A DNA stretch of 64,000 nt from Myxococcales bacterium (lineage in GTDB: Bacteria; Myxococcota; Myxococcia; Myxococcales; Myxococcaceae). This document shows positions 1 to 64,000 of the stretch, piece after piece. The notes under the pieces were generated by a model. It worked only from the letters and a program-made list of their open reading frames with translations. It made no database searches and was not told the DNA's origin. Within the stretch, counting starts at the first letter, position 1; every line of letters starts with the position of its first letter. Made by a program: the position numbers and the translations under genes. The DNA is taken from positions 62,001-126,000 of the forward strand of contig JADLDB010000160.1 of NCBI GenBank assembly GCA_020846875.1, written 5' to 3'.

Positions 1-1570
1 GCCCTGGCCCGGGCCGGACGCGAAGAAGCAGGCGAAGGAGAACGAAGCCAACGCCTGGCTCGACACCTACCTGTTCCCCACGCTGGACGTGTCCGACAAG
101 AAGCACCCCGACGAGGTGATCAACTCCACCGTGAAGTCGATCCTCGCCCTGCAGGACGGCGACGGCAGCTTCCGCTACTGGCCGTCGTCGTGGTGCGCGT
201 CCTCGTGGACCAGCGCCTACGCCACCCTGACCCTGGCCCGCGCGAAGGAGGTCGGCTTCACCGTGCCCGCCGATCGCCTGGCCCGTGCGGAGGGCTTCCT
301 CAACAAGGTGGTGGGCGGCTCCTGCCACCCGTGCGAGCTCTGGTGCGACGACGAGACGCGCGTCTTCGCCGCCTACGTGCTGGCGCGCATGCAGAAGCCG
401 AAGGCGTCCAGCTACGCCGAGTTCTACGCCCGGCGGGAGAAGCTCTCGCTGTTCGGCCGCGCGCTCCTGGCCAACGCGATGTTCGTCGGGGGAGGCGACC
501 GCGCCGACGCCAAGGCGCTGCTCCAGGAACTCCTCAACTTCGCCAAGGAGTCGCCCAGGGGCGTGCACCTGGAAGAGGTCAACTCGAGGACCTACGCCAC
601 GTACTTCCAGTCGGACACGCGCACCACCGGCGTGGTGCTGCAGGCGCTCACCGACATCTCGCCCGATCACCCGTACGTGGGGAAGATGACGAAGTACCTC
701 ACCGGCGTGCGGCAAGGCGACGGGCAGTGGCGCTCCACCCAGGAAGCGGCCTTCTCGCTGATGGCGCTCACCGAGGTGCTGCGCACCAAGGAGAGGGAGA
801 CGCCGGACTTCAAGGCCTCGGTAGCGATGGGCGCCGCTCCGCTGCTGGAGGAAGCCTTCAAGGGCCGCTCGATGGTGACGAAGACGAAGGCCCTTCCGAT
901 GAAGGAGTTGCTGTCGAAGGCGGCCGGCGCGGAGCAGAAGCTGATCTTCAAGAAAGAGGGAACGGGCGTCCTCTACTACTCCGCGCTGCTCAAGTACGCG
1001 CCGAAGCAGTTGCCCACGTCGTCTCTCGACAACGGGCTCTTCGTGCAGCGCTGGTTCGAGCCGTACGCGGGCGGCGGGCAGACGACGAAGTTCTACGCGG
1101 GCGACCTGGTGCGAATCCGCGTGCGCGTGGCGACCAACCAGGAGCGCCACTGGGCCGCTTTCGAGGTGCCGCTGCCGGCGGGCCTGGAGCCGGTGGACAC
1201 CTCGCTGGCCACCACCGCGAAGCTGACCCGCGCGCCGGACGAAGAGGAGCGGGACGTGGGCTACGAGGACGAGGGGTACGAGGACGGCTACGAGGGCTCC
1301 GCGGAGGGGGGCGACTTCGACGATCCCTGGCGCTACTCCTTCTGGACGCCCTTCAACCACACCGAGATGCGCGACAGCCGGGTGGTGGTGTTCGCGGATC
1401 ACCTCCCGCCGGGGGTGCACGTCACCAGCTTCGTGGCCCGTGCCACCACGCCGGGCACCTACATCCTCAAGCCGGCGAAGGGAGAGCTCATGTACGAGCC
1501 CGAGGTGTGGGGGCGCAGCGAGGGTGGCAGCTTCGAAGTCGTCCTGCCGCAGACGGTCAGCCAGAAGTGA
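1..1570 (+). CDS. Alpha-2-macroglobulin family protein, C-terminal part (gene begins before the window)
   Basis: The reading frame is open from the first bases of the window, so about 520 C-terminal residues of a larger protein are visible and the N-terminal domains lie outside. The first 250 visible residues are repeated helical units of the complement-like thioester-domain type (for example RTYATYFQSDTRTTGVVLQAL). The remainder is a beta-rich receptor-binding-type domain with an acidic Glu/Tyr/Gly-rich loop near 1250-1320. The thioester motif itself would lie upstream and cannot be checked. Bacterial alpha-2-macroglobulins are periplasmic or lipoprotein protease traps, and they are typically encoded beside pbpC, as here. 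The next start lies 65 bases downstream, so the two are probably one operon. Confidence 0.88.
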   Translation, partial: PWPGPDAKKQAKENEANAWLDTYLFPTLDVSDKKHPDEVINSTVKSILALQDGDGSFRYWPSSWCASSWTSAYATLTLARAKEVGFTVPADRLARAEGFLNKVVGGSCHPCELWCDDETRVFAAYVLARMQKPKASSYAEFYARREKLSLFGRALLANAMFVGGGDRADAKALLQELLNFAKESPRGVHLEEVNSRTYATYFQSDTRTTGVVLQALTDISPDHPYVGKMTKYLTGVRQGDGQWRSTQEAAFSLMALTEVLRTKERETPDFKASVAMGAAPLLEEAFKGRSMVTKTKALPMKELLSKAAGAEQKLIFKKEGTGVLYYSALLKYAPKQLPTSSLDNGLFVQRWFEPYAGGGQTTKFYAGDLVRIRVRVATNQERHWAAFEVPLPAGLEPVDTSLATTAKLTRAPDEEERDVGYEDEGYEDGYEGSAEGGDFDDPWRYSFWTPFNHTEMRDSRVVVFADHLPPGVHVTSFVARATTPGTYILKPAKGELMYEPEVWGRSEGGSFEVVLPQTVSQK

Positions 1571-1635
1571 CAACTCTCCCCCCTCCCTTGGGAGAGGGCC
1601 AGAGAGCGGGGAGACCCTCCTTGAAGCGAAGACGG

Positions 1636-4011
1636 ATGAAGTTGGCGCTGGTGGTCGCGCTCGCGGCGCTCACCCCGGCCATCGCCTTCATCGCCGCGCC
1701 GCTCCCCGAGGGGCTGCTGGACTACCGCCCCATCCTCTCGGTGAAGCTGCTCGATCGCGACGGGGGCCTCTTGCGCGAGCTGCGCAGCGCCTCCGACGGC
1801 CGCTCGACGCCCCTGGCCCCGGCGGAGGTGCCCGAGCACGTCCGCGCGGCCTTCCTCGCGGCGGAGGATCACCGCTTCTACGGCCACCTCGGCGTCTCTC
1901 CCACGGCCATCCTCCGCGCGGCCTGGCAGAACCTTCGCGCGGGCCACGTCGTGTCGGGCGGCAGCACCATCTCGATGCAGCTCGCGCGCACGCTTATCCC
2001 CCGGGAGCGCACGCTGTCCGGGAAGGTGCAGGAGGCCCTGTGGGCGCTGCGCCTCGAGGCCCACCTCTCCAAGGAGGAGCTCCTCACCCAGTACCTGAAC
2101 CGGGTGCCCTTCGGGAACAACACCTTCGGGCTGGAGGCCGCCGCGCAGCTCTACTTCGGGAAGAAGGCGAAGCACCTCTCGCTGGGCCAGGCGGCGATGC
2201 TGGCGGCCATTCCTCGCGGGCCCACCGCGTACAACCCGTACAAGAAGCCGAAGGCGCTGGAGGATCGCCGCGGCTGGGTGCTCACCCGCCTCGCCTCGAC
2301 GGAGCTCGCCACCGCCCTTGACGTGGAGAAGGCGCGGGCCACCCCGGTCGATCTCACCGCCTTCCAGGCGTCCTTCCGCGCGCCGCACTTCGTGGAGTTC
2401 GTCGCCAGCCACCTCGACGCCTGGGGCCTGCGGGAGGCGGCGGTGGTGCAGACCTCGCTCGATCCACGCGTGCAGCCGATGGTGGAGACGCAGGTCGCCG
2501 AGGAGGTCTCCCGCCTCTCCGAGCGCCGCGTCTCCTCTGCGGCGTCCATCGTGGTGGACAACGCCACCGGGCAGGTCCTCGCCTACGTCGGCTCCGCGGA
2601 CTTCTTCAACGCGGCCATCGGCGGGCAGAACGACGGGCTGCAGATGAAGCGGCAGCCGGGCTCGGCCTTGAAGCCCTTCGTCTACGCCGAGGCCTTCCGC
2701 ACCGGCTACACCCCCGCCACCGTCATCCCCGATCTCGAGACGGCCTTCGGCGCGCCCAAGGGCAGCTACGCCCCGAAGAACTACGATCGCCGCCTGCACG
2801 GCCCGGTGCGCGCGCGCGAGGCCCTGGCCAACAGCTACAACGTCCCCGCGGTGCGGGTGGCCGACGACGTGGGGCTGCCGCAGGCGCTCGCGGTGCTGCA
2901 CCGGGCCGGCTTCGAGTCCCTCTCCAGGAGCGCCGAGCACTACGGGTTGGGGCTCGCCCTGGGCAACGGTGAGGTCTCGCTGTGGGAAGCGGCGCGCGCG
3001 TACTCGGGCCTCTCCCGCGGAGGCCGCTTGGAGCCGCTGCAGCCGGTGCTGCGCGCGTGGAAGGCCGACGGGACGGAGCTCTCCATCCTCCGGGAGGTGG
3101 CGCCCCGCCGCTTCGCAGACGCCCGGGCCGTCGCGCTCGTCACCCACATCCTCTCGGACAACGCCGCCCGCGCCCGCGCCTTCGGCCTGGACAACGCGCT
3201 GCGGCTCCCGTTCCCCGCCGCGGCCAAGACGGGCACCTCCAAGGGCTACTCCGACAACTGGACGGTGGGCTTCACGAAGGAGCGCACGGTGGCGGTGTGG
3301 GCCGGCAACTTCGACGGCACGCCGATGGTGCACGTGTCGGGGATCACCGGGGCGGGGCCGATCTTCAAGCGCGTCATGCTGCGGGCGATGGACGGCCTCA
3401 TGCCCGCGCCGCTCGTCGAACGCCGCGGCCTCGAGTCCGCGCGCATCTGCCCCTTGTCCGGCGGGCTGGCCGGCTCGTCCTGCCCCGGGGCGATGGAGGA
3501 ACTCTTCGTCGCCGGCACCGCGCCTGGGCACTCCTGCGAGATGCACCGGGAGCTGTCCGCGGGGCTGTCCGAGGGGCTGAAGCAGCGCTGCCTCCAGTTG
3601 GCCGCCGCCGAAGGCCGCCTGGTCGATCTCGGCCTCGACTTCTACGACTGGGCCCGCAACGAAGGCCTGTCCCGCGAGCCGTGGCTGGCGGCGATGTGTC
3701 TGGGGAAGGACGGCGCGGCGGCCCAACGCGGAGGCAACGCGCGCATCCTCCACCCGGCGAAGGGCGACGAGTTCCTCCTCCTCGCCGACCTCCCGCTCGC
3801 GGACCAGGCGATCCCCGTGCGCATCCGCGCGACCCCCGGCCTCGGCGCCCTCTCCGTCCTCGTCGATGGCCAGCCCTCCGGCACGCTGCAGCCGCCCTTC
3901 ACCGGCCGCATCCCCGCCACCCGCGGCGCCCACGTCCTCGAAGTGCGCGATCCGCAGGGCCTGGTGCTGGACTCGGTGCGCTTTCTCGTCCGCGAAGAAG
4001 GCCGCCTGTAA
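1636..4011 (+). CDS. pbpC: Penicillin-binding protein 1C (bifunctional glycosyltransferase/transpeptidase)
   Basis: About 791 residues. An N-terminal signal-anchor helix is followed by a GT51 glycosyltransferase domain (EDHRFYGHLGVSP, GGSTISMQLAR). Next comes a transpeptidase domain with all three active-site motifs: SxxK in GSALKPF, SxN in NSYNVPA, and KTG in AAKTGTSKGY. A C-terminal BiPBP_C beta domain covers roughly the last 100 residues (HPAKGDEFLLL onward). It polymerizes and cross-links peptidoglycan at the outer face of the inner membrane. The ATG at 1636 is chosen because the hydrophobic segment follows directly; a TTG at 1621 in the same frame would add five basic residues. Adjacency to the alpha-2-macroglobulin gene is the usual yfhM-pbpC pairing, thought to couple wall repair with protease inhibition. 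Confidence 0.95.
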   Translation: MKLALVVALAALTPAIAFIAAPLPEGLLDYRPILSVKLLDRDGGLLRELRSASDGRSTPLAPAEVPEHVRAAFLAAEDHRFYGHLGVSPTAILRAAWQNLRAGHVVSGGSTISMQLARTLIPRERTLSGKVQEALWALRLEAHLSKEELLTQYLNRVPFGNNTFGLEAAAQLYFGKKAKHLSLGQAAMLAAIPRGPTAYNPYKKPKALEDRRGWVLTRLASTELATALDVEKARATPVDLTAFQASFRAPHFVEFVASHLDAWGLREAAVVQTSLDPRVQPMVETQVAEEVSRLSERRVSSAASIVVDNATGQVLAYVGSADFFNAAIGGQNDGLQMKRQPGSALKPFVYAEAFRTGYTPATVIPDLETAFGAPKGSYAPKNYDRRLHGPVRAREALANSYNVPAVRVADDVGLPQALAVLHRAGFESLSRSAEHYGLGLALGNGEVSLWEAARAYSGLSRGGRLEPLQPVLRAWKADGTELSILREVAPRRFADARAVALVTHILSDNAARARAFGLDNALRLPFPAAAKTGTSKGYSDNWTVGFTKERTVAVWAGNFDGTPMVHVSGITGAGPIFKRVMLRAMDGLMPAPLVERRGLESARICPLSGGLAGSSCPGAMEELFVAGTAPGHSCEMHRELSAGLSEGLKQRCLQLAAAEGRLVDLGLDFYDWARNEGLSREPWLAAMCLGKDGAAAQRGGNARILHPAKGDEFLLLADLPLADQAIPVRIRATPGLGALSVLVDGQPSGTLQPPFTGRIPATRGAHVLEVRDPQGLVLDSVRFLVREEGRL

Positions 4012-4083
4012 CCACCCGTTCACAGGCCCTCTCCTCAGGAAATGAGAGGAAACCTGCACGGATCTCCCGGCGAGAACTGCTGT

Positions 4084-4749
4084 ATGCCAGTACTTCTCGA
4101 CAGGGGTTCGCGGGGACAGTCGGTGGTGGAGCTGCAGCGCAGCCTCCGCGCGGCGGGCTTCAACCCGGGAGGCGTCGACGGCGTGTTCGGCGAGCACACG
4201 CGCGCGGCGGTAGTGGCCTTCCAGCGGGCGAACGGCCTCGCGGTGGACGGCGTGGTGGGCGCGAACACGTCGTCGGCCCTGCGGCGCTCGCTGGAGGTCG
4301 ATCGCTTCGAGCCTTCGCCCACGCCGCCGTCCTCCTCCGGCGCCGATCGCACCGCCGTCATCCACAGCGTGAGCCACCGCGGGCAGCGCGATCAGCTGGT
4401 GACCGGGCAGCTCACCGTCAACGGCAACAGCTACACCTTCCGCAGCGGGGGCTACGCGCGCGGCAGCCTCCCCACCGGCGAATACGAGGTGACGCCGCAC
4501 CTCTGGAGCCGCAGCAACCAGTCGATGACCGTCGGCGGCGTGGGCTTCAGCTTCGCGATGAGCGACAAGTACGATCCACGCGTGGGCGCCACCCGGCGGC
4601 TCTTGCGGATCCACCCTGACGGCGCCTCACCCGGCACCGAGGGCTGCGTGGGGATCGTCGGTGACGCCGCCACCCAGCGCCGCTTCCGCGAGGACATGCG
4701 CGCCGAGCTCCAGCGCCACGGGGGCCGCTTCACCCTCTCGGTGCGCTGA
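4084..4749 (+). CDS. Peptidoglycan-binding protein with an L,D-transpeptidase-like C-terminal domain
   Basis: About 221 residues. Residues 5-65 form a PG_binding_1 three-helix domain (GSRGQSVVELQRSLRAAGF, DGVFGEHTRAAVVAFQ). A short Pro/Ser linker leads to a beta-rich domain that contains HPDG followed by GTEGCVGI. This resembles the HxxG...(S/T)xGC signature of YkuD-type L,D-transpeptidases, and the Cys would be the nucleophile. No signal peptide is visible from the ATG at 4084. An in-frame ATG at 4042 would add 14 residues, also without a signal, so export by a non-Sec route or a cytoplasmic role is open. A wall-active enzyme fits the location after pbpC. A related possibility is a secreted effector of the Tlde1/DUF2778 type, which uses the same fold; the sequence does not decide this. 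Confidence 0.75.
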   Translation: MPVLLDRGSRGQSVVELQRSLRAAGFNPGGVDGVFGEHTRAAVVAFQRANGLAVDGVVGANTSSALRRSLEVDRFEPSPTPPSSSGADRTAVIHSVSHRGQRDQLVTGQLTVNGNSYTFRSGGYARGSLPTGEYEVTPHLWSRSNQSMTVGGVGFSFAMSDKYDPRVGATRRLLRIHPDGASPGTEGCVGIVGDAATQRRFREDMRAELQRHGGRFTLSVR

Positions 4750-4756
4750 CGCCGTC

Positions 4757-5293
4757 TCAGCGGCCGATGATGCTCGTGATCGTCATGAGCAGGTTGGCGG
4801 CGAGGCTCAGGCACCCCAGCACGATGCCCACCATCGCCAGCTCGGCGCCCTTCTGCTGACCGCCCGAAGACGCGATCTGGTTGCGGGCGATGATCCCGGT
4901 GATGATCGCCCCCACCGCGAAGGGGAAGCAGCAGAGGATCCCCAGCACCAGCGAGACGATCGCCAGGGGGTTGGTCACCACCGGCACCGTCGACGGCGTG
5001 GAGAAGGTGGAGATCGGCTCGCTGGGCGAGCGCCCGCCCCAGTCGCCCCCGGGACGCGGCGCACCCGTCGGACTGCCGCCCAGCCCCGGCCACGGCTGGT
5101 GCGTTGGCGGTGGCGCTCCCCCCATCCCCGGCCAGGGCTGACTCGCCGGCGGCGGCTGCGAGGTGGGTGGCGGCTGGGTCTGGCCCGTCGACTCGCGCGG
5201 CACCTCGAAGCTGGCCGTGCACGCGCGGCAGGTGAGGCGCCCGCCGGGCGTCCCTTCGTTGTCGCTGCCACAGTTCGGACAGAAGACCTTCAT
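4757..5293 (-). CDS. Zinc-ribbon DUF4190 membrane protein
   Basis: 178 residues. An N-terminal zinc ribbon (FCPNCGSDN ... LTCRACTASF) is followed by a Pro/Gly-rich linker with a repeated QPWPG(M/L)GG unit (residues 50-85). Two hydrophobic helices follow (LAIVSLVLGILCCFPFAVGAI and LAMVGIVLGCLSLAANLLM), typical of DUF4190. It is the last gene of the leftward operon with DUF58 and MoxR. It is probably an inner-membrane protein with a cytoplasmic metal-binding head, and its function is unknown. Confidence 0.85.
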   Translation of the reverse strand: MKVFCPNCGSDNEGTPGGRLTCRACTASFEVPRESTGQTQPPPTSQPPPASQPWPGMGGAPPPTHQPWPGLGGSPTGAPRPGGDWGGRSPSEPISTFSTPSTVPVVTNPLAIVSLVLGILCCFPFAVGAIITGIIARNQIASSGGQQKGAELAMVGIVLGCLSLAANLLMTITSIIGR

Positions 5294-5302
5294 GGCGACC
5301 TC

Positions 5303-6610
5303 CTACAGCACTCCCCGGGCCTTGATCTCCAGGTACTTGTTCACCGCGGCCAGGCCCAGCTCGTTGGCCTCCACGTCCACCACCGTCACGCCGTCCTGAG
5401 CCACCTTGCGCTTCATCGCCTCGCGCTCCAGCAACAGCTCGCTGGCCACCGCGTGCTGGTAGGCGATCTCCGCGTCGGGCGGCGGCGTCTGGAGCAGCCG
5501 GGCCAGCGCCGCGTCCTTCACCGACAGGCAGAGGGGCACGTGCCGCTTCGCCAGCCGCCGCAGCGGATCGACCATGGTGGCCGCCTGATCCTCGTCGATG
5601 AAGTCGGTGAAGACGCACAGCAGGCTGCGCTTCAACAGCCGCACGTTGAGCTCCTTGAAGAGCGCCAGGTAGTCCACGTACGTGAGGTTCGTCTTCGCGG
5701 TGTACAGCGCGTCGACGATCTTCCGGTACTGCAGGCGGCCCGCCCCCGGCGCCAGGTACGACTTCACCCCGTCGGCGAACACCACCAGGCCCACGCGATC
5801 GCCGTTCTTCACCGCCACGAAGGCCAGGAAGAGGGCGGCGTTGACCGCGTGATCCAATTTGGTCAGCCCCTCCACCCGCGCCGCCATCGAGCGGCCGGCG
5901 TCCACGCCGATCAACACCGTCTGGCTGCGCTCCGACTCCATCACCCGCGTCACCGGCCGGCTGCGCCGCGCCGTCGCCTTCCAGTCCACGTCCCGCACCG
6001 AGTCGCCCTGGGCGTAGTCGCGCAGGCGGGCGAACTCGGAGCCGCGCCCGTCCCGCCGCAGCTGCCGCAGCCCCAGGTTGACGAAGTCCAGCGCCGCGTC
6101 GGACAGGAGCAGCCGGCTCGCCCCGCGCATGTCGGGGAAGACGGACACCGCCACCGCCGCCGGCACCCGTCGCTCGTGCCAGGTGAGCCCCAGCGGCCCC
6201 AGCACGCGCACGTTCAAGTCGCCGAACTCGAAGCGCCCGCGCTTGTCGGGGTGCGCCAGGTAGTGCAGCCGAGCCCGGCTCTTCCCCGACACCGCCAGCG
6301 TGGAGACCTCGCGGTTCACCGAGAACTCGTCGGGGGCGTCGTCCTTGAGCGCCACCCGCACTCCCCGGCTCCCCGGGTTCACCACGTGCAGGACGACCCG
6401 GTTCTCCACGCCCACCTGCAGCCGCGACGGTAGCTCCCTCCACACCTGCAGCGCCGTCCGCCGCGCGCCCACGAAGTCGGCCAGGCCGAGGAGCACCACC
6501 GTCAGGTCCACCAGCACCACCAGCGGCCACACGCCCTCGATGAACCCCGCCACGATGGTGGGGATCGACAGGAGGCTCAAGGTGAGCCACAGGCGGCCGG
6601 TGGGGATCAT
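5303..6610 (-). CDS. DUF58 domain protein (VWA-like partner of MoxR)
   Basis: 435 residues. Two N-terminal hydrophobic segments are followed by a beta domain. The DUF58 core follows (EFARLRDYAQGDSVRDVDW), and then a von Willebrand A-like fold with the metal-site start VLIGVDAGRSM. DUF58 proteins are encoded next to MoxR ATPases and are thought to be clients or partners in assembling membrane or periplasmic complexes. The start ATG at 6610 lies 7 bases after the moxR stop, so translation is probably coupled. The C-terminal region (LAKRHVPLCLSVKDAAL) is typical of the family. Confidence 0.92.
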   Translation of the reverse strand: MIPTGRLWLTLSLLSIPTIVAGFIEGVWPLVVLVDLTVVLLGLADFVGARRTALQVWRELPSRLQVGVENRVVLHVVNPGSRGVRVALKDDAPDEFSVNREVSTLAVSGKSRARLHYLAHPDKRGRFEFGDLNVRVLGPLGLTWHERRVPAAVAVSVFPDMRGASRLLLSDAALDFVNLGLRQLRRDGRGSEFARLRDYAQGDSVRDVDWKATARRSRPVTRVMESERSQTVLIGVDAGRSMAARVEGLTKLDHAVNAALFLAFVAVKNGDRVGLVVFADGVKSYLAPGAGRLQYRKIVDALYTAKTNLTYVDYLALFKELNVRLLKRSLLCVFTDFIDEDQAATMVDPLRRLAKRHVPLCLSVKDAALARLLQTPPPDAEIAYQHAVASELLLEREAMKRKVAQDGVTVVDVEANELGLAAVNKYLEIKARGVL

Positions 6611-6617
6611 CCGCGCG

Positions 6618-7612
<995 letters not shown>

Positions 7613-7616
<4 letters not shown>

Positions 7617-8884
7617 ACGGGGGCTCCCTGGAGGCGTTGGTGGAGGTGTCTTCGCGCGAGCGCAGCCAGCTTCGCTACCTCGCGTACGTCTTCTTCACTG
7701 TCGGCGGCTGACGCGGAGCGCGCCACGTCCAGAAGCGCGCGGGCCAGGTCCTTCCGGCCGCGCACCTCCAGGGCCGCGCCGATCTCCGCGGGCGTGCTCT
7801 TCCCCGACACGCCGGCGCGCGTGGCCATCTCCGCCGCCAGCTCCCGGGCGATCGACGCTGCGGCGTGGGCGTGGTGCCGCCCTTCCCGGTAGAGCCGGCT
7901 GGTGGCGAAGAGCGCGTCGGTGCTGCCCATGCGCAGCTCTTCCCGGGGAGCGCGGGGGCGCCCGAAGCGCCGCAGCGCCAGGGCCCAGAAGGCCACCCCC
8001 ACCATCAACTGGGCGAAGGCGTAGTGCAGCCCGTAGCGCGCCGCGAACTCGCCCATCGAGCGATCGCCGGTGAAGCCGTGGTGGAACTCGTCGAAGGCCA
8101 GGACGGCCCCGTCCGTGGCGGTGTGCGCCAGGGACAGCCAGAACTGTGCGTTGTCCGCTACCCCCAGCGCCTTGTTGGTGGCCAGGTCCGGCGCGCCCAG
8201 CACGATGAAGTGCCCCTGGCCCCAGGGGATCAGCGCGACCACCACCTCGTCGAACTCCTCGTCGATCAACAGGGGCACGGTGCCCGGCGGCAGATCGAGG
8301 AAGGCCTTCACCTTCGTCTCCACGCGCTCCACGCCCCGGGTGTAGCGGCTCGGCTGGGCGGGGACCAGCGTCCGCACGTCCAGCCCGGCCTCGGCCCGCA
8401 CCAGGTACACGTCCAGCGTCTCCAGGAGCGGGTTGTCCTGGAAGCTGGCGGGTGCGTAGAGGACGGTCGCGCCATTGCGGACGTGCTCGAGCAGCTTCTC
8501 GGTCTCGTCGTGGCTCACCGGCGGTGAGCGGAAGGCCTGGTAGCCGCGCTCCTTCTCGTCGGCGTCCTGCTCGTCGTCGGTGACGCCCGCATCGGAGCCG
8601 TCGAAGGCTGGCTTGTCCTTTCCGTGCTCGTCGGCGAAGGACACGCCCAGCAACACCAGGTTGCGCTGCGAGTCGATCACCGAGAGATCGGTCTGGTTGC
8701 GCTCCACCGCCAGCCCGGCCTCCTGGAGCAGCAGAAAGAGCGCCCGCGCGCCGTCCGGCTCGGAGCGGAAGGTGGACAGCCGATCCGCGAACGCCCCCCG
8801 GCGCGCGCCCTTCAAGATGAAGGCGCCCAGCACGGCGAGCAGCAGCACGCCGCCCACCAGCAGCACGGGGAAGCGATCACGCAC
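7613..8884 (-). CDS. DUF4350 domain membrane protein
   Basis: 423 residues beginning at GTG. A first transmembrane helix (FPVLLVGGVLLLAVLGAFIL) is followed by a periplasmic domain containing TFRSEPDGARALFLLLQEAGL, the DUF4350 opening, and then FDEFHHGF. A second hydrophobic segment lies near residue 295 (LMVGVAFWALALRRFGRPR), followed by a cytoplasmic helical tail. DUF4350 proteins accompany MoxR and DUF58 genes in many bacteria. The gene overlaps its neighbours on both sides by 4 to 8 bases, which indicates one operon. Confidence 0.88.
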
Positions 8885-10703
8885 GGGCGCCAGCCTCCTC
8901 GGCCCGCAAGGCCAGCAGCGGGCCGGCGGTGAGCCGGAAGGTGGCGTAGGACGACTCGCTGGCGTCGAGATTGCCGTACCAGACGAAGTCGAAGCGCCGG
9001 GTCAGTTCGCGGAAGGGCGGCTTCAAGTCCGACGGGCCCTTGAAGGCCGAGAGGTACTCCCAGTTGCTGCAGGTGGGATCGTAGTCGATGGCCCCGTCGC
9101 GGTGCAGGCGCGAGAGCAGCGCCAGGTACAGGTGCCGGATCGCCTCGCGGAACTGTCCCCGCGCCGCCAGTTGGTCGGCGATGCTGGCCCACCCCTCGGG
9201 CGGCCGGGACAGCGCGCTCATCGGATCGTCCGACAGGGCGCTCTCGGAAACAGCGCCACTCTCGTCCACGGCCGTCTCCTCGGTCTTCTTCCGCTTCCAG
9301 TTGCGCAGCAGGATGTACAGCAGCACCCCGGCCACCACGGCGATCGCCACCAGCATCACCGCGTTGGCGCCCACCATCGGGCTGGCGCCGGCTGAGACCA
9401 CGACGGGATCGACCTTCGGGTCGCGCTTGCGCAGCCACTCGAAGATCGCCCTCCAGAAGTCCTCCCACAGCTTGCCCAGCCAGCTCTGCGACGCCTCCTC
9501 CTCGGGCGGCGCGTCCTTCGGGCGATCCTGCACGGTCTGGAACTCGGACCGGCCCAGGATCTGTCTGGCCGCGGCCCGCGAGGCGCTGGCGTCCGACGGC
9601 TGGGAGCGCAGCGCTTCGGACACGAGCCGCAGCCCCGCGCGCAGGTCGTCGGCCGCCGCGTCGCAGTCTTCCTCGTCGAAAGCCCGGCGCTCCACGCGCG
9701 CCACGAATCGGGCCAGGGCCGTCTGCTCGCCGGGCGCCATCGCGTCCACGCCGTCCAGCGCGTCGGTCTCGACCAACTCGATCAGCTCGCACCGCGCCAC
9801 CACGCGATCGACGCGCTGCTTGAGGGCGCTCGCCGCCTGGCCTTCGCCCGGCCAGAGCGCCGCCAGCACCACCGCGGCGCTGAGCGCTACGCCCTTCGCC
9901 CGGCGCCTGCGCGGGAGCTGCTCCACGGCCGCCACCAGATCCAGCCCTTCCTGGCGCACGCGCCCGTCGATGAGCAGCAGTGCTCCGGTGGCCGCCCGCA
10001 ACGGCTCGTAGAGGGCGAAGGTGGTCGCGGCGATGGTGGCCAGCCAGGTGGGGTTGTCCAGCGAGGCGAAGCGATCGACGAAGGTGAGATCCAGGCCCAG
10101 CACCGAGCGCCCGAGGTACAGGAGCAGGGAGATGAAGAGGTGCAGGTTGAGGCCCACCAGCAGTTGGGTGAGGCCGCACCAGCGCACCCAGGCCGCGGTG
10201 TGACGGGCCGGCCCCAGCAGCCTCGACGAGGTGCCGTAGACCCGCAGCGCCCCGCCTTCGCCGCGCATGGTGGTGGCGTAGGCGACGGCGTGGGCGCCCA
10301 GGAAGAAGAAGCCGATGCTGGCGGTGAACAGCCACAGGAGGAGGTTCAGCGTGGCCACCACCGCTGCGGTGGTGATGAGGCTCGGCGCGCGCTTGAGGGC
10401 CGAAAGGAAGCTCTGCCGCACGCTCGGCTCGCCGGGCCCCAGGAGCTGGCGCTCGAGGTAGGCGCAGGCGGCCCCCTGAGACACTGCCCGGAAGGCCCAG
10501 GCCGCAGTGAAGAGCGCCACGGGTAGTGAGAGCGGCTCGTTCCGGCGGATCGCCTCGGCGAGGGTGAAGAGCGCCGCCACCAGCGCCGCGCCCGCGGGCA
10601 GGGTCAGCGCCCACACCCCGGTGGACGTGGCGCAGGTGCGGACCGCCGCGTCGAACAGCGCGATCGGCCCCCGCGGCTTGAGCTCGAGCGCGTCGACGGC
10701 CAT
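8877..10703 (-). CDS. DUF4129 domain multi-spanning membrane protein
   Basis: 608 residues. The N-terminal half has five to six hydrophobic helices. A charged, Glu-rich soluble region (about residues 300-400) leads to another helix (ANAVMLVAIAVVAGVLLYILL). The C-terminal DUF4129 domain has the typical core LAARGQFREAIRHLYLALL followed by DYDPTCSNWEYL. DUF4129 resembles transglutaminase-associated C-terminal domains and co-occurs with MoxR and DUF58. It is the largest subunit of this putative envelope complex. The usual SpoIIM-like and RDD-family members of such operons are not present beside it. Confidence 0.87.
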   Translation of the reverse strand: MAVDALELKPRGPIALFDAAVRTCATSTGVWALTLPAGAALVAALFTLAEAIRRNEPLSLPVALFTAAWAFRAVSQGAACAYLERQLLGPGEPSVRQSFLSALKRAPSLITTAAVVATLNLLLWLFTASIGFFFLGAHAVAYATTMRGEGGALRVYGTSSRLLGPARHTAAWVRWCGLTQLLVGLNLHLFISLLLYLGRSVLGLDLTFVDRFASLDNPTWLATIAATTFALYEPLRAATGALLLIDGRVRQEGLDLVAAVEQLPRRRRAKGVALSAAVVLAALWPGEGQAASALKQRVDRVVARCELIELVETDALDGVDAMAPGEQTALARFVARVERRAFDEEDCDAAADDLRAGLRLVSEALRSQPSDASASRAAARQILGRSEFQTVQDRPKDAPPEEEASQSWLGKLWEDFWRAIFEWLRKRDPKVDPVVVSAGASPMVGANAVMLVAIAVVAGVLLYILLRNWKRKKTEETAVDESGAVSESALSDDPMSALSRPPEGWASIADQLAARGQFREAIRHLYLALLSRLHRDGAIDYDPTCSNWEYLSAFKGPSDLKPPFRELTRRFDFVWYGNLDASESSYATFRLTAGPLLALRAEEAGARA

Positions 10704-10706
10704 GGC

Positions 10707-10976
10707 TTACCGGCTGAAGATCCCCGCCAGCCCGTAGAAGCCGGCGTAGAGCACCGCGAGGGACAGCAGCGCCAGCAGGACTCCGCCCGCCGACCAGTCG
10801 TTTCGCGCCACCAGCTTGCGCACCTTCTCCAGCCGGGCCGCGAGGCACTTCGCGCAGCGGTTGATGCCTTCGAACTGCGTGGTGCACTCGGAGCAGATGA
10901 CGTTTCTGCACTCGACGCAGATGCCGAGGCCCGACCGCTCGGGGTGGTAGTGGCAACGCCCGGAGCCCAGACTCAT
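10707..10976 (-). CDS. Small B-box-like zinc-binding membrane protein
   Basis: 89 residues. The N-terminal half is rich in Cys and His (CHYHPERSG, CVECRNVICSECT, CAKC), spaced as in a B-box/treble-clef zinc site. One transmembrane helix lies at residues 65-85. It begins the leftward operon, and 3 bases separate it from the DUF4129 gene. It is likely a cytoplasmic zinc head tethered to the inner membrane, so the operon is bracketed by two small zinc-binding membrane proteins. Its function is unknown. Confidence 0.82.
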   Translation of the reverse strand: MSLGSGRCHYHPERSGLGICVECRNVICSECTTQFEGINRCAKCLAARLEKVRKLVARNDWSAGGVLLALLSLAVLYAGFYGLAGIFSR

Positions 10977-11241
10977 CGCGTCAAAGCGTAGCCCACGCTG
11001 GCCGGCCCCTGCGCGAAATCGAGGGAGACGGGGAGTCCGGGGAGGGAGCGTCCACGCGCGCGCTCAAGGGCAACGAAGTCAGGCGCTTGTGCGTGGCGTT
11101 GCGGCTGCAAGGGCGCCTCGCATGAGATCGAACCAGCGGGCGGCAGGGCGGCGGAAGAGCGGGCGGGCACCCACGAAGCAGTCACCCATCTACGAGCTAT
11201 GGGGCCCACCCATCGCTCACAGGCTGCCCACGGAGGACCCG

Positions 11242-11832
11242 GTGGCGTGCCCGATGGATCAACTGGAGATCCTCTCGCGGCTCGGCGTCGTGCTCCTCGA
11301 TGGCCTCGAGCTGCGCATCGACGTCGACGCCCTGACGATCACCTTCACCGCTCCCGTGCACGTCTCCTGCGTGAAGACGGTCCTCGCGGAGCTTCCCGGC
11401 GCGGAGCGAATGGACCCGGACACCTGGCTGGTGCACCAGGTGAAGGTGGACTCGGCCACACTCGACGAGTTGCTGGCCGGGCAGCTCGAGCCTTCCGAGC
11501 TCTTCAGCGCGGGCGGAGCGACGCTCCTCATCCTGGCGCAGGCAGAGTTCCCCGCGCTGGTGGGCGAGGCCACCACCATCGGGATTGAGACGATCGTCTC
11601 TTTGGGCGTGTTGAGCGAGCGCTCAGCCCAGGGGCTCGCCGACGCGCTGTCCCGGACCGAGGCCACCCTGGTGGTGTTCCCCAGCGCTGAGGCCGATCCG
11701 GTCTTCTACACCAGCCCCCTGGGCCAGCTCCCCCGGCGCCTCAACGAGCTGCTCGAGGACGCGGCGGGCTTCAGAGATCGGCCGATCTTCGCGCTGCCCG
11801 GACAGCAGGCCGGCGGCGGGCTGCCTTCCTGA
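11242..11832 (+). CDS. Hypothetical protein, about 196 residues
   Basis: I do not recognise a family. The GTG at 11242 is preceded 4 bases upstream by GGAGGA (11232-11237), and an ATG at 11254 in the same frame is the alternative. The frame is also open further upstream, but those residues (Arg/Ala/Gly-rich) look non-coding. The protein is acidic, soluble and lacks Cys beyond the first strand. Alternating hydrophobic stretches (GVVLLDGLELRIDVDALTI, ATLLILAQAEF) suggest an alpha/beta fold. It is convergent with rho, with 10 bases between the stops. It stands alone on the plus strand between two leftward units. Confidence 0.6.
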   Translation: MACPMDQLEILSRLGVVLLDGLELRIDVDALTITFTAPVHVSCVKTVLAELPGAERMDPDTWLVHQVKVDSATLDELLAGQLEPSELFSAGGATLLILAQAEFPALVGEATTIGIETIVSLGVLSERSAQGLADALSRTEATLVVFPSAEADPVFYTSPLGQLPRRLNELLEDAAGFRDRPIFALPGQQAGGGLPS

Positions 11833-11842
11833 GCCGCGAGGA

Positions 11843-13369
11843 TCACAGCTCTTCGAGGAACTCGTCGTTGTAGGTGTACCGGGACAGGCGCTTGAGCAAC
11901 GCCTCCATCGCCTCCACCGGCTTCACCTGGAAGAGCATACCGCGCAGCTTCCGCACCTTCTCGTACTCCTTGAAGCTGAACAGCTTCTCTTCTTTGCGCG
12001 TGCCGGACTGGGCGATGTTCATCGCCGGCCAGATCCGCTTCTCGGCCAGCAGGCGATCGAGGGTGATCTCCGAGTTCCCGGTGCCCTTGAACTCCTCGAA
12101 GATCACCTCGTCCATGCGGCTGCCGGTGTCGATCAGCGCGGTGCCGATGATGGTCAGCGTGCCGGCCTCCTCGGTGGCGCGGGCGGCGCCGAAGATGCGC
12201 TTGGGCTTCTCCAGGGCGCGCGAGTCCACGCCGCCTGAGAGGGTGCGGCCCGAGGAGTCGACCTCCTTGTTGTAGGAGCGGGCCAGGCGGGTGATCGAGT
12301 CCATCACCACCAGCACGTCCTTGCCGGCCTCCACCATCCGCTTGGCCCGCTCCATGGCCAGCTCGGCCACCTTGAGGTGGTGGTGGGTGTGCTGGTCGCT
12401 CGAGGACGCCAGCACCTCGGCCTTGATGTTGCGGCGCATGTCGGTGACTTCTTCGGGCCGCTCGTCGATGAGCAGCACCATCACGTGGATCTCGGGGTGG
12501 TTGGCCAGCACCGCCTGGGCGATCCGCTGCAGCATGATCGTCTTACCGGCCTTGGGCGGCGAGACGATCAGCGCGCGCTGCCCCTTGCCGAGCGGGGCGA
12601 CCAGATCGAGCACGCGCGAGAGGAACTCCTTGGGCTGGTGCTCCAGCTTGATCCGCTCCACCGGATCCACCGAGGTGAGATCGCCGAAGTGGGGCAGGCG
12701 GGTGGCCGTCTCGACCGGTTGGCCGTCCACCGTCTCGACGCTGACCACCGTGCCCTTGAGCCCCTTCATCTGAGCCCGGGCCACCAGGTACTGGCCGGCG
12801 CGCAGGCGCAGCTTCTGGACCAGGTTCTTGGGGATCTCCGCGTCGTCGGGGCCGGGCAGCAGGCTGCGCTTCAAGCTGCGCAGCGCGGCGTTCTGGCCTT
12901 TCACGTCGAGGTCCAGCACCCCTTCCACCGTCTGCACCGGCACCTGCACCGGCTGGCCGGTCGCCTGGGCCTGGCGCATCTGCTGCTGCTGCTGCGCCTG
13001 CGCCTGCTGCTGGGCGATCCGCTGCTTGTGCTGATCGAGCTCCGTCGGGGTGAGGAAGACGTTTACCACCTGGCCGTCGGGCTGAATCACCTTGCGGTAC
13101 GCCTGGCCGTCCTCCGCGAAGAAGACGGGGCTGCCCTTGCGGCGGCGGCGGCGGCGGCGCTTGCGACCCCCTCCCTGACCGGGCTGCCCGGGCTGTTGAC
13201 CCATGGGCGCGGGCTGGCCGTTGCCGGCTGGCGGGGCACTGCTGGCGCCGTCTCCGGCGCCGGCCTCTTCGGGCCCGTCGTCGAGGCCGTCATCGTCTGA
13301 GTCGTCGCCGTCGTCGCTGCCGCCGGGGAGATTCGGGTCCTGCGGATCGGGCCAGTCCTGCTCGCTCAT
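11843..13369 (-). CDS. rho: Transcription termination factor Rho with an atypical N-terminal region
   Basis: 508 residues against about 420 in E. coli. The C-terminal ATPase is canonical: P-loop PPKAGKT (271-277), IDERPEEVTDM, DSITRLARSYN (Walker B), RTLSGGVDSRAL, and FEEFKGTGNSEITLDR with the R-loop. The N-terminal 150 residues are unusual. There is an acidic Asp/Glu stretch (9-40), a Pro/Gly linker, a run of Arg/Lys (69-79), and a Gln-rich segment (112-140). In the cold-shock-type RNA-binding domain the usual GFGFLR motif is replaced by KGQNAALR (157-164). Rho unwinds RNA and terminates transcription as a hexameric ring. Basic, disordered N-terminal insertions occur in Rho of several high-GC lineages. 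Confidence 0.96.
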   Translation of the reverse strand: MSEQDWPDPQDPNLPGGSDDGDDSDDDGLDDGPEEAGAGDGASSAPPAGNGQPAPMGQQPGQPGQGGGRKRRRRRRRKGSPVFFAEDGQAYRKVIQPDGQVVNVFLTPTELDQHKQRIAQQQAQAQQQQQMRQAQATGQPVQVPVQTVEGVLDLDVKGQNAALRSLKRSLLPGPDDAEIPKNLVQKLRLRAGQYLVARAQMKGLKGTVVSVETVDGQPVETATRLPHFGDLTSVDPVERIKLEHQPKEFLSRVLDLVAPLGKGQRALIVSPPKAGKTIMLQRIAQAVLANHPEIHVMVLLIDERPEEVTDMRRNIKAEVLASSSDQHTHHHLKVAELAMERAKRMVEAGKDVLVVMDSITRLARSYNKEVDSSGRTLSGGVDSRALEKPKRIFGAARATEEAGTLTIIGTALIDTGSRMDEVIFEEFKGTGNSEITLDRLLAEKRIWPAMNIAQSGTRKEEKLFSFKEYEKVRKLRGMLFQVKPVEAMEALLKRLSRYTYNDEFLEEL

Positions 13370-13545
13370 GGGCGCTCTCGCGTCGGCCGTCTGTGCTCGC
13401 CGTCGCGTCCTTCTTCCGTTGGGGGGCAGGGGACTGACCGCGGGGTGGGGCCTTTGGAGCCGTCACCGGGCCGCGCGTGCCCTGGCACCTGTCCGGGGTC
13501 CGCCATGGGCCCAAACGAGCAGGTGGGAAAGGTGTACCACCCGCG

Positions 13546-16014
13546 TCACTCGATTTCCACGAGGTATTCCAGGCGCGCCTGGATGGCCGGGTTCGTCACC
13601 ATCCACGAGGCGGGGCCGAGCTTCTGGGCCAGGTCCTGCACCAGCGGGGGCAGGGGGTTGGGCACGCTCAGCGGCTTCTCCAGCAACGCCTCGGGGGCGA
13701 CCGCGCCGATCGCCGTGCCCAGCGCGTCCAGGCCCCCGGAAGAGATGGTGAGCTCGACGTCGTCGCCCACCCCCGCCTTCTGCTTGGCCGCGGCGATGGC
13801 CGCCATCAGCCCACCGAGGTGATCCACCAGGCCCTTCTCCTTCGCCGTCTCGCCGCTCCACACCCGGCCCTGGGCGATCGCGTCCGCCGCCTCCTTCGAC
13901 AACTTCCGGCTGGCCGCCACCTCGGTGATGAACGTGTCATAGAAGTCGTCGACCCACTTCTGCGCCGCCACCCGCTGCTCCTCGGTCCACGGCTCGTAGA
14001 GATCGGTGATCCCCGCCAGCTTCCCGCGGGAAATGCTGACCTGGCTCACCCCCAGGTCCTGCGCCAGTTGCTTGACCGCGGGCTTCAAGAAGAACACGCC
14101 GATGCTCCCGGTCAGCGTGGTGGGCGAGGCGTAGATCTCGTCTGCGCCCATCGCCACGTAGTACCCGCCCGAGGCCGCCGCGTCGCCCATGGAGGCGATC
14201 ACCGGCTTGTTCTTCTTCGCCTTCAGCACCGCGCGGTACATGAGATCCGACGCCAGGCCGTCGCCGCCGCCCGAGTCCACGCGGATCACGATCGCCTTCA
14301 CCTGGGGATCCTCCACCGCCTCGTTCAACGCCGAGACGAAGCTCTCCGCGCCCGCGATGAAGTCCCCGAAGGGCGAAGGGGTGTTCCGCCCGCCGGTGAT
14401 GTTGCCCAGCACGGGGATGATCGCGATCTGCGGCCGCGTGCCCCACTCGCCGGTGCGGGTGTCGAACGGCCGGTAGCCCCTGGCCACCGCCGCGCCGGGC
14501 AGTTGCTCCTTGAGGAAGTCGTCGAAGGCGTCGGGCGTCATCACCCCGTCGATCTGCCCCACTTCCTTCGAGCGCCGCGTGGACTTGAGCCCTTCGTCCA
14601 GCGAGGCCTGCCAGGCCTCCGGGGTCAGCTTCCGGTACGCCAGCACGCGATCCGCCACCGTCTTCACCGAGGTGTCGAGGTACGCGGTGAGCGCCTCGCG
14701 CTGCTCGGCAGACATGTCCTCGCGGGTGAAGCTGTCGGGCGAGTTCTTGAACTTGCCGACCCGCGCCACGTCGACGGTGACGCCCAGCTTCTTCGCCGCG
14801 CCGCCGAAGTAGAGGACGTTCGACTTGAGCCCGTCGACCTGCATCATCGCCTCGGGCGCCGCGTAGATCCCGTCGCAGGCCGAGATCATCAGGTAGTCCG
14901 CGTCAGTCGCCGACAGCACGTAGGCGTAGACCTTCTTGCCCGCGCCCCGCAGCCTGACGATCGCGGTCCGCAGCTCATCTGCGCGCGCCAGCCCCACGCC
15001 GGCCCCCTCCACCTTGAGCACCACGCCGGCCAGCTCCGGATCGCGCGCCGCCCGCTCGAAGAAGCGCAGCAGCCGCAGGTAGCGATCCTCGGCGAGGATC
15101 CCGAACAGCGAACCCAGGTTGCCGCCCGGCGCCGAGCCGAGGTCGTTGAGGCTGACCACGGCGATGGACTTCTTCGGGATGATCGACGGGTACTTGTCGC
15201 CCGAGATGCGCACCGCGTACTGCCAGTTCTGCTGGCCCTCCACGAAGGCGATGCCCTGCGTGTAGCCGATGTTCTCCAGGTCGACGCCGAGGCCGAGGTG
15301 GAAGAAGAGCGGCACGCCTCCTTCGAAGCCGTGGCTCAGGCCTCCCAGCACCCGCAGCCCGCGGACCACCGAGGCCTGCAGGGTGTACTGGAGGCGGCTC
15401 TTCGAGGCCGGCAGGCTCTCCGGGGCGATCCAGTCCACGCCCAGGGTGACGCGCTCGCCCAACGGCCGCAGGCCCAGGCCCACCGTGTACTCGCGCTCGA
15501 AGCGGGTGATCCCGTTTCCGGGCGTGTTCACGTTGCGCACCATGAAGCCCAGCGACAGCCAGCGGGTGGGCCGCGTCTGCACGCCGAGGTCCGCCGACAC
15601 CAGCCCCTGCACCGGGCCGCCGAAGAACCAGTTGATGTTGACGCCGAAGGACATGGCCTGAGGCCCACCGGCGAGGGACAGGGTCGTCTTCGCGCGCAGG
15701 TCCTGGCCCGACTGCCGCAGCCACTCGAAGGACAGGCCCAGGCCGCTCGCGTCACCTCCGCCGAGCGCGAAGAAGAGCGCGTCGTTGTCCATGCTGCGGG
15801 TGTTGCTGCGCTCGTGGAGGTACCAGGCGTTGAAGGTCCCCACGTGGGCGAGGCCGGCCGGGTTGTAGATGACGGCGGTGGCCTCGTCGGCGAAGGCCGA
15901 GGAGCCCGGCAAGAGGGTGGTGCCGCGCGAGAGATCGCTGGTGGTGACGGCCGCCGTCTGGGCGAAGGCCGAGGACGCGACTGCGACGGCGACGAGGACG
16001 GCGCGGTGGCTCAT
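13546..16014 (-). CDS. sppA: Signal peptide peptidase SppA fused to an N-terminal outer-membrane-barrel-like domain
   Basis: 822 residues. A signal peptide ends near AFAQ. Residues 20-285 resemble FadL/PorV-type barrel proteins: ATAVIYNPAGLAHVG, then repeated amphipathic strands. From about residue 290 the protein is a full tandem SppA of the 67K type. The first repeat carries the general base Lys (GKFKNSPDSFT, K423). The second carries the nucleophile Ser (DAAASGGYYVA, S615). The 192-residue spacing is close to the 200 of E. coli SppA. SppA degrades cleaved signal peptides at the inner membrane, so attachment to a barrel-like module implies a different location or substrate delivery. Confidence 0.9.
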   Translation of the reverse strand: MSHRAVLVAVAVASSAFAQTAAVTTSDLSRGTTLLPGSSAFADEATAVIYNPAGLAHVGTFNAWYLHERSNTRSMDNDALFFALGGGDASGLGLSFEWLRQSGQDLRAKTTLSLAGGPQAMSFGVNINWFFGGPVQGLVSADLGVQTRPTRWLSLGFMVRNVNTPGNGITRFEREYTVGLGLRPLGERVTLGVDWIAPESLPASKSRLQYTLQASVVRGLRVLGGLSHGFEGGVPLFFHLGLGVDLENIGYTQGIAFVEGQQNWQYAVRISGDKYPSIIPKKSIAVVSLNDLGSAPGGNLGSLFGILAEDRYLRLLRFFERAARDPELAGVVLKVEGAGVGLARADELRTAIVRLRGAGKKVYAYVLSATDADYLMISACDGIYAAPEAMMQVDGLKSNVLYFGGAAKKLGVTVDVARVGKFKNSPDSFTREDMSAEQREALTAYLDTSVKTVADRVLAYRKLTPEAWQASLDEGLKSTRRSKEVGQIDGVMTPDAFDDFLKEQLPGAAVARGYRPFDTRTGEWGTRPQIAIIPVLGNITGGRNTPSPFGDFIAGAESFVSALNEAVEDPQVKAIVIRVDSGGGDGLASDLMYRAVLKAKKNKPVIASMGDAAASGGYYVAMGADEIYASPTTLTGSIGVFFLKPAVKQLAQDLGVSQVSISRGKLAGITDLYEPWTEEQRVAAQKWVDDFYDTFITEVAASRKLSKEAADAIAQGRVWSGETAKEKGLVDHLGGLMAAIAAAKQKAGVGDDVELTISSGGLDALGTAIGAVAPEALLEKPLSVPNPLPPLVQDLAQKLGPASWMVTNPAIQARLEYLVEIE

Positions 16015-16047
16015 GCCCCGGCGGTGTAGCCCCGCCGACAGGCGGCG

Positions 16048-17286
16048 TCACCAGTCTTCCATGCCGTTTCTTCCTTCGAGGGGATCGCCGCTGCCCTTCT
16101 TGCCCTTGGTGCTCTTGCCGCCGCGATCTTCGCTGCTCCAGTCTTCGGTGCCCTGGCGGCCGTCCAGCGGATCGCCGGTCCGCGACACCTTCTCGCCCCC
16201 GCCTCCTTCGCCGCTGTTCACCAGGTACGTCACCATGCGGACCACCTCGCCCTTCAGTTGGCCGTACTCCTCGCCCTGGAAGGTGGCGCTCCTCACCGCG
16301 AGGCGCTTGCCGGACTTGAGATCGAAGTAGCCGAGGATCAGCTCCGACTTGTCCCCGGCCTCGAGCTCGCGCACCACGCCGATGATCGCCCGGTCCAGCT
16401 TGAGGCTGGTCGCGACGCTGCTCATCGTCGAGCCGCCCTTGTCCTTCATCGCCTCGCCGGCCAGGCGATCCATGAGCCCGTCGAAGGCCTGGTAGCCGGA
16501 GGTGGCAATCAGCTCCTGGGTCAGCTCCTGATCCTCAGGGGTCACCTCGATCATCGCGCCGAACTGCCGGAAGCCGGGGCGCTCGACGCGCAGCAGGTGC
16601 TTGCCCACCGGCAGGGTCTGCAGGGTGAAGGGCGCGTAGCCCTGGAACTCGCCGTCCAAGTAGACGCGCGCGCCCGCCGGCTTCGTCTTCACCGTGAAGT
16701 TGCCCCGCAGCTGGGCGTTGCGGCCGGTCGCCACCTGGGCCTTCAGCGCGAGGAAGTTCTGCGGGTAGCGCTTGCGATCGAGCTCATGGGTGGGCGCCAG
16801 GGCGAGCAGGTCGAGGATCGCGATCTTTGCCTCCTCGGCCTCCCCGCGGGCCTGAAGCGACGCCGCGTACATGGCCACCGCGTCGCACAGGCTGCCGCAG
16901 CTCTTCATCGCCGCCACTGCCTTGCCGTACTCCTTGATGGTGGCGCGCAGCTTGCGCTCGGCGTCCTCGTAGTTGCGGGCGTCGAAGGACGTCTTGCTCT
17001 CGGCGAAGCCCTGCTCGGCGCGCTTGAGCGACGCCGCGGCGTCTTCGTCCGGGGCCACGCCGAACAGCTCGTCCGACGTCTTGAGGTCGAAGCCCTGGTA
17101 CTCCTCCAGGGCCGAGTTCATGTACTCCTCGAAGCGAAGGGTGGACTGCTCGGTGCCCTTGTCCATCGGGATCACCAGCGCCGAGATCCGCTTCGTCTTC
17201 GGCGGCGGCGCGCTCAGGGCGGGGAAGGCCAACACCATGGCGAGCAGCGCCACCCCCGGCCAACGACTTGGGGAGTTCGACTTCAT
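16048..17286 (-). CDS. Exported PEGA-domain protein with duplicated C-terminal motif
   Basis: About 412 residues from the ATG at 17286, which is followed by a signal peptide (WPGVALLAMVLAFPALSA). A helical tetratricopeptide-like region (about 80-190) precedes a PEGA domain (GNFTVKTKPAGARVYLDGEFQG, then GKHLLRVERPGFRQFG). The C-terminus holds two copies of a short motif, GDPLDGRQGTEDW and GDPLEGRNGMEDW, separated by a Lys/Ser/Gly linker. PEGA domains are thought to bind surface or wall components. It shares its architecture with the gene directly upstream (17294-18484), 7 bases away, which suggests an ancient tandem duplication. Its function is unknown. Confidence 0.83.
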   Translation of the reverse strand: MKSNSPSRWPGVALLAMVLAFPALSAPPPKTKRISALVIPMDKGTEQSTLRFEEYMNSALEEYQGFDLKTSDELFGVAPDEDAAASLKRAEQGFAESKTSFDARNYEDAERKLRATIKEYGKAVAAMKSCGSLCDAVAMYAASLQARGEAEEAKIAILDLLALAPTHELDRKRYPQNFLALKAQVATGRNAQLRGNFTVKTKPAGARVYLDGEFQGYAPFTLQTLPVGKHLLRVERPGFRQFGAMIEVTPEDQELTQELIATSGYQAFDGLMDRLAGEAMKDKGGSTMSSVATSLKLDRAIIGVVRELEAGDKSELILGYFDLKSGKRLAVRSATFQGEEYGQLKGEVVRMVTYLVNSGEGGGGEKVSRTGDPLDGRQGTEDWSSEDRGGKSTKGKKGSGDPLEGRNGMEDW

Positions 17287-17293
17287 ACGAGCC

Positions 17294-18484
17294 TCACGGA
17301 GTGCCGAGGACGACGTTGTAACCAGGCTTGGACGACGCGGCCGCCACACCCACCGCGGTCGCGGTGCCCACCGCCACCACGCCCACCGCCGTCCAGAACC
17401 ACCACTTCTTGTACACCGGGGCTCCGCCGCCCTGTTCCACCTCCGCCACCGCGACCGGCGCGAGGGGAGACGGCTGGTCCACGAAGTCCTTCACCCGGGC
17501 GGCCGCGGCCGCGAGGCTGGCGTCGTCGGTGAGGGCCACCTCGCCCAGCCGGTTGCCTGTCTCCACGTCCCACACCTCGAGCGGCGTGTCGGCGCCGCGC
17601 TTGACCGCCACCACCAGGAAGCGGGCCTTCATCACCTCCGCCAGCTTCTTCGCCGTGGGGGGCACCTTGCCGCTGCCCACGCCGTTGGTGAGTAGCGTGG
17701 AGGCCACCTCGCGCGCCTCGCCGTAGCCGGGGGCGGGCGACAGGGTGGCGTCGACGCTGGCCCCGCTGGAGCTGACGTCGGCGAAGGAGCCCGAGGTGAC
17801 GAAGCCCGGACGGGTCAGCTTCACCAGGTGCCGGCCCGCGGGGACCGAGGGCGGCTCGGCCAGCGGCGTCAGCCCGATGAGCTTCTCCCGCAGCGTGACG
17901 GCCGCGCCCGCTGGCTTCGAGGTGACGGTGAGCGGCCCCATCCCCTTTCCGGCGACCTCCTGCCGGGCCTTGTCGAAGGCCTTCTTCGCCTCCTTCCCGT
18001 ACACCTCGGCGTTCAGGTCGAGGTTGGGGTTGAAGAGGAGCGCGCGGGCGAAGGACTCCTGGGCCTTCTTCGCGCCCGCCTTCCCGGACAACTGCATGGA
18101 CACGGCGCCGATGAAGAAGTGCACGTCGGCCAGGGTGGCGGCCGTGGCGCTCTCGGGGTGGGCGGTGAAGGCCTCGAGCGCCTTCTCGGCGTTGGCCAGC
18201 GCCGGCTCGTAGTCGAGATCGTCGAAGCCCTTCTTCGCCTCGGCGAACAGCTTCGCCCCCGACTCGTCGGCGGCGGGCGCAGGGAAGAGGGACTCGAGAT
18301 CGGTCAGGTCCACCTTCGCCTCTTCCAGCGCGGAGGACAGCTTCACCTCCAGCACCTCGGCGGCGGGGGCCTGCTCGCGATCTGCGCCCACCACGAAGAC
18401 GGCGGCGCGGGGCGGGAGCGTCGGCTTCGGGGGGACGGCGCCCTTCGCGGGGGCGGCCAGCACGACGAGGAGGAGAGGCAGCAC
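17294..18484 (-). CDS. Exported PEGA-domain protein with C-terminal membrane helix
   Basis: About 396 residues from the GTG at 18484, chosen because the signal sequence LPLLLVVLAAPAKGA follows at once. The frame continues far upstream, but those residues lie under the parC promoter and look non-coding. Helical repeats (about 50-190) are followed by a PEGA domain (GPLTVTSKPAGAAVTLREK ... GRHLVKLTRPGF) and an alpha/beta region. The protein ends with a transmembrane helix (WWFWTAVGVVAVGTATAVGV). It is divergent from parC. The paralogue at 16048-17286 follows in the same operon. The start assignment is moderately certain; the coding region itself is clear. Confidence 0.78.
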   Translation of the reverse strand: MLPLLLVVLAAPAKGAVPPKPTLPPRAAVFVVGADREQAPAAEVLEVKLSSALEEAKVDLTDLESLFPAPAADESGAKLFAEAKKGFDDLDYEPALANAEKALEAFTAHPESATAATLADVHFFIGAVSMQLSGKAGAKKAQESFARALLFNPNLDLNAEVYGKEAKKAFDKARQEVAGKGMGPLTVTSKPAGAAVTLREKLIGLTPLAEPPSVPAGRHLVKLTRPGFVTSGSFADVSSSGASVDATLSPAPGYGEAREVASTLLTNGVGSGKVPPTAKKLAEVMKARFLVVAVKRGADTPLEVWDVETGNRLGEVALTDDASLAAAAARVKDFVDQPSPLAPVAVAEVEQGGGAPVYKKWWFWTAVGVVAVGTATAVGVAAASSKPGYNVVLGTP

Positions 18485-18591
18485 GGCGGGCAGCCTAGCC
18501 CACCCATTTCGGTCCGCACCTCCGCCGTTTGACCGACGCCTGACCGCTTTCCCGTGCCCTTCCGAGGGCTTGGAAGGACCTGAGCGAAATC

Positions 18592-18619
18592 TTGAAGCGC
18601 GATCGGCACCTGTTATTGT
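18592..18619 (+). promoter_or_regulatory. Candidate housekeeping promoter for parC-parE
   Basis: TTGAAG (18592-18597) is followed by 16 bases and TATTGT (18614-18619), with TG at 18611-18612 forming an extended -10. The AT content stands out from the surrounding GC-rich sequence. Transcription would start near 18626, about 40-55 bases before the parC start. Confidence 0.55.
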
Positions 18620-18680
18620 CCGCGCCAACAGCGCTGTAGCACTCACGCAACTGTCGGGAAATCCAATGGAAAAGGCCGGC

Positions 18681-23084
<4,404 letters not shown>

Positions 23085-23129
23085 GTCGGCGTGATTTCAG
23101 CGCTGCTGACGGACCGGGCAGGCCGCCAT

Positions 23130-23198
23130 TGGACAAAGCGTGACTGAACGGATACTCGTGAGGCGCTGCTCCTCGAAAGGGAGCGGTCGGATCCGCTC
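23130..23198 (+). promoter_or_regulatory. Candidate promoter and structured leader of the cold-shock gene
   Basis: TGGACA (23130-23135) and GATACT (23151-23156) are 15 bases apart and could start a leader of about 80 bases. Within it GAGCGG (23181-23186) and CCGCTC (23193-23198) form a perfect 6-bp stem with a 6-base loop. Structured leaders are common in cold-shock mRNAs, where they affect stability and translation. The promoter match is modest. Confidence 0.4.
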
Positions 23199-23240
23199 TG
23201 GTCGCGGCTTCCGTTTTTCAAAGAGAAAGCAAGAGAGCAA

Positions 23241-23450
23241 ATGGCAACTGGTACCGTGAAGTGGTTCAACGACGCGAAGGGCTTCGGTTTCATCCAGCAG
23301 GACAATGGGGGCCCGGACGTCTTCTGCCACCACACTGCGATCAACATGCAGGGCTTCCGCACCCTCCAGGAAGGTCAGAAGGTGGAGTTCGAGGTGAAGC
23401 AGGGCCCCAAGGGCCTGCAGGCCGAGAACGTCCGCGCTGCTGGCGCCTGA
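23241..23450 (+). CDS. Cold-shock domain protein (CspA family)
   Basis: 69 residues covering a single cold-shock domain. RNP1 is KGFGFIQQ and RNP2 is DVFCHHTAI, with the usual [12 protein letters not shown] opening. It is a small nucleic-acid chaperone that binds single-stranded RNA or DNA. The gene stands alone between parE and a terminator, with a leader of its own. The Cys and His pair in the RNP2 region (FCHH, where FVHH/FAHF is usual) is a mild oddity. Confidence 0.95.
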
Positions 23451-23486
23451 TCGACGCGGTGAGACGCCGCGAGTGATCGCGGAAGA

Positions 23487-23531
23487 CACGGCCCGGTTCC
23501 ACCACCGCGTGGGGCCGGGCCGAGGTGTTTT
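23487..23531 (+). terminator. Rho-independent terminator after the cold-shock gene
   Basis: CGGCCCGG (23489-23496) pairs perfectly with CCGGGCCG (23515-23522), extended by CAC/GTG, and is followed by GTTTTG. It lies between the cold-shock gene and the convergent DUF1552 gene and could serve the plus strand. Confidence 0.7.
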
Positions 23532-23542
23532 GGGGGAGGCCC

Positions 23543-24892
23543 TTACGTCAGGTTGCTCAACGGTCCGCGGCAGAAGGCGGGATCGCCGTAGGTGGTGACG
23601 TCGCTGCCAAGGCCTTTGACGATCGAGAGCAGCAGATCGTTGTGGTACTGGCTCTGCCAGCGCACGTAGCGGCCCATGCGGAAGCCGGCCCCGCCGCCCG
23701 CCAGCACGAAGGGCATGTCGTCGTGGGCGTGCACGTTGCCGCGCGACACGTCGGATCCCCAGTACAGCAGCGAGTGGGCCAGCGCGTTGGAGCCGTCGGC
23801 CTCGCTGATGCCTTCGAGGCCGGCGAGGATCCGCGCCACCTGCTCGCAGATCCACGCGTCGCGCAGGGCCACCAGCGCGCGCGTCGGGTCTCCGTCGGAG
23901 AAGTGGGTCAGGTTGTGCACGTCGGTGGTGACGCACTTGGGCGGCGAGGCGGTGTCGCAGATGAAGGGCATGGCGACGTGGTTCATCGCGTCCGAGAACA
24001 TCAAGGTGGCCACGCGGGTGAGATCGCACCGGAAGGCGAGCAGCATCAAGTCGATCTGCAGGCCGGAGACACGGGGCATCTCCATCTCGGCGGTGTAGTC
24101 GATCGCGCCGGGATCTCCCGGGTTGGTGCAGGTGCCGGTGGGCAGCGCGGTGACGCGGCGCTCCAGATCGCGCACCAGGGTGAGGTGGTGATCGAGCCGC
24201 GCCTTGTCGGAGGTGCTGACGTTCTTCTTGAGCGCGGCGAGCTGCTCCTGCACCGCGTCCAGCACCGACTTGCGCCGCGCCCGCACCTTGTCCAGCTCGG
24301 TGGGCGGCATGCCCGAGTCCATGAACAGGGTGCGGAAGGTGAGGCGGGGATCGTTCTGCGGCAAGAGTGGCTGGTTGGGGCCCGAGTAGCTGACCACCCC
24401 GGCCACGTTGGCCAGCAGGGTGTGCACGCCCAACTGCAGGCTGCCCACGCGGGTGCCCTGCCCGATCACCCCGACGAGGTGCTGATCGATGGACGCGCCC
24501 TTCGCGTAGCCGGCGCGGCTGCCGTTGTTGCCGACGAAGTTGCCGGCGTCCAGCTTCTGGCCGGTGAGGAAGGCCCCCACGCCGCGCTGGTGCTGCTCGC
24601 CGGGACCGGACAAGGCCACCGACATGTCGAGGCCGCCGGTCATCAGGAGCTGCGGCTTGAAGCGCTCGAGCGAGGTGTGGACGCTCTTCAAGGCGAAGTC
24701 GGACTCGTTGGCGCCGGCGGTGGGGAACCACTGCGGCGTGAAGACGCCGTTGGCGTGGTACACGGCGATGAAGCGCTTCGGCGGCGGCGTGGGCTGGGCG
24801 CGGGCCACCCGGGGGATCAGCGCCTCCAGCGCCGGCAGGCCGATCATGATGCCTCCCGCGCCCCGCAGGATCTGGCGGCGGGACAACCTCAT
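23543..24892 (-). CDS. Tat-exported DUF1552 family protein
   Basis: 449 residues. The N-terminus MRLSRRQILRGAGG is a twin-arginine (Tat) signal followed by a hydrophobic stretch and ARAQ. The rest is a DUF1552 domain (FIAVYHANGVFTPQWFP ... HHLTLVRDLERRV ... HAHDDMPFVLAGGGAGF), related to the DUF1501/sulfatase-like group. These proteins are nearly always encoded with a DUF1592/DUF1588/DUF1585 protein, as here. The start overlaps the stop of the upstream gene by 4 bases. The biochemical function of the pair is unknown; it is common in Planctomycetota and Myxococcota. Confidence 0.9.
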   Translation of the reverse strand: MRLSRRQILRGAGGIMIGLPALEALIPRVARAQPTPPPKRFIAVYHANGVFTPQWFPTAGANESDFALKSVHTSLERFKPQLLMTGGLDMSVALSGPGEQHQRGVGAFLTGQKLDAGNFVGNNGSRAGYAKGASIDQHLVGVIGQGTRVGSLQLGVHTLLANVAGVVSYSGPNQPLLPQNDPRLTFRTLFMDSGMPPTELDKVRARRKSVLDAVQEQLAALKKNVSTSDKARLDHHLTLVRDLERRVTALPTGTCTNPGDPGAIDYTAEMEMPRVSGLQIDLMLLAFRCDLTRVATLMFSDAMNHVAMPFICDTASPPKCVTTDVHNLTHFSDGDPTRALVALRDAWICEQVARILAGLEGISEADGSNALAHSLLYWGSDVSRGNVHAHDDMPFVLAGGGAGFRMGRYVRWQSQYHNDLLLSIVKGLGSDVTTYGDPAFCRGPLSNLT

Positions 24893-26520
24893 GGCGTCAT
24901 CTCCGGGTTGGCGTTCATCCGGAAGGCGTCGGACTCGACGATGCCGAGGAACAGGTCCTTGAAGCTGCCGCCCGACTTGAAGAAGCGGTCGGCCAGCCGG
25001 GTGGTGGTGCACTCGTCGGCCTCGGTGAGCTGCCGCCCGAGGGCGAAGCGGTAGAGCTCCTTGGACACACAGGCGTGCACCCGCGGGCTCTTCGCCAGCT
25101 TCGCGGAGAGGTCGTTCACGTCCACCAGCGGGCCGATGAGGCTCAGCTCCCGGGAGGCGACGATCGCGCCGGTGACGTCGAGCGGCTTGCCGTTCTCGGT
25201 GTCGCGCCACAGGCCCATGCCGTCGTAGTGCTCGAAGGTGAAGCCCACCGGGTTGATGATCTTGTGGCAGGCGTTGCAGGCGGGATCGGTGCTGTGGTCC
25301 GTGAAGCGGTCGCGGGTGGTGGCGCTGGTGGACGGCGCGGGCGGGGTGATGGGGACGCCGGCCGGAGGAGGAGGCGGCGGCTCGCACAGCAGCTGATCGA
25401 GCACGAAGATGCCCCGGCGGACCGGCGAACTGCCGTCGGGCAGCGACTTGAAGGCGAGGAAGGCGGGCTGCACCAGCAGGCCGGCGCGGGTGCTACCGGG
25501 CATCTCGTTGCGGACGAAGGCCGAGCTGGGCGCCGCGGGCCCGTACATGCTCATCGAGTCGTTGGTGAACAGGACGCTGGACGAGAGCAGGCCGGGCAGG
25601 GTGCCCTCGTGGCTCAGCACGTCGCGCACGTACAGCTCGAGCGACGTCTTCCAGGCCTGGGCCAGGGGGCGGGAGAACTGCGGGAAGGTGCCCACGTCTT
25701 TCTCGGTGGTCTGAATGCCTCCGAAGTTCAGCCACAGGGAGAAGAAGCGCAGCATGCCGTCGATCGCGCGGGGATCGTCGAGCATGCGCCTGGCCTGCGC
25801 AGCCAGCCCTTCCTGCGTGTCCAGCGCGCCCGTCTCGGCGGCGTTGAGCAGCTCCTCGTCGGGCGTGGAGGCCCAGAGGAAATAGGAGAGGCGGGTGGCC
25901 AGCTCGTAGCCGGACAGGGTGACGGTGGGCACCGGCACCACCGCCACCGCCGACTCGTCGCGGTAGAGGAACTGGGGCGACTGGAGCATCACCTGCAGCG
26001 AGTACTGCACGGCGGTGTCGAAGTCAGCCGCGGCGAGGGTTGTGGTGAAGAGGGTGGTGAGGGACGCCGTCTCGTCGGCGGTGAGCGGGCGGCGGAAGGC
26101 CTTGCGGCCGAAGGACTGGAGGAACTGCTGGCCACAGGCGGCGTCGCCGGTGCTGCAGGGGACGATCAGCGACTTGCGGTTGGTGACGGCGTCGACGGAC
26201 AGGGCCTCGGCGGCCTCGAGGTAGCGCGAGACGTAGTCGGGGCTGACCTGGTTGAGCGAGGTGTCGTTGTCGAGGAGGTGGGCCAGAGGCTCGCGGGGAA
26301 AGTCCTTCGCCGGGCCGGTGGTGTCTGCGAGCAGGTCGCGCACCGTGTTGTCGTACTCCGGGCGGGCGAGCAGCCGCAGGGGCGTCCCGCGGGTGACCTG
26401 CACGGTGCACTCGGCGGGATCCGGCGGGTCCGGTGGATCCGGAGGATCGGGCGGCTGGGTGTTGCTGCGGCAGCTCGCCACGGACAGCAGGACGAGCGTG
26501 AGGTGCAGGGGGATCCGCAT
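24889..26520 (-). CDS. DUF1592-family lipoprotein with a CxxCH motif
   Basis: 543 residues. A lipoprotein signal (LVLLSVASC) is followed by a (PPD)n linker. The DUF1587, DUF1592, DUF1588 and DUF1585 modules follow in order: LARPEYDNTVRDLL, YELATRLSYFLWASTPDEELL, SSPVRRGIFVLDQLLCEPPPPPP, and CVSKELYRFALGR. The segment DPACNACHKIINPVGF contains CxxCH, which could bind haem c or another metal. It is probably an outer-membrane or periplasmic lipoprotein working with the DUF1552 partner. No substrate can be assigned. Confidence 0.9.
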   Translation of the reverse strand: MRIPLHLTLVLLSVASCRSNTQPPDPPDPPDPPDPAECTVQVTRGTPLRLLARPEYDNTVRDLLADTTGPAKDFPREPLAHLLDNDTSLNQVSPDYVSRYLEAAEALSVDAVTNRKSLIVPCSTGDAACGQQFLQSFGRKAFRRPLTADETASLTTLFTTTLAAADFDTAVQYSLQVMLQSPQFLYRDESAVAVVPVPTVTLSGYELATRLSYFLWASTPDEELLNAAETGALDTQEGLAAQARRMLDDPRAIDGMLRFFSLWLNFGGIQTTEKDVGTFPQFSRPLAQAWKTSLELYVRDVLSHEGTLPGLLSSSVLFTNDSMSMYGPAAPSSAFVRNEMPGSTRAGLLVQPAFLAFKSLPDGSSPVRRGIFVLDQLLCEPPPPPPAGVPITPPAPSTSATTRDRFTDHSTDPACNACHKIINPVGFTFEHYDGMGLWRDTENGKPLDVTGAIVASRELSLIGPLVDVNDLSAKLAKSPRVHACVSKELYRFALGRQLTEADECTTTRLADRFFKSGGSFKDLFLGIVESDAFRMNANPEMTP

Positions 26521-26656
26521 CGGGGGAGGAGGCTAACTTGCCAGCACGCTCCGCGCCCGGTCAAAGGGTTGCGAATCCCAGGGGGAGTCCGTCAGCGGAA
26601 GAGGCGCTTGCACGTCCCCGCCGCGTGGGTCAAAAGGCCCCGGGTTTTGAGAGAAT

Positions 26657-26730
26657 CGGGGCGTAGCGCAGTCTGGTAGCGCGTCTGCCTTGGGCGCAGA
26701 AGGTCGTCGGTTCGAATCCGGCCGCCCCGA
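26657..26730 (+). tRNA. tRNA-Pro(TGG)
   Basis: A 74-base cloverleaf. The acceptor CGGGGCG pairs with CGCCCCG. The anticodon stem TCTGC/GCAGA encloses CTTGGGC, so the anticodon is TGG. The T loop is TTCGAAT. CCA is not encoded. Confidence 0.95.
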
Positions 26731-26741
26731 CAAGTGAATAC

Positions 26742-26815
26742 GCGCCCGTAGCTCAGCTGGATAGAGCATCGGCCTTCTAAGCCGAGGGTCGTGGGTTCGA
26801 GTCCCGCCGGGCGCA
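26742..26815 (+). tRNA. tRNA-Arg(TCT)
   Basis: The acceptor GCGCCCG pairs with CGGGCGC, and the anticodon stem TCGGC/GCCGA encloses CTTCTAA. The D and anticodon arms are identical, apart from one anticodon base, to those of the tRNA-Arg at 26980. Confidence 0.95.
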
Positions 26816-26892
26816 CTTTGAAGGGCTTCGTCAGTCGTTGACGGGGCCGGAGCGGTCGGGTACTCGACGCCCGCGTTTTCGAGCTGGAATAC

Positions 26893-26968
26893 GGCGATCT
26901 TAGCTCAATTGGTCAGAGCGCAGGATTGTGACTCCTGAGGTTACCGGTTCGATCCCGGTAGGTCGCCC
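26893..26968 (+). tRNA. tRNA-His(GTG)
   Basis: The anticodon stem CAGGA/TCCTG encloses TTGTGAC, giving anticodon GTG. An extra 5' G (26893) can pair with C at 26967, the G-1:C73 identity pair of histidine tRNAs. Confidence 0.95.
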
Positions 26969-26979
26969 ACGCTTCATCA

Positions 26980-27053
26980 GCGCCTATAGCTCAGCTGGAT
27001 AGAGCATCGGCCTTCGAAGCCGAGGGTCGGGGGTTCGAATCCCTCTGGGCGCG
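26980..27053 (+). tRNA. tRNA-Arg(TCG)
   Basis: The acceptor GCGCCTA pairs with TGGGCGC (one G-T pair). The anticodon stem TCGGC/GCCGA encloses CTTCGAA, so the anticodon is TCG. Its 3' end lies 6 bases before the GTG start of the lgt-like gene. Confidence 0.95.
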
Positions 27054-27059
27054 CTCGCT

Positions 27060-27827
27060 GTGATCCCCTTCTTCGAGCTGCCGGCGCTGAATCTGCCCTT
27101 CGGGCAGAAGATCGACGTCTTCGGGGTGCTGTCGACGATCGGCGTCGTCGTCGGCGCGCTGCTGGCCGAGCGGGCGGCGCGGCGTGAGGGGCTGGACCTC
27201 CAGCCGCTGCGCGGCGTGGTGCCGTGGCTGGTCGGGCTGGGGCTGGTCGGCGGTCACGCGATGCACGTCTTCCTGTACCACCCGGAGCTGCTGAGCCGGG
27301 ATCCGTGGATCGTCGTGCGGATCTGGGACGGGCTGTCCTCGACGGGCGGGGTGCTGGGGGCGCTGCTCGGCTTGTTCGTCTACTTCCGCCGGCTCCGCCT
27401 GCCGGTGACGCCGTACCTGAACGCCCTGGCGCTGGGGACGGCGCCGGGCTGGGCGATCGCGCGGGTGGGGTGCTTCCTGGTGCACGATCACCCGGGCGCG
27501 CGGACGAACTTCCCGCTGGCGGTGGCCTTCCCGGTCGCGGGGTACGGCGGGCCGCGGCACGACCTGGGCCTGTACGACGTCTTCGTGCTCCTGGCGATCA
27601 CGGCGGTGCTGTACGTGTCCGCGCGACGAGCGCCGAGGCCCGGCCAGCTCATGGGGATCCTGGCGGTCCTGTACGCCCCGTGCCGCTTCGCGCTCGACTT
27701 CCTGCGGGCGTCAGACCTGTCCTTCGTCGACCGTCGCTACGCGGGCCTGACGCCGGCGCAGTATGTGGTGGTGGGGTTGTTCGCGGTGGGCGCCTGGCTG
27801 CTGGCTCGGGGGCCGAAACGCAGTTGA
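27060..27827 (+). CDS. Divergent prolipoprotein diacylglyceryl transferase (Lgt)-like membrane protein
   Basis: 255 residues with about seven transmembrane helices. The N-terminus MIPFFELPALNLPFG and the order of helices match Lgt, which transfers diacylglycerol from phosphatidylglycerol to the lipobox Cys. Two functional positions differ. The FHGG segment (E. coli His103) is STGG here (94-97), and GRIGNF (Arg143, Asn146) is ARVGCF (134-139), so Arg is kept but His and Asn are lost. It may be a second, altered Lgt. The GTG start is fixed by the family N-terminus and lies 6 bases after a tRNA, leaving no room for its own ribosome-binding site. Confidence 0.8.
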   Translation: MIPFFELPALNLPFGQKIDVFGVLSTIGVVVGALLAERAARREGLDLQPLRGVVPWLVGLGLVGGHAMHVFLYHPELLSRDPWIVVRIWDGLSSTGGVLGALLGLFVYFRRLRLPVTPYLNALALGTAPGWAIARVGCFLVHDHPGARTNFPLAVAFPVAGYGGPRHDLGLYDVFVLLAITAVLYVSARRAPRPGQLMGILAVLYAPCRFALDFLRASDLSFVDRRYAGLTPAQYVVVGLFAVGAWLLARGPKRS

Positions 27828-27853
27828 CAGGGGCGCGTCTTCGTCCGTATACG
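27824..27853 (+). promoter_or_regulatory. Promoter of tRNA-Lys
   Basis: A perfect TTGACA (27824-27829) is followed by 18 bases and TATACG (27848-27853), with the tRNA 18 bases further on. The -35 box contains the stop codon of the lgt-like gene. Confidence 0.75.
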
Positions 27854-27871
27854 CGCCGCGCCAAAACGCAA

Positions 27872-27944
27872 GGGAGCGTAGCTCAATTGGCAGAGCAATG
27901 GACTCTTAATCCATAGGTTGAAGGTTCGATTCCTTCCGCTCTCA
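27872..27944 (+). tRNA. tRNA-Lys(CTT)
   Basis: The acceptor GGGAGCG pairs with CGCTCTC (one G-T pair). The anticodon stem ATGGA/TCCAT encloses CTCTTAA, giving anticodon CTT. It has its own promoter and terminator. Confidence 0.95.
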
Positions 27945-27955
27945 AGAGTGAAGCG

Positions 27956-27991
27956 ACGGCCGGTGACTCGAAGAGAGCGCCGGCCGTTTTT
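27956..27991 (+). terminator. Rho-independent terminator of tRNA-Lys
   Basis: ACGGCCGG (27956-27963) and CCGGCCGT (27980-27987) form a perfect 8-bp stem followed directly by a run of T residues. Confidence 0.9.
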
Positions 27992-28027
27992 CTTCGCGCC
28001 CGCGAGGAGTGCTACGGATCAGGCCAC

Positions 28028-28110
28028 GGGCAGGTGGCGTAACTGGCAGCCGCGCCAGACTTAGGATCTGGTTCCCAAAAGGAGTGGGGGTTCGAGTCCC
28101 CCCCTGCCCA
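28028..28110 (+). tRNA. tRNA-Leu(TAG)
   Basis: An 83-base class II tRNA. The acceptor GGGCAGG pairs with CCTGCCC. The anticodon stem CCAGA/TCTGG encloses CTTAGGA, and a long variable arm (TTCCCAAAAGGAG) is present. Confidence 0.95.
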
Positions 28111-28201
28111 TTCTGCAGATGCCGCCCGGGCCCCGCGGCGTGATGCTCGAGGGCGCATGCACCCCTCGGGCGGCCTGGCGCCACCACCGTCGACTCCGCC
28201 G

Positions 28202-28230
28202 TTGACCGGCCCCACCCCATCCTCTATTGG
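28202..28230 (+). promoter_or_regulatory. Candidate promoter of tig
   Basis: TTGACC (28202-28207) is followed by 17 bases and TATTGG (28225-28230). This would give a leader of about 45 bases to the tig start at 28283. Confidence 0.6.
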
Positions 28231-28282
28231 CCACGGCCTGCTCCCGCGCGCGCTGCGCAGGGACGCCACCAGGGAAGGTTTC

Positions 28283-29557
28283 ATGAAGGTGCAAGTCGAG
28301 AACGTCTCGTCGATCGAGAAGCGGCTGTCGATCGAGGTCGAGCCCGCCTTCGTCGAGAAGGAGCTCGCCCAGGCCTACGCCCAGCTCTCTCACCAGGTGA
28401 AGCTGCCCGGCTTCCGCCCCGGCAAGGTGCCGCGCCGCATCCTCGAGCAGAAGTTCAAGAACGAGGTCGAGGCCGACGTGGTCAAGCGGGTGCAGCTCCG
28501 CGCGTACATCGACGCGGTGAAGGAACACAACCTGCCCGCGGTCGGCGACCCGCACCTCTCCGGCGGCAAGCTGGAAGCCCAGAAGCCCTTCGCCTTCACC
28601 GCCCGCGTCGAGGTGAAGCCCGCCTTGAGCCCGAAGGACTACAAGGGCCTGGGCCTCAAGAAGTTCTCCACCGAGATCGCCGACGAGAAGGTGGACGAGC
28701 AGCTCACCCGGCTGCGCGAGTCCCGCGCCACCTTCGAGAAGCTGGAGGGCCGCGACGTGGCGCAGGTGGGCGACCTGGCCGTCATCGACTTCGACGCCAC
28801 GCAGGGCGGTCAGCCCTTCCCCGGCAACCAGGGCCGCGACGTCAACGTCGAGGTGTCCGCCGGCGAGCTCATCCAGGGGCACCTGCCGCAGCTCGAAGGG
28901 ATGAAGGTCGGCGACAAGAAGACCTTCGACTACGCCTTCCCCGCCGACTACCGGGTGGAAGAGGTGAAGGGGAAGACCGCCTCCTTCGAGGTGAGCTTGA
29001 AGGAGCTGCGCGCGAAGAAGACCCCCGCCGCGGACGACGCCTTCGCGAAGGAGCTTGGCCAGGAGAGCCTCGAGGCCCTGAAGGCCCGCATCCGCGGCGA
29101 TCTCGAGCGCGGTGCCCGCCGCTCCGCCGCCCAGGACGAGCGCGCCGACATCTTCCAGAAGCTGATCGAGAAGAACGACTTCGAGGTGCCCCAGTCGCTC
29201 GTCGAGCGCGGCATCGACATCATGCTCGAAGGCGCCTTCGGGCAGATGCAGCGCCAGGGGCTCGACTTGCGCAACCTGAACCTCGACTGGGGCAAGCTGC
29301 GCGAGGAGCTGCGCCCCAAGTCGCTGGTGGAGGTGCGCGGCCAGCTGCTGCTCGAGGCGATCAGCACCGAAGAGAAGCTCGACGTCACCGAAGCCGACCT
29401 CGACGCCGAGTTCGAGGTCATCTCGCAGGAGACGGGCGTGCCCGTGCCCGCCGTGAAGGTCCAGTTCAAGAGCCCCCAGCAGAAGGACACGCTGAAGGGT
29501 CGCGCCTTCGAGCGCAAGGCGCTGGAGCTGATCAAGTCCCACGCGAAGTACGAGTAA
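28283..29557 (+). CDS. tig: Trigger factor
   Basis: 424 residues. The ribosome-binding N-terminal domain has the signature [21 protein letters not shown]-type peptidyl-prolyl isomerase domain follows (about 150-240; [21 protein letters not shown]), and then the long helical chaperone arms. It binds nascent chains at the ribosome exit tunnel. The ATG at 28283, with AGGGAAGG upstream, is chosen because [19 protein letters not shown] is the family N-terminus. It heads the tig-clpP-clpX block. Confidence 0.95.
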
Positions 29558-29575
29558 CCCCCACCGGAGGTCGTC

Positions 29576-30187
29576 ATGCCCTACTGGCCGCCCACCATCG
29601 TCGAGACCACCCACCGCGGAGAGCGCGTGTGGGATCTGTACGCGCGCCTGCTGCGCGATCGCATCATCATGCTGGGCACCGAGGTCGACGACGACGTCGC
29701 CAACGGCGTGACGGCGCAGCTGTTGTTCCTCGAGTCGGAGGATCCGGACAAGGACATCACGATGTACATCAACTCGCCGGGCGGCTCGGTGACGGCCGGC
29801 CTCGCGATCTACGACACCATGCAGTACGTCAAGCCCCAGGTGTCCACCATCTGCATCGGGCAGGCGGCGTCGATGGGCGCGGTGCTGCTGGGCGCGGGCG
29901 CGAAGGGCAAGCGCTTCGCCCTGCCCAACTCGCGGATCATGATCCACCAGCCGCTGGGCGGCGCGCGCGGCCAGGCCCGCGACATGGAGATCCAGGTCAA
30001 CGAGATGGTGCGCCTGAAGAAGGTGCTCTACGAGATCCTCTCGAAGTCCACCGGCCACTCCGCCGAGCGGATCGAGAAGGACTGCGATCGCGACTACTTC
30101 ATGAGCGCGCTGGAGGCCAAGCAGTACGGGCTGATCGACGACGTCTTCGTCCGCAAGCCGGTCGTCACCCCCAGCGAGAAGAAGTAG
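29576..30187 (+). CDS. clpP: ATP-dependent Clp protease proteolytic subunit
   Basis: 203 residues. The catalytic triad is visible as Ser in [10 protein letters not shown], His in [10 protein letters not shown], and Asp in [10 protein letters not shown]. It forms the tetradecameric degradation chamber fed by ClpX, encoded 45 bases downstream. A short N-terminal propeptide precedes the conserved [23 protein letters not shown] lies upstream of the ATG. Confidence 0.97.
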
Positions 30188-30232
30188 CCAACTCGCGCGC
30201 GTGCGCTCGGCCCGTTACACTGGCACTCACGG

Positions 30233-31531
<1,299 letters not shown>

Positions 31532-31597
31532 GCTGGCTGAAGCGCCGCTGGAAATTCCCGACCCCAGCTTGGGCGGGCGCGTTATGTCTTGCGCCCG

Positions 31598-33802
31598 ATG
31601 CGACACGCGCTCCTGATCCCAGTCTTCTCGTTGATGTCCTGCATCTACGCCGCCGAGCCGGTGCGCCAGGACAAGCCGCTCGTCGTCGAGCTGCCCCCCG
31701 ACGCCGGCGTGGCCGCGCCCGTCAAGGAAGCCAAGCCCATGCCGCCCCCGACCCGCACCCAGGTGATCAAGGACACGATCTTCGGCGCCGCCGTCGAGGA
31801 TCCCTACCGCTGGCTGGAGGACGAGAAGTCCCCCGAGGTGCAGGCGTGGATGAAGGCCCAGGACGACTTCGCCCGCGCGCAGCTCCACAAGCTTCCCGCC
31901 CGCGACGCGCTGCTCGCCCGCTACAAGGAGCTCTATTACGTCGAGTCCTATGGCGTGCCGGTGAAGCGCGGCGGCCGGTACTTCTACACGCGCACGCACA
32001 AGGACAAGGAGAAGGCGATCGTCTACTGGCGCCAGGGCGCGAAGGGCGAAGAGAAGGTGCTGCTCGATCCCAACACCTGGTCCACCGACAACACCGTGTC
32101 CCTGGGGGTGTGGGTGCCGTCGTGGGACGGCAAGAAGGTCGTCTTCGCCGAGAAGCCCAACGCCGCGGACGAGGCCACCCTGTACGTGCTGGACGTCGAC
32201 TCCGGCAAGCGCAGCGAGCTCGACGTGATCCCCGGCGGCAAGTACGCCAGCCCCTCCTGGGCGCCCGACTCGAAGTCCTTCATCTACGAGTGGCTGCCGG
32301 TCGATCCCTCCATCCCCACCTCCGAGCGGCCCGGGTACTGCGAGGTCCGCCTGCACCAGCTGGGCGACGACCCGAAGAACGACGCGCAGCTCCACCCGAA
32401 GACCGGCGATCCGAAGACCTTCATCGGCGGGGCCGTGTCCCGTGACGGCAAGTTCCAGTTCGTCCACATCATGCGCGGCTGGAACGAGAACGACGTCTTC
32501 TTCAAGCGCGTGGGCAAGGACAAGGACTGGCAGCTCCTCGTCAAGGGCAAGGACGCGAAGTACGGCGTCGACGTCTGGAAGGGCGTCTTCTACGTCTTCA
32601 CCGACGAAGGCGCCCCCAACAAGCGCGTCTTCAAGGTCGATCCCAACAAGCCGGATCGCAAGAGCTGGAAGGAGCTGATCCCCGAGGACAAGGACGCGGC
32701 GCGGGCCAGCCTCACCGTGGTCGGCGGCCACCTGGCGATCGCCTCCCTCAAGAAGGCCGTCAGCGCCGTGGAGCTGTTCACCCTGGACGGGAAGAAGGTG
32801 CGCGAGGTGCAGTTGCCCGGCCTGGGCACCTCGTCCAACCTGGTCGGCCTCGAGGACGACGACGAGGCGTACTTCTCGTACAGCTCCTTCGTCTCGCCGC
32901 CGCAGGTGTTCAAGACCAGCGTCAAGTCCGGCAAGTCCGAGCTGTGGGCGAAGGTGGAGCTGCCGGTCGATCCCTCGAAGTTCGACGTGCGCCAAGTCAC
33001 CTACGAGTCGAAAGACAAGACGCCGATCACCATGTTCATCGTCGCGGCGAAGGACGTGAAGCTCACCGGCGACAACCCGGTGATGCTCTACGGCTACGGC
33101 GGCTTCGACATCAGCCTGACCAGTGCGTGGTCGAGCTTCGCCATTCCGTGGCTGGAGGCGGGCGGGGTGTTCGCGGTGCCCAACCTGCGCGGCGGCGGGG
33201 AGTACGGCAAGGCCTGGCACGACCTGGGCAAACAGGGGAAGAAGCAGAACGTCTTCGACGACTTCATCGCCGCCGCCGAGTACCTGGTGAAGGAGAAGTG
33301 GACCCAACCGAAGCGGCTGGCCATTCGCGGCGGCTCCAACGGGGGCCTGTTGGTGGGCGCGGTGATGACGCAGCGGCCGGACCTGTTCGGCGCGGTGGTC
33401 TGCCAGGTCCCGCTGCTCGACATGGTCCGCTACACCCGGTACGGCAGCGGCAAGACGTGGATCTCCGAGTACGGCGATCCCGAGCTCGAGCCCGACTTCA
33501 AGACGCTCTTGGCCTACAGTCCCTACCACCATGTGCAGTCCCAGGTGCGCTACCCGCCGCTGCTCATGATGTCGGCCGATCACGATGATCGCGTCGATCC
33601 CTTCCACGCTCGCAAGTTCGTCGCGCAGATCCAGCGCCGCTCGCGTGACACCCCCACGCTGCTGCGCATCGAGATGCACGCCGGGCACGGGGGGGCCGAT
33701 CAGGTGGCCAAGGCGATCGAGTCGTCCGCCGATCTGGTGGCCTGGCTCCTGGACGTGCTGAAGGTCGCACCGCCAGGGACCGAGGTCACAAAGTCGAAGT
33801 GA
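31598..33802 (+). CDS. Prolyl oligopeptidase (peptidase family S9A), probable lipoprotein
   Basis: About 734 residues from the ATG at 31598, with a TTG at 31589 as alternative. A signal with a possible lipobox (VFSLMSC) is followed by the seven-bladed propeller (about 60-440) and an alpha/beta-hydrolase domain. The triad is Ser in [11 protein letters not shown], Asp in [10 protein letters not shown], and His in HAGHGG. It hydrolyses short peptides after proline. Its placement between clpX and lon ties it to the proteolysis block; export would place it outside the cytoplasm, unlike its neighbours. Confidence 0.93.
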
Positions 33803-33843
33803 GGCGGCGGGTGGAGTAGGAAGGGCTACAGAGGGCAACAGGC

Positions 33844-36252
33844 ATGTTCTTCAGCCGTGACGAAAAGACTCCCAAGGCGCTCCCGCTGCTCCCCCTGCGC
33901 GACATCGTGCTCTTCCCGCACGAGGTCCGCCCGCTGTACGTGGGCCGCGAGAAGTCGATCGCCGCCCTGAAGGACGCGATGGCGAAGAAGGGCGCCGACG
34001 GCAAGGCCTGGCTGCTCCTCTCGGCGCAGAAGAAGGCCAAGACGAACGATCCTGGCCCCGACGAGCTCTACCACTTCGCCACCCTGGGCCAGGTGGTGCA
34101 GCTGCTGCCCCTTCCCGACGGCACGGTGAAGGTGCTGGTGGAAGGCGTCGCCCGGGCGAAGGTGGCGCGCTTCGTCCCGCATGATCCCTTCTTCCTCTGT
34201 GAATTCGAGGCGGTCACCGAGGACAACCAGATCACCGTGGAGCTCGAGGCGCTGGTCCGCGCGGTCCACGCCACCTTCAAGGGCTACGTCGAGCTCAACA
34301 AGCGCATCGCCCCCGAGCTGCAGCAGCAGGTGTCCGCCATCGAGGATCCCGCGCGCCTCGCCGACACCGTCGCCATCCACGTCCCGTTCAAGACGGTAGC
34401 TGACAAGCAGTCGCTGCTGGAGACGGAGACGCCGTCGAAGCGGCTCGAGAAGCTGTACGAGCTGATGCAGGGCGAGATCGAGATCCTCAAGGCCGAGAAG
34501 CGGATCAAGTCGCGCGTCAAGAAGCAGATGGAGCGCACCCAGCGCGAGTACTTCTTGAACGAGCAGATGCAGGCCATCCAGCGCGAGCTGGGCGACAAGG
34601 ACGACGGCGGGAAGACCGAGATCCAGGAGCTGGAGGACAAGCTCAAGGCCAAGAAGATGCCCAAGGAGGCGCAGGCCAAGGTCCGCAAGGAGATCAAGAA
34701 GCTGAAGATGATGGGGCCCATGTCCGCCGAGGCCACCGTCGTCCGCAACTACATCGACTGGGTGCTGTCGCTGCCCTGGGGCGACGAGACGAAGGACAAG
34801 CTGGACATCACCGAGGCCGAGAAGGTCCTCAACGAGGATCACTACGGGCTGAAGAAGGTGAAGGAGCGGATCCTCGAGTACCTCGCGGTGCAGCAACTGG
34901 TCGGCAAGATGAAGGGGCCGATCCTGTGCTTCGTGGGGCCTCCGGGCGTGGGCAAGACGTCGCTGGGGCGGTCCATCGCCCGCGCGCTGGGCCGCAAGTT
35001 CGTGCGCATGGCCCTGGGCGGCGTGCGCGACGAGGCAGAGATCCGCGGCCACCGTCGCACCTACATCGGGGCGATGCCGGGGAAGATCATCCAGTCGCTC
35101 AAGAAGGCCGAGGCGTCCAACCCGGTGCTGCTGCTGGACGAAATCGACAAGATGTCGAGCGACTTCCGGGGCGATCCGTCCTCGGCGCTGCTGGAGGTGC
35201 TCGATCCCGAGCAGAACCACACCTTCGCCGATCACTACCTGGACCTCGATTACGACTTGTCCAAGGTGATGTTCATCTGCACCGCCAACTCCATGCACGG
35301 CATTCCTCAGCCGCTGCAGGATCGCATGGAGGTGATCCGCCTCGCCGGCTACACCGAGGCGGAGAAGATGGCGATCGCCCGCAAGTACCTGGTGTCCAAG
35401 CAGCGGGAGGCGAACGGGCTGGGCGACGTGGAGGTGACGCTCACCGACACCGCGCTGCGCACCATCATCCGCCGCTACACGCGCGAGGCCGGCGTGCGCA
35501 ACCTGGAGCGGGAGATCGCGTCCGTGTTCCGCAAGGTGGCCCGCGACGTGGTGAAGCAGGGCAAGCGGCCGATGTCCGTGGATCGCAAGCAGGTGGTGAA
35601 GTTCCTCGGCGTGCCGCGGGTGCCGCGCGATCGCAACGAGAAGGAGAACCAGGTCGGCATGGTGAACGGCCTGGCCTGGACCGAGTTCGGCGGCGAGGTG
35701 CTGATCACCGAGGCCACCAGCATGCCGGGCAAGGGCAAGCTGATCGTCACCGGCGTGCTGCGCGACATCATGAAGGAGTCGGCCCAGGCCGCGGTGACGT
35801 ACGTGCGCAGCCGCGCCCGGCGCCTCGGCATCGAGGACAAGTTCTTCGAGCAGAACGATCTACACATCCACTTCCCCGGCGCCTTCCCCAAGGACGGGCC
35901 ATCGGCCGGCGTCACCATGGCCACCGCGCTGGTGTCGGCGATCACCCGCATCCCCGTGCGCAAGGACGTGGCGATGACGGGGGAGATCACCCTGCGCGGG
36001 CGCGTCACGCCCATCGGGGGCCTCAAGGAGAAGTGCCTGGCCGCCCACCGCCTCGGGATCAAGACGGTGATCGTCCCGCGCGAGAACAAGAAGGACTTGA
36101 AAGAGGTCCCGAAGAAGGTGCGCAGCGCGCTCAAGATCGTGCTGGTCGACTACGTGGACGAGGTGCTGAAGGAGGCGCTGGTGCTGGAGAAGCCCGACGA
36201 CTTCTTCAGGGCGGCCTCACCCGCGCCCGAGGGCAGCACCGCGCCGATCTGA
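33844..36252 (+). CDS. lon: ATP-dependent protease Lon
   Basis: 802 residues. The N-terminal substrate-binding LAN domain ([21 protein letters not shown]) is followed by a long coiled-coil helix, then the AAA+ module ([36 protein letters not shown]). The C-terminal Ser-Lys protease has [15 protein letters not shown] (Ser) and [12 protein letters not shown] (Lys). It degrades misfolded and regulatory proteins. In Myxococcus a Lon gene (lonV) follows tig-clpP-clpX, so this is probably the orthologue; myxobacteria also carry a second Lon (BsgA/LonD). Confidence 0.96.
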
Positions 36253-36258
36253 TCGCCC

Positions 36259-36597
36259 ATGAAGGATCCGCGCCGCTGGCTCCTCGTCCTGATCGGGCTG
36301 TCGCTGCTGGTCAGCGTGCTGTGGCTTCGCCGCCAGCCGCGCGAGAAGTCCGCTCACGCGGGGTGCCTGGTCCACGGCGACTGCCTCAAGGCCGAGCGGT
36401 GCCTGGTGCTACCGAAGGGTGACGGCTTCGCCAGCCCGGGCCTGTGCGTCGATCCCTGTGAGGGCGATCTGACCTGCCCGGCCCAGTTCCGCTGCGACGC
36501 CTTCTTCGAGTCGGGGGGCTTCCTCTTGCCACAGGGGGCGAAGGGCGCGGGGAGCCAGGCCGTCCACGTGTGCGTGGCGGGCGCGCGGCCTGACTGA
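36259..36597 (+). CDS. Small exported or anchored Cys-rich protein
   Basis: 112 residues. One N-terminal hydrophobic helix (WLLVLIGLSLLVSVLWL) is followed by a secreted part with seven Cys: CLVHGDCLKAERCLV, CVDPCEGDLTCPAQFRCD, and HVC. These spacings resemble small disulfide-rich modules of myxobacterial secreted proteins. It follows lon by 6 bases and precedes a DsbA-like thiol oxidoreductase, which could form its disulfides (inference). Its function is unknown. Confidence 0.72.
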   Translation: MKDPRRWLLVLIGLSLLVSVLWLRRQPREKSAHAGCLVHGDCLKAERCLVLPKGDGFASPGLCVDPCEGDLTCPAQFRCDAFFESGGFLLPQGAKGAGSQAVHVCVAGARPD

Positions 36598-36653
36598 TCG
36601 GCGCCTGGAGCGCGGGTGCTTGCAGGGCGAAACCCGCTATGGTGCGGCACCTC

Positions 36654-37679
36654 ATGCGGCTCCTCGCCTTCGTCGTCCTCGTCGTGTCCTCAGGCTGTGC
36701 CACCACGTCCGCTTCGTCCGCGGGGACCAGCGGGCCTTCCCCGGTGGTCGCCACCTACGCTGACAAGGTGATCCGCCAGGCGGAGGTCGACGCGAAGGGG
36801 GCCGACGAGCTGCTCAAGCTGCAGGAGCAGATCTACGAATTGCGGGTGGAGATGGCGGAGCGGATCGCGCTGGAGGCGCTGGTGAGTGCGGCCGCGAAGA
36901 AGGACGGCAAGAGCGACGACACCTGGCTGGAGGAGAAGCTGGAGAAGGGGGCGCCGGACCCCAGCGACGAAGAGATGCGCCGCCTCTTCGAGCAGGTGAA
37001 GGGCCGGCTGCCGGACGGCGTCGCCTTCGAGGAGGTGAAGCCCCAGCTGGCCCAGGCGGTGGCCCGTGAGTCCAAGGCCAAGCGCGCCCAGGAGCTCTTC
37101 GAGCAGCTCAAGAAGGAAGCCGGCTTCACCGTGGCGCTCGAGGCGCCTCCTCGCCCTCGAAAGACGGTGGAGGCCATCGGTCCCTCGAAGGGCAGCGACA
37201 AGGCGGCCGTCACGATCGTGGAGTTTGCCGACTTCCAGTGTCCGTACTGTTCGCGCGCCGCGGCCACGGTTGAGCGGGTGCTGGCCAGCTACGAGGGCAG
37301 GGTGCGGCTGGTGTTCCGCCACTTCCCCCTGTCCTTCCACGAGAAGGCGCCCAAGGCGGCCGAGGCGGGGGCGTGCGCGGACGAGCAAGGCAAGTTCTGG
37401 GCGCTGCACGACGCGCTCTTCGAGAGCCAGGAGCTCGAGCCCGAGGCGATGAAGCTGCAGGCCCAGCGCCTGGGGCTGGACGCGGCGAAGTTCGACAGCT
37501 GCCTGGACAGCGGGCGCACCGCGGCGCTGGTGAAGCGCGATCTGACGGCGGGACAGAAGGCGGGCGTCACCGGCACGCCGGCCTTCTTCATCAACGGGCG
37601 CATGCTGTCCGGCGCGCAGCCCGAGGACGAGTTCAAGAAGGTGATCGACGAGGAGCTCGCCGAGGCCGGGAAGAAATAG
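36654..37679 (+). CDS. DsbA-family thiol oxidoreductase lipoprotein with SurA-like N-terminal region
   Basis: About 341 residues from the ATG at 36654. A lipobox (VLVVSSGC) starts the protein. Residues 25-160 resemble the helical SurA/PpiC-type N-domain, containing VATYADKVIRQAEVD at its opening. A thioredoxin-fold DsbA domain follows with active site CPYC (EFADFQCPYCSRAA) and the cis-Pro loop GVTGTPAFFING. It is probably a periplasmic disulfide catalyst with a chaperone-like arm. A TATGGT element ends 10 bases before this ATG and overlaps the alternative ATG at 36639, which argues for the later start. Confidence 0.87.
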   Translation: MRLLAFVVLVVSSGCATTSASSAGTSGPSPVVATYADKVIRQAEVDAKGADELLKLQEQIYELRVEMAERIALEALVSAAAKKDGKSDDTWLEEKLEKGAPDPSDEEMRRLFEQVKGRLPDGVAFEEVKPQLAQAVARESKAKRAQELFEQLKKEAGFTVALEAPPRPRKTVEAIGPSKGSDKAAVTIVEFADFQCPYCSRAAATVERVLASYEGRVRLVFRHFPLSFHEKAPKAAEAGACADEQGKFWALHDALFESQELEPEAMKLQAQRLGLDAAKFDSCLDSGRTAALVKRDLTAGQKAGVTGTPAFFINGRMLSGAQPEDEFKKVIDEELAEAGKK

Positions 37680-37685
37680 CGCCCG

Positions 37686-38708
37686 TCAGTCGAAGCCCAG
37701 CAGCACCTTGCCGACGTTCTTCCGCGCCTGCACCCAGGCGTGTGCTTCGCCGGCGCGGTCGACGGGGAAGACGCGATCGACGTGAGGCTTGAGGTGGCCC
37801 TGCTGGTACAGCTCGACGAGGCGCGTGAGGTGGTGCCCGAGCAGCTCCGTCTCGTCCCACAGGTGGCCCAGGTTGACTCCCGACAGCCCGCGGTTGGCGT
37901 CCATCAGCTCCATGGGGGAATACGACTTCATCTTGAAGTACTGGCTCGCGACGCGCAGCAGGCTGCGCTTCTCGCCGTCCACCATGTTCGCCCACCCGAA
38001 GCACAGGAGGTGGCCGCCCTTGCGCAGCAGCGTGTAGCCCTTCGCCCAGTCGGGCCCGCCCAGGGCGTCGAGGATCCGGTGGACGCCCTTGCCGCCGGTG
38101 AGGCGCAGCACCTCGGCGGCGTAGTCCTGGGTGCGGTAGTCGATGGGGTGGTGAACGCCCGCCTCCTTCAGCGCGGCGTGCTTGCTGGCCGACGCGGTCC
38201 CGAAGAGCTCCACGTCCTTGACGGTGCGGCAGAGCTGGATCGCGGCCAGGCCCACGCCGCCCGCGGCCATGTGGATGAGCACCTTCATGCCGGGCTGCAG
38301 CGGGGCGACCCAGAAGAGCATCTGGTAGGCGGTGAGGTAGTTCACCGGCAGCGCGGCGGCCTCGTCGAAGCTCATCGCGTCGGGGAGCTTCGTCACCTGC
38401 GCCGCGGGGACTGGCACCAGCGAGGCCTGGCCGCCGAAGCGGCACAGCGCCATTACCCGATCGCCCTTCGCGAAGCCGCTGACGCCGCTGCCCAGGGCTT
38501 CCACCCGCCCCGCCACCTCGTAGCCCAGGACGGTGGGGAACTTTGGCGCGTCGGGGTACAGCCCCACCCGCGCCGCGATGTCCGCGAAGTTGAGGCCCGC
38601 GCGGCTCACCCGCACCAGCACCTGGCCTGGCTGGGGGAGGGGGTCGGGCCGTTCCTGGACCTCGAGGACCTCCGGCCCACCGATTCGCGTATTCACCAGA
38701 GCGCGCAT
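37686..38708 (-). CDS. Zinc-independent quinone oxidoreductase (medium-chain dehydrogenase family)
   Basis: 340 residues. It has a GroES-like N-terminal domain (GLNFADIAARVGLYP, VLGYEVAGRVEALG) and a Rossmann domain with AAGGVGLAAIQL for NADPH. The Cys and His zinc ligands of alcohol dehydrogenases are missing. The sequence is close to the VAT-1/QOR branch (WVAPLQPGMKVLIHMAAGG). It likely reduces quinones or enones in the cytoplasm. It is divergent from the yqgE gene, with 26 bases between the starts. Confidence 0.9.
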   Translation of the reverse strand: MRALVNTRIGGPEVLEVQERPDPLPQPGQVLVRVSRAGLNFADIAARVGLYPDAPKFPTVLGYEVAGRVEALGSGVSGFAKGDRVMALCRFGGQASLVPVPAAQVTKLPDAMSFDEAAALPVNYLTAYQMLFWVAPLQPGMKVLIHMAAGGVGLAAIQLCRTVKDVELFGTASASKHAALKEAGVHHPIDYRTQDYAAEVLRLTGGKGVHRILDALGGPDWAKGYTLLRKGGHLLCFGWANMVDGEKRSLLRVASQYFKMKSYSPMELMDANRGLSGVNLGHLWDETELLGHHLTRLVELYQQGHLKPHVDRVFPVDRAGEAHAWVQARKNVGKVLLGFD

Positions 38709-38734
38709 GTCCGGGCCTTTCTATACTCGTCCGG

Positions 38735-39280
38735 GTGAAGGCGCTCGCCCCTGGCTTCTTGATCGCCATGCCCCAGTTGCTGGATCCGAACTTCCAGAAG
38801 ACGGTGGTGCTGATGCTGGAGCACGGCGACGGCGGCTCGATGGGGCTGGTGATCAACCGGCAGGCGAACCTGACCTTCAAGGAGCTCGGCAAGAGCCAAG
38901 AGCTGGAGGTCGCCCAGCGCCGCTTCGGCGATCACCTCTTCGTGGGCGGCCCGGTGGAGTCGTACCGCGGCTTCGTGCTGCACGACTCGAAAGGGATCGA
39001 GGAGAAGGCCGAGGTGCTGCCCGGCCTCTTCCTGTCCATCAGCACCGACGCGCTGGAGCGGCTGCTCAAGGACGAGCAGGCGGCCTTGCGCTTCTGTCTG
39101 GGCTACGCGGGGTGGGGGCCGGGCCAGGTGGAGCACGAGCTCAAGCAGGGCAGTTGGCTGTTCACCGAGGCCACCCGCGCCGGGGTGCTGTCCAGCGATC
39201 CCGAGCAGATCTGGGAAGAAGTGATTAAGAGCATGGGCATCGATCCGGCCATGCTGGTCACCACCGGCGGAGTGAACTGA
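38735..39280 (+). CDS. YqgE/AlgH family protein (DUF179)
   Basis: 181 residues starting at GTG. Family signatures are APGFLIAMPQLLDPNFQ at the start, HGDGGSMGLVINR, FVGGPVE, and GYAGWGPGQ. The biochemical function of the family is unknown; in Pseudomonas AlgH was linked to alginate regulation. A TATACT element ends 7 bases before the GTG, so the transcript may be leaderless. The bolA and glutaredoxin genes follow within 15 bases. Confidence 0.93.
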   Translation: MKALAPGFLIAMPQLLDPNFQKTVVLMLEHGDGGSMGLVINRQANLTFKELGKSQELEVAQRRFGDHLFVGGPVESYRGFVLHDSKGIEEKAEVLPGLFLSISTDALERLLKDEQAALRFCLGYAGWGPGQVEHELKQGSWLFTEATRAGVLSSDPEQIWEEVIKSMGIDPAMLVTTGGVN

Positions 39281-39291
39281 AGACTCATCTC

Positions 39292-39564
39292 ATGCTGAGC
39301 CCCGACTGGATCAAAGAGCGGATCAAGGGCGCGCTGCCTGACGCGGCGGTCGACGTCGTGGACACCACCGGCACCGGCGATCACTTCGAGGCGCGGGTGG
39401 TGAGCGCCGCGTTCTCTGGCAAGTCCATGGTGCAGCAGCACCAGTTGGTCTTCGCGCCCTTGAAGGACGTGCTGGCCACCGGCGAGCTGCACGCGCTGGC
39501 GCTCAAGACGTATTCCCCCGAGCAGTGGGCGAAGGCGAAGCCTGAGCTGCCCACGAGGAGCTGA
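39292..39564 (+). CDS. bolA: BolA family protein
   Basis: 90 residues with the BolA fold and signature GTGDHFEARVVSAAFSGKSMVQQHQLV. The conserved His residues could be iron-sulfur ligands in a hetero-complex. It is encoded 2 bases before a monothiol glutaredoxin, and BolA-Grx4 pairs assemble [2Fe-2S] clusters for iron-sulfur trafficking. Confidence 0.93.
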   Translation: MLSPDWIKERIKGALPDAAVDVVDTTGTGDHFEARVVSAAFSGKSMVQQHQLVFAPLKDVLATGELHALALKTYSPEQWAKAKPELPTRS

Positions 39565-39566
39565 AC

Positions 39567-39881
39567 ATGCTGGCCCCCGAGCTGAAGGCGCGGTTCGACG
39601 AGGAAGTGAAGACGCACAAGATCGTCCTCTACATGAAGGGCAACCAGCTCTTCCCCCAGTGTGGCTTCTCGGCGCGGGCGCTGGAGGCGCTCAAGCCGTT
39701 TGGGCCGGTCCACAGCGTGAACGTGCTGGAGGATCCGGCGGTGCGCGAGGGCATCAAGGAGTACAGCAACTGGCCCACCATTCCGCAGGTGTACATCAAC
39801 GGGCAGTTCGTGGGCGGCAGCGACATCGTGGGCGAGCTGGCGGCGCGCGGTGAGCTGGAGGCGCTGGTGAAGGGCGGCTGA
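39567..39881 (+). CDS. grxD: Monothiol glutaredoxin (Grx4/GrxD type)
   Basis: 104 residues. The active site is CGFS within FPQCGFSARALEAL, with the glutathione-binding WPTIPQVYI and GGSDIV motifs. The usual MKG(T/S)PxxP segment before the active site is MKGNQLFP here, a small deviation. It carries a glutathione-bridged [2Fe-2S] cluster with BolA and delivers it to targets. Confidence 0.95.
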   Translation: MLAPELKARFDEEVKTHKIVLYMKGNQLFPQCGFSARALEALKPFGPVHSVNVLEDPAVREGIKEYSNWPTIPQVYINGQFVGGSDIVGELAARGELEALVKGG

Positions 39882-39914
39882 GGGCGATTTCGGGGTAGAA
39901 CTGGCGCTCTGGTC

Positions 39915-41057
39915 ATGAGCTCGCCCGACGCCGCGGTGTCCGCAGCCGAAGCGCCGAAGTCCCTCGCTGGCCGGTTCAAGGCCTTCAAAGAGAAGCACCA
40001 CATCGCCTTCGAGGTGACGTTCTTCTTCGCGGGCTTCCTCTTCGACGTGGTGCTGTTGCACCGCATCGACTCCACGCCGTTGCTCATTCACCAGGGGATC
40101 TACCTGGTGCTCTCGTCGGCCCTCATCTTCTGGGATCACCGGATCCACGTGGCCGGCAAGGAGCCGGAAGGCCGCGTCCTGGGGAAGCTGGCGGGGATCC
40201 GCCTGTGGGTGATGCACTTCTTCCTGGGCACGCTCCTGAACGCCTTCATGGTGTTCTACTTCCGGGCGTCGTCGGGGATCCTGTCCTTCGTCTTCCTGGT
40301 GATCCTCGCGGGGATCATCGTCGGCAACGAGCTGCCGCAGTTCCGCAGCAAGGGGCCGATCGTCCGGGTGATGCTGCTGTCCTTCGCGGTGACCAGCTTC
40401 CTCGCCTACCTGATCCCGGTGCTGTGGGGCTCTTTGGGCATCTGGCAGTACCCGCTGGCGGTGGTGGTGGGTTCCGCCGCGACCTACGGGCTGTGGCGGT
40501 TGTTTACCCGCTTCACGCGCGATCCCTCCTGGACCTTCAAGCGCGCGGTGGCGCCCGGCCTGGGCATGCAGGCCACGCTGCTGTTGATGTACGCGGTGAA
40601 CGTGATCCCCCCGGTGCCGCTGTCGCTCATGCACATCGCCATCTACGCCTCGGTGACCAGCGAGCGCACCGACAAGGGCATCCACTACACGCTGGAGTAC
40701 CAGAAGGCGCCGCTGTGGAAGTTCTGGCGCACGCAGGACACCACGTTCCGCGCGCCGGCGGGCACGAAGGCGTACGCCTTCGTGAAGATCTTCGCGCCCA
40801 CCCGGTTCCACGACCAGGTGCGCTTCGCCTGGGAGTACGACGATCCAAAGAACGGGTGGACCGCCCGCGGCAACCCGCACGCCACGGGGCTGTCCGGTGG
40901 CAACGAAGAGGGCTACCGCACCTTCGCCTATTCCACGATGGGCAAGCCGGGGACCTACCGGGTGCGGGTGCTGACGGCGGACGGCCGGGAGATCGGTCGC
41001 AAGACGTTCACCTTCGAGGAGGGCGAGCAGCCCGCGCTCTTCCAGGAAGTGGACTGA
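39915..41057 (+). CDS. DUF2914 domain membrane protein
   Basis: 380 residues. About seven transmembrane helices lie between residues 30 and 245. The C-terminal periplasmic DUF2914 domain follows, with GNPHATGLSGGNEEGYRTFA and KPGTYRVRVLTADGREIG. The beta-rich domain resembles immunoglobulin-like sensory or binding modules. It follows the glutaredoxin gene by 33 bases, with a TAGAAC element 13 bases before the ATG. Its function is unknown. Confidence 0.85.
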   Translation: MSSPDAAVSAAEAPKSLAGRFKAFKEKHHIAFEVTFFFAGFLFDVVLLHRIDSTPLLIHQGIYLVLSSALIFWDHRIHVAGKEPEGRVLGKLAGIRLWVMHFFLGTLLNAFMVFYFRASSGILSFVFLVILAGIIVGNELPQFRSKGPIVRVMLLSFAVTSFLAYLIPVLWGSLGIWQYPLAVVVGSAATYGLWRLFTRFTRDPSWTFKRAVAPGLGMQATLLLMYAVNVIPPVPLSLMHIAIYASVTSERTDKGIHYTLEYQKAPLWKFWRTQDTTFRAPAGTKAYAFVKIFAPTRFHDQVRFAWEYDDPKNGWTARGNPHATGLSGGNEEGYRTFAYSTMGKPGTYRVRVLTADGREIGRKTFTFEEGEQPALFQEVD

Positions 41058-41060
41058 GCG

Positions 41061-41780
41061 TCACTTCGTCAGCCGCTCCACGCCCTCACGGCACTCGGGC
41101 GCCGGCTGCTTCGAGTCGACGCACGACTCGTAGGCCGCGCGCGCTTCCTCCACCCGGCCCTCGGTCTCGTAGGCGACGCCCAGCGCCTGCCACGCGGGCC
41201 CGTAGTCCGCCTCCAGCTCGACCGCGCGCGAGAGCCACTTGATCGCGTCCGGAGTGCGGCCCTTCGCCAGCATGATGACTCCCAAGCGAAGGTACGGCTC
41301 CGACAGCCAGGGGGCGGACAGAGTGAGGTGCCGGTAGGCCTGCTCGGCGCCGTCGAGCTCGCCGGCCTTCAAGCAGGCGAGGCCCAGGTTGGCGCGCGCC
41401 TCGGCGTAGTCGGGGTTGACCCGCAGGGCGGCCCGGAGCCAGTCCTTCGCGGAGCCGAAGTCGTTCTGCTCCAGCGCGAGGAGGCCCAGCGAGTTGTACG
41501 ACTGCGCCATGTCCGGGTTGGCGCGCAGGGCCTCGCGAAACAGGCGCCGGGCCTCCTTCGCGTCGCCGCGCGCCTGGCGGATGAGCCCCAGGTTGTGCAG
41601 CGCGTCCCAGTACTTCGGCTGGTACTCGAGCGCGTGGGCACAGGCGACTTCCGCCTGCTCGAGGTCGCCGCGGCTGAACAGCACCGCGCACTCGTCGTTG
41701 TAGGCGCGCGCCGCGTCGGGCACGCGAATGGGAAGGCAGCCGGACAGGAAGAATAGCGTCGTCAGAAGCGTCGTTCGCAT
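41061..41780 (-). CDS. TPR-repeat lipoprotein
   Basis: 239 residues from the ATG at 41780. A short signal with lipobox (TLFFLSGC) is followed by about five or six tetratricopeptide repeats, for example WDALHNLGLIRQARGDAKEA and AQSYNSLGLLALEQNDF. It is probably anchored in the outer membrane facing the periplasm. Size and design match the PilF/PilW/Tgl pilotins that help secretin PilQ assemble, but many other TPR lipoproteins look the same, and no pilus gene is adjacent. Confidence 0.85.
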   Translation of the reverse strand: MRTTLLTTLFFLSGCLPIRVPDAARAYNDECAVLFSRGDLEQAEVACAHALEYQPKYWDALHNLGLIRQARGDAKEARRLFREALRANPDMAQSYNSLGLLALEQNDFGSAKDWLRAALRVNPDYAEARANLGLACLKAGELDGAEQAYRHLTLSAPWLSEPYLRLGVIMLAKGRTPDAIKWLSRAVELEADYGPAWQALGVAYETEGRVEEARAAYESCVDSKQPAPECREGVERLTK

Positions 41781-41968
41781 CGTCGTCTCCTCGCGTGACT
41801 CCCGTGGACGGGAACCAGGACAGGGACGAGCGACGGGGACGGGAGCGCTTCGGTGACGACCTCGATCGCGGCGCGGAGTGGGCGGAACACCCACCTCAAC
41901 AGCAGCTTCACGCGTGCGCCGACGAGCATGAGGGATTGTCGGACGACGCAGGCGATGGGTTGCGTCCG

Positions 41969-43417
41969 CTACTTCCGCTTGCGCACCTCGCGCATCCACT
42001 TCTCGACGGCGGAGGCCTCAGACGGGATGGCCTTCGACAGGTTGACGCAGCCGGTCTCGGTGACGAGCACGTCGTCTTCGATGCGAATGCCGATCCCCCG
42101 GTACTTCCGGGGGACAGTCAGGTCGTCCAGCTGGAAGTAGAGGCCGGGCTCGACGGTCAGCACCATGCCGGGCTTGAGCTTCCCGTGCCGGTAGACTTCC
42201 TGGCGGGCCTTCGCGCAGTCGTGCACGTCGAGGCCCAGCATGTGGCTCACGTTGTGGAGCGAGTAGCGCTTGTGGAACAGGTGCTCGTCCTCGAGCGCCT
42301 CCTCGACGGGCATGGGGAGGATCCCCATGCGGAACAGGCCTTCAGCCATCACGCGCTGAGCGCGCTTGTTCGGCTCCATGAAGTCGTTGCCTGGCCTCAC
42401 CGCGGCGAGCGCCGCCTGCTGCGCCTGCCAGACGAGCTCGTAGATCTCCCGCTGAACCGCGGAGAACTTCCCGGAGATGGGCAGCGTGCGGGTGATGTCT
42501 GCGGTGTACAGCGCGTGGCCTTCCACGCCCGCGTCGAGCAAGAGCAGGTCCTTCTTCCTGAGCCTCGCGTCGTTCCGCGTCCAGTGGAGGATGCACGCGT
42601 TCTCGCCCGACGCGGCGATGGTGCCGTAGCCGACGTCGTTGCCCTCGGAGCGCGCGCGCAGGTTGAAGTGGCCTTCCACCTCGCGCTCGGACCTCGCGGT
42701 GCCCAGCGCGCGGATCACGTCCTCGAAGCCACGCCTCGTCGAGGCGATCACCTTCTTGAGTTCGGCGACCTCCAGCGCGTCCTTGAAGAGGCGGAGCTCG
42801 GACAGCGCCTCGCCGAACGCGGTGTCGGGCTTGCCTTCGTCTCGCGACGGCACGAGCACGTCGGCCTCCGAGGACAAGCCGCGCAGCACGCGCGCGACGG
42901 GGTGCTTCTCGAGGAAGGCCTTCAGGTCTGGCAGGCCGTGGGCGAAGTCGACGCCATAGCGGGCGCGGCTCTGATCGACGCCCAGGCGCGGGCCCACCCA
43001 CAGCTCGCCCTTCTTGCGATCCGTGTAGAAGGTCTCGGAGGCGCGCCCCGGGTTGGGCTCGACGAAGAGGTGCGAGTCGTGCCCGGCCTGCCCGTGGCGC
43101 GGCGTCAACACCAGCACGCAGTCGGGCTCGAGGTTGCCGGTCAGGTAGAAGAAGTCGCTGCCCGCGCGGAAGCGGTAGTACGTGTCGTTGGCGCGCACCT
43201 TCTCGTGACCGGTGGGGATGACGAGCGTCTCGCCGGGGAAGAGGGCGGACACGGCCGCGCGGCGACGGGCGAAGGACGGGGCGTGCGGATGCGGCGGGGG
43301 CAGTCGCTGAGCCTGCGGCTTCCACCGCGTCATCATGAACGCGAGCAGCGCCGGCGGGTTGTTCGGATCGACCGGCTTCTCGGGGGCCGCGCCCTTCTTC
43401 TCGCTCTCGTAGGTCAT
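41969..43417 (-). CDS. pepP: Xaa-Pro aminopeptidase (peptidase family M24B)
   Basis: 482 residues. The N-terminal domain (GSDFFYLTGNLEPDCVLVL) is typical of aminopeptidase P. The pita-bread domain supplies five metal ligands: Asp in LLLDAGVEG, Asp in YTADITRTL, His in HNVSHMLGLDVHD, Glu in LTVEPGLYF, and Glu in IRIEDDVLVT. It releases N-terminal residues preceding proline using two Mn(II) ions. The ATG at 43417 is chosen over the longer frame because the upstream residues do not match the family. Confidence 0.93.
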   Translation of the reverse strand: MTYESEKKGAAPEKPVDPNNPPALLAFMMTRWKPQAQRLPPPHPHAPSFARRRAAVSALFPGETLVIPTGHEKVRANDTYYRFRAGSDFFYLTGNLEPDCVLVLTPRHGQAGHDSHLFVEPNPGRASETFYTDRKKGELWVGPRLGVDQSRARYGVDFAHGLPDLKAFLEKHPVARVLRGLSSEADVLVPSRDEGKPDTAFGEALSELRLFKDALEVAELKKVIASTRRGFEDVIRALGTARSEREVEGHFNLRARSEGNDVGYGTIAASGENACILHWTRNDARLRKKDLLLLDAGVEGHALYTADITRTLPISGKFSAVQREIYELVWQAQQAALAAVRPGNDFMEPNKRAQRVMAEGLFRMGILPMPVEEALEDEHLFHKRYSLHNVSHMLGLDVHDCAKARQEVYRHGKLKPGMVLTVEPGLYFQLDDLTVPRKYRGIGIRIEDDVLVTETGCVNLSKAIPSEASAVEKWMREVRKRK

Positions 43418-43560
43418 CGCGGGGCGGACACTAACGCGGCGTCCAGGTACCGGCACAAGGCCGGTTGACCGGGCATGGGCGAGGTGAAGTGGTCATGAAG
43501 GCACGGACGATTCCCGCGGCGAAGGGGCAAGCTCGCCGGGCATCGCCGCGAACTTCCGGG

Positions 43561-43658
43561 GTGATCCTGATCGCCGCGACCGCCATCGAGCTCGACGTCC
43601 CGCTCCTGACGGCGGACGAGCGGCTCCTAACTTCGCCACCCTGCGGACGGTCTGGTAG
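43561..43658 (+). pseudogene. Remnant of a PIN-domain (VapC-like) toxin gene with a frameshift
   Basis: The frame reads VILIAATAIELDVPLLTADERLL, the C-terminal core of VapC-type PIN nucleases, including the acidic DE after TA. After position 43628 the reading must shift by one base to continue as NFATLRTVW and a TAG stop (43656-43658), the usual end of such toxins. The N-terminal two thirds of the domain and the first catalytic Asp are missing. It lies between pepP and rsmE. It is a dead fragment, possibly of a former toxin-antitoxin module. Confidence 0.7.
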
Positions 43659-43678
43659 CCCGAGCGGACTGCCGTGCG

Positions 43679-44419
43679 TCAGGGGCTTCGGCCGCGCCCC
43701 GCCTGAAGCGCGCCGAGGGCCACCGGTACCGCGACCTCCACGCGCAGCACCCGCGGGCCGAGCGAGAACGGATGGAAGCCGGCCTTCGTGAAGAGCTCCA
43801 CCTCGAAGGGCACCCAGCCGCCGTCGGGGCCAATGGCGACGACGGCGCGCTGGTGAGTTGACGGGGGCTCCACTGGGCTCGCGGGAGCAGGGTGGGCGAG
43901 GAGGCGCAGGGAGTCTTTGCCGGCCCACTCGTCCAGCTCGTCTTCCACGAAGGGCTTGAGGCGCTCGCGGATCTCAATCGCCGGCGGCACGGTGTCGCGC
44001 GCTTGCTCCAGCCCGAGATCGACGAGCCCCGCGAGGAAGTCGTCGGCCAGCGCCTTCGACTCGAAGTAGCTCTTCTCTACTCGCGCCGCGTTCACCAGCA
44101 CCACGCGATCGACGCCCAGCGACGCCACCGCCGGGACCACCCGCTTGAGGGCCTTGGGTCGCGGGAGCGCCAGCACCAGATCCACGCCCGCGCGCGGCGG
44201 AGGGGCGGCGTCGAGCGTCACCTGCAGCGCCAGGCCGCGCGCGTCCTCGGACAGCACCTCCGCGGTCCCGACTCGTCCACCCCGCACCCCGACGCGCAAC
44301 GTCTCGCCGGTCTGCACGCGCAGCACCTCGCGGGCGTGATCGTGACGCCTCCCCACGAGCGTCACCCGCCCGTCCGTGTTGATCTCTGTCGGCTTGATCA
44401 ACAGCAGGTTCATCTTCAC
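43679..44419 (-). CDS. rsmE: 16S rRNA (uracil-1498-N3)-methyltransferase
   Basis: 246 residues. An N-terminal PUA-like domain (VTLVGRRHDHAREVLRVQTGE) is followed by a SPOUT-fold methyltransferase with the knot motifs VVAIGPDGGWVPFEVELF and FSLGPRVLRVEVAVPVALG. It methylates U1498 of 16S rRNA using S-adenosylmethionine. In most homologues the last motif is LRxETA; here it reads LRVEVA. The gene is divergent from the aromatic operon, with 185 bases between the starts. Confidence 0.92.
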   Translation of the reverse strand: MKMNLLLIKPTEINTDGRVTLVGRRHDHAREVLRVQTGETLRVGVRGGRVGTAEVLSEDARGLALQVTLDAAPPPRAGVDLVLALPRPKALKRVVPAVASLGVDRVVLVNAARVEKSYFESKALADDFLAGLVDLGLEQARDTVPPAIEIRERLKPFVEDELDEWAGKDSLRLLAHPAPASPVEPPSTHQRAVVAIGPDGGWVPFEVELFTKAGFHPFSLGPRVLRVEVAVPVALGALQAGRGRSP

Positions 44420-44472
44420 CTCGTCGCTTACCGCGAGGCTCCCCCCGCGTCACTTCTGGACCTCAGAAGCGA

Positions 44473-44496
44473 GCGACTTGACTCAGGACAAGTCGC
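44473..44496. promoter_or_regulatory. Inverted repeat upstream of the benzoyl-CoA reductase operon (candidate operator)
   Basis: GCGACTTG (44473-44480) and CAAGTCGC (44489-44496) form a perfect 8-bp dyad with an 8-base centre. TTGACT (44478-44483) lies inside the left half and the start of the centre, so it could be a -35 element masked by a bound regulator. A weak TCGAAT (44503-44508) follows. The 185-base gap (44420-44604) separates rsmE from bcrC, and the dyad is its only clear structure. No regulator gene is present in the window. Confidence 0.45.
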
Positions 44497-44604
44497 GCGG
44501 GCTCGAATGCTGATTGAGGTCGCTCCTGACGCGTGGCGTCTTTCTTTGAGTCCCGTGGCGGTTCATGTGAGCCGTAGACGTCAAAGCTTCTGTCGTGGAG
44601 GCGT

Positions 44605-45762
44605 ATGGATCTCGAGGCGATCGTTCAACGCAGTGAGGCCTTGTTCCGAGACCAGGATCTCTCTGCGGTCAAAGAGTGGAAGTCGCGCACCGGCGGCAAG
44701 GTGATCGGCTTCATGCCGGTGTACGTGCCGCGGGAGTTGATCCATGCGGCGGGCGCGCTGCCGGTGGGCGTGATGGGTGCGGGGGAGCACGCCGAGATCA
44801 TCCGCGGCGACGCGTACTTCCAGTCGTACATCTGCCGCATCCCGCGCTCGACCATCGAGCTGGGCGTGTCGGGGAAGCTGGACGTGCTCGACGGCTTCCT
44901 CTTCCCCGCCATCTGCGACGTCATCCGCAACCTGAGCGGCATGTGGAAGATCCTCTTCCCGCAGAAGTACGCGCGGTACGTCGATCTTCCGCAGGACTTC
45001 GGCGCCGCGGGTCGCGCCTTCTACCGCCGCGAGCTCGAAGGGATGGCCGAGGACTTCACCAGGCTCACCGGGAAGGCGGTCACGGCCGAGGCGCTGCGCC
45101 GCTCGATCAAGGTCTACAACGAGAACCGACGTGCGATCGCCCGCCTGTACGACTTGCGATCCGAGGCGCCGCACCTGGTCCCGACCTGGGAGCTGTACCT
45201 GATCCTGCGCGCCGCCAACGTGCTCGAGGTGACCGAGCACACGAAGCTGGTCGAGGCCTACGCGCAGGCGGCCCGGCAGTCGAAGCGGCCCGAGCGCGAC
45301 TATGTGCGGGTGGTCGTCTCCGGCGCATTCTGCGAGCAGCCGCCGCTGGGCCTCATCCGCGCGCTGGAGAGCAGCGGGTGCTACATCGTCGACGACGACT
45401 GGGTGCTGGGCGCGCGCTACCTGGTGGAAGACGTCATTGAGGACGGCGATCCGTTCGACGCGCTGATCGACGCGTACGCGACGAAGACGGTGTCCACCGC
45501 GTCGCGCTATGAGTCCACGGCGCTCAAGGGCAAGTTCCTCGTCGAGCAGGTGCGCTCGCGGCGGGCGGAAGGGGTGGTCTTCGCGGCGCCCAGCTTCTGC
45601 GATCCCGCGCTGCTCGAGCGCCCGATGCTGCAGGCGGTCCTGAGCGAGCAGGGCATTCCTCACACCGGCTTCAAGTACGCAGAGAACACCGGGCAGATCC
45701 AGTCCATCAAGGAAGAGACCGGCACGTTCGCCGACTCCATCAAGCTGTGGGGTACCGCATGA
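44605..45762 (+). CDS. bcrC: Benzoyl-CoA reductase (class I, ATP-dependent), subunit C
   Basis: 385 residues, the length of Thauera BcrC. Characteristic segments are GFMPVYVPRELIHAAGALPVG, YICRIPRSTIELG, ICDVIRNLSGMWK, FCEQPPLGLI, and SFCDPALLERPML. The conserved Cys residues are candidate ligands of the active-site iron-sulfur clusters. With BcrB it forms the substrate-reducing half of the enzyme that dearomatizes benzoyl-CoA to cyclohexa-1,5-diene-1-carboxyl-CoA. GGAGG lies just before the ATG. It is the first gene of a fifteen-gene operon, and its stop overlaps the bcrB start by 4 bases. Confidence 0.93.
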   Translation: MDLEAIVQRSEALFRDQDLSAVKEWKSRTGGKVIGFMPVYVPRELIHAAGALPVGVMGAGEHAEIIRGDAYFQSYICRIPRSTIELGVSGKLDVLDGFLFPAICDVIRNLSGMWKILFPQKYARYVDLPQDFGAAGRAFYRRELEGMAEDFTRLTGKAVTAEALRRSIKVYNENRRAIARLYDLRSEAPHLVPTWELYLILRAANVLEVTEHTKLVEAYAQAARQSKRPERDYVRVVVSGAFCEQPPLGLIRALESSGCYIVDDDWVLGARYLVEDVIEDGDPFDALIDAYATKTVSTASRYESTALKGKFLVEQVRSRRAEGVVFAAPSFCDPALLERPMLQAVLSEQGIPHTGFKYAENTGQIQSIKEETGTFADSIKLWGTA

Positions 45763-47048
45763 GCACGACCACGACGGCCGACGTCGAAAAAGAGCCGAGC
45801 ATGATTCTGCAGAAGCAGATGATCGGCGATCACTTCCACGAGCTGGCCCGGGCCAAGGAGCTGGGGAAGAAGGTCGTCTACACCTTCGTGCCCGGCAACC
45901 TGAACGAGCTGATCTGGGCGTTCGACATGCTGCCGGTGCACCCCGAGATCAACGCGCTGCAGTCGGGCATGCGGAAGAAGAGCGGCGCCTACATCCAGGA
46001 GGCCGAGAAGGCCGGCCACTCCGAGGACGTCTGCACCTACGTGAAGTGCGACCTGGGCATGATGAAGAAGGGCAACATCGGCCCGACGGGTGAGCGGCTG
46101 CCGGCGCCCGACCTGCTGCTGCTCAGCTACACCGGCTGCTTCACCTTCATGAAGTGGTTCGAGCTGCTGCAGCGGGAGTACGGCTGCCCGGTGGCGATGC
46201 TGCACGTGCCCTACCAGGGCGACGGGGAGATCACCCCCGCGATGAAGCAGTACGTCGTCGATCAGCTCCGAGACTCTGTCATCCCGCTGATGGAGCAGGT
46301 GTCGGGGAAGAAGCTCGACCTGGAGCGGCTCAAGGGCTTCCTCGGCTCGTCGTCGCGCGCCGAAGACGACCTGTGCGCGATCTGGGACTCGGCGAAGCAC
46401 AAGCCGTCGCCGATCGACTCGTACTTCGGCGGTGTCTATTACATCGGGCCGATCTTCAGCGCGTTCCGGGGCCTGCCCCAGGCCGAGGAGTACTACAAGT
46501 CCCTGCGCGCCGAGGTGGACGCGCGGGTGGCGGCGAAGCGCGGGCCCACCACGCCCGACGGCGAGCTGAAGGATCAGAAGTTCCGCCTCGTCGTCGAAGG
46601 CCCGCCCAACTGGACCAGCTTCCGGGACTTCTGGAAGATGTTCTACGGAGAGGGCGCGGTGGTGGTCGCCTCCACCTACACCAAGGTGGGCGGCCTGTAC
46701 GATCGCGGCTTCCGTCACGATCCGGCGAACCCGCTGGAGACGATGGCCGAGTACTGCCTCGGCTGCTACACGAACCGCAACCTCCCGACGCGGGTCGACC
46801 TCATCGAGAAGTACATCGAGGAGTTCGCGGCGGACGGCTTCGTCGTCAACTCCATCAAGAGCTGCAACTCCTTCTCGGCCGGGCAGTTGCTCATGCTGCG
46901 CGAGCTGGAGAAGCGGACCGGGCGCCCGGGCGCCTTCATCGAGTCGGACCTGGTGGATCCCCGCTACTTCAGCGGGGCGAACATCAAGAACCGGCTCGAC
47001 TCGTACTTCCAGATGATCGACGCGAAGCGCGCGTCGTCGCCGACCTGA
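45759..47048 (+). CDS. bcrB: Benzoyl-CoA reductase (class I), subunit B
   Basis: 429 residues. Typical segments are VVYTFVPGNLNELIWAFDML, DVCTYVKCDLGMM, SYTGCFTFMKWFELLQ, and VVNSIKSCNSFSAGQ, which hold the three conserved Cys positions of the dehydratase-like fold. It pairs with BcrC to hold the catalytic clusters. The ATG at 45759 in an ATGA overlap is preferred to the longer frame. The order C-B-A-D is the same as in Thauera aromatica. Confidence 0.93.
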   Translation: MSTTTTADVEKEPSMILQKQMIGDHFHELARAKELGKKVVYTFVPGNLNELIWAFDMLPVHPEINALQSGMRKKSGAYIQEAEKAGHSEDVCTYVKCDLGMMKKGNIGPTGERLPAPDLLLLSYTGCFTFMKWFELLQREYGCPVAMLHVPYQGDGEITPAMKQYVVDQLRDSVIPLMEQVSGKKLDLERLKGFLGSSSRAEDDLCAIWDSAKHKPSPIDSYFGGVYYIGPIFSAFRGLPQAEEYYKSLRAEVDARVAAKRGPTTPDGELKDQKFRLVVEGPPNWTSFRDFWKMFYGEGAVVVASTYTKVGGLYDRGFRHDPANPLETMAEYCLGCYTNRNLPTRVDLIEKYIEEFAADGFVVNSIKSCNSFSAGQLLMLRELEKRTGRPGAFIESDLVDPRYFSGANIKNRLDSYFQMIDAKRASSPT

Positions 47049-47061
47049 GGAGACCTCGGAA

Positions 47062-48387
47062 ATGGACTGCTACGTCGGGATCGACCTCGGGTCGACCACC
47101 ACCAAGGCCGTGTTCCTGGATTCGTCGGAGCGGATCCTCGGCCGCGGCATCACCAACTCGCGCAGCAACTACACGGTGGCCTGCCAGGTGGCGCGCGAGG
47201 AGGCAGAGATCAGCGCCCGCTTCAACCTGCTCAAGCAGCGCCTGGCGAGCGTGCCCCGGCTGGGCGAGCGCGCCGACGAGCTGATGGCGTGGCTGTCGTG
47301 CAAGTTCGCCCTGGCGCAGCACCTCAAGCAGCTCAAGGTGCTCCAGCAGCAGTGCCAGGACGTCCTGGCGCGCACCGGCGTGAAGGGAGGGGAGGATCGT
47401 GCCCCCTATGAGCAGGCGCTCGTGCAGATCTTCGAGGCCCTGGTCTCGACGTCGGAGGCCCTGTTCGCGCCCAACCAGCGCAGCCAGTCGGACTTCTTTC
47501 GCGATCTCGCCACCAGCCTGTACCTGAAGGAGGCCGAGAAGGTGGCGCGCGCGAGCGGGCTGTCCTTCGACCGGACGGTGGGCATCTTCGACAAGGCGAT
47601 CCTGCAGGTGGAGAACACCAGCTTCGCGACCTTCTTCGCCGAGTACCTGGCCTTCGCCTGCAGGGAGACGGTGAAGGTCGAGCAGTTCAAGCGCTTCGAG
47701 CAGGACATCTCTCAGGCGGTCCGTGAGGTGACGGAGCTGAAGTTCAACGTGCTGAGCGAGGTGGGCACCGGCTACGGGCGGCTGACGCTGCCCTTCCCGA
47801 AGGAGCAGATCCGCTCCGAGATCCTCTGCCACGGCCTGGGCGCGCACTACATGTTCCCGAAGACGCGCACCGTGCTGGACATCGGCGGGCAGGACACCAA
47901 GTCCATCCAGGTCGACGAGAGCGGCATCGTCACCAGCTTCCAGATGAACGATCGCTGCGCGGCGGGCTGTGGGCGCTACCTCGGGTACATCGCCGACGAG
48001 ATGAACATGGGCGTGCACCAGCTCGGGCCGCTGGCGGCGCAGTCGAAGAACCCCGTGCGCATCAACTCGACCTGCACGGTGTTCGCCGGCGCAGAGCTGC
48101 GCGAGCGGCTGTCGCTGGGCGAGAAGCGCGAAGACATCCTCGCCGGGCTGCACCGGGCCATCATCCTGCGGGCGATGTCGATCCTCGCTCGCAGCGGAGG
48201 CGTCTTCTCCGAGTTCACCTTCACCGGCGGGGTGGCGCGCAACGAGGCCGCGGTGGCCGCGCTGAAGGAGCTGCTCAAGGAGAACTACGGCGACGTCCCC
48301 ATGAACATCAGCCCCGACAGCATCTTCACCGGGGCCACCGGCGCGGCGCTCTTCGCGCGGCGCGACTCGAAGAAGGCGGAGGCCTGA
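47062..48387 (+). CDS. bcrA: Benzoyl-CoA reductase (class I), ATPase subunit A
   Basis: 441 residues. It is an ASKHA-fold ATPase of the BadF/BcrA/HgdC activator family. The phosphate-1 loop is GIDLGSTTTKAVF. The cluster-binding Cys residues are C299 (NDRCAAGCGRY) and C338 (NSTCTVFAGAEL), 39 residues apart as in HgdC. An insertion of about 150 residues after the first lobe (about 50-200) is shared with BcrA of Thauera type. With BcrD it bridges a [4Fe-4S] cluster and uses ATP hydrolysis to lower electron potential. Confidence 0.94.
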   Translation: MDCYVGIDLGSTTTKAVFLDSSERILGRGITNSRSNYTVACQVAREEAEISARFNLLKQRLASVPRLGERADELMAWLSCKFALAQHLKQLKVLQQQCQDVLARTGVKGGEDRAPYEQALVQIFEALVSTSEALFAPNQRSQSDFFRDLATSLYLKEAEKVARASGLSFDRTVGIFDKAILQVENTSFATFFAEYLAFACRETVKVEQFKRFEQDISQAVREVTELKFNVLSEVGTGYGRLTLPFPKEQIRSEILCHGLGAHYMFPKTRTVLDIGGQDTKSIQVDESGIVTSFQMNDRCAAGCGRYLGYIADEMNMGVHQLGPLAAQSKNPVRINSTCTVFAGAELRERLSLGEKREDILAGLHRAIILRAMSILARSGGVFSEFTFTGGVARNEAAVAALKELLKENYGDVPMNISPDSIFTGATGAALFARRDSKKAEA

Positions 48388-48390
48388 ATC

Positions 48391-49242
48391 ATGTTCCTCA
48401 CCCTCGGCATCGACGTGGGCTGCAGCGCGGTGAAGGCCTCGCTCATGCAGTTCGACCCTGCGGGCGGCGGACCGAAGCTGCTGACCAGCGAAGGCGAGAA
48501 GATCCGCAAGCGCAACGTGAAGGACGTGATCGGCGACTGCTACGAGAAGGTGTTGACGAAGCAGGGCGTGAAGGCGGGGGACGTGGCCTATGTAGCCAGC
48601 ACGGGTGAGGGCGAGCTGGTCGACTTCCGCCGCGGCCACTTCTACTCGATGACCTGCCACTCTCGCGGAGGTCTCTTCCTCGCTCCGCAGGTGCGCGCGG
48701 TGGTGGACATGGGCGCCCTGCACGCCAAGGCGATCACCATGGACGAGCACGCGCGGGTGCTGGAGTACCGCATGACCAGCCAGTGCGCGTCGGGATCCGG
48801 GCAGTTCCTCGAGAACATCGCGCGCTATCTGGGCGTGGCCACCGAGGACATCGGGCAGCTGTCGCTGACGGCGAAGCAGCCGGAGACGGTGTCGGGCATC
48901 TGCGCGGTGCTGGCGGAGACGGACGTGATCAACATGGTCAGCCGCGGCATCGCCACCAACGACATCATCAAGGGCATTCACCTCTCGATGGCGCGGCGCC
49001 TGGTCAGCCTGCTGCGGGTGCTGAAGGCCGAGGGCGACGTGCTGGCGACGGGGGGCCTGGCACAGGACGCGGGGCTGGTGGCCGCCATGCAGGAGCTCGC
49101 CGAGAAGGACAAGATGGCGGTGCGCTTCATCGCCGATCCGCTGTCGCCCTTTGCCGGAGCCATCGGCGCGGCGCTGTGGGCGGCGGTGCGCCACGTGAAG
49201 CTCAGGGGTACGTCACGCTCGAGCTCGGAGGCTCGCGCCTGA
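48391..49242 (+). CDS. bcrD: Benzoyl-CoA reductase (class I), ATPase subunit D
   Basis: 283 residues, the same length as Thauera BcrD. The first loop is GIDVGCSAVKASL. C132 (TSQCASGSGQFL) and C171 (SGICAVLAETDVI) are again 39 residues apart and contribute the second half of the bridging cluster. The nucleotide-binding end is ATGGLAQDAG and FAGAIGAAL. It forms a heterodimer with BcrA. It starts 3 bases after bcrA. Confidence 0.94.
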   Translation: MFLTLGIDVGCSAVKASLMQFDPAGGGPKLLTSEGEKIRKRNVKDVIGDCYEKVLTKQGVKAGDVAYVASTGEGELVDFRRGHFYSMTCHSRGGLFLAPQVRAVVDMGALHAKAITMDEHARVLEYRMTSQCASGSGQFLENIARYLGVATEDIGQLSLTAKQPETVSGICAVLAETDVINMVSRGIATNDIIKGIHLSMARRLVSLLRVLKAEGDVLATGGLAQDAGLVAAMQELAEKDKMAVRFIADPLSPFAGAIGAALWAAVRHVKLRGTSRSSSEARA

Positions 49243-49243
49243 C

Positions 49244-50980
49244 GTGGCCACGCCCGGACAGATCGTCTCCTCGCCGGTGCCGCTCGGTGAGGTGACGCGC
49301 AACGTCGGCGCGATGCTGCTGGCCAACGGTGATCGCCTCGGCGCCTCCAACGCCTTCGCCCAGCGCGAAGGAGACGACTACCGCTTCTGGACCTGGCGGG
49401 AGCTCGTCGACGACGTGAAGGCGTTTGCCGCCTTCCTCGCGGCACAGGGGCTCGGGCGCGGAGATCGCTGCGCCTTCGTCACCCAGAACGGCTACGAGCG
49501 CGCGGTGGCCGAGATGGCGGTGATGGCGTCGGGCCTGGTCAGCGTGCCGATCTTCGCCGGCTACCCGAAGGCGATGATGTCGCAGCTGCTCACCTTCACG
49601 AAGGCGAAGGCGCTGGTGTGCGACGCGCCGGCGCAGCTGGAGGGCCTGGAGCCGGGCGCGCGGCCCGCCCTGGTGGTGGGCCTCAAGTGGCCGGGCGAGG
49701 GCGTGACGACCTTCGCCGCGGCGCTGGCGCAGGGGCGGGCCACCGGCGGCGCGACGCGCGACGCTTTCCTCGCGGTGCCGCCAGAGGCGCTGGCGCTCGT
49801 CATGTTCACCTCGGGCACGTCGGGGCGGCCCAAGGGCGTGATGCTGACGCACCGCAACCTGATGTCGCAGCAGCGCGCGCTGGAGCTGCTCTGGAAGCCG
49901 CGCCCCGGCATGCGCTTGCTCTGCTACCTGCCCTGGCACCACAGCTTTGGCGGGCTGTTCGAGCGCTTCTTCGCGCTGCACTCCGGTGGCTGCCTGGCGA
50001 TCGACGACTCCTGGGGGCGCGACACGAAGCGGCTGATCGCGAACTTCAAGGAGATCCGGCCCAACGTCTATTTCAGCGTGCCGAAGGTGTACCAGGAGCT
50101 GGTCGCCGCGGTGCTGTCGGACCGGGAGGTCGAGGGCATCGTCTTCAACCGGGAGCTGGACTTCGTCTTCACCGCCGCAGCGCCCCTGCCGCTGAGCGCG
50201 TCGGAGGTGTTCCGCGCGCACGGCGTCCCGGTGGTGGAGGGCTGGGGCCTGACGGAGACGTCGCCGTGCTGCACGCTGACCGAGCGCGCGCTCGAGCGGA
50301 CGCCTGGCGTGGTGGGGCGGCCGATCCCCGGGGTGGAGGTGGCGCTCGTTGACGATGGAGAGATCGTCGTGCGCGGGCCCAACGTGATGCAGGGCTACCT
50401 CGATCAGCCCGAGGCTACGCGCGAGGTGCTGGACGCCGGCGGCTGGTTTCACACCGGAGACCTGGGCGAATGGACTCCGGGCGGGCTGAAGATCCTCTCG
50501 CGCAAGGATCGCATGTTCAAGCTGTCGAACGGCGAGAAGGTCTTCCCCGCGCAGCTCGAAGAGACGCTGCGCGCGGGCTGCCGGTACGTGAAGCACTCCT
50601 TCGTCTTCGGCAGCGGCCAGCCGCACCCCCTGGCGCTCCTCTTCCCGAGCCGGGAGATGTTCCAGGTGAAGAAGGATGCGGCGGCCGACGGCGCCTGCGA
50701 GTGCCCGTCGGGCGAGGGATCGCTGGCCGAGTGCCTGGCCACCTGTATCCACCGCTTCAACCAGAAGGCGACGGCGCGCTTCGAGCGCATCGAGCGCGCG
50801 GTGGTGGTCTGCGCGGATCCTTCGCTGGAGAGCGGCGAGCTGACGCCGTCCTTCAAGCTGATCCCCCGCGCGGTGGAAGAGAAGTACCGTCAGCACATGC
50901 GCGCGCTCGAGCAGCACCGGGACGACGAGCTGCCGTCCGACGCGATCCCGGTCGACCCCAGCCCGGAGCGAAAGCCATGA
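49244..50980 (+). CDS. AMP-forming acyl-CoA synthetase
   Basis: 578 residues starting at GTG, 1 base after bcrD. The AMP-binding motif is MFTSGTSGRPKGVML, the second core motif is EGWGLTETSP, and the adenylate motif is GWFHTGDLGEW. The hinge region is ILSRKDRMFKLSNGEKVFP. The C-terminal catalytic Lys is in TPSFKLIPR. Overall it is closer to long-chain fatty acyl-CoA synthetases than to known benzoate-CoA ligases, so the substrate is uncertain. A Cys cluster (C485, C487, C497, C501) in the mobile C-terminal domain is unusual. Context suggests activation of an aromatic or derived acid. Confidence 0.88.
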   Translation: MATPGQIVSSPVPLGEVTRNVGAMLLANGDRLGASNAFAQREGDDYRFWTWRELVDDVKAFAAFLAAQGLGRGDRCAFVTQNGYERAVAEMAVMASGLVSVPIFAGYPKAMMSQLLTFTKAKALVCDAPAQLEGLEPGARPALVVGLKWPGEGVTTFAAALAQGRATGGATRDAFLAVPPEALALVMFTSGTSGRPKGVMLTHRNLMSQQRALELLWKPRPGMRLLCYLPWHHSFGGLFERFFALHSGGCLAIDDSWGRDTKRLIANFKEIRPNVYFSVPKVYQELVAAVLSDREVEGIVFNRELDFVFTAAAPLPLSASEVFRAHGVPVVEGWGLTETSPCCTLTERALERTPGVVGRPIPGVEVALVDDGEIVVRGPNVMQGYLDQPEATREVLDAGGWFHTGDLGEWTPGGLKILSRKDRMFKLSNGEKVFPAQLEETLRAGCRYVKHSFVFGSGQPHPLALLFPSREMFQVKKDAAADGACECPSGEGSLAECLATCIHRFNQKATARFERIERAVVVCADPSLESGELTPSFKLIPRAVEEKYRQHMRALEQHRDDELPSDAIPVDPSPERKP

Positions 50981-51914
50981 CCAGCACCCACTACGGCGTG
51001 ATCGGCCTCGGCCCCGTCGGCACCCTGCTGTCCGCGGTCCTCGGCGCGGCGGGGCAGCGGGTGTCCACGGTGAGCCTCGAGCGCGAGAAGGCCGAGGTCT
51101 TGCGGAAGTCGGCCATCAAGGTGCACGGGGCGATCAACCTGGAGGGCCGCGTCGCGCGCGCCTTCTTGACGCTGGAGGAGTTGCTCGAGTCGGCGCCCGA
51201 CGTCATCCTCCTCACCACCAAGTGCTGCGACTCCCCGGCGCTGCTCGATCGGATGAAGGCGCTGCAGCCGGAGCCGCGCTGGGTCATCGTGTCCTGCCAG
51301 AACGGCATCGACGTGGAGGCGCAGATCGTCGAGCGCTTCGGCGACGCGCGGGCGCTGCGCATGGTGCTGAACGTCGGCTGCCGGCTGCTCAGCCCGGTGG
51401 AGGTGGAGGTCGTCTTCAACCTGCCGAGCATCCTCTCTGATCGCGCGGCGGTGCCCGCGGCGGTGCGGCAGCGCGTGGCGAGCCACCTCGACGGCGCCGG
51501 CTTCCCGGTGCGCGTCGAGGAGAGCTACCAGACCGAGGTCTTCAAGAAGGCGATCCTCAACTCGTCGATGGGGGCGGTGAGCGCGCTCACCGGTCGCACC
51601 ATGCAGGGCGTGCTGGACGATCCCGGCCTCCGCCAGGTGCTGAAGGTGATGATCGAAGAGGACATCGCCATCGCGCAGCGGCTGGGGCTGGGGATCGGGC
51701 CGGGCTTCGTCGACGAGGCGATGGCGTACATGGGCCGCGGAGGCCACCACCGCCCGTCCATGCTCGAGGACCTCGAGCGTGGGAGGAAGACGGAGAACGA
51801 CGCCCACTGCGGGCGGATCGTCTACTACGCCGAGCGGCTCGGGGTGCCCGCGCCGATGAACCAGGCGATGTACGCGCTGGTGCGCAATCGCGAGCTGGGC
51901 GGAGGAGCAAAGGC

Positions 51915-51918
<4 letters not shown>
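50977..51918 (+). CDS. Ketopantoate reductase (PanE/ApbA) family oxidoreductase
   Basis: 313 residues. The N-terminal NADP-binding site is GVIGLGPVGTLLSAVLG. The helical C-terminal domain has the family Lys in VFKKAILNSSMGAVSAL, followed by a Glu/Asp-rich helix. PanE makes pantoate for coenzyme A, but this copy sits in an aromatic-CoA operon. It overlaps both neighbours by ATGA, so it may instead reduce a hydroxy/oxo acid of the pathway. No known anaerobic benzoyl-CoA route uses this family, to my knowledge. Confidence 0.82.
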
Positions 51919-53906
<1,988 letters not shown>

Positions 53907-53921
53907 CACGGTGGAGCACGC

Positions 53922-55187
53922 ATGAAGGCGACGGTTCGCGGGTTTCAGTCGAAGAAGGACGGCGTGGGCGCGGTCTTCGAGGACGTGTACCTCGTCGAAG
54001 GGAAGCGCACGCCGTTCGGCAAGCTGTCGGGTGCGCTGTCCACGGTGTCGCCGACGGATCTGGGCATCCTCGCGTCGCGGGCGGCGCTGAAGGCGGCGGG
54101 CGTGGACGGAGGCGAGGTGGACCAGACGATCGTCGCCAACATCGGCCAGGCCAGCGCCGACACCTTCTTCCTGCCTCGGCACCTCGGGCTGTACGCCGGC
54201 GCGCCCCAGGCCAGCCCGGCGCTGCTGGTGCAGCGCATCTGCGGCTCGGGCATCGAGGTGGTGGCGCAGGCGGCGGAGCAGATCGCCCTGGGCAAGGCGC
54301 AGGTGGTGCTGGGCTGTGGTACCGAGGCGATGAGCCGCTTCCCGCTGGCGTCCTTCGGGATGCGGAACGGCTTCGCCCTGGGCAAGCCGGACTTCGTCGA
54401 TCTGCTCTGGGAGGCGCTGGACGACACGGCCGCGGTCCCGATGGGCGCGACGGCGGACAACCTGGCGCGCGAGTACAAGCTCAGCCGCGACGAGGTGGAT
54501 CGCTTCGCCGAGCGCAGCCAGGCGCGCTGCTTCGCGGCGCAGGAGGCGGGCTACTTCGCGGGCGAGGTGTGCACCGTGGACAAGTCCGGGATCCTCGAGG
54601 CGCCGGGGCTGAAGCCGCGCAAGTACCGCTTGAAGGGCGGCGAGCCGCTGAGCGCCGACGAGCACCCGCGCCGCACCACGCTGGACAAGCTGGCCGCGCT
54701 GCCCTTCGTGTTCAGCAAGGACGGGCCCACCACCGCGGGTTCGGCGTCGGGCATCGTGGACGGCGCCTGTGCAGTGGTGATCGCCTCGGGCGACTACGTG
54801 CGGGCGCATGGCCTCAAGCCGCTGGGGAAGGTGCGCGGCGTCACGTCGGTGGGTGTGGAGCCGTCACTGATGGGCATCGGCCCGGCGCCGGCGATTCGGG
54901 CGTTGCTGCCGCAGCTGGGCCTCACCCTGGGGAACATCGACGTCTTCGAGATCAACGAGGCCTTCGGAGCGCAGTGCCTCGCGGTGGCCAAGGCGCTGGA
55001 GCTCAACCAGGACAAGCTGAACCCGCACGGCGGGGCTATCGCCATCGGCCACCCGCTGGCGGCGAGCGGTACGCGGCTGGCGCTGACCTGCCTGCGGGGC
55101 CTCAAGCAGCGCAAAGGCCAGCTGGGCGTGGTGTCGGCTTGCATCGGCGGTGGGCAGGGCATCGCCATGGTGCTCGAGGCGGTTTGA
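53922..55187 (+). CDS. Thiolase (acetyl-CoA acyltransferase)
   Basis: 421 residues. The catalytic residues are Cys in QRICGSGIE, His in NPHGGAIAIGHPLAASG, and Cys in VSACIGGGQG. The protein starts with about 20 extra residues before the family opening (EDVYLVEGKRTPFGKLSG). It cleaves 3-oxoacyl-CoA in the last step of beta-oxidation and pairs naturally with the upstream dehydrogenase/hydratase. The start lies 15 bases after that gene. Confidence 0.93.
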   Translation: MKATVRGFQSKKDGVGAVFEDVYLVEGKRTPFGKLSGALSTVSPTDLGILASRAALKAAGVDGGEVDQTIVANIGQASADTFFLPRHLGLYAGAPQASPALLVQRICGSGIEVVAQAAEQIALGKAQVVLGCGTEAMSRFPLASFGMRNGFALGKPDFVDLLWEALDDTAAVPMGATADNLAREYKLSRDEVDRFAERSQARCFAAQEAGYFAGEVCTVDKSGILEAPGLKPRKYRLKGGEPLSADEHPRRTTLDKLAALPFVFSKDGPTTAGSASGIVDGACAVVIASGDYVRAHGLKPLGKVRGVTSVGVEPSLMGIGPAPAIRALLPQLGLTLGNIDVFEINEAFGAQCLAVAKALELNQDKLNPHGGAIAIGHPLAASGTRLALTCLRGLKQRKGQLGVVSACIGGGQGIAMVLEAV

Positions 55188-55203
55188 CGAGGAGCGCGAC
55201 GGG

Positions 55204-55683
55204 ATGGAGAAGCGACTGGTCAAGCTGACGGTGAACGGCGTCGCGCACGAGCGCGCCGTGGCGCCCGCGGCGACGCTGCTGGAGGTGCTGCGCGAGGAGC
55301 TGTTCCTCACCGGCACCAAGCGCGGATGCGACGTCGGGGACTGCGGGTGCTGCACGGTGCTGCTGGACGGGGCGCCGGTGCTGTCCTGCCTGGTGCTGGC
55401 GCTCGAGGCGGACGGCGCGGAGATCCGCACCATCGAAGGCGTGGCCAACGGCAACCAGCTCCACCCGGTGCAGCAGGCCTTCGTCGATCACGGCGCGATC
55501 CAGTGCGGGTTCTGCACCCCGTCGATGGTGCTCAACGCCGTGCACCTGCTGGACACCAACCCGAGCCCCGACGCAGCCGCGGTGAAGACCTGCGTGTCGG
55601 GCACCATCTGCCGGTGCACCGGCTACACGAAGATCGAGCAGGCAGTGCACGCCGCGGCTCGCGCCTGCACCAAGACGCCATGA
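55204..55683 (+). CDS. hcrC: 4-Hydroxybenzoyl-CoA reductase, iron-sulfur (gamma) subunit
   Basis: 159 residues with two [2Fe-2S] clusters. C42, C47, C50 and C62 form the plant-type site, and C101, C104, C136 and C138 the helical site (CGFCTP, CRCTGY). This is the small subunit of the xanthine oxidase family. Identity as HcrC rather than a xanthine or CO dehydrogenase subunit rests mainly on the HcrB-type subunit in the same operon. The stop overlaps the hcrA start by 4 bases. Confidence 0.88.
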   Translation: MEKRLVKLTVNGVAHERAVAPAATLLEVLREELFLTGTKRGCDVGDCGCCTVLLDGAPVLSCLVLALEADGAEIRTIEGVANGNQLHPVQQAFVDHGAIQCGFCTPSMVLNAVHLLDTNPSPDAAAVKTCVSGTICRCTGYTKIEQAVHAAARACTKTP

Positions 55684-58061
55684 CGACCTGGCAGCTCCTC
55701 GGAAAGCCCACCCCGCAGGTGGGCGCGGTGGACAAGGTGACGGGCCGGGCCCGCTACACGGACGATCTGCGGGTGCACGATCCGTTGCACGTGAAGATCC
55801 TTCGAGCTCCGCACGCGAGCGCGAAGATCAAGTCGGTGGACGTGAGCGCGGCGAAGGCGCTGCCCGGCGTGCGGGCGATCCTCACCGGCGCGGACTTCAA
55901 GCGGACCTTCGGGGTGCTGCCGATCAGCCGTGACGAGCCGGCGCTGGCCCGCGACCGCGTGCGCTACGTGGGGGAGCCGGTGGCGGCGGTGGCGGCGGAC
56001 TCGGCGCGGCTGGCCGAGGCGGCGCTGGCGGCGATCCGCGTGGACTACGAGGTGACGCCGGCGGTCCTCACCTTCGAGGAAGCGCGCCGCGAGACGAAGA
56101 CGCCGCTGCACCCGGAGCTGGAGAAGTCGAACAACCTGCACAAGCAGGTGCAGCAGTCCTTCGGCGATCTCTCCAGAGGGTTCGCGGACGCGGCGGTGAC
56201 GGTGGAAGGAGAGTTCCGCTTCCTGCCCGTCACGCACGCCTTCACCGAGCCGCACGCGGTGCAGGTGGAGCACGACGGCGAGCTGCTGGTCGTCACCTCG
56301 GCGACGCAGGTGCCGCACTACGTACACCTGGCGCTGTCCGAGGTGCTCGAGCTGCCACCGCACCGGCTGCGCGTGGTGAAGCCGCACCTCGGTGGCGGCT
56401 TCGGCGGCAAGAGCGATCCCTTCCCCCACGAGATGATCGCCGCGAAGTTCGCGCTGGTGACGGGGCGGAACATTCGCCTCGTGTACGAGCGCGAAGAGGT
56501 CTTCCTGAGCAACCACGGCCGGCACCCCACCGAGCTCAAGATGAAGCTGGGGCTGCACCCGGAGCGGGGCGTCACCGCGCTGGACACGAAGGTGATGATC
56601 GACGGCGGCGCCTATGGCTCCTTCGGCGTCGTCACCACCTACTACAACGGGGTGCTGCTCCAGGGGCCGTACCCGGTGCCCAACTCGGCGTTCCAGTGCG
56701 AGCGCTTCTACACGAACAAGCCGATGTGCGGCGCGATGCGCGGCCACGGTGGCGTCAACCCGCGCTTCGCCAGCGAGACGCTGATGGACATGGCGTGCGT
56801 GCAGGCGGGGCTGGATCCGCTGGAGGCGCGGCTCAAGTTCCTCCACACCGGCGATACGATTACGCCGAACGGCTTTCGCATCACCTCGGCCGGGCTGCGC
56901 GAGGGGCTGGCCGAGGCGGCGCAGCGGACGAAGTGGAAGGAGAAGTGGGGCAAGTTGCCCCCAGGCAAGGGCATCGGCGTGGCGTGCGGCTTCTTCATCT
57001 CGGGGAGCGCGCTGCCGATCCACCGCAACGAGCTGCCGCAGTCGACGGTGCGCCTCACCATCGACTTCGACGGCGGCATCACCGTGTACTCGGGCGCCTC
57101 CGACATCGGGCAGGGCAGCGACACGATGCTGGCGCTGGTGGTGGCGGAGGTGCTGGGCGCGCCCCTGTCGCTGGTGAAGGTCGTCTCGGCCGACACGCGG
57201 CTCACGCCCATCGATCTCGGCAGCTACAGCTCGCGCGTCACCTTCATGGCCGGCAACGCGGCGCGCAACGCAGCGATCAGCATGCGCAAGGAGCTGGTCG
57301 CGGCAGCCGCCAGGCTGTCGGGCCGAGCGCCACCGGAGTACCCAAAGCCGGGCGAGCCCGAGAGCCCGTTCCGCCTCGGGCAGCGCCCGCCGGACTTCGA
57401 CAGCCACTTCCTGGGACCCAACCCCGACTACCGCGACGGCTGGACCTTCGCGAACCTCACGGTGACTCCCGACGGCGGGGCGGCGCTGGACTACTTCCAG
57501 GTGGTGACGGCGGCGCTGGCCGGGCGTGGGATCCTGCAGACGCAGGGCGTGTACCAGTCGCCGAAGCTGGAAGGCGGCAAGCACAAGGGCGCGGGCGCGG
57601 GGCTGTCTCCCAGCTACAGCTTCACCGCGGTGATCAGCGAGGTGGACGTCGACGTCGAGACCGGCTTCGTGCGCGTCGAGAAGATCGCTTGCGCGCACGA
57701 CTGCGGCAGGCAGCTGAACCCCCTCGCCGTCGAAGGCCAGCTGGAGGGCTCCATTCACATGGGGCTCGGCCAGGCGCTGATGGAGGGCATGGCGTACGAG
57801 GCGGGCGCGGTCCAGAACGCGTCCTTCCTCGAGTACAAGATCCCCTCGGCCTTCGAGCAGCCGGTGATCGACCTGGTGCGCTGCCCGTCGGTGGACAACG
57901 AAGGTCCGTTTGGCGCGAAGGAGGTCGGCGAGGGCGCGCTGGCGCCGGTGGTGCCGTCGATCGCCAACGCCATCTACGACGCGGTGGGGGTGCGCCTGAT
58001 GCGCGTGCCGATGACGCCCGAGGTGGTGTTGGCCGCGCTGGCCGCGAGGAGGGGACGCTGA
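55680..58061 (+). CDS. hcrA: 4-Hydroxybenzoyl-CoA reductase, molybdopterin (alpha) subunit
   Basis: 793 residues, close to Thauera HcrA (769). It opens with VGAVDKVTGRARYTDDL, the family start. Molybdenum-cofactor segments are HLGGGFGGKSDPF, CGAMRGHGGVNPRF, and SDIGQGSDT. The active-site Glu lies in GAKEVGEGALAP. The enzyme removes the phenolic hydroxyl of 4-hydroxybenzoyl-CoA to give benzoyl-CoA, using reduced ferredoxin. Molybdenum (MCD) cofactor genes are not in the window. Confidence 0.9.
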   Translation: MTTWQLLGKPTPQVGAVDKVTGRARYTDDLRVHDPLHVKILRAPHASAKIKSVDVSAAKALPGVRAILTGADFKRTFGVLPISRDEPALARDRVRYVGEPVAAVAADSARLAEAALAAIRVDYEVTPAVLTFEEARRETKTPLHPELEKSNNLHKQVQQSFGDLSRGFADAAVTVEGEFRFLPVTHAFTEPHAVQVEHDGELLVVTSATQVPHYVHLALSEVLELPPHRLRVVKPHLGGGFGGKSDPFPHEMIAAKFALVTGRNIRLVYEREEVFLSNHGRHPTELKMKLGLHPERGVTALDTKVMIDGGAYGSFGVVTTYYNGVLLQGPYPVPNSAFQCERFYTNKPMCGAMRGHGGVNPRFASETLMDMACVQAGLDPLEARLKFLHTGDTITPNGFRITSAGLREGLAEAAQRTKWKEKWGKLPPGKGIGVACGFFISGSALPIHRNELPQSTVRLTIDFDGGITVYSGASDIGQGSDTMLALVVAEVLGAPLSLVKVVSADTRLTPIDLGSYSSRVTFMAGNAARNAAISMRKELVAAAARLSGRAPPEYPKPGEPESPFRLGQRPPDFDSHFLGPNPDYRDGWTFANLTVTPDGGAALDYFQVVTAALAGRGILQTQGVYQSPKLEGGKHKGAGAGLSPSYSFTAVISEVDVDVETGFVRVEKIACAHDCGRQLNPLAVEGQLEGSIHMGLGQALMEGMAYEAGAVQNASFLEYKIPSAFEQPVIDLVRCPSVDNEGPFGAKEVGEGALAPVVPSIANAIYDAVGVRLMRVPMTPEVVLAALAARRGR

Positions 58062-59032
58062 TGTTGCTCCCGGCCTTCTCGTACGAGCGCCCAGCCGAGC
58101 TTCCCGGCGCCCTGGCCCTGCTGCAGCGGCTCGCCGCGGCGGGGGTCTCGTACCGCGTGCACGCCGGCGGCACGGACCTGGTGCCCGAGTTGAAGCGTGA
58201 CGAGGCGGCGATCGGCACGGTGGTGTCGATCTCGAGGCTGGAGGCGCTGCGCGGCGTGCGTGCCCGGCCGGACGGCGGGCTCGAGGTGGGCGCGTTGACC
58301 CGCCTGTCTGCGCTGGCCGAGGAGGTGCGCGAGCGCTTCCCCGTCATCTCCGACACGGCGCTCCAGATCGCGAGCCCGCAGATCCGCAACCGGGCCACGC
58401 TGGGCGGCAATCTGCTGGTGGACAACCGCTGCGTCTACTTCAACCAGAGCCCGGATCACCGCGACGTCCACGCGGGCTGCTTCAAGGCGGGCGGTGAGGT
58501 GTGCCACCTGGTGCCGAGCGCGAAGCGAGGCGCTCAGCCGCTGTGCCGGGCGCGCTTCGTGTCGGATCTGGCGCCGGTGTTGATCCTCCACGACGCGAAG
58601 GTCGTCCTCGCGCGCGCGGGGGCCGAGCGGGAGCTGCTCCTGAAGGATCTCTACGCCCCGGACGGCATCCAGCGCACGCAGGTCGCGCCGGGGGAGTTGC
58701 TCACGCGCGTGCTGATCCCCGCCTCGGCCACCCGCAGGGTACACTACCTCAAGCTCCGCATCCGCCAGGCGCTCGACTTCCCCTCGCTCGGCGTGGCGGT
58801 GAGCCTCGACGGCAAGAAGCTGGGCGTAGCCCTCACCGGGGTGAACACGCACCCGGTGGTGTTGGCCTACGAGGGCGCGCTCGACGCTACGCTGAAGCAG
58901 GCCTGTGAGGACGGTCCGAAGCGGGTGGCGCCGCTGGCTCAGGACTTCTTCTCGCCCGCCTACCGGCGGCAGATGATCCCCGTGCTCATCCGTCGGGCCG
59001 TCGCCGTTCTCTCGAAGAAGGACACCCCATGA
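58061..59032 (+). CDS. hcrB: 4-Hydroxybenzoyl-CoA reductase, FAD (beta) subunit with extra iron-sulfur site
   Basis: 323 residues, against 324 in Thauera. FAD-binding segments are VHAGGTDLVPELK and IRNRATLGGNLL. An insert of about 40 residues contains C124, C140, C148 and C162, matching the ligands of the unique [4Fe-4S] cluster of HcrB (C122, C138, C146, C155 in Thauera). The last spacing is 7 residues longer here. This insert distinguishes 4-hydroxybenzoyl-CoA reductase from other xanthine oxidase family enzymes. The start shares one base with the hcrA stop (TGATG). Confidence 0.92.
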   Translation: MLLPAFSYERPAELPGALALLQRLAAAGVSYRVHAGGTDLVPELKRDEAAIGTVVSISRLEALRGVRARPDGGLEVGALTRLSALAEEVRERFPVISDTALQIASPQIRNRATLGGNLLVDNRCVYFNQSPDHRDVHAGCFKAGGEVCHLVPSAKRGAQPLCRARFVSDLAPVLILHDAKVVLARAGAERELLLKDLYAPDGIQRTQVAPGELLTRVLIPASATRRVHYLKLRIRQALDFPSLGVAVSLDGKKLGVALTGVNTHPVVLAYEGALDATLKQACEDGPKRVAPLAQDFFSPAYRRQMIPVLIRRAVAVLSKKDTP

Positions 59033-60225
59033 CCGCGCGCGCGAACGTCAAAGAGGTGATGAAGGAGTACCTGCTCGACCTGGATCAGGCCGCCCAGGAC
59101 GGCCGGCGCAAGGTGGCGTGGTGCACGTCGGTGGGACCCGCGGAGATCCTCCGTGCGGCGGGCTACGAGGTCTTCTTCCCCGAGAACCACGGGGCGCTGC
59201 TCGGCGCGACGCGCATGTCCATGGACACGATCCCCGTCGCCAACGCCGCTGGCTACTCGCCGGACATCTGCAGCTACCTGACGTCGGACGTGGGCGCGTG
59301 GATGAAGGGCATCACGCCGCTCACGCAGGCCTACGGGATCAAGTCCGTCCCGAAGCCCGATCTGCTCGTCTACAACACCAACCAGTGCAAGGACGTGATG
59401 CACTGGTTCGAGTTCTACGCGCGCGAGCTGAAGGTGCCCATCTACGGGGTGCACTCGCCCAACCACCTGCCCGAGGTGACGGCGGCGCACGAGGACGCGG
59501 TGGTGGCGCAGCTCAAGGGCCTCATCGCGCTGACCGAGCAGCTCACGGGCAAGCGCTTCGACGAGGAGGCCTTCAGGCAGTCGCTGGCGCTGTCGAAGCA
59601 GGCGACGGATCTCTGGGCCGAGGTGCTGGCCACCGCGCGCGCGCGTCCGAGCCCCTTGAGCTTCTTCGACGCCACCATCTACATGGGGCCCATCGTGGTG
59701 CTGCGCGGCACCGAGGTGGCGCGCGACTACTACGTGGCGCAGTTGGCGGAGCTGAAGGCGAAGATCGCCGCGGGCGAGGCGGCGGTGCCGGGCGAGACCA
59801 AGCGCCTGTATTGGGACGGCATGCCGGTGTGGGGCCGGCTGCGAAGCCTGTCGGACCTCTTCAAGCGCAACCACACCGCGGTGGTGGCGTCGACCTACTG
59901 CAACAGCTGGATCTTCAGTGACTTCGACGCGGCGGATCCGCTGCGCACCATGGCGCGCGCGTACCTGAAGATCTTCATCAACCGGAACGACGCGTACAAG
60001 GAGCGCTACATCGCCGACACGGTGCGCGAGTTCGGGATCGACGGGGTCGTCTTCCTCGAGGCGAAGACGTGCCCGAACAACTCGAACAGCCAGTACAACC
60101 TGCCGGCCCGGCTGCGCGCGAAGGGCGTTCGCTCCGTGGTGGTGAACGGAGATCTGTGCGATCTGCGCTGCTTCTCGGACGAGCAGGCGGCGACGGTCCT
60201 CGAAGCCTTCCTCGAGACGCTATGA
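59029..60225 (+). CDS. Orphan BcrB-like / 2-hydroxyacyl-CoA dehydratase-family subunit
   Basis: 398 residues. The fold positions follow BcrB: DICSYLTSDVGAW (C81), NTNQCKDVMHWFEFY (C120), and LEAKTCPNNSNSQYN (C348). Additional Cys are C32, C291, C377 and C381. It is clearly different from both BcrB and BcrC of the same operon, and no second subunit is encoded beside it; the next gene is a single activator ATPase. One-subunit members of this family exist, such as YjiM of E. coli and the double-cubane cluster proteins, which reduce small molecules with ATP-driven electrons. The substrate is unknown. ATGA overlaps occur on both sides. Confidence 0.85.
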   Translation: MTARANVKEVMKEYLLDLDQAAQDGRRKVAWCTSVGPAEILRAAGYEVFFPENHGALLGATRMSMDTIPVANAAGYSPDICSYLTSDVGAWMKGITPLTQAYGIKSVPKPDLLVYNTNQCKDVMHWFEFYARELKVPIYGVHSPNHLPEVTAAHEDAVVAQLKGLIALTEQLTGKRFDEEAFRQSLALSKQATDLWAEVLATARARPSPLSFFDATIYMGPIVVLRGTEVARDYYVAQLAELKAKIAAGEAAVPGETKRLYWDGMPVWGRLRSLSDLFKRNHTAVVASTYCNSWIFSDFDAADPLRTMARAYLKIFINRNDAYKERYIADTVREFGIDGVVFLEAKTCPNNSNSQYNLPARLRAKGVRSVVVNGDLCDLRCFSDEQAATVLEAFLETL

Positions 60226-61085
60226 CGACGTACTGGGGCGTGGACTGCGGTAGCACCGAGATCAAGGTCGTCGCGTGCGACGACGCGGGGCGGGTCCTGC
60301 ACCGGCACCGGCGGCGAACGCTCTTCCCGCTGATCGAGCACGTGCGCGGCGCGCTGGCGGGCGACGGGGACTTCGAGAACCCCCTGGTGGACGGCGGTGC
60401 GCGCGTAGCCGAGGGGCACTTCGTCACCGCCACCGGCTACGGCCGCGGCCACCTCGACTTCGCGCAGGACAAGCTGACGGAGATCCGCGCGCACTACCTG
60501 GGAGTGCGTCACCAATTGGGCGCAGAGCTGCCCCCGGGGCAGGACTACGCGATCATCGACATCGGCGGGCAGGACTCGAAGGTCATCACCGTCAAGACGG
60601 GCGACGTCGATCAGTTCATCATCAACCGTAAGTGCGCCGCGGGCACCGGCGCCTTCATCGAGGAGCTCGCCCACCGGCTGCGGATCGAGCTGGCCAGCCT
60701 GCCCGAGCTGGAGCGCCGCCATGACGCCGAGCTCACCTTGAACAGCTACTGCACGGTGTTCGCCGCGCAGGAGGTGATCAAGGTGCTGATGGAGGGCCAG
60801 CGGGTGGAGAACCTGATCCACGCGCTGTACCGATCGGTGGTGAAGCGCGTCCTGGAGATGACGGTGGTGACGGCGCCGTCGGTCGTCTTCTCGGGCGGCG
60901 TGCTGACGCACCACGAGCCCCTGCGTCGGATGTTCGGTGAGAAGCTGCCGGGCAAGAGGTTCCTGCTCGCGCCCGAGGCCCAGTTCTGTGGGGCGATCGG
61001 CGCCGCGCTGCACGGCCTCGAGCGCGCCCGGAAGCAGGCCGCGCCCCCGGTCCACCCCAGCCCCAGCCAGGAGAAGCACCCATGA
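60222..61085 (+). CDS. ASKHA ATPase activator of the BadF/HgdC family
   Basis: 287 residues from the ATG at 60222. The phosphate loop is [13 protein letters not shown], and the second site is [11 protein letters not shown]. The cluster Cys are C138 ([11 protein letters not shown]) and C177 ([12 protein letters not shown]), 39 residues apart as in homodimeric HgdC. The short form lacks the BcrA insertion, so it likely works as a homodimer with one bridging [4Fe-4S] cluster. It should donate high-energy electrons to the BcrB-like protein upstream, with which it overlaps by 4 bases. Confidence 0.9.
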
Positions 61086-61861
61086 GCTCCCCAGTCGCCC
61101 TCATCACCGGGGGCACCCGCGGCGTCGGCCGCGCGCTGTCGCTGCGCCTCGCGCGACGTGGATACGACGTCGTGGCCACGTGGCGACGCGACGAGGCCGC
61201 CGCGAAGTCGCTGGAGCAGGAGCTCGCGCGCCTCGACCGCCGCTGCCTCGCGCTGCAGGCCGACCAGTTGGAGCCCGCCACCCTCGAGGCGGCGTTCGAT
61301 CGCACGGCGAAGGACTTCGGGCACCTCGACGTCTTCGTGGCGAACGCGGCGGCCACCAAGTTCGCGCCCCTCATGGGGCTCAAGGCGCACCAACTGGACA
61401 AGACCTTCAACGTCACCGTGAAGAGCTTCCTGGTGGGCTGCCAGCGCGCGGCGCCGCTGATGAAGGGGCGGGGCGGGCGGATCGTCGCGGTGTCGGGCTT
61501 CGACGCGCGCACGCCGCTGCCGCAGCACGGGCTGCTGGGCGCGATGAAGGCGGCGATGGAGGTGATGGTGAAGTACCTGGCCTGCGAATTGGCGGCCGAC
61601 GGCATTCGCGTCAACGCGGTGAACCCGGGCTACATCGACACCGAGTCCTCGCGCTTCTACGTGGGCGAGGCGGGGTGGAAGAAGCTCGAGGCCACCTTGA
61701 GCCAGCTGATCCCCGCGGGGCACATCGCGTCGGCCGACGAGATCGCCGAGGCCATCGAGTGGGTGTGCCTGCCCGAGTCCCGGTACGTCAACGGCACCAC
61801 CATCACCGTCGATGGTGGGATGGACGTCGGCTACCAGTTCTACCTGTCGTCCAGAATGTAG
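61082..61861 (+). CDS. Short-chain dehydrogenase/reductase family protein lacking the catalytic Tyr
   Basis: 259 residues. The cofactor site is [13 protein letters not shown] and the structural motif is NAA (88-90). The catalytic Ser (S138, VAVSGF) and Lys (K156) are present. The Tyr is absent: position -4 from Lys is Leu152, and position -7 (used by FabI/FabL-type enzymes) is His149. The C-terminus ([24 protein letters not shown]) is closest in style to FabL enoyl reductases. It may be a reductase using another proton donor. It overlaps the activator gene by 4 bases. Confidence 0.85.
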
Positions 61862-61882
61862 CCCTTACGCAAGGAGGCGAAG

Positions 61883-62356
61883 ATGAACACACACGAAGAG
61901 CCCGGCGCGCTGCCGACCGACGCGGTGCGGGTGAGGACGATCACGGAAGCAGACCTGACGCGGGTCGTGGCCATCGACAAGAAGAGCATGGGCCGCCCCC
62001 GCGAGGAGTACTTCCGGTCGCGCCTCAAGAGCGCGCTGTCGGACAGCAAGATGGTCACCAGCCTGGTGGCCGAGGTGGACGGCCTGGTGGTGGGCTTCGT
62101 GATCAGCCGCCTCTACTACGGCGAGTTCGGCCGCACCGAGCCGGTGGCGGTGCTGGACTCGATCGGCGTCGACCCCGAGTTCCGCAAGCAACACGTGGGC
62201 GCGGCGCTCTTGCGCCAGTTGACGATGAACCTGAAGGCGCTGAACGTCGAGCGACTCGAGACGGACGTGGAGTGGAACCACTTCGAGCTGTTGTCCTTCC
62301 TCGCGCGCAGCGGCTTCAAGCCGGCGGCCCGGGTGTGCCTGAGCCTCGCGCTCTGA
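61883..62356 (+). CDS. GNAT-family N-acetyltransferase
   Basis: 157 residues. The acetyl-CoA site is VLDSIGVDPEFRKQHVGAALL (motif A), followed by LETDVEWNHFELLSFLARSGF. A strong ribosome-binding site (AAGGAGG) precedes the ATG. It is the last gene of the aromatic operon, 21 bases after the SDR gene. A GNAT gene (badL) also lies in the Rhodopseudomonas benzoate cluster, and acyl-CoA ligases can be controlled by lysine acetylation, so a regulatory role is possible. The substrate is unknown. Confidence 0.85.
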   Translation: MNTHEEPGALPTDAVRVRTITEADLTRVVAIDKKSMGRPREEYFRSRLKSALSDSKMVTSLVAEVDGLVVGFVISRLYYGEFGRTEPVAVLDSIGVDPEFRKQHVGAALLRQLTMNLKALNVERLETDVEWNHFELLSFLARSGFKPAARVCLSLAL

Positions 62357-62399
62357 CGGAGCAGGCGCGTCCTTGCGCAGGGCCCCGTCCGGCGGGTAG

Positions 62400-63647
62400 G
62401 TGGACCTCGTCGTGACCGAGGTCGTCCCCGCCTTCCGGGAGCTGTGCCTGCGCTGCCGCCGCCCGAAGAGCGTCTGTTGGTGCCACGCGCTCGCCCCGGT
62501 GGACAGCCGCACCCGCGTCGTCTTCATCCAGCACCCGCGCGAGGCCCGCGTGCCGGTCAGCACCTGCCGTATGGCGCACCTCTCGCTGCCCAACAGCGAG
62601 CTGCACGTCGCGCTCAAGGCCGAGGGATCCGCCCGCCTGGAGGAGGTGTGCGCCCAGCCGGGGACGGCGGTGCTGTTCCCTTCCGACTCCGCCACGGACG
62701 TCTGCGCCGTCTCGGCGCCGCCCGCCCACCTCGTCGTCGTCGACGGCACCTGGGCCAACGCGAAGAAGGTGGTGGAGAAGTGCCCGGTGCTCTCCCGGTT
62801 GCCGCGCCTCAAGTTCCAGCCTGAGCGGCCCGGCAACTACCGCATCCGCAAGGAGCCCCAAGCGCACTGCCTGGCCACCATCGAGGCCGTCGCCCACGTG
62901 CTGGAGCGCCTCGAGCGCGCCCCGGGGAGGTTCACCCCCATGCTGTCCGTCTTCGACGCCATGGTGGAGCGGCAGCTGGACTTCATCGAGGCGAGCGGAA
63001 ACCAGACCCGGCACCAGCGGAAGGGGCGGCTGCGCAACTCGGCGCGCGAGGATCCGCTGGCGCCGCTGCGCGAGGCGTCCGGCCGGCTGGTGGTCGTCTT
63101 CGGCGAGGCCAACGCGTGGCCGCTGGATGATCCGCGTCGCCCGCTGCCCGACGAGCCGGAGTTGATCCAGCTCGTCGCTGGCCGGGTGGCGCAGGCCGAG
63201 GGCCCCGGACGCGGGGAGGCCGTGTTCACCTCGCTCCTCCAGGCGAGGCGGCCGCTGGGGCCGCGCGTGCCGCTGCACCTCGATCTGCCGCGGGAAGCGC
63301 TGCTCGCGGCGCCCCCCCGGGACGAGACGCTCGACGCTTTTCAGCGCTTCCTCCAGCCGGAGGACGTCCTGGTCGGCTGGGGCCACTACTGCGCCGACCT
63401 GCTCGAGGCCGACGGGGCGCTGCGCCGGCGCTTCATCGATCTGCGCGGCACCATCGCCCGGCTGTGGAATGAGCGCCCGGGGGGCGTGGAGGTGCTCTCG
63501 TCCCGCCTTGGAGCCAAGCTGCCGGAGGGCCAGGGCCGGGCTGCTCGCCGCCTGTCCGCCCTGCTCCACGTCACCCGGGCCGTCCTCGACGGCCGCCTCA
63601 CGCGGGCTGCGCTGATTTCGGAAGGCCGGAAGGCCGCGGCGCCGTAG
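62400..63647 (+). CDS. DTW-domain tRNA-uridine aminocarboxypropyltransferase with a DnaQ-like C-terminal region
   Basis: 415 residues starting at GTG. Residues 1-200 are a DTW domain: Cys4 zinc site (CLRCRRPKSVCWC; C16, C19, C26, C28), then VVDGTWANAKKV with the DxTW motif and YRIRKEP. Such enzymes put acp3 on tRNA uridine. Residues 225-400 are an extra region. The segments VVFGEANAWPLDD with ELIQLVAGRV, VLVGWGHYCADLL, and RFIDLRGTIARLW line up by pattern with the Exo I, II and III regions of DnaQ-type 3'-5' exonucleases. The first acidic pair is altered (GEA for DxE), so activity is doubtful. Confidence 0.82.
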   Translation: MDLVVTEVVPAFRELCLRCRRPKSVCWCHALAPVDSRTRVVFIQHPREARVPVSTCRMAHLSLPNSELHVALKAEGSARLEEVCAQPGTAVLFPSDSATDVCAVSAPPAHLVVVDGTWANAKKVVEKCPVLSRLPRLKFQPERPGNYRIRKEPQAHCLATIEAVAHVLERLERAPGRFTPMLSVFDAMVERQLDFIEASGNQTRHQRKGRLRNSAREDPLAPLREASGRLVVVFGEANAWPLDDPRRPLPDEPELIQLVAGRVAQAEGPGRGEAVFTSLLQARRPLGPRVPLHLDLPREALLAAPPRDETLDAFQRFLQPEDVLVGWGHYCADLLEADGALRRRFIDLRGTIARLWNERPGGVEVLSSRLGAKLPEGQGRAARRLSALLHVTRAVLDGRLTRAALISEGRKAAAP

Positions 63648-63658
63648 AGTGCCCTTGA

Positions 63659-64000
63659 GTGTCGCTGAAGACGATCCAGAAGCTGCTCGTCATCTCCGCG
63701 CTGCTGTGGGCGATGCTCCCCACCTGGGGGGGCCTCCTCTACGCCGCGGCCTGGACCCTGCTCGCGGTGGGTACCTCCAGCCGCATCCGCGCAGCCCGCG
63801 TCGTCCTCGAGGCGCACCGCGAAGAGCTTGCCAGGGGGCTGTCCGGAGAGACGCTTTCCTGGGTGGGCCAACACCCCTTCTTCTACGTGTGGCGGGAGAC
63901 CGCGAAGGAGTGGGGCACGACCTGGCGGATGACGGGCATCCTGGCCATCTTCCTGGCGCCGTGGTTCTTCATCCGTGCGCTCTTCCTGCGTGAGACGTGG
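63659..64000 (+). CDS. Membrane protein, N-terminal part (runs past the window end)
   Basis: A frame of 114 codons opens at GTG 63659 and is still open at 64000. It encodes MSLKTIQKLLVISALLWAML, a hydrophobic N-terminus, with a second hydrophobic patch directly after (LYAAAWTLLAVG). A charged stretch follows, and then a further helix (TGILAIFLAPWFFIRALFL). No family is recognised. A TAGAGT element (63645-63650) overlaps the preceding stop codon and ends 8 bases before the GTG, a possible -10 box. Confidence 0.6.
   Translation, partial: MSLKTIQKLLVISALLWAMLPTWGGLLYAAAWTLLAVGTSSRIRAARVVLEAHREELARGLSGETLSWVGQHPFFYVWRETAKEWGTTWRMTGILAIFLAPWFFIRALFLRETW

Follow-up and report, generated by a model that had tools for sequence, protein, structure and literature searches.

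A PanE-family protein encoded in a benzoyl-CoA reductase operon of a Myxococcales bacterium is a likely arylpyruvate reductase

The window, a 64,000-nucleotide stretch of a contig from a Myxococcales bacterium, carries a gene for a PanE/ApbA-family reductase (50977..51918, + strand; open frame of 313 aa) within a benzoyl-CoA operon. We propose from sequence comparisons, with a probability of roughly 0.64, that this PanE is a stereospecific 2-oxo acid (arylpyruvate) reductase recruited for the catabolism of aromatic amino acids, where it would feed a 2-hydroxyacyl-CoA-dehydratase-like protein (HGDD2), β-oxidation and benzoyl-CoA reductase (Bcr). The proposal draws on the gene content of the operon and the coupling of its genes, the association of this type of PanE with the dehydratase-like protein, PanE-dehydratase fusions found elsewhere and the retention of the 2-oxo-reducing residues.

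Organization of the operon

The genes of the operon all lie on the + strand. Four encode benzoyl-CoA reductase subunits, viz. bcrC (44605..45762; TIGR02263, 530.8 bits, cut-off 421.15), bcrB (45759..47048; TIGR02260, 715.9 bits, cut-off 486.55), whose start codon (ATG, 45759) lies across the stop of bcrC, bcrA (47062..48387) and bcrD (48391..49242; TIGR02261, 334.2 bits, cut-off 312.85). When assessed as a class I (Bcr-type) enzyme, subunits B, C and D are thus over their curated cut-offs, and A, with 577.3 bits for TIGR02259, falls just below its cut-off of 578. There follow LIG (49244..50980; Pfam AMP-binding), an AMP-forming acyl-CoA ligase that we propose to be an aryllactate-CoA ligase, then PanE, a 3-hydroxyacyl-CoA dehydrogenase/enoyl-CoA hydratase fusion (HAD-ECH, 51915..53906; Pfam) and a thiolase (53922..55187; Pfam). 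Matches of LIG, HAD-ECH and the thiolase in the PDB are generic family matches, none of them specific. As the original prediction had it, PanE is joined to the ligase and to the β-oxidation fusion by ATGA overlaps, one with the LIG stop (50977-50980) and one with the HAD-ECH start (51915-51918).

The run of genes extends beyond those named in that prediction. It continues with an hcrC-like gene for a 2Fe-2S subunit (55204..55683, start chosen at ATG 55204), an hcrA-like gene for a molybdopterin subunit (55680..58061), an hcrB-like gene for a FAD subunit (58061..59032, taken to start at its in-frame Met codon at 58061), HGDD2 (59029..60225; Pfam HGD-D), which is a single HGD-D protein, ACT2 (60222..61085; TIGR00241, 172.8 bits, over the cut-off of 125.4), an ATPase activase of the BcrAD_BadFG family, and an SDR oxidoreductase (61082..61861; Pfam adh_short_C2) as the last gene. 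Further ATGA overlaps occur between hcrB and HGDD2, HGDD2 and ACT2, and ACT2 and the SDR gene. As candidates for a 4-hydroxybenzoyl-CoA reductase, the three Hcr-like subunits all score below the curated cut-offs; Hcr is the best model for A (TIGR03194, 817.5 bits, cut-off 994.55, best of 13 families) and B (TIGR03195, 192.8 bits, cut-off 404.55, best of 7 families) and third best of 11 families for C (TIGR03193, 166 bits, cut-off 257.8). A BadH-type route was considered for the SDR, and the best 25 of its 231 NCBIfam matches are all generic SDR models, none over its cut-off. Thauera-type operons have the order dch-had-oah-bcrCBAD. The window shares bcrCBAD with them, but had, oah and dch are absent from the genes of this operon, and bcrD is followed by LIG-PanE-HAD/ECH-thiolase-Hcr-like-HGDD2-ACT2.

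PanE retains the residues for 2-oxo acid reduction

Both Pfam domains of the family are found in the protein (ApbA, 53.4 bits, cut-off 22.2; ApbA_C, 95.9 bits, cut-off 22.7), which also scores over the cut-off of TIGR00745 (151.6 bits, cut-off 141.35); among the matches listed, no equivalog model is over its cut-off. In an alignment of the clade to which it belongs (clade PanE), the catalytic residues for 2-oxo reduction (N98, K176, N180, S244 and E256) are retained in 20/20 rows. In line with the original prediction, PanE has no role in the textbook steps of the benzoyl-CoA pathway and probably carries out an unrecognised oxo-reduction. The window PanE shares its fold and these residues with E. 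coli ketopantoate reductase (KPR), but Asn184, Asn194 and Asn241 of the latter are replaced by Gly, Met and His, respectively, and Met194 and His241 occur in all 20 clade rows. Modelling of the E. coli enzyme has Asn194 and Asn241 holding the 4-OH of the substrate (PMC10127515, excerpt). PanE proteins of relatives, included as comparison rows in the same alignment, keep both asparagines in 0/13 cases and have His at 241 in five. The pocket change is therefore common to other PanE of the order and not enough alone to exclude ketopantoate, which slightly lowers the odds of our proposal.

Fold comparison does not discriminate between KPR and D-mandelate dehydrogenase, since the window PanE matches an archaeal KPR with a Z score of 36.2 and D-mandelate dehydrogenase 5x20 with 34.7. 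The PanE-family D-2-hydroxyacid dehydrogenases have in common with it the fold and the catalytic Lys/Asn/Glu, and D-mandelate dehydrogenase (3wfi) a G.H.PSM stretch as well, whereas the solved D-mandelate dehydrogenases are only 18-20% identical to the window PanE, whose operon has benzoyl-CoA genes. The family also includes a fungal 2-ketoisovalerate reductase (PMC3478992, excerpt), and a 2008 paper by Wada on the D-mandelate dehydrogenase/KPR family is cited in excerpts of PMC4580590 and PMC6303947.

Clade PanE occurs with a dehydratase-like protein and its activase

Among 22 loci in relatives, 19 were counted as clade PanE loci; L124-L126, which are 22-23% identical and retain the three pocket asparagines, were left out. 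LIG directly precedes PanE in seven loci including the window, and the recurrence of this order in six others indicates that the arrangement is not due to chance. Benzoyl-CoA genes (Bcr/Bzd-like, Had/Oah/Dch or Hcr-like) are present in 12 of the 19 loci, HGDD2 or its activase in nine, and one or the other in 15. Clade PanE is thus associated with a 2-hydroxyacyl-CoA-dehydratase-like protein and an activase. Also in favor of the proposal, locus L106 has an aminotransferase gene in one run with those for PanE, HGDD2 and ACT2. Against it, L111 and L123 have neither bcr nor HGDD2 nearby. The neighbours in L115 are a thiolase and HAD only, the G035 locus has no HAD-ECH match, and 16/26 bcr genomes have no PanE of this kind.

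The best PDB match of HGDD2 is the α subunit of 2-hydroxyisocaproyl-CoA dehydratase (3o3m, E 3.3e-44), and its score with the HadB equivalog model (199.8) is far under the cut-off (750). Three cluster cysteines and a serine that aligns with Ser37 of HadB in 3o3m are kept in 9/9 HGDD2 rows; nothing on Ser37 was found in the open-licence literature. HadBC and FldBC are two-subunit dehydratases. Unlike them, HGDD2 has no second HGD-D subunit, the only HGD-D proteins in its own genome being BcrC, BcrB and HGDD2. The ACT2 activase is encoded directly downstream of HGDD2. HGDD2 is found at >50% identity in nine of 26 genomes with BcrB over the cut-off (own genome included), to which G098 is added for its fused type. 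The remaining 16 have only BcrB-level matches, except for G042 (40%) and G009 (38%).

In six other bcr genomes (G050, G096, G098, G101, G102 and G192), PanE is fused to an HGD-D domain in proteins of 745-771 aa, in which ApbA, ApbA_C and HGD-D are all over the Pfam cut-offs. The fused PanE belongs to a lineage different from the window clade and retains N184 and N241. In 5/6 genomes, the genes downstream of the fusion encode a free HGDD2, activases and an AMP-forming ligase (the contig ends in G098). Divergent HAD-ECH-thiolase genes lie beside it in 5/6; in G192 they adjoin bcrD instead. Other genes linked to aromatic acids also occur close by, namely IorA-like and PaaK-like genes, each below its cut-off, near the G096 fusion and a gene of the tryptophanase/tyrosine-phenol-lyase family near HGDD2 of G031.

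PanE might also reduce a non-aromatic 2-oxo acid, e.g. from Leu or Glu, for the HGD-D dehydratase. We regard this as rather unlikely. It is favored by 2-hydroxyisocaproyl-CoA dehydratase being the nearest PDB relative of HGDD2, and by locus L106, in which PanE, HGDD2, ACT2 and an aminotransferase (over no model cut-off among the best 25 of 59 families) form a single run without bcr on the same stretch, but the genes that recur nearby (Bcr/Bzd-like, Had/Oah/Dch, Hcr-like, IorA-like, PaaK-like) indicate aromatic acids.

A role in pantothenate synthesis is unlikely

PanE could instead be the ketopantoate reductase of this genome, in the operon by chance. Indeed, it is the only TIGR00745 match over the cut-off in the genome, panB and panC lie on the same contig, the archaeal KPR fold matches well, and other PanE of the order, some of them scoring higher on TIGR00745, also lack the pocket asparagines. 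However, among 60 related genomes, 28 lack a PanE over the cut-off, and 27 of these carry panB, which suggests that another enzyme can perform the ketopantoate step and that being the sole PanE does not imply a pantothenate role. In six of the 28, PanE-like matches score 62-127 bits and are maybe broken or divergent copies, and the other 22 have ≤38.6 bits; in many genomes of this survey, no more than 31 of the first-look candidates were scored. IlvC is a known alternative for ketopantoate reduction. Replacement of the 4-OH-binding residues in clade PanE and conservation of its operon place in distant MAGs also argue against this role, which we consider unlikely. The search for a separate panE, whose absence was originally named as refuting, found none over the cut-off, but the conclusion attached to that outcome, i.e. 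simply the pantothenate enzyme, does not follow from it.

PanE is very unlikely to be a substitute for Had

The original prediction also suggested that PanE might oxidize a ring hydroxyl, replacing the alcohol dehydrogenase Had of the Thauera route. It is true that Had, Oah and Dch all have no match over the cut-off in the assembly, which is the sole genome of 27 with neither Had nor Oah over the cut-off. Clade PanE and Had, the latter called by tblastn (46-51% identity to a Had that passes the TIGR03201 cut-off), nevertheless occur together in six cases (genomes or loci): they share a cluster in L108, L109 (truncated where the contig starts), L112/G035, L120/G056 and L122, and Had is on another contig in G031. 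Because of this co-occurrence, replacement of Had is unsupported and was rejected. Moreover, the PanE residues are those for reduction of a free 2-oxo acid, and Oah and Dch are missing too, a loss for which one reductase cannot compensate. An activity of PanE on the Had substrate or another ring-hydroxyl CoA ester is thus very unlikely. The PanE protein matches 16 families, none of them TIGR03201, and contig C160 has no TIGR03201 match among the own-genome matches listed. Oxidation of an imported D-2-hydroxy acid (mandelate, phenyllactate) in the catabolic direction, as by D-mandelate dehydrogenase, is hardly credible, since despite the G.H.PSM stretch and the Z score to 5x20, KPR folds match equally well, no phenylglyoxylate oxidoreductase is encoded among the operon genes and mandelyl-CoA has no β hydrogen for the dehydratase.

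A possible route from Phe and Tyr to benzoyl-CoA

If PanE is an arylpyruvate reductase, the operon would encode the following sequence, for which we infer that the substrate is aryl, at what point the CoA ester is formed, and every enzymatic activity. An aminotransferase, none of which is found among the genes of this operon, would convert Phe or Tyr into phenylpyruvate or 4-hydroxyphenylpyruvate, which PanE would reduce with NAD(P)H to (R)-aryllactate. LIG would form the CoA ester, and HGDD2, with the ATP-dependent ACT2, would dehydrate it by radical chemistry to cinnamoyl-CoA or 4-coumaroyl-CoA. Hydration and oxidation of the enoyl-CoA by the ECH and HAD domains of HAD-ECH would follow, and the thiolase would release acetyl-CoA and benzoyl-CoA or 4-hydroxybenzoyl-CoA. 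Finally, the Hcr-like enzyme would remove the 4-hydroxyl and BcrCBAD would dearomatize the ring. The stereochemistry is compatible, both being (R)/2R: KPR products are 2R (PMC10127515, excerpt) and the 3-aryllactate pathway requires (R)-2-hydroxy acids (PMC5897657, excerpt).

This scheme resembles the 3-aryllactate (Fld) pathway of Clostridium sporogenes in the passage from 2-oxo acid to (R)-2-hydroxy acid, the CoA ester and the radical 2-hydroxyacyl-CoA dehydratase with its activator (PMC5897657). In the Fld pathway, however, the enoyl-CoA ends as reduced arylpropionate and FldA is a CoA-transferase, whereas the window has β-oxidation genes and a benzoyl-CoA reductase, together with an AMP ligase, a single HGD-D protein and a PanE-family reductase. 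Anaerobic conversion of Phe and Tyr to benzoyl-CoA is known via phenylacetate and α-oxidation. The balance tips in favor of an undescribed anaerobic route, in which arylpyruvate, (R)-aryllactate, aryllactyl-CoA, radical dehydration and one round of β-oxidation would lead to (4-hydroxy)benzoyl-CoA and ring reduction. It would occur in Myxococcota, in MAGs labelled Deltaproteobacteria and Bdellovibrio and also in Heimdall/Hodarchaeota, there in combination with a reductase of the Bzd type. PanE would have been recruited two or more times, in one case by becoming covalently fused to a dehydratase subunit whose iron-sulphur ligands have been lost. If so, a dehydration and β-oxidation route would connect enzymes of amino acid fermentation to ring reduction, a PanE clade named after a vitamin enzyme would gain a function, and the PanE-HGD-D fusion would be a natural protein allowing a direct test of the idea.

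In the open-licence literature, we found no anaerobic benzoyl-CoA work tied to 2-dehydropantoate 2-reductase and none linking Phe to 3-hydroxy-3-phenylpropionyl-CoA. Phenyllactate or phenyllactyl-CoA dehydratase was found there joined to benzoyl-CoA only in a paper on benzene (PMC13416013). Its hypothetical route for strain BzS1 has the same series from 2-oxo-3-phenylpropanoate via cinnamoyl-CoA to benzoyl-CoA, but is drawn for benzene activation, with FldA-like transferases and a lone FldB-like protein, and the available excerpt mentions no PanE.

Genomic setting of the PanE gene

The gene under study (50977-51918, + strand) is an open frame encoding a PanE/ApbA family protein of 313 aa, which passes the subfamily model TIGR00745 with 151.6 bits (cut-off 141.35) and no equivalog model among those listed. 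It is the sixth gene in a 14-gene + strand run that opens with bcrC (44605) and closes with an SDR gene (61861). ATGA overlaps occur at seven of its junctions: bcrC/bcrB (counted with the bcrB ATG at 45759), acyl-CoA ligase/PanE, PanE/HAD-ECH, hcrC/hcrA, hcrB/HGDD2, HGDD2/ACT2, and ACT2/SDR. HAD-ECH is a 3-hydroxyacyl-CoA dehydrogenase/enoyl-CoA hydratase fusion, HGDD2 (59029-60225) is a single HGD-D protein resembling 2-hydroxyacyl-CoA dehydratases, and ACT2 (60222-61085) is its ATPase activase. BcrB, BcrC, and BcrD pass the NCBIfam equivalog cut-offs and BcrA falls short by 0.7 bit. The A and B subunits of the molybdenum enzyme of the operon are best matched by 4-hydroxybenzoyl-CoA reductase models, under their cut-offs. 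Because TIGR03194 matches the HcrA-like protein (55680-58061) in two stretches and under cut-off, its sequence suggests an insertion and perhaps another substrate. The final gene, SDR (61082-61861, +), encodes a putative oxidoreductase; SDR genes (28-32% identity) come after the thiolase in loci L105, L108, L109, and L110.

PanE relatives keep company with benzoyl-CoA genes and HGDD2

An alignment built from four members of the clade and scanned against genome contigs yielded 22 loci. Three of these (L124-L126; 22-23% identity, KPR-type residues) were left out, and the 19 loci counted were probed by tblastn with the genes of the window and with Had, Oah, and Dch, the Thauera-type benzoyl-CoA pathway enzymes, of genome G096. 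Benzoyl-CoA genes were found in 12 of the 19 (L105, L107, L108, L109, L112, L113, L114, L116, L117, L119, L120, and L122), HGDD2 or its activase in nine (L106, L108, L112, L113, L116-L119, and L121, the last with HGD-D only as short segments), and at least one of these in 15. L110 is part of G031, a fragmented assembly with bcr and HGDD2 on other contigs, and tblastn of L111, L115, and L123 revealed neither benzoyl-CoA genes nor HGDD2/activase. The same ligase immediately precedes PanE in seven loci, window counted. L106 is a single run of PanE, HGDD2, activase, and an aminotransferase, which reaches no cut-off among the models listed (25 of 59 families).

In Heimdall/Hodarchaeota loci, the order is HGDD2, activase, PanE. 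L116, the only one of these scanned with NCBIfam, encodes a reductase with N, O, and Q subunits that score over the Bzd cut-offs. A Bzd-like benzoyl-CoA reductase adjoins PanE in L113, L114, L116, L117, and L119 (Bzd scan: L116 only), with HGDD2 and activase present in L113, L116, L117, and L119; the L114 stretch begins with PanE. L116 and L113 encode aldehyde ferredoxin oxidoreductase, and L116 has POR genes. The setting of L111 (6012-16779) is different: clade PanE adjoins genes for an FAD_binding_2 flavoprotein, an AbgT transporter, a LysR regulator, and c-type cytochromes, and bcr genes were not detected. A Planctomycetota MAG (L122:350-6487) has Hcr-like genes, PanE, and Had together.

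When HGDD2 was used as query against 26 bcr genomes, matches of >50% identity were found in nine: G000 (the window's own genome, self), G031, G035, G050, G096, G097, G101, G102, and G192. G098 has a fused HGD-D type instead, bringing the total to 10. The remaining 16 showed BcrB-level matches only, except G042 (40%) and G009 (38%). PanE was seen in nine of the 10, within the bcr or HGDD2 locus in eight; in G031 it is on its own contig beside the ligase, and G097, where the contig ends inside the cluster, is the only one with no PanE shown. No PanE was detected in the fetched bcr stretches, several cut by contig ends, of the other 16 (tblastn, E up to 1e-8). A further HGD-D protein, distinct from BcrB, HGDD2, and the fusion, occurs in G050, G096, G097, G098, G101, and G192 (34-36% identity to HGDD2, 219-232 bits).

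A separate PanE lineage is fused to HGD-D in six bcr genomes

In G050, G096, G098, G101, G102, and G192, a PanE forms the N-terminal part of a 745-771-aa protein with HGD-D at its C terminus, and all three domains score over Pfam cut-offs in all six. The fusion genes are located at L072:2803-5091, L130:10736-12973, L131:7399-9678, L132:8755-11043, L134:7180-9468, and L135:7340-9655 (listed by locus number, not by genome). In a 43-row FastTree tree without support values, E. coli PanE separates the branch of the fused PanE domains from the window clade, which suggests an independent joining to HGD-D. Within the fused HGD-D, the Ser (replaced by Thr in two) and the first two cluster Cys are missing from all six proteins and the third Cys from five; free HGDD2 keeps the Ser and all three Cys in 9/9 rows. 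Downstream of the fusion, five of six have free HGDD2 together with activases and an AMP ligase (the G098 contig ends there). HAD-ECH-thiolase is divergent beside it in five of six; in G192 these genes adjoin bcrD. Hcr-like genes share the stretch of the fusion in four (G050, G101, G102, and G192). BcrB shares a contig with the fusion in G050, G101, and G102, at a distance of ∼10-12 kb; it is ∼85 kb distant in G096 and is encoded on a different contig in G098 and G192. The G096 fusion is adjoined by genes resembling IorA (523 bits, cut-off 651) and PaaK (547 bits, cut-off 646).

A candidate route from arylpyruvate to benzoyl-CoA

By predicted roles, a single route from arylpyruvate to benzoyl-CoA would take in every gene of the run except SDR, with PanE and HGDD2 joined by ligase, ECH, HAD, thiolase, the Hcr-like enzyme, and Bcr. 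The closest solved structure to HGDD2 is the 2-hydroxyisocaproyl-CoA dehydratase α subunit (E 3.3e-44), followed by MbdO and BzdO; no second subunit was found in its genome. The first half of the route would be the same as the Clostridium sporogenes 3-aryllactate pathway, and the (R)-2-hydroxy acid on which that pathway runs (PMC5897657) agrees with the 2R product reported for KPR (PMC10127515). For a benzene degrader, PMC13416013 depicts this sequence of intermediates among several hypothetical routes. We infer an aryl substrate from gene company, not from structure, because the PanE model (pLDDT 94.8) fits KPR and D-mandelate dehydrogenase similarly well.

In the E. coli KPR model described in PMC10127515, the 2-oxo group is bound by Asn98 and Lys176, the carboxylate by Asn184 and Ser244, and the 4-OH by Asn194 and Asn241. 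We aligned E. coli PanE with the window protein and 19 clade relatives, 13 PanE rows from relatives, and L124-L126. All 20 clade rows keep Asn98, Lys176, Asn180, Ser244, and Glu256, with Met at position 194 and His at 241 in place of Asn; Asn184 is lost in 19. Thus, the carbonyl-reducing machinery is retained and the contacts to the 4-OH are lost. Because the Asn194/Asn241 pair is also incomplete in all 13 rows from relatives (five have His at 241), we gave this change less weight and lowered our odds slightly. Asn184, Asn194, and Asn241 are all kept only in E. coli PanE and L124-L126.

Pantothenate synthesis and Had replacement as alternatives

The original prediction held that, with no other panE in the genome, this would simply be the pantothenate enzyme. 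The premise stands: the window PanE is the sole TIGR00745 match over cut-off in its genome (7.06 Mb in 200 contigs, completeness 100), and panB and panC share its contig. The conclusion does not follow. No PanE passes the cut-off in 28 of 60 genomes (own included), yet panB is over cut-off in 27 of those 28. Within this order, panB can therefore occur in the absence of a recognizable PanE. Six of the 28 show PanE-like matches (62-127 bits) that may be broken or divergent copies; the other 22 have ≤38.6 bits.

That PanE replaces Had (6-hydroxycyclohex-1-ene-1-carbonyl-CoA dehydrogenase), also proposed originally, fits the lack of Had and Oah over cut-off in its own genome but not the wider clade, since Had accompanies clade PanE in L108, L109 (cut by the contig start), L112 (G035), L120 (G056), and L122, and in G031, where it adjoins HGDD2 on a contig other than that of PanE. 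A tryptophanase/tyrosine-phenol-lyase-family gene also adjoins HGDD2-ACT2 there (L091:4059-5495). Among 27 genomes (26 with BcrB over cut-off, from 195 of the phylum, plus G056), Had, Oah, and Dch score over cut-off in 25, 22, and seven, respectively, with Dch at 195-273 bits in 16 more. Despite bcrCBAD, all three are under cut-off in G000 (best 88.6, 111.0, and 94.2 bits), which may reflect an assembly gap, loss, or another ring-opening route; each of the other 26 genomes has Had, Oah, or both over cut-off. By BLAST, a 340-aa frame in the window (37686-38708, -) resembles the Had-like dehydrogenase of L108; it is absent from the list of TIGR03201 matches in this genome.
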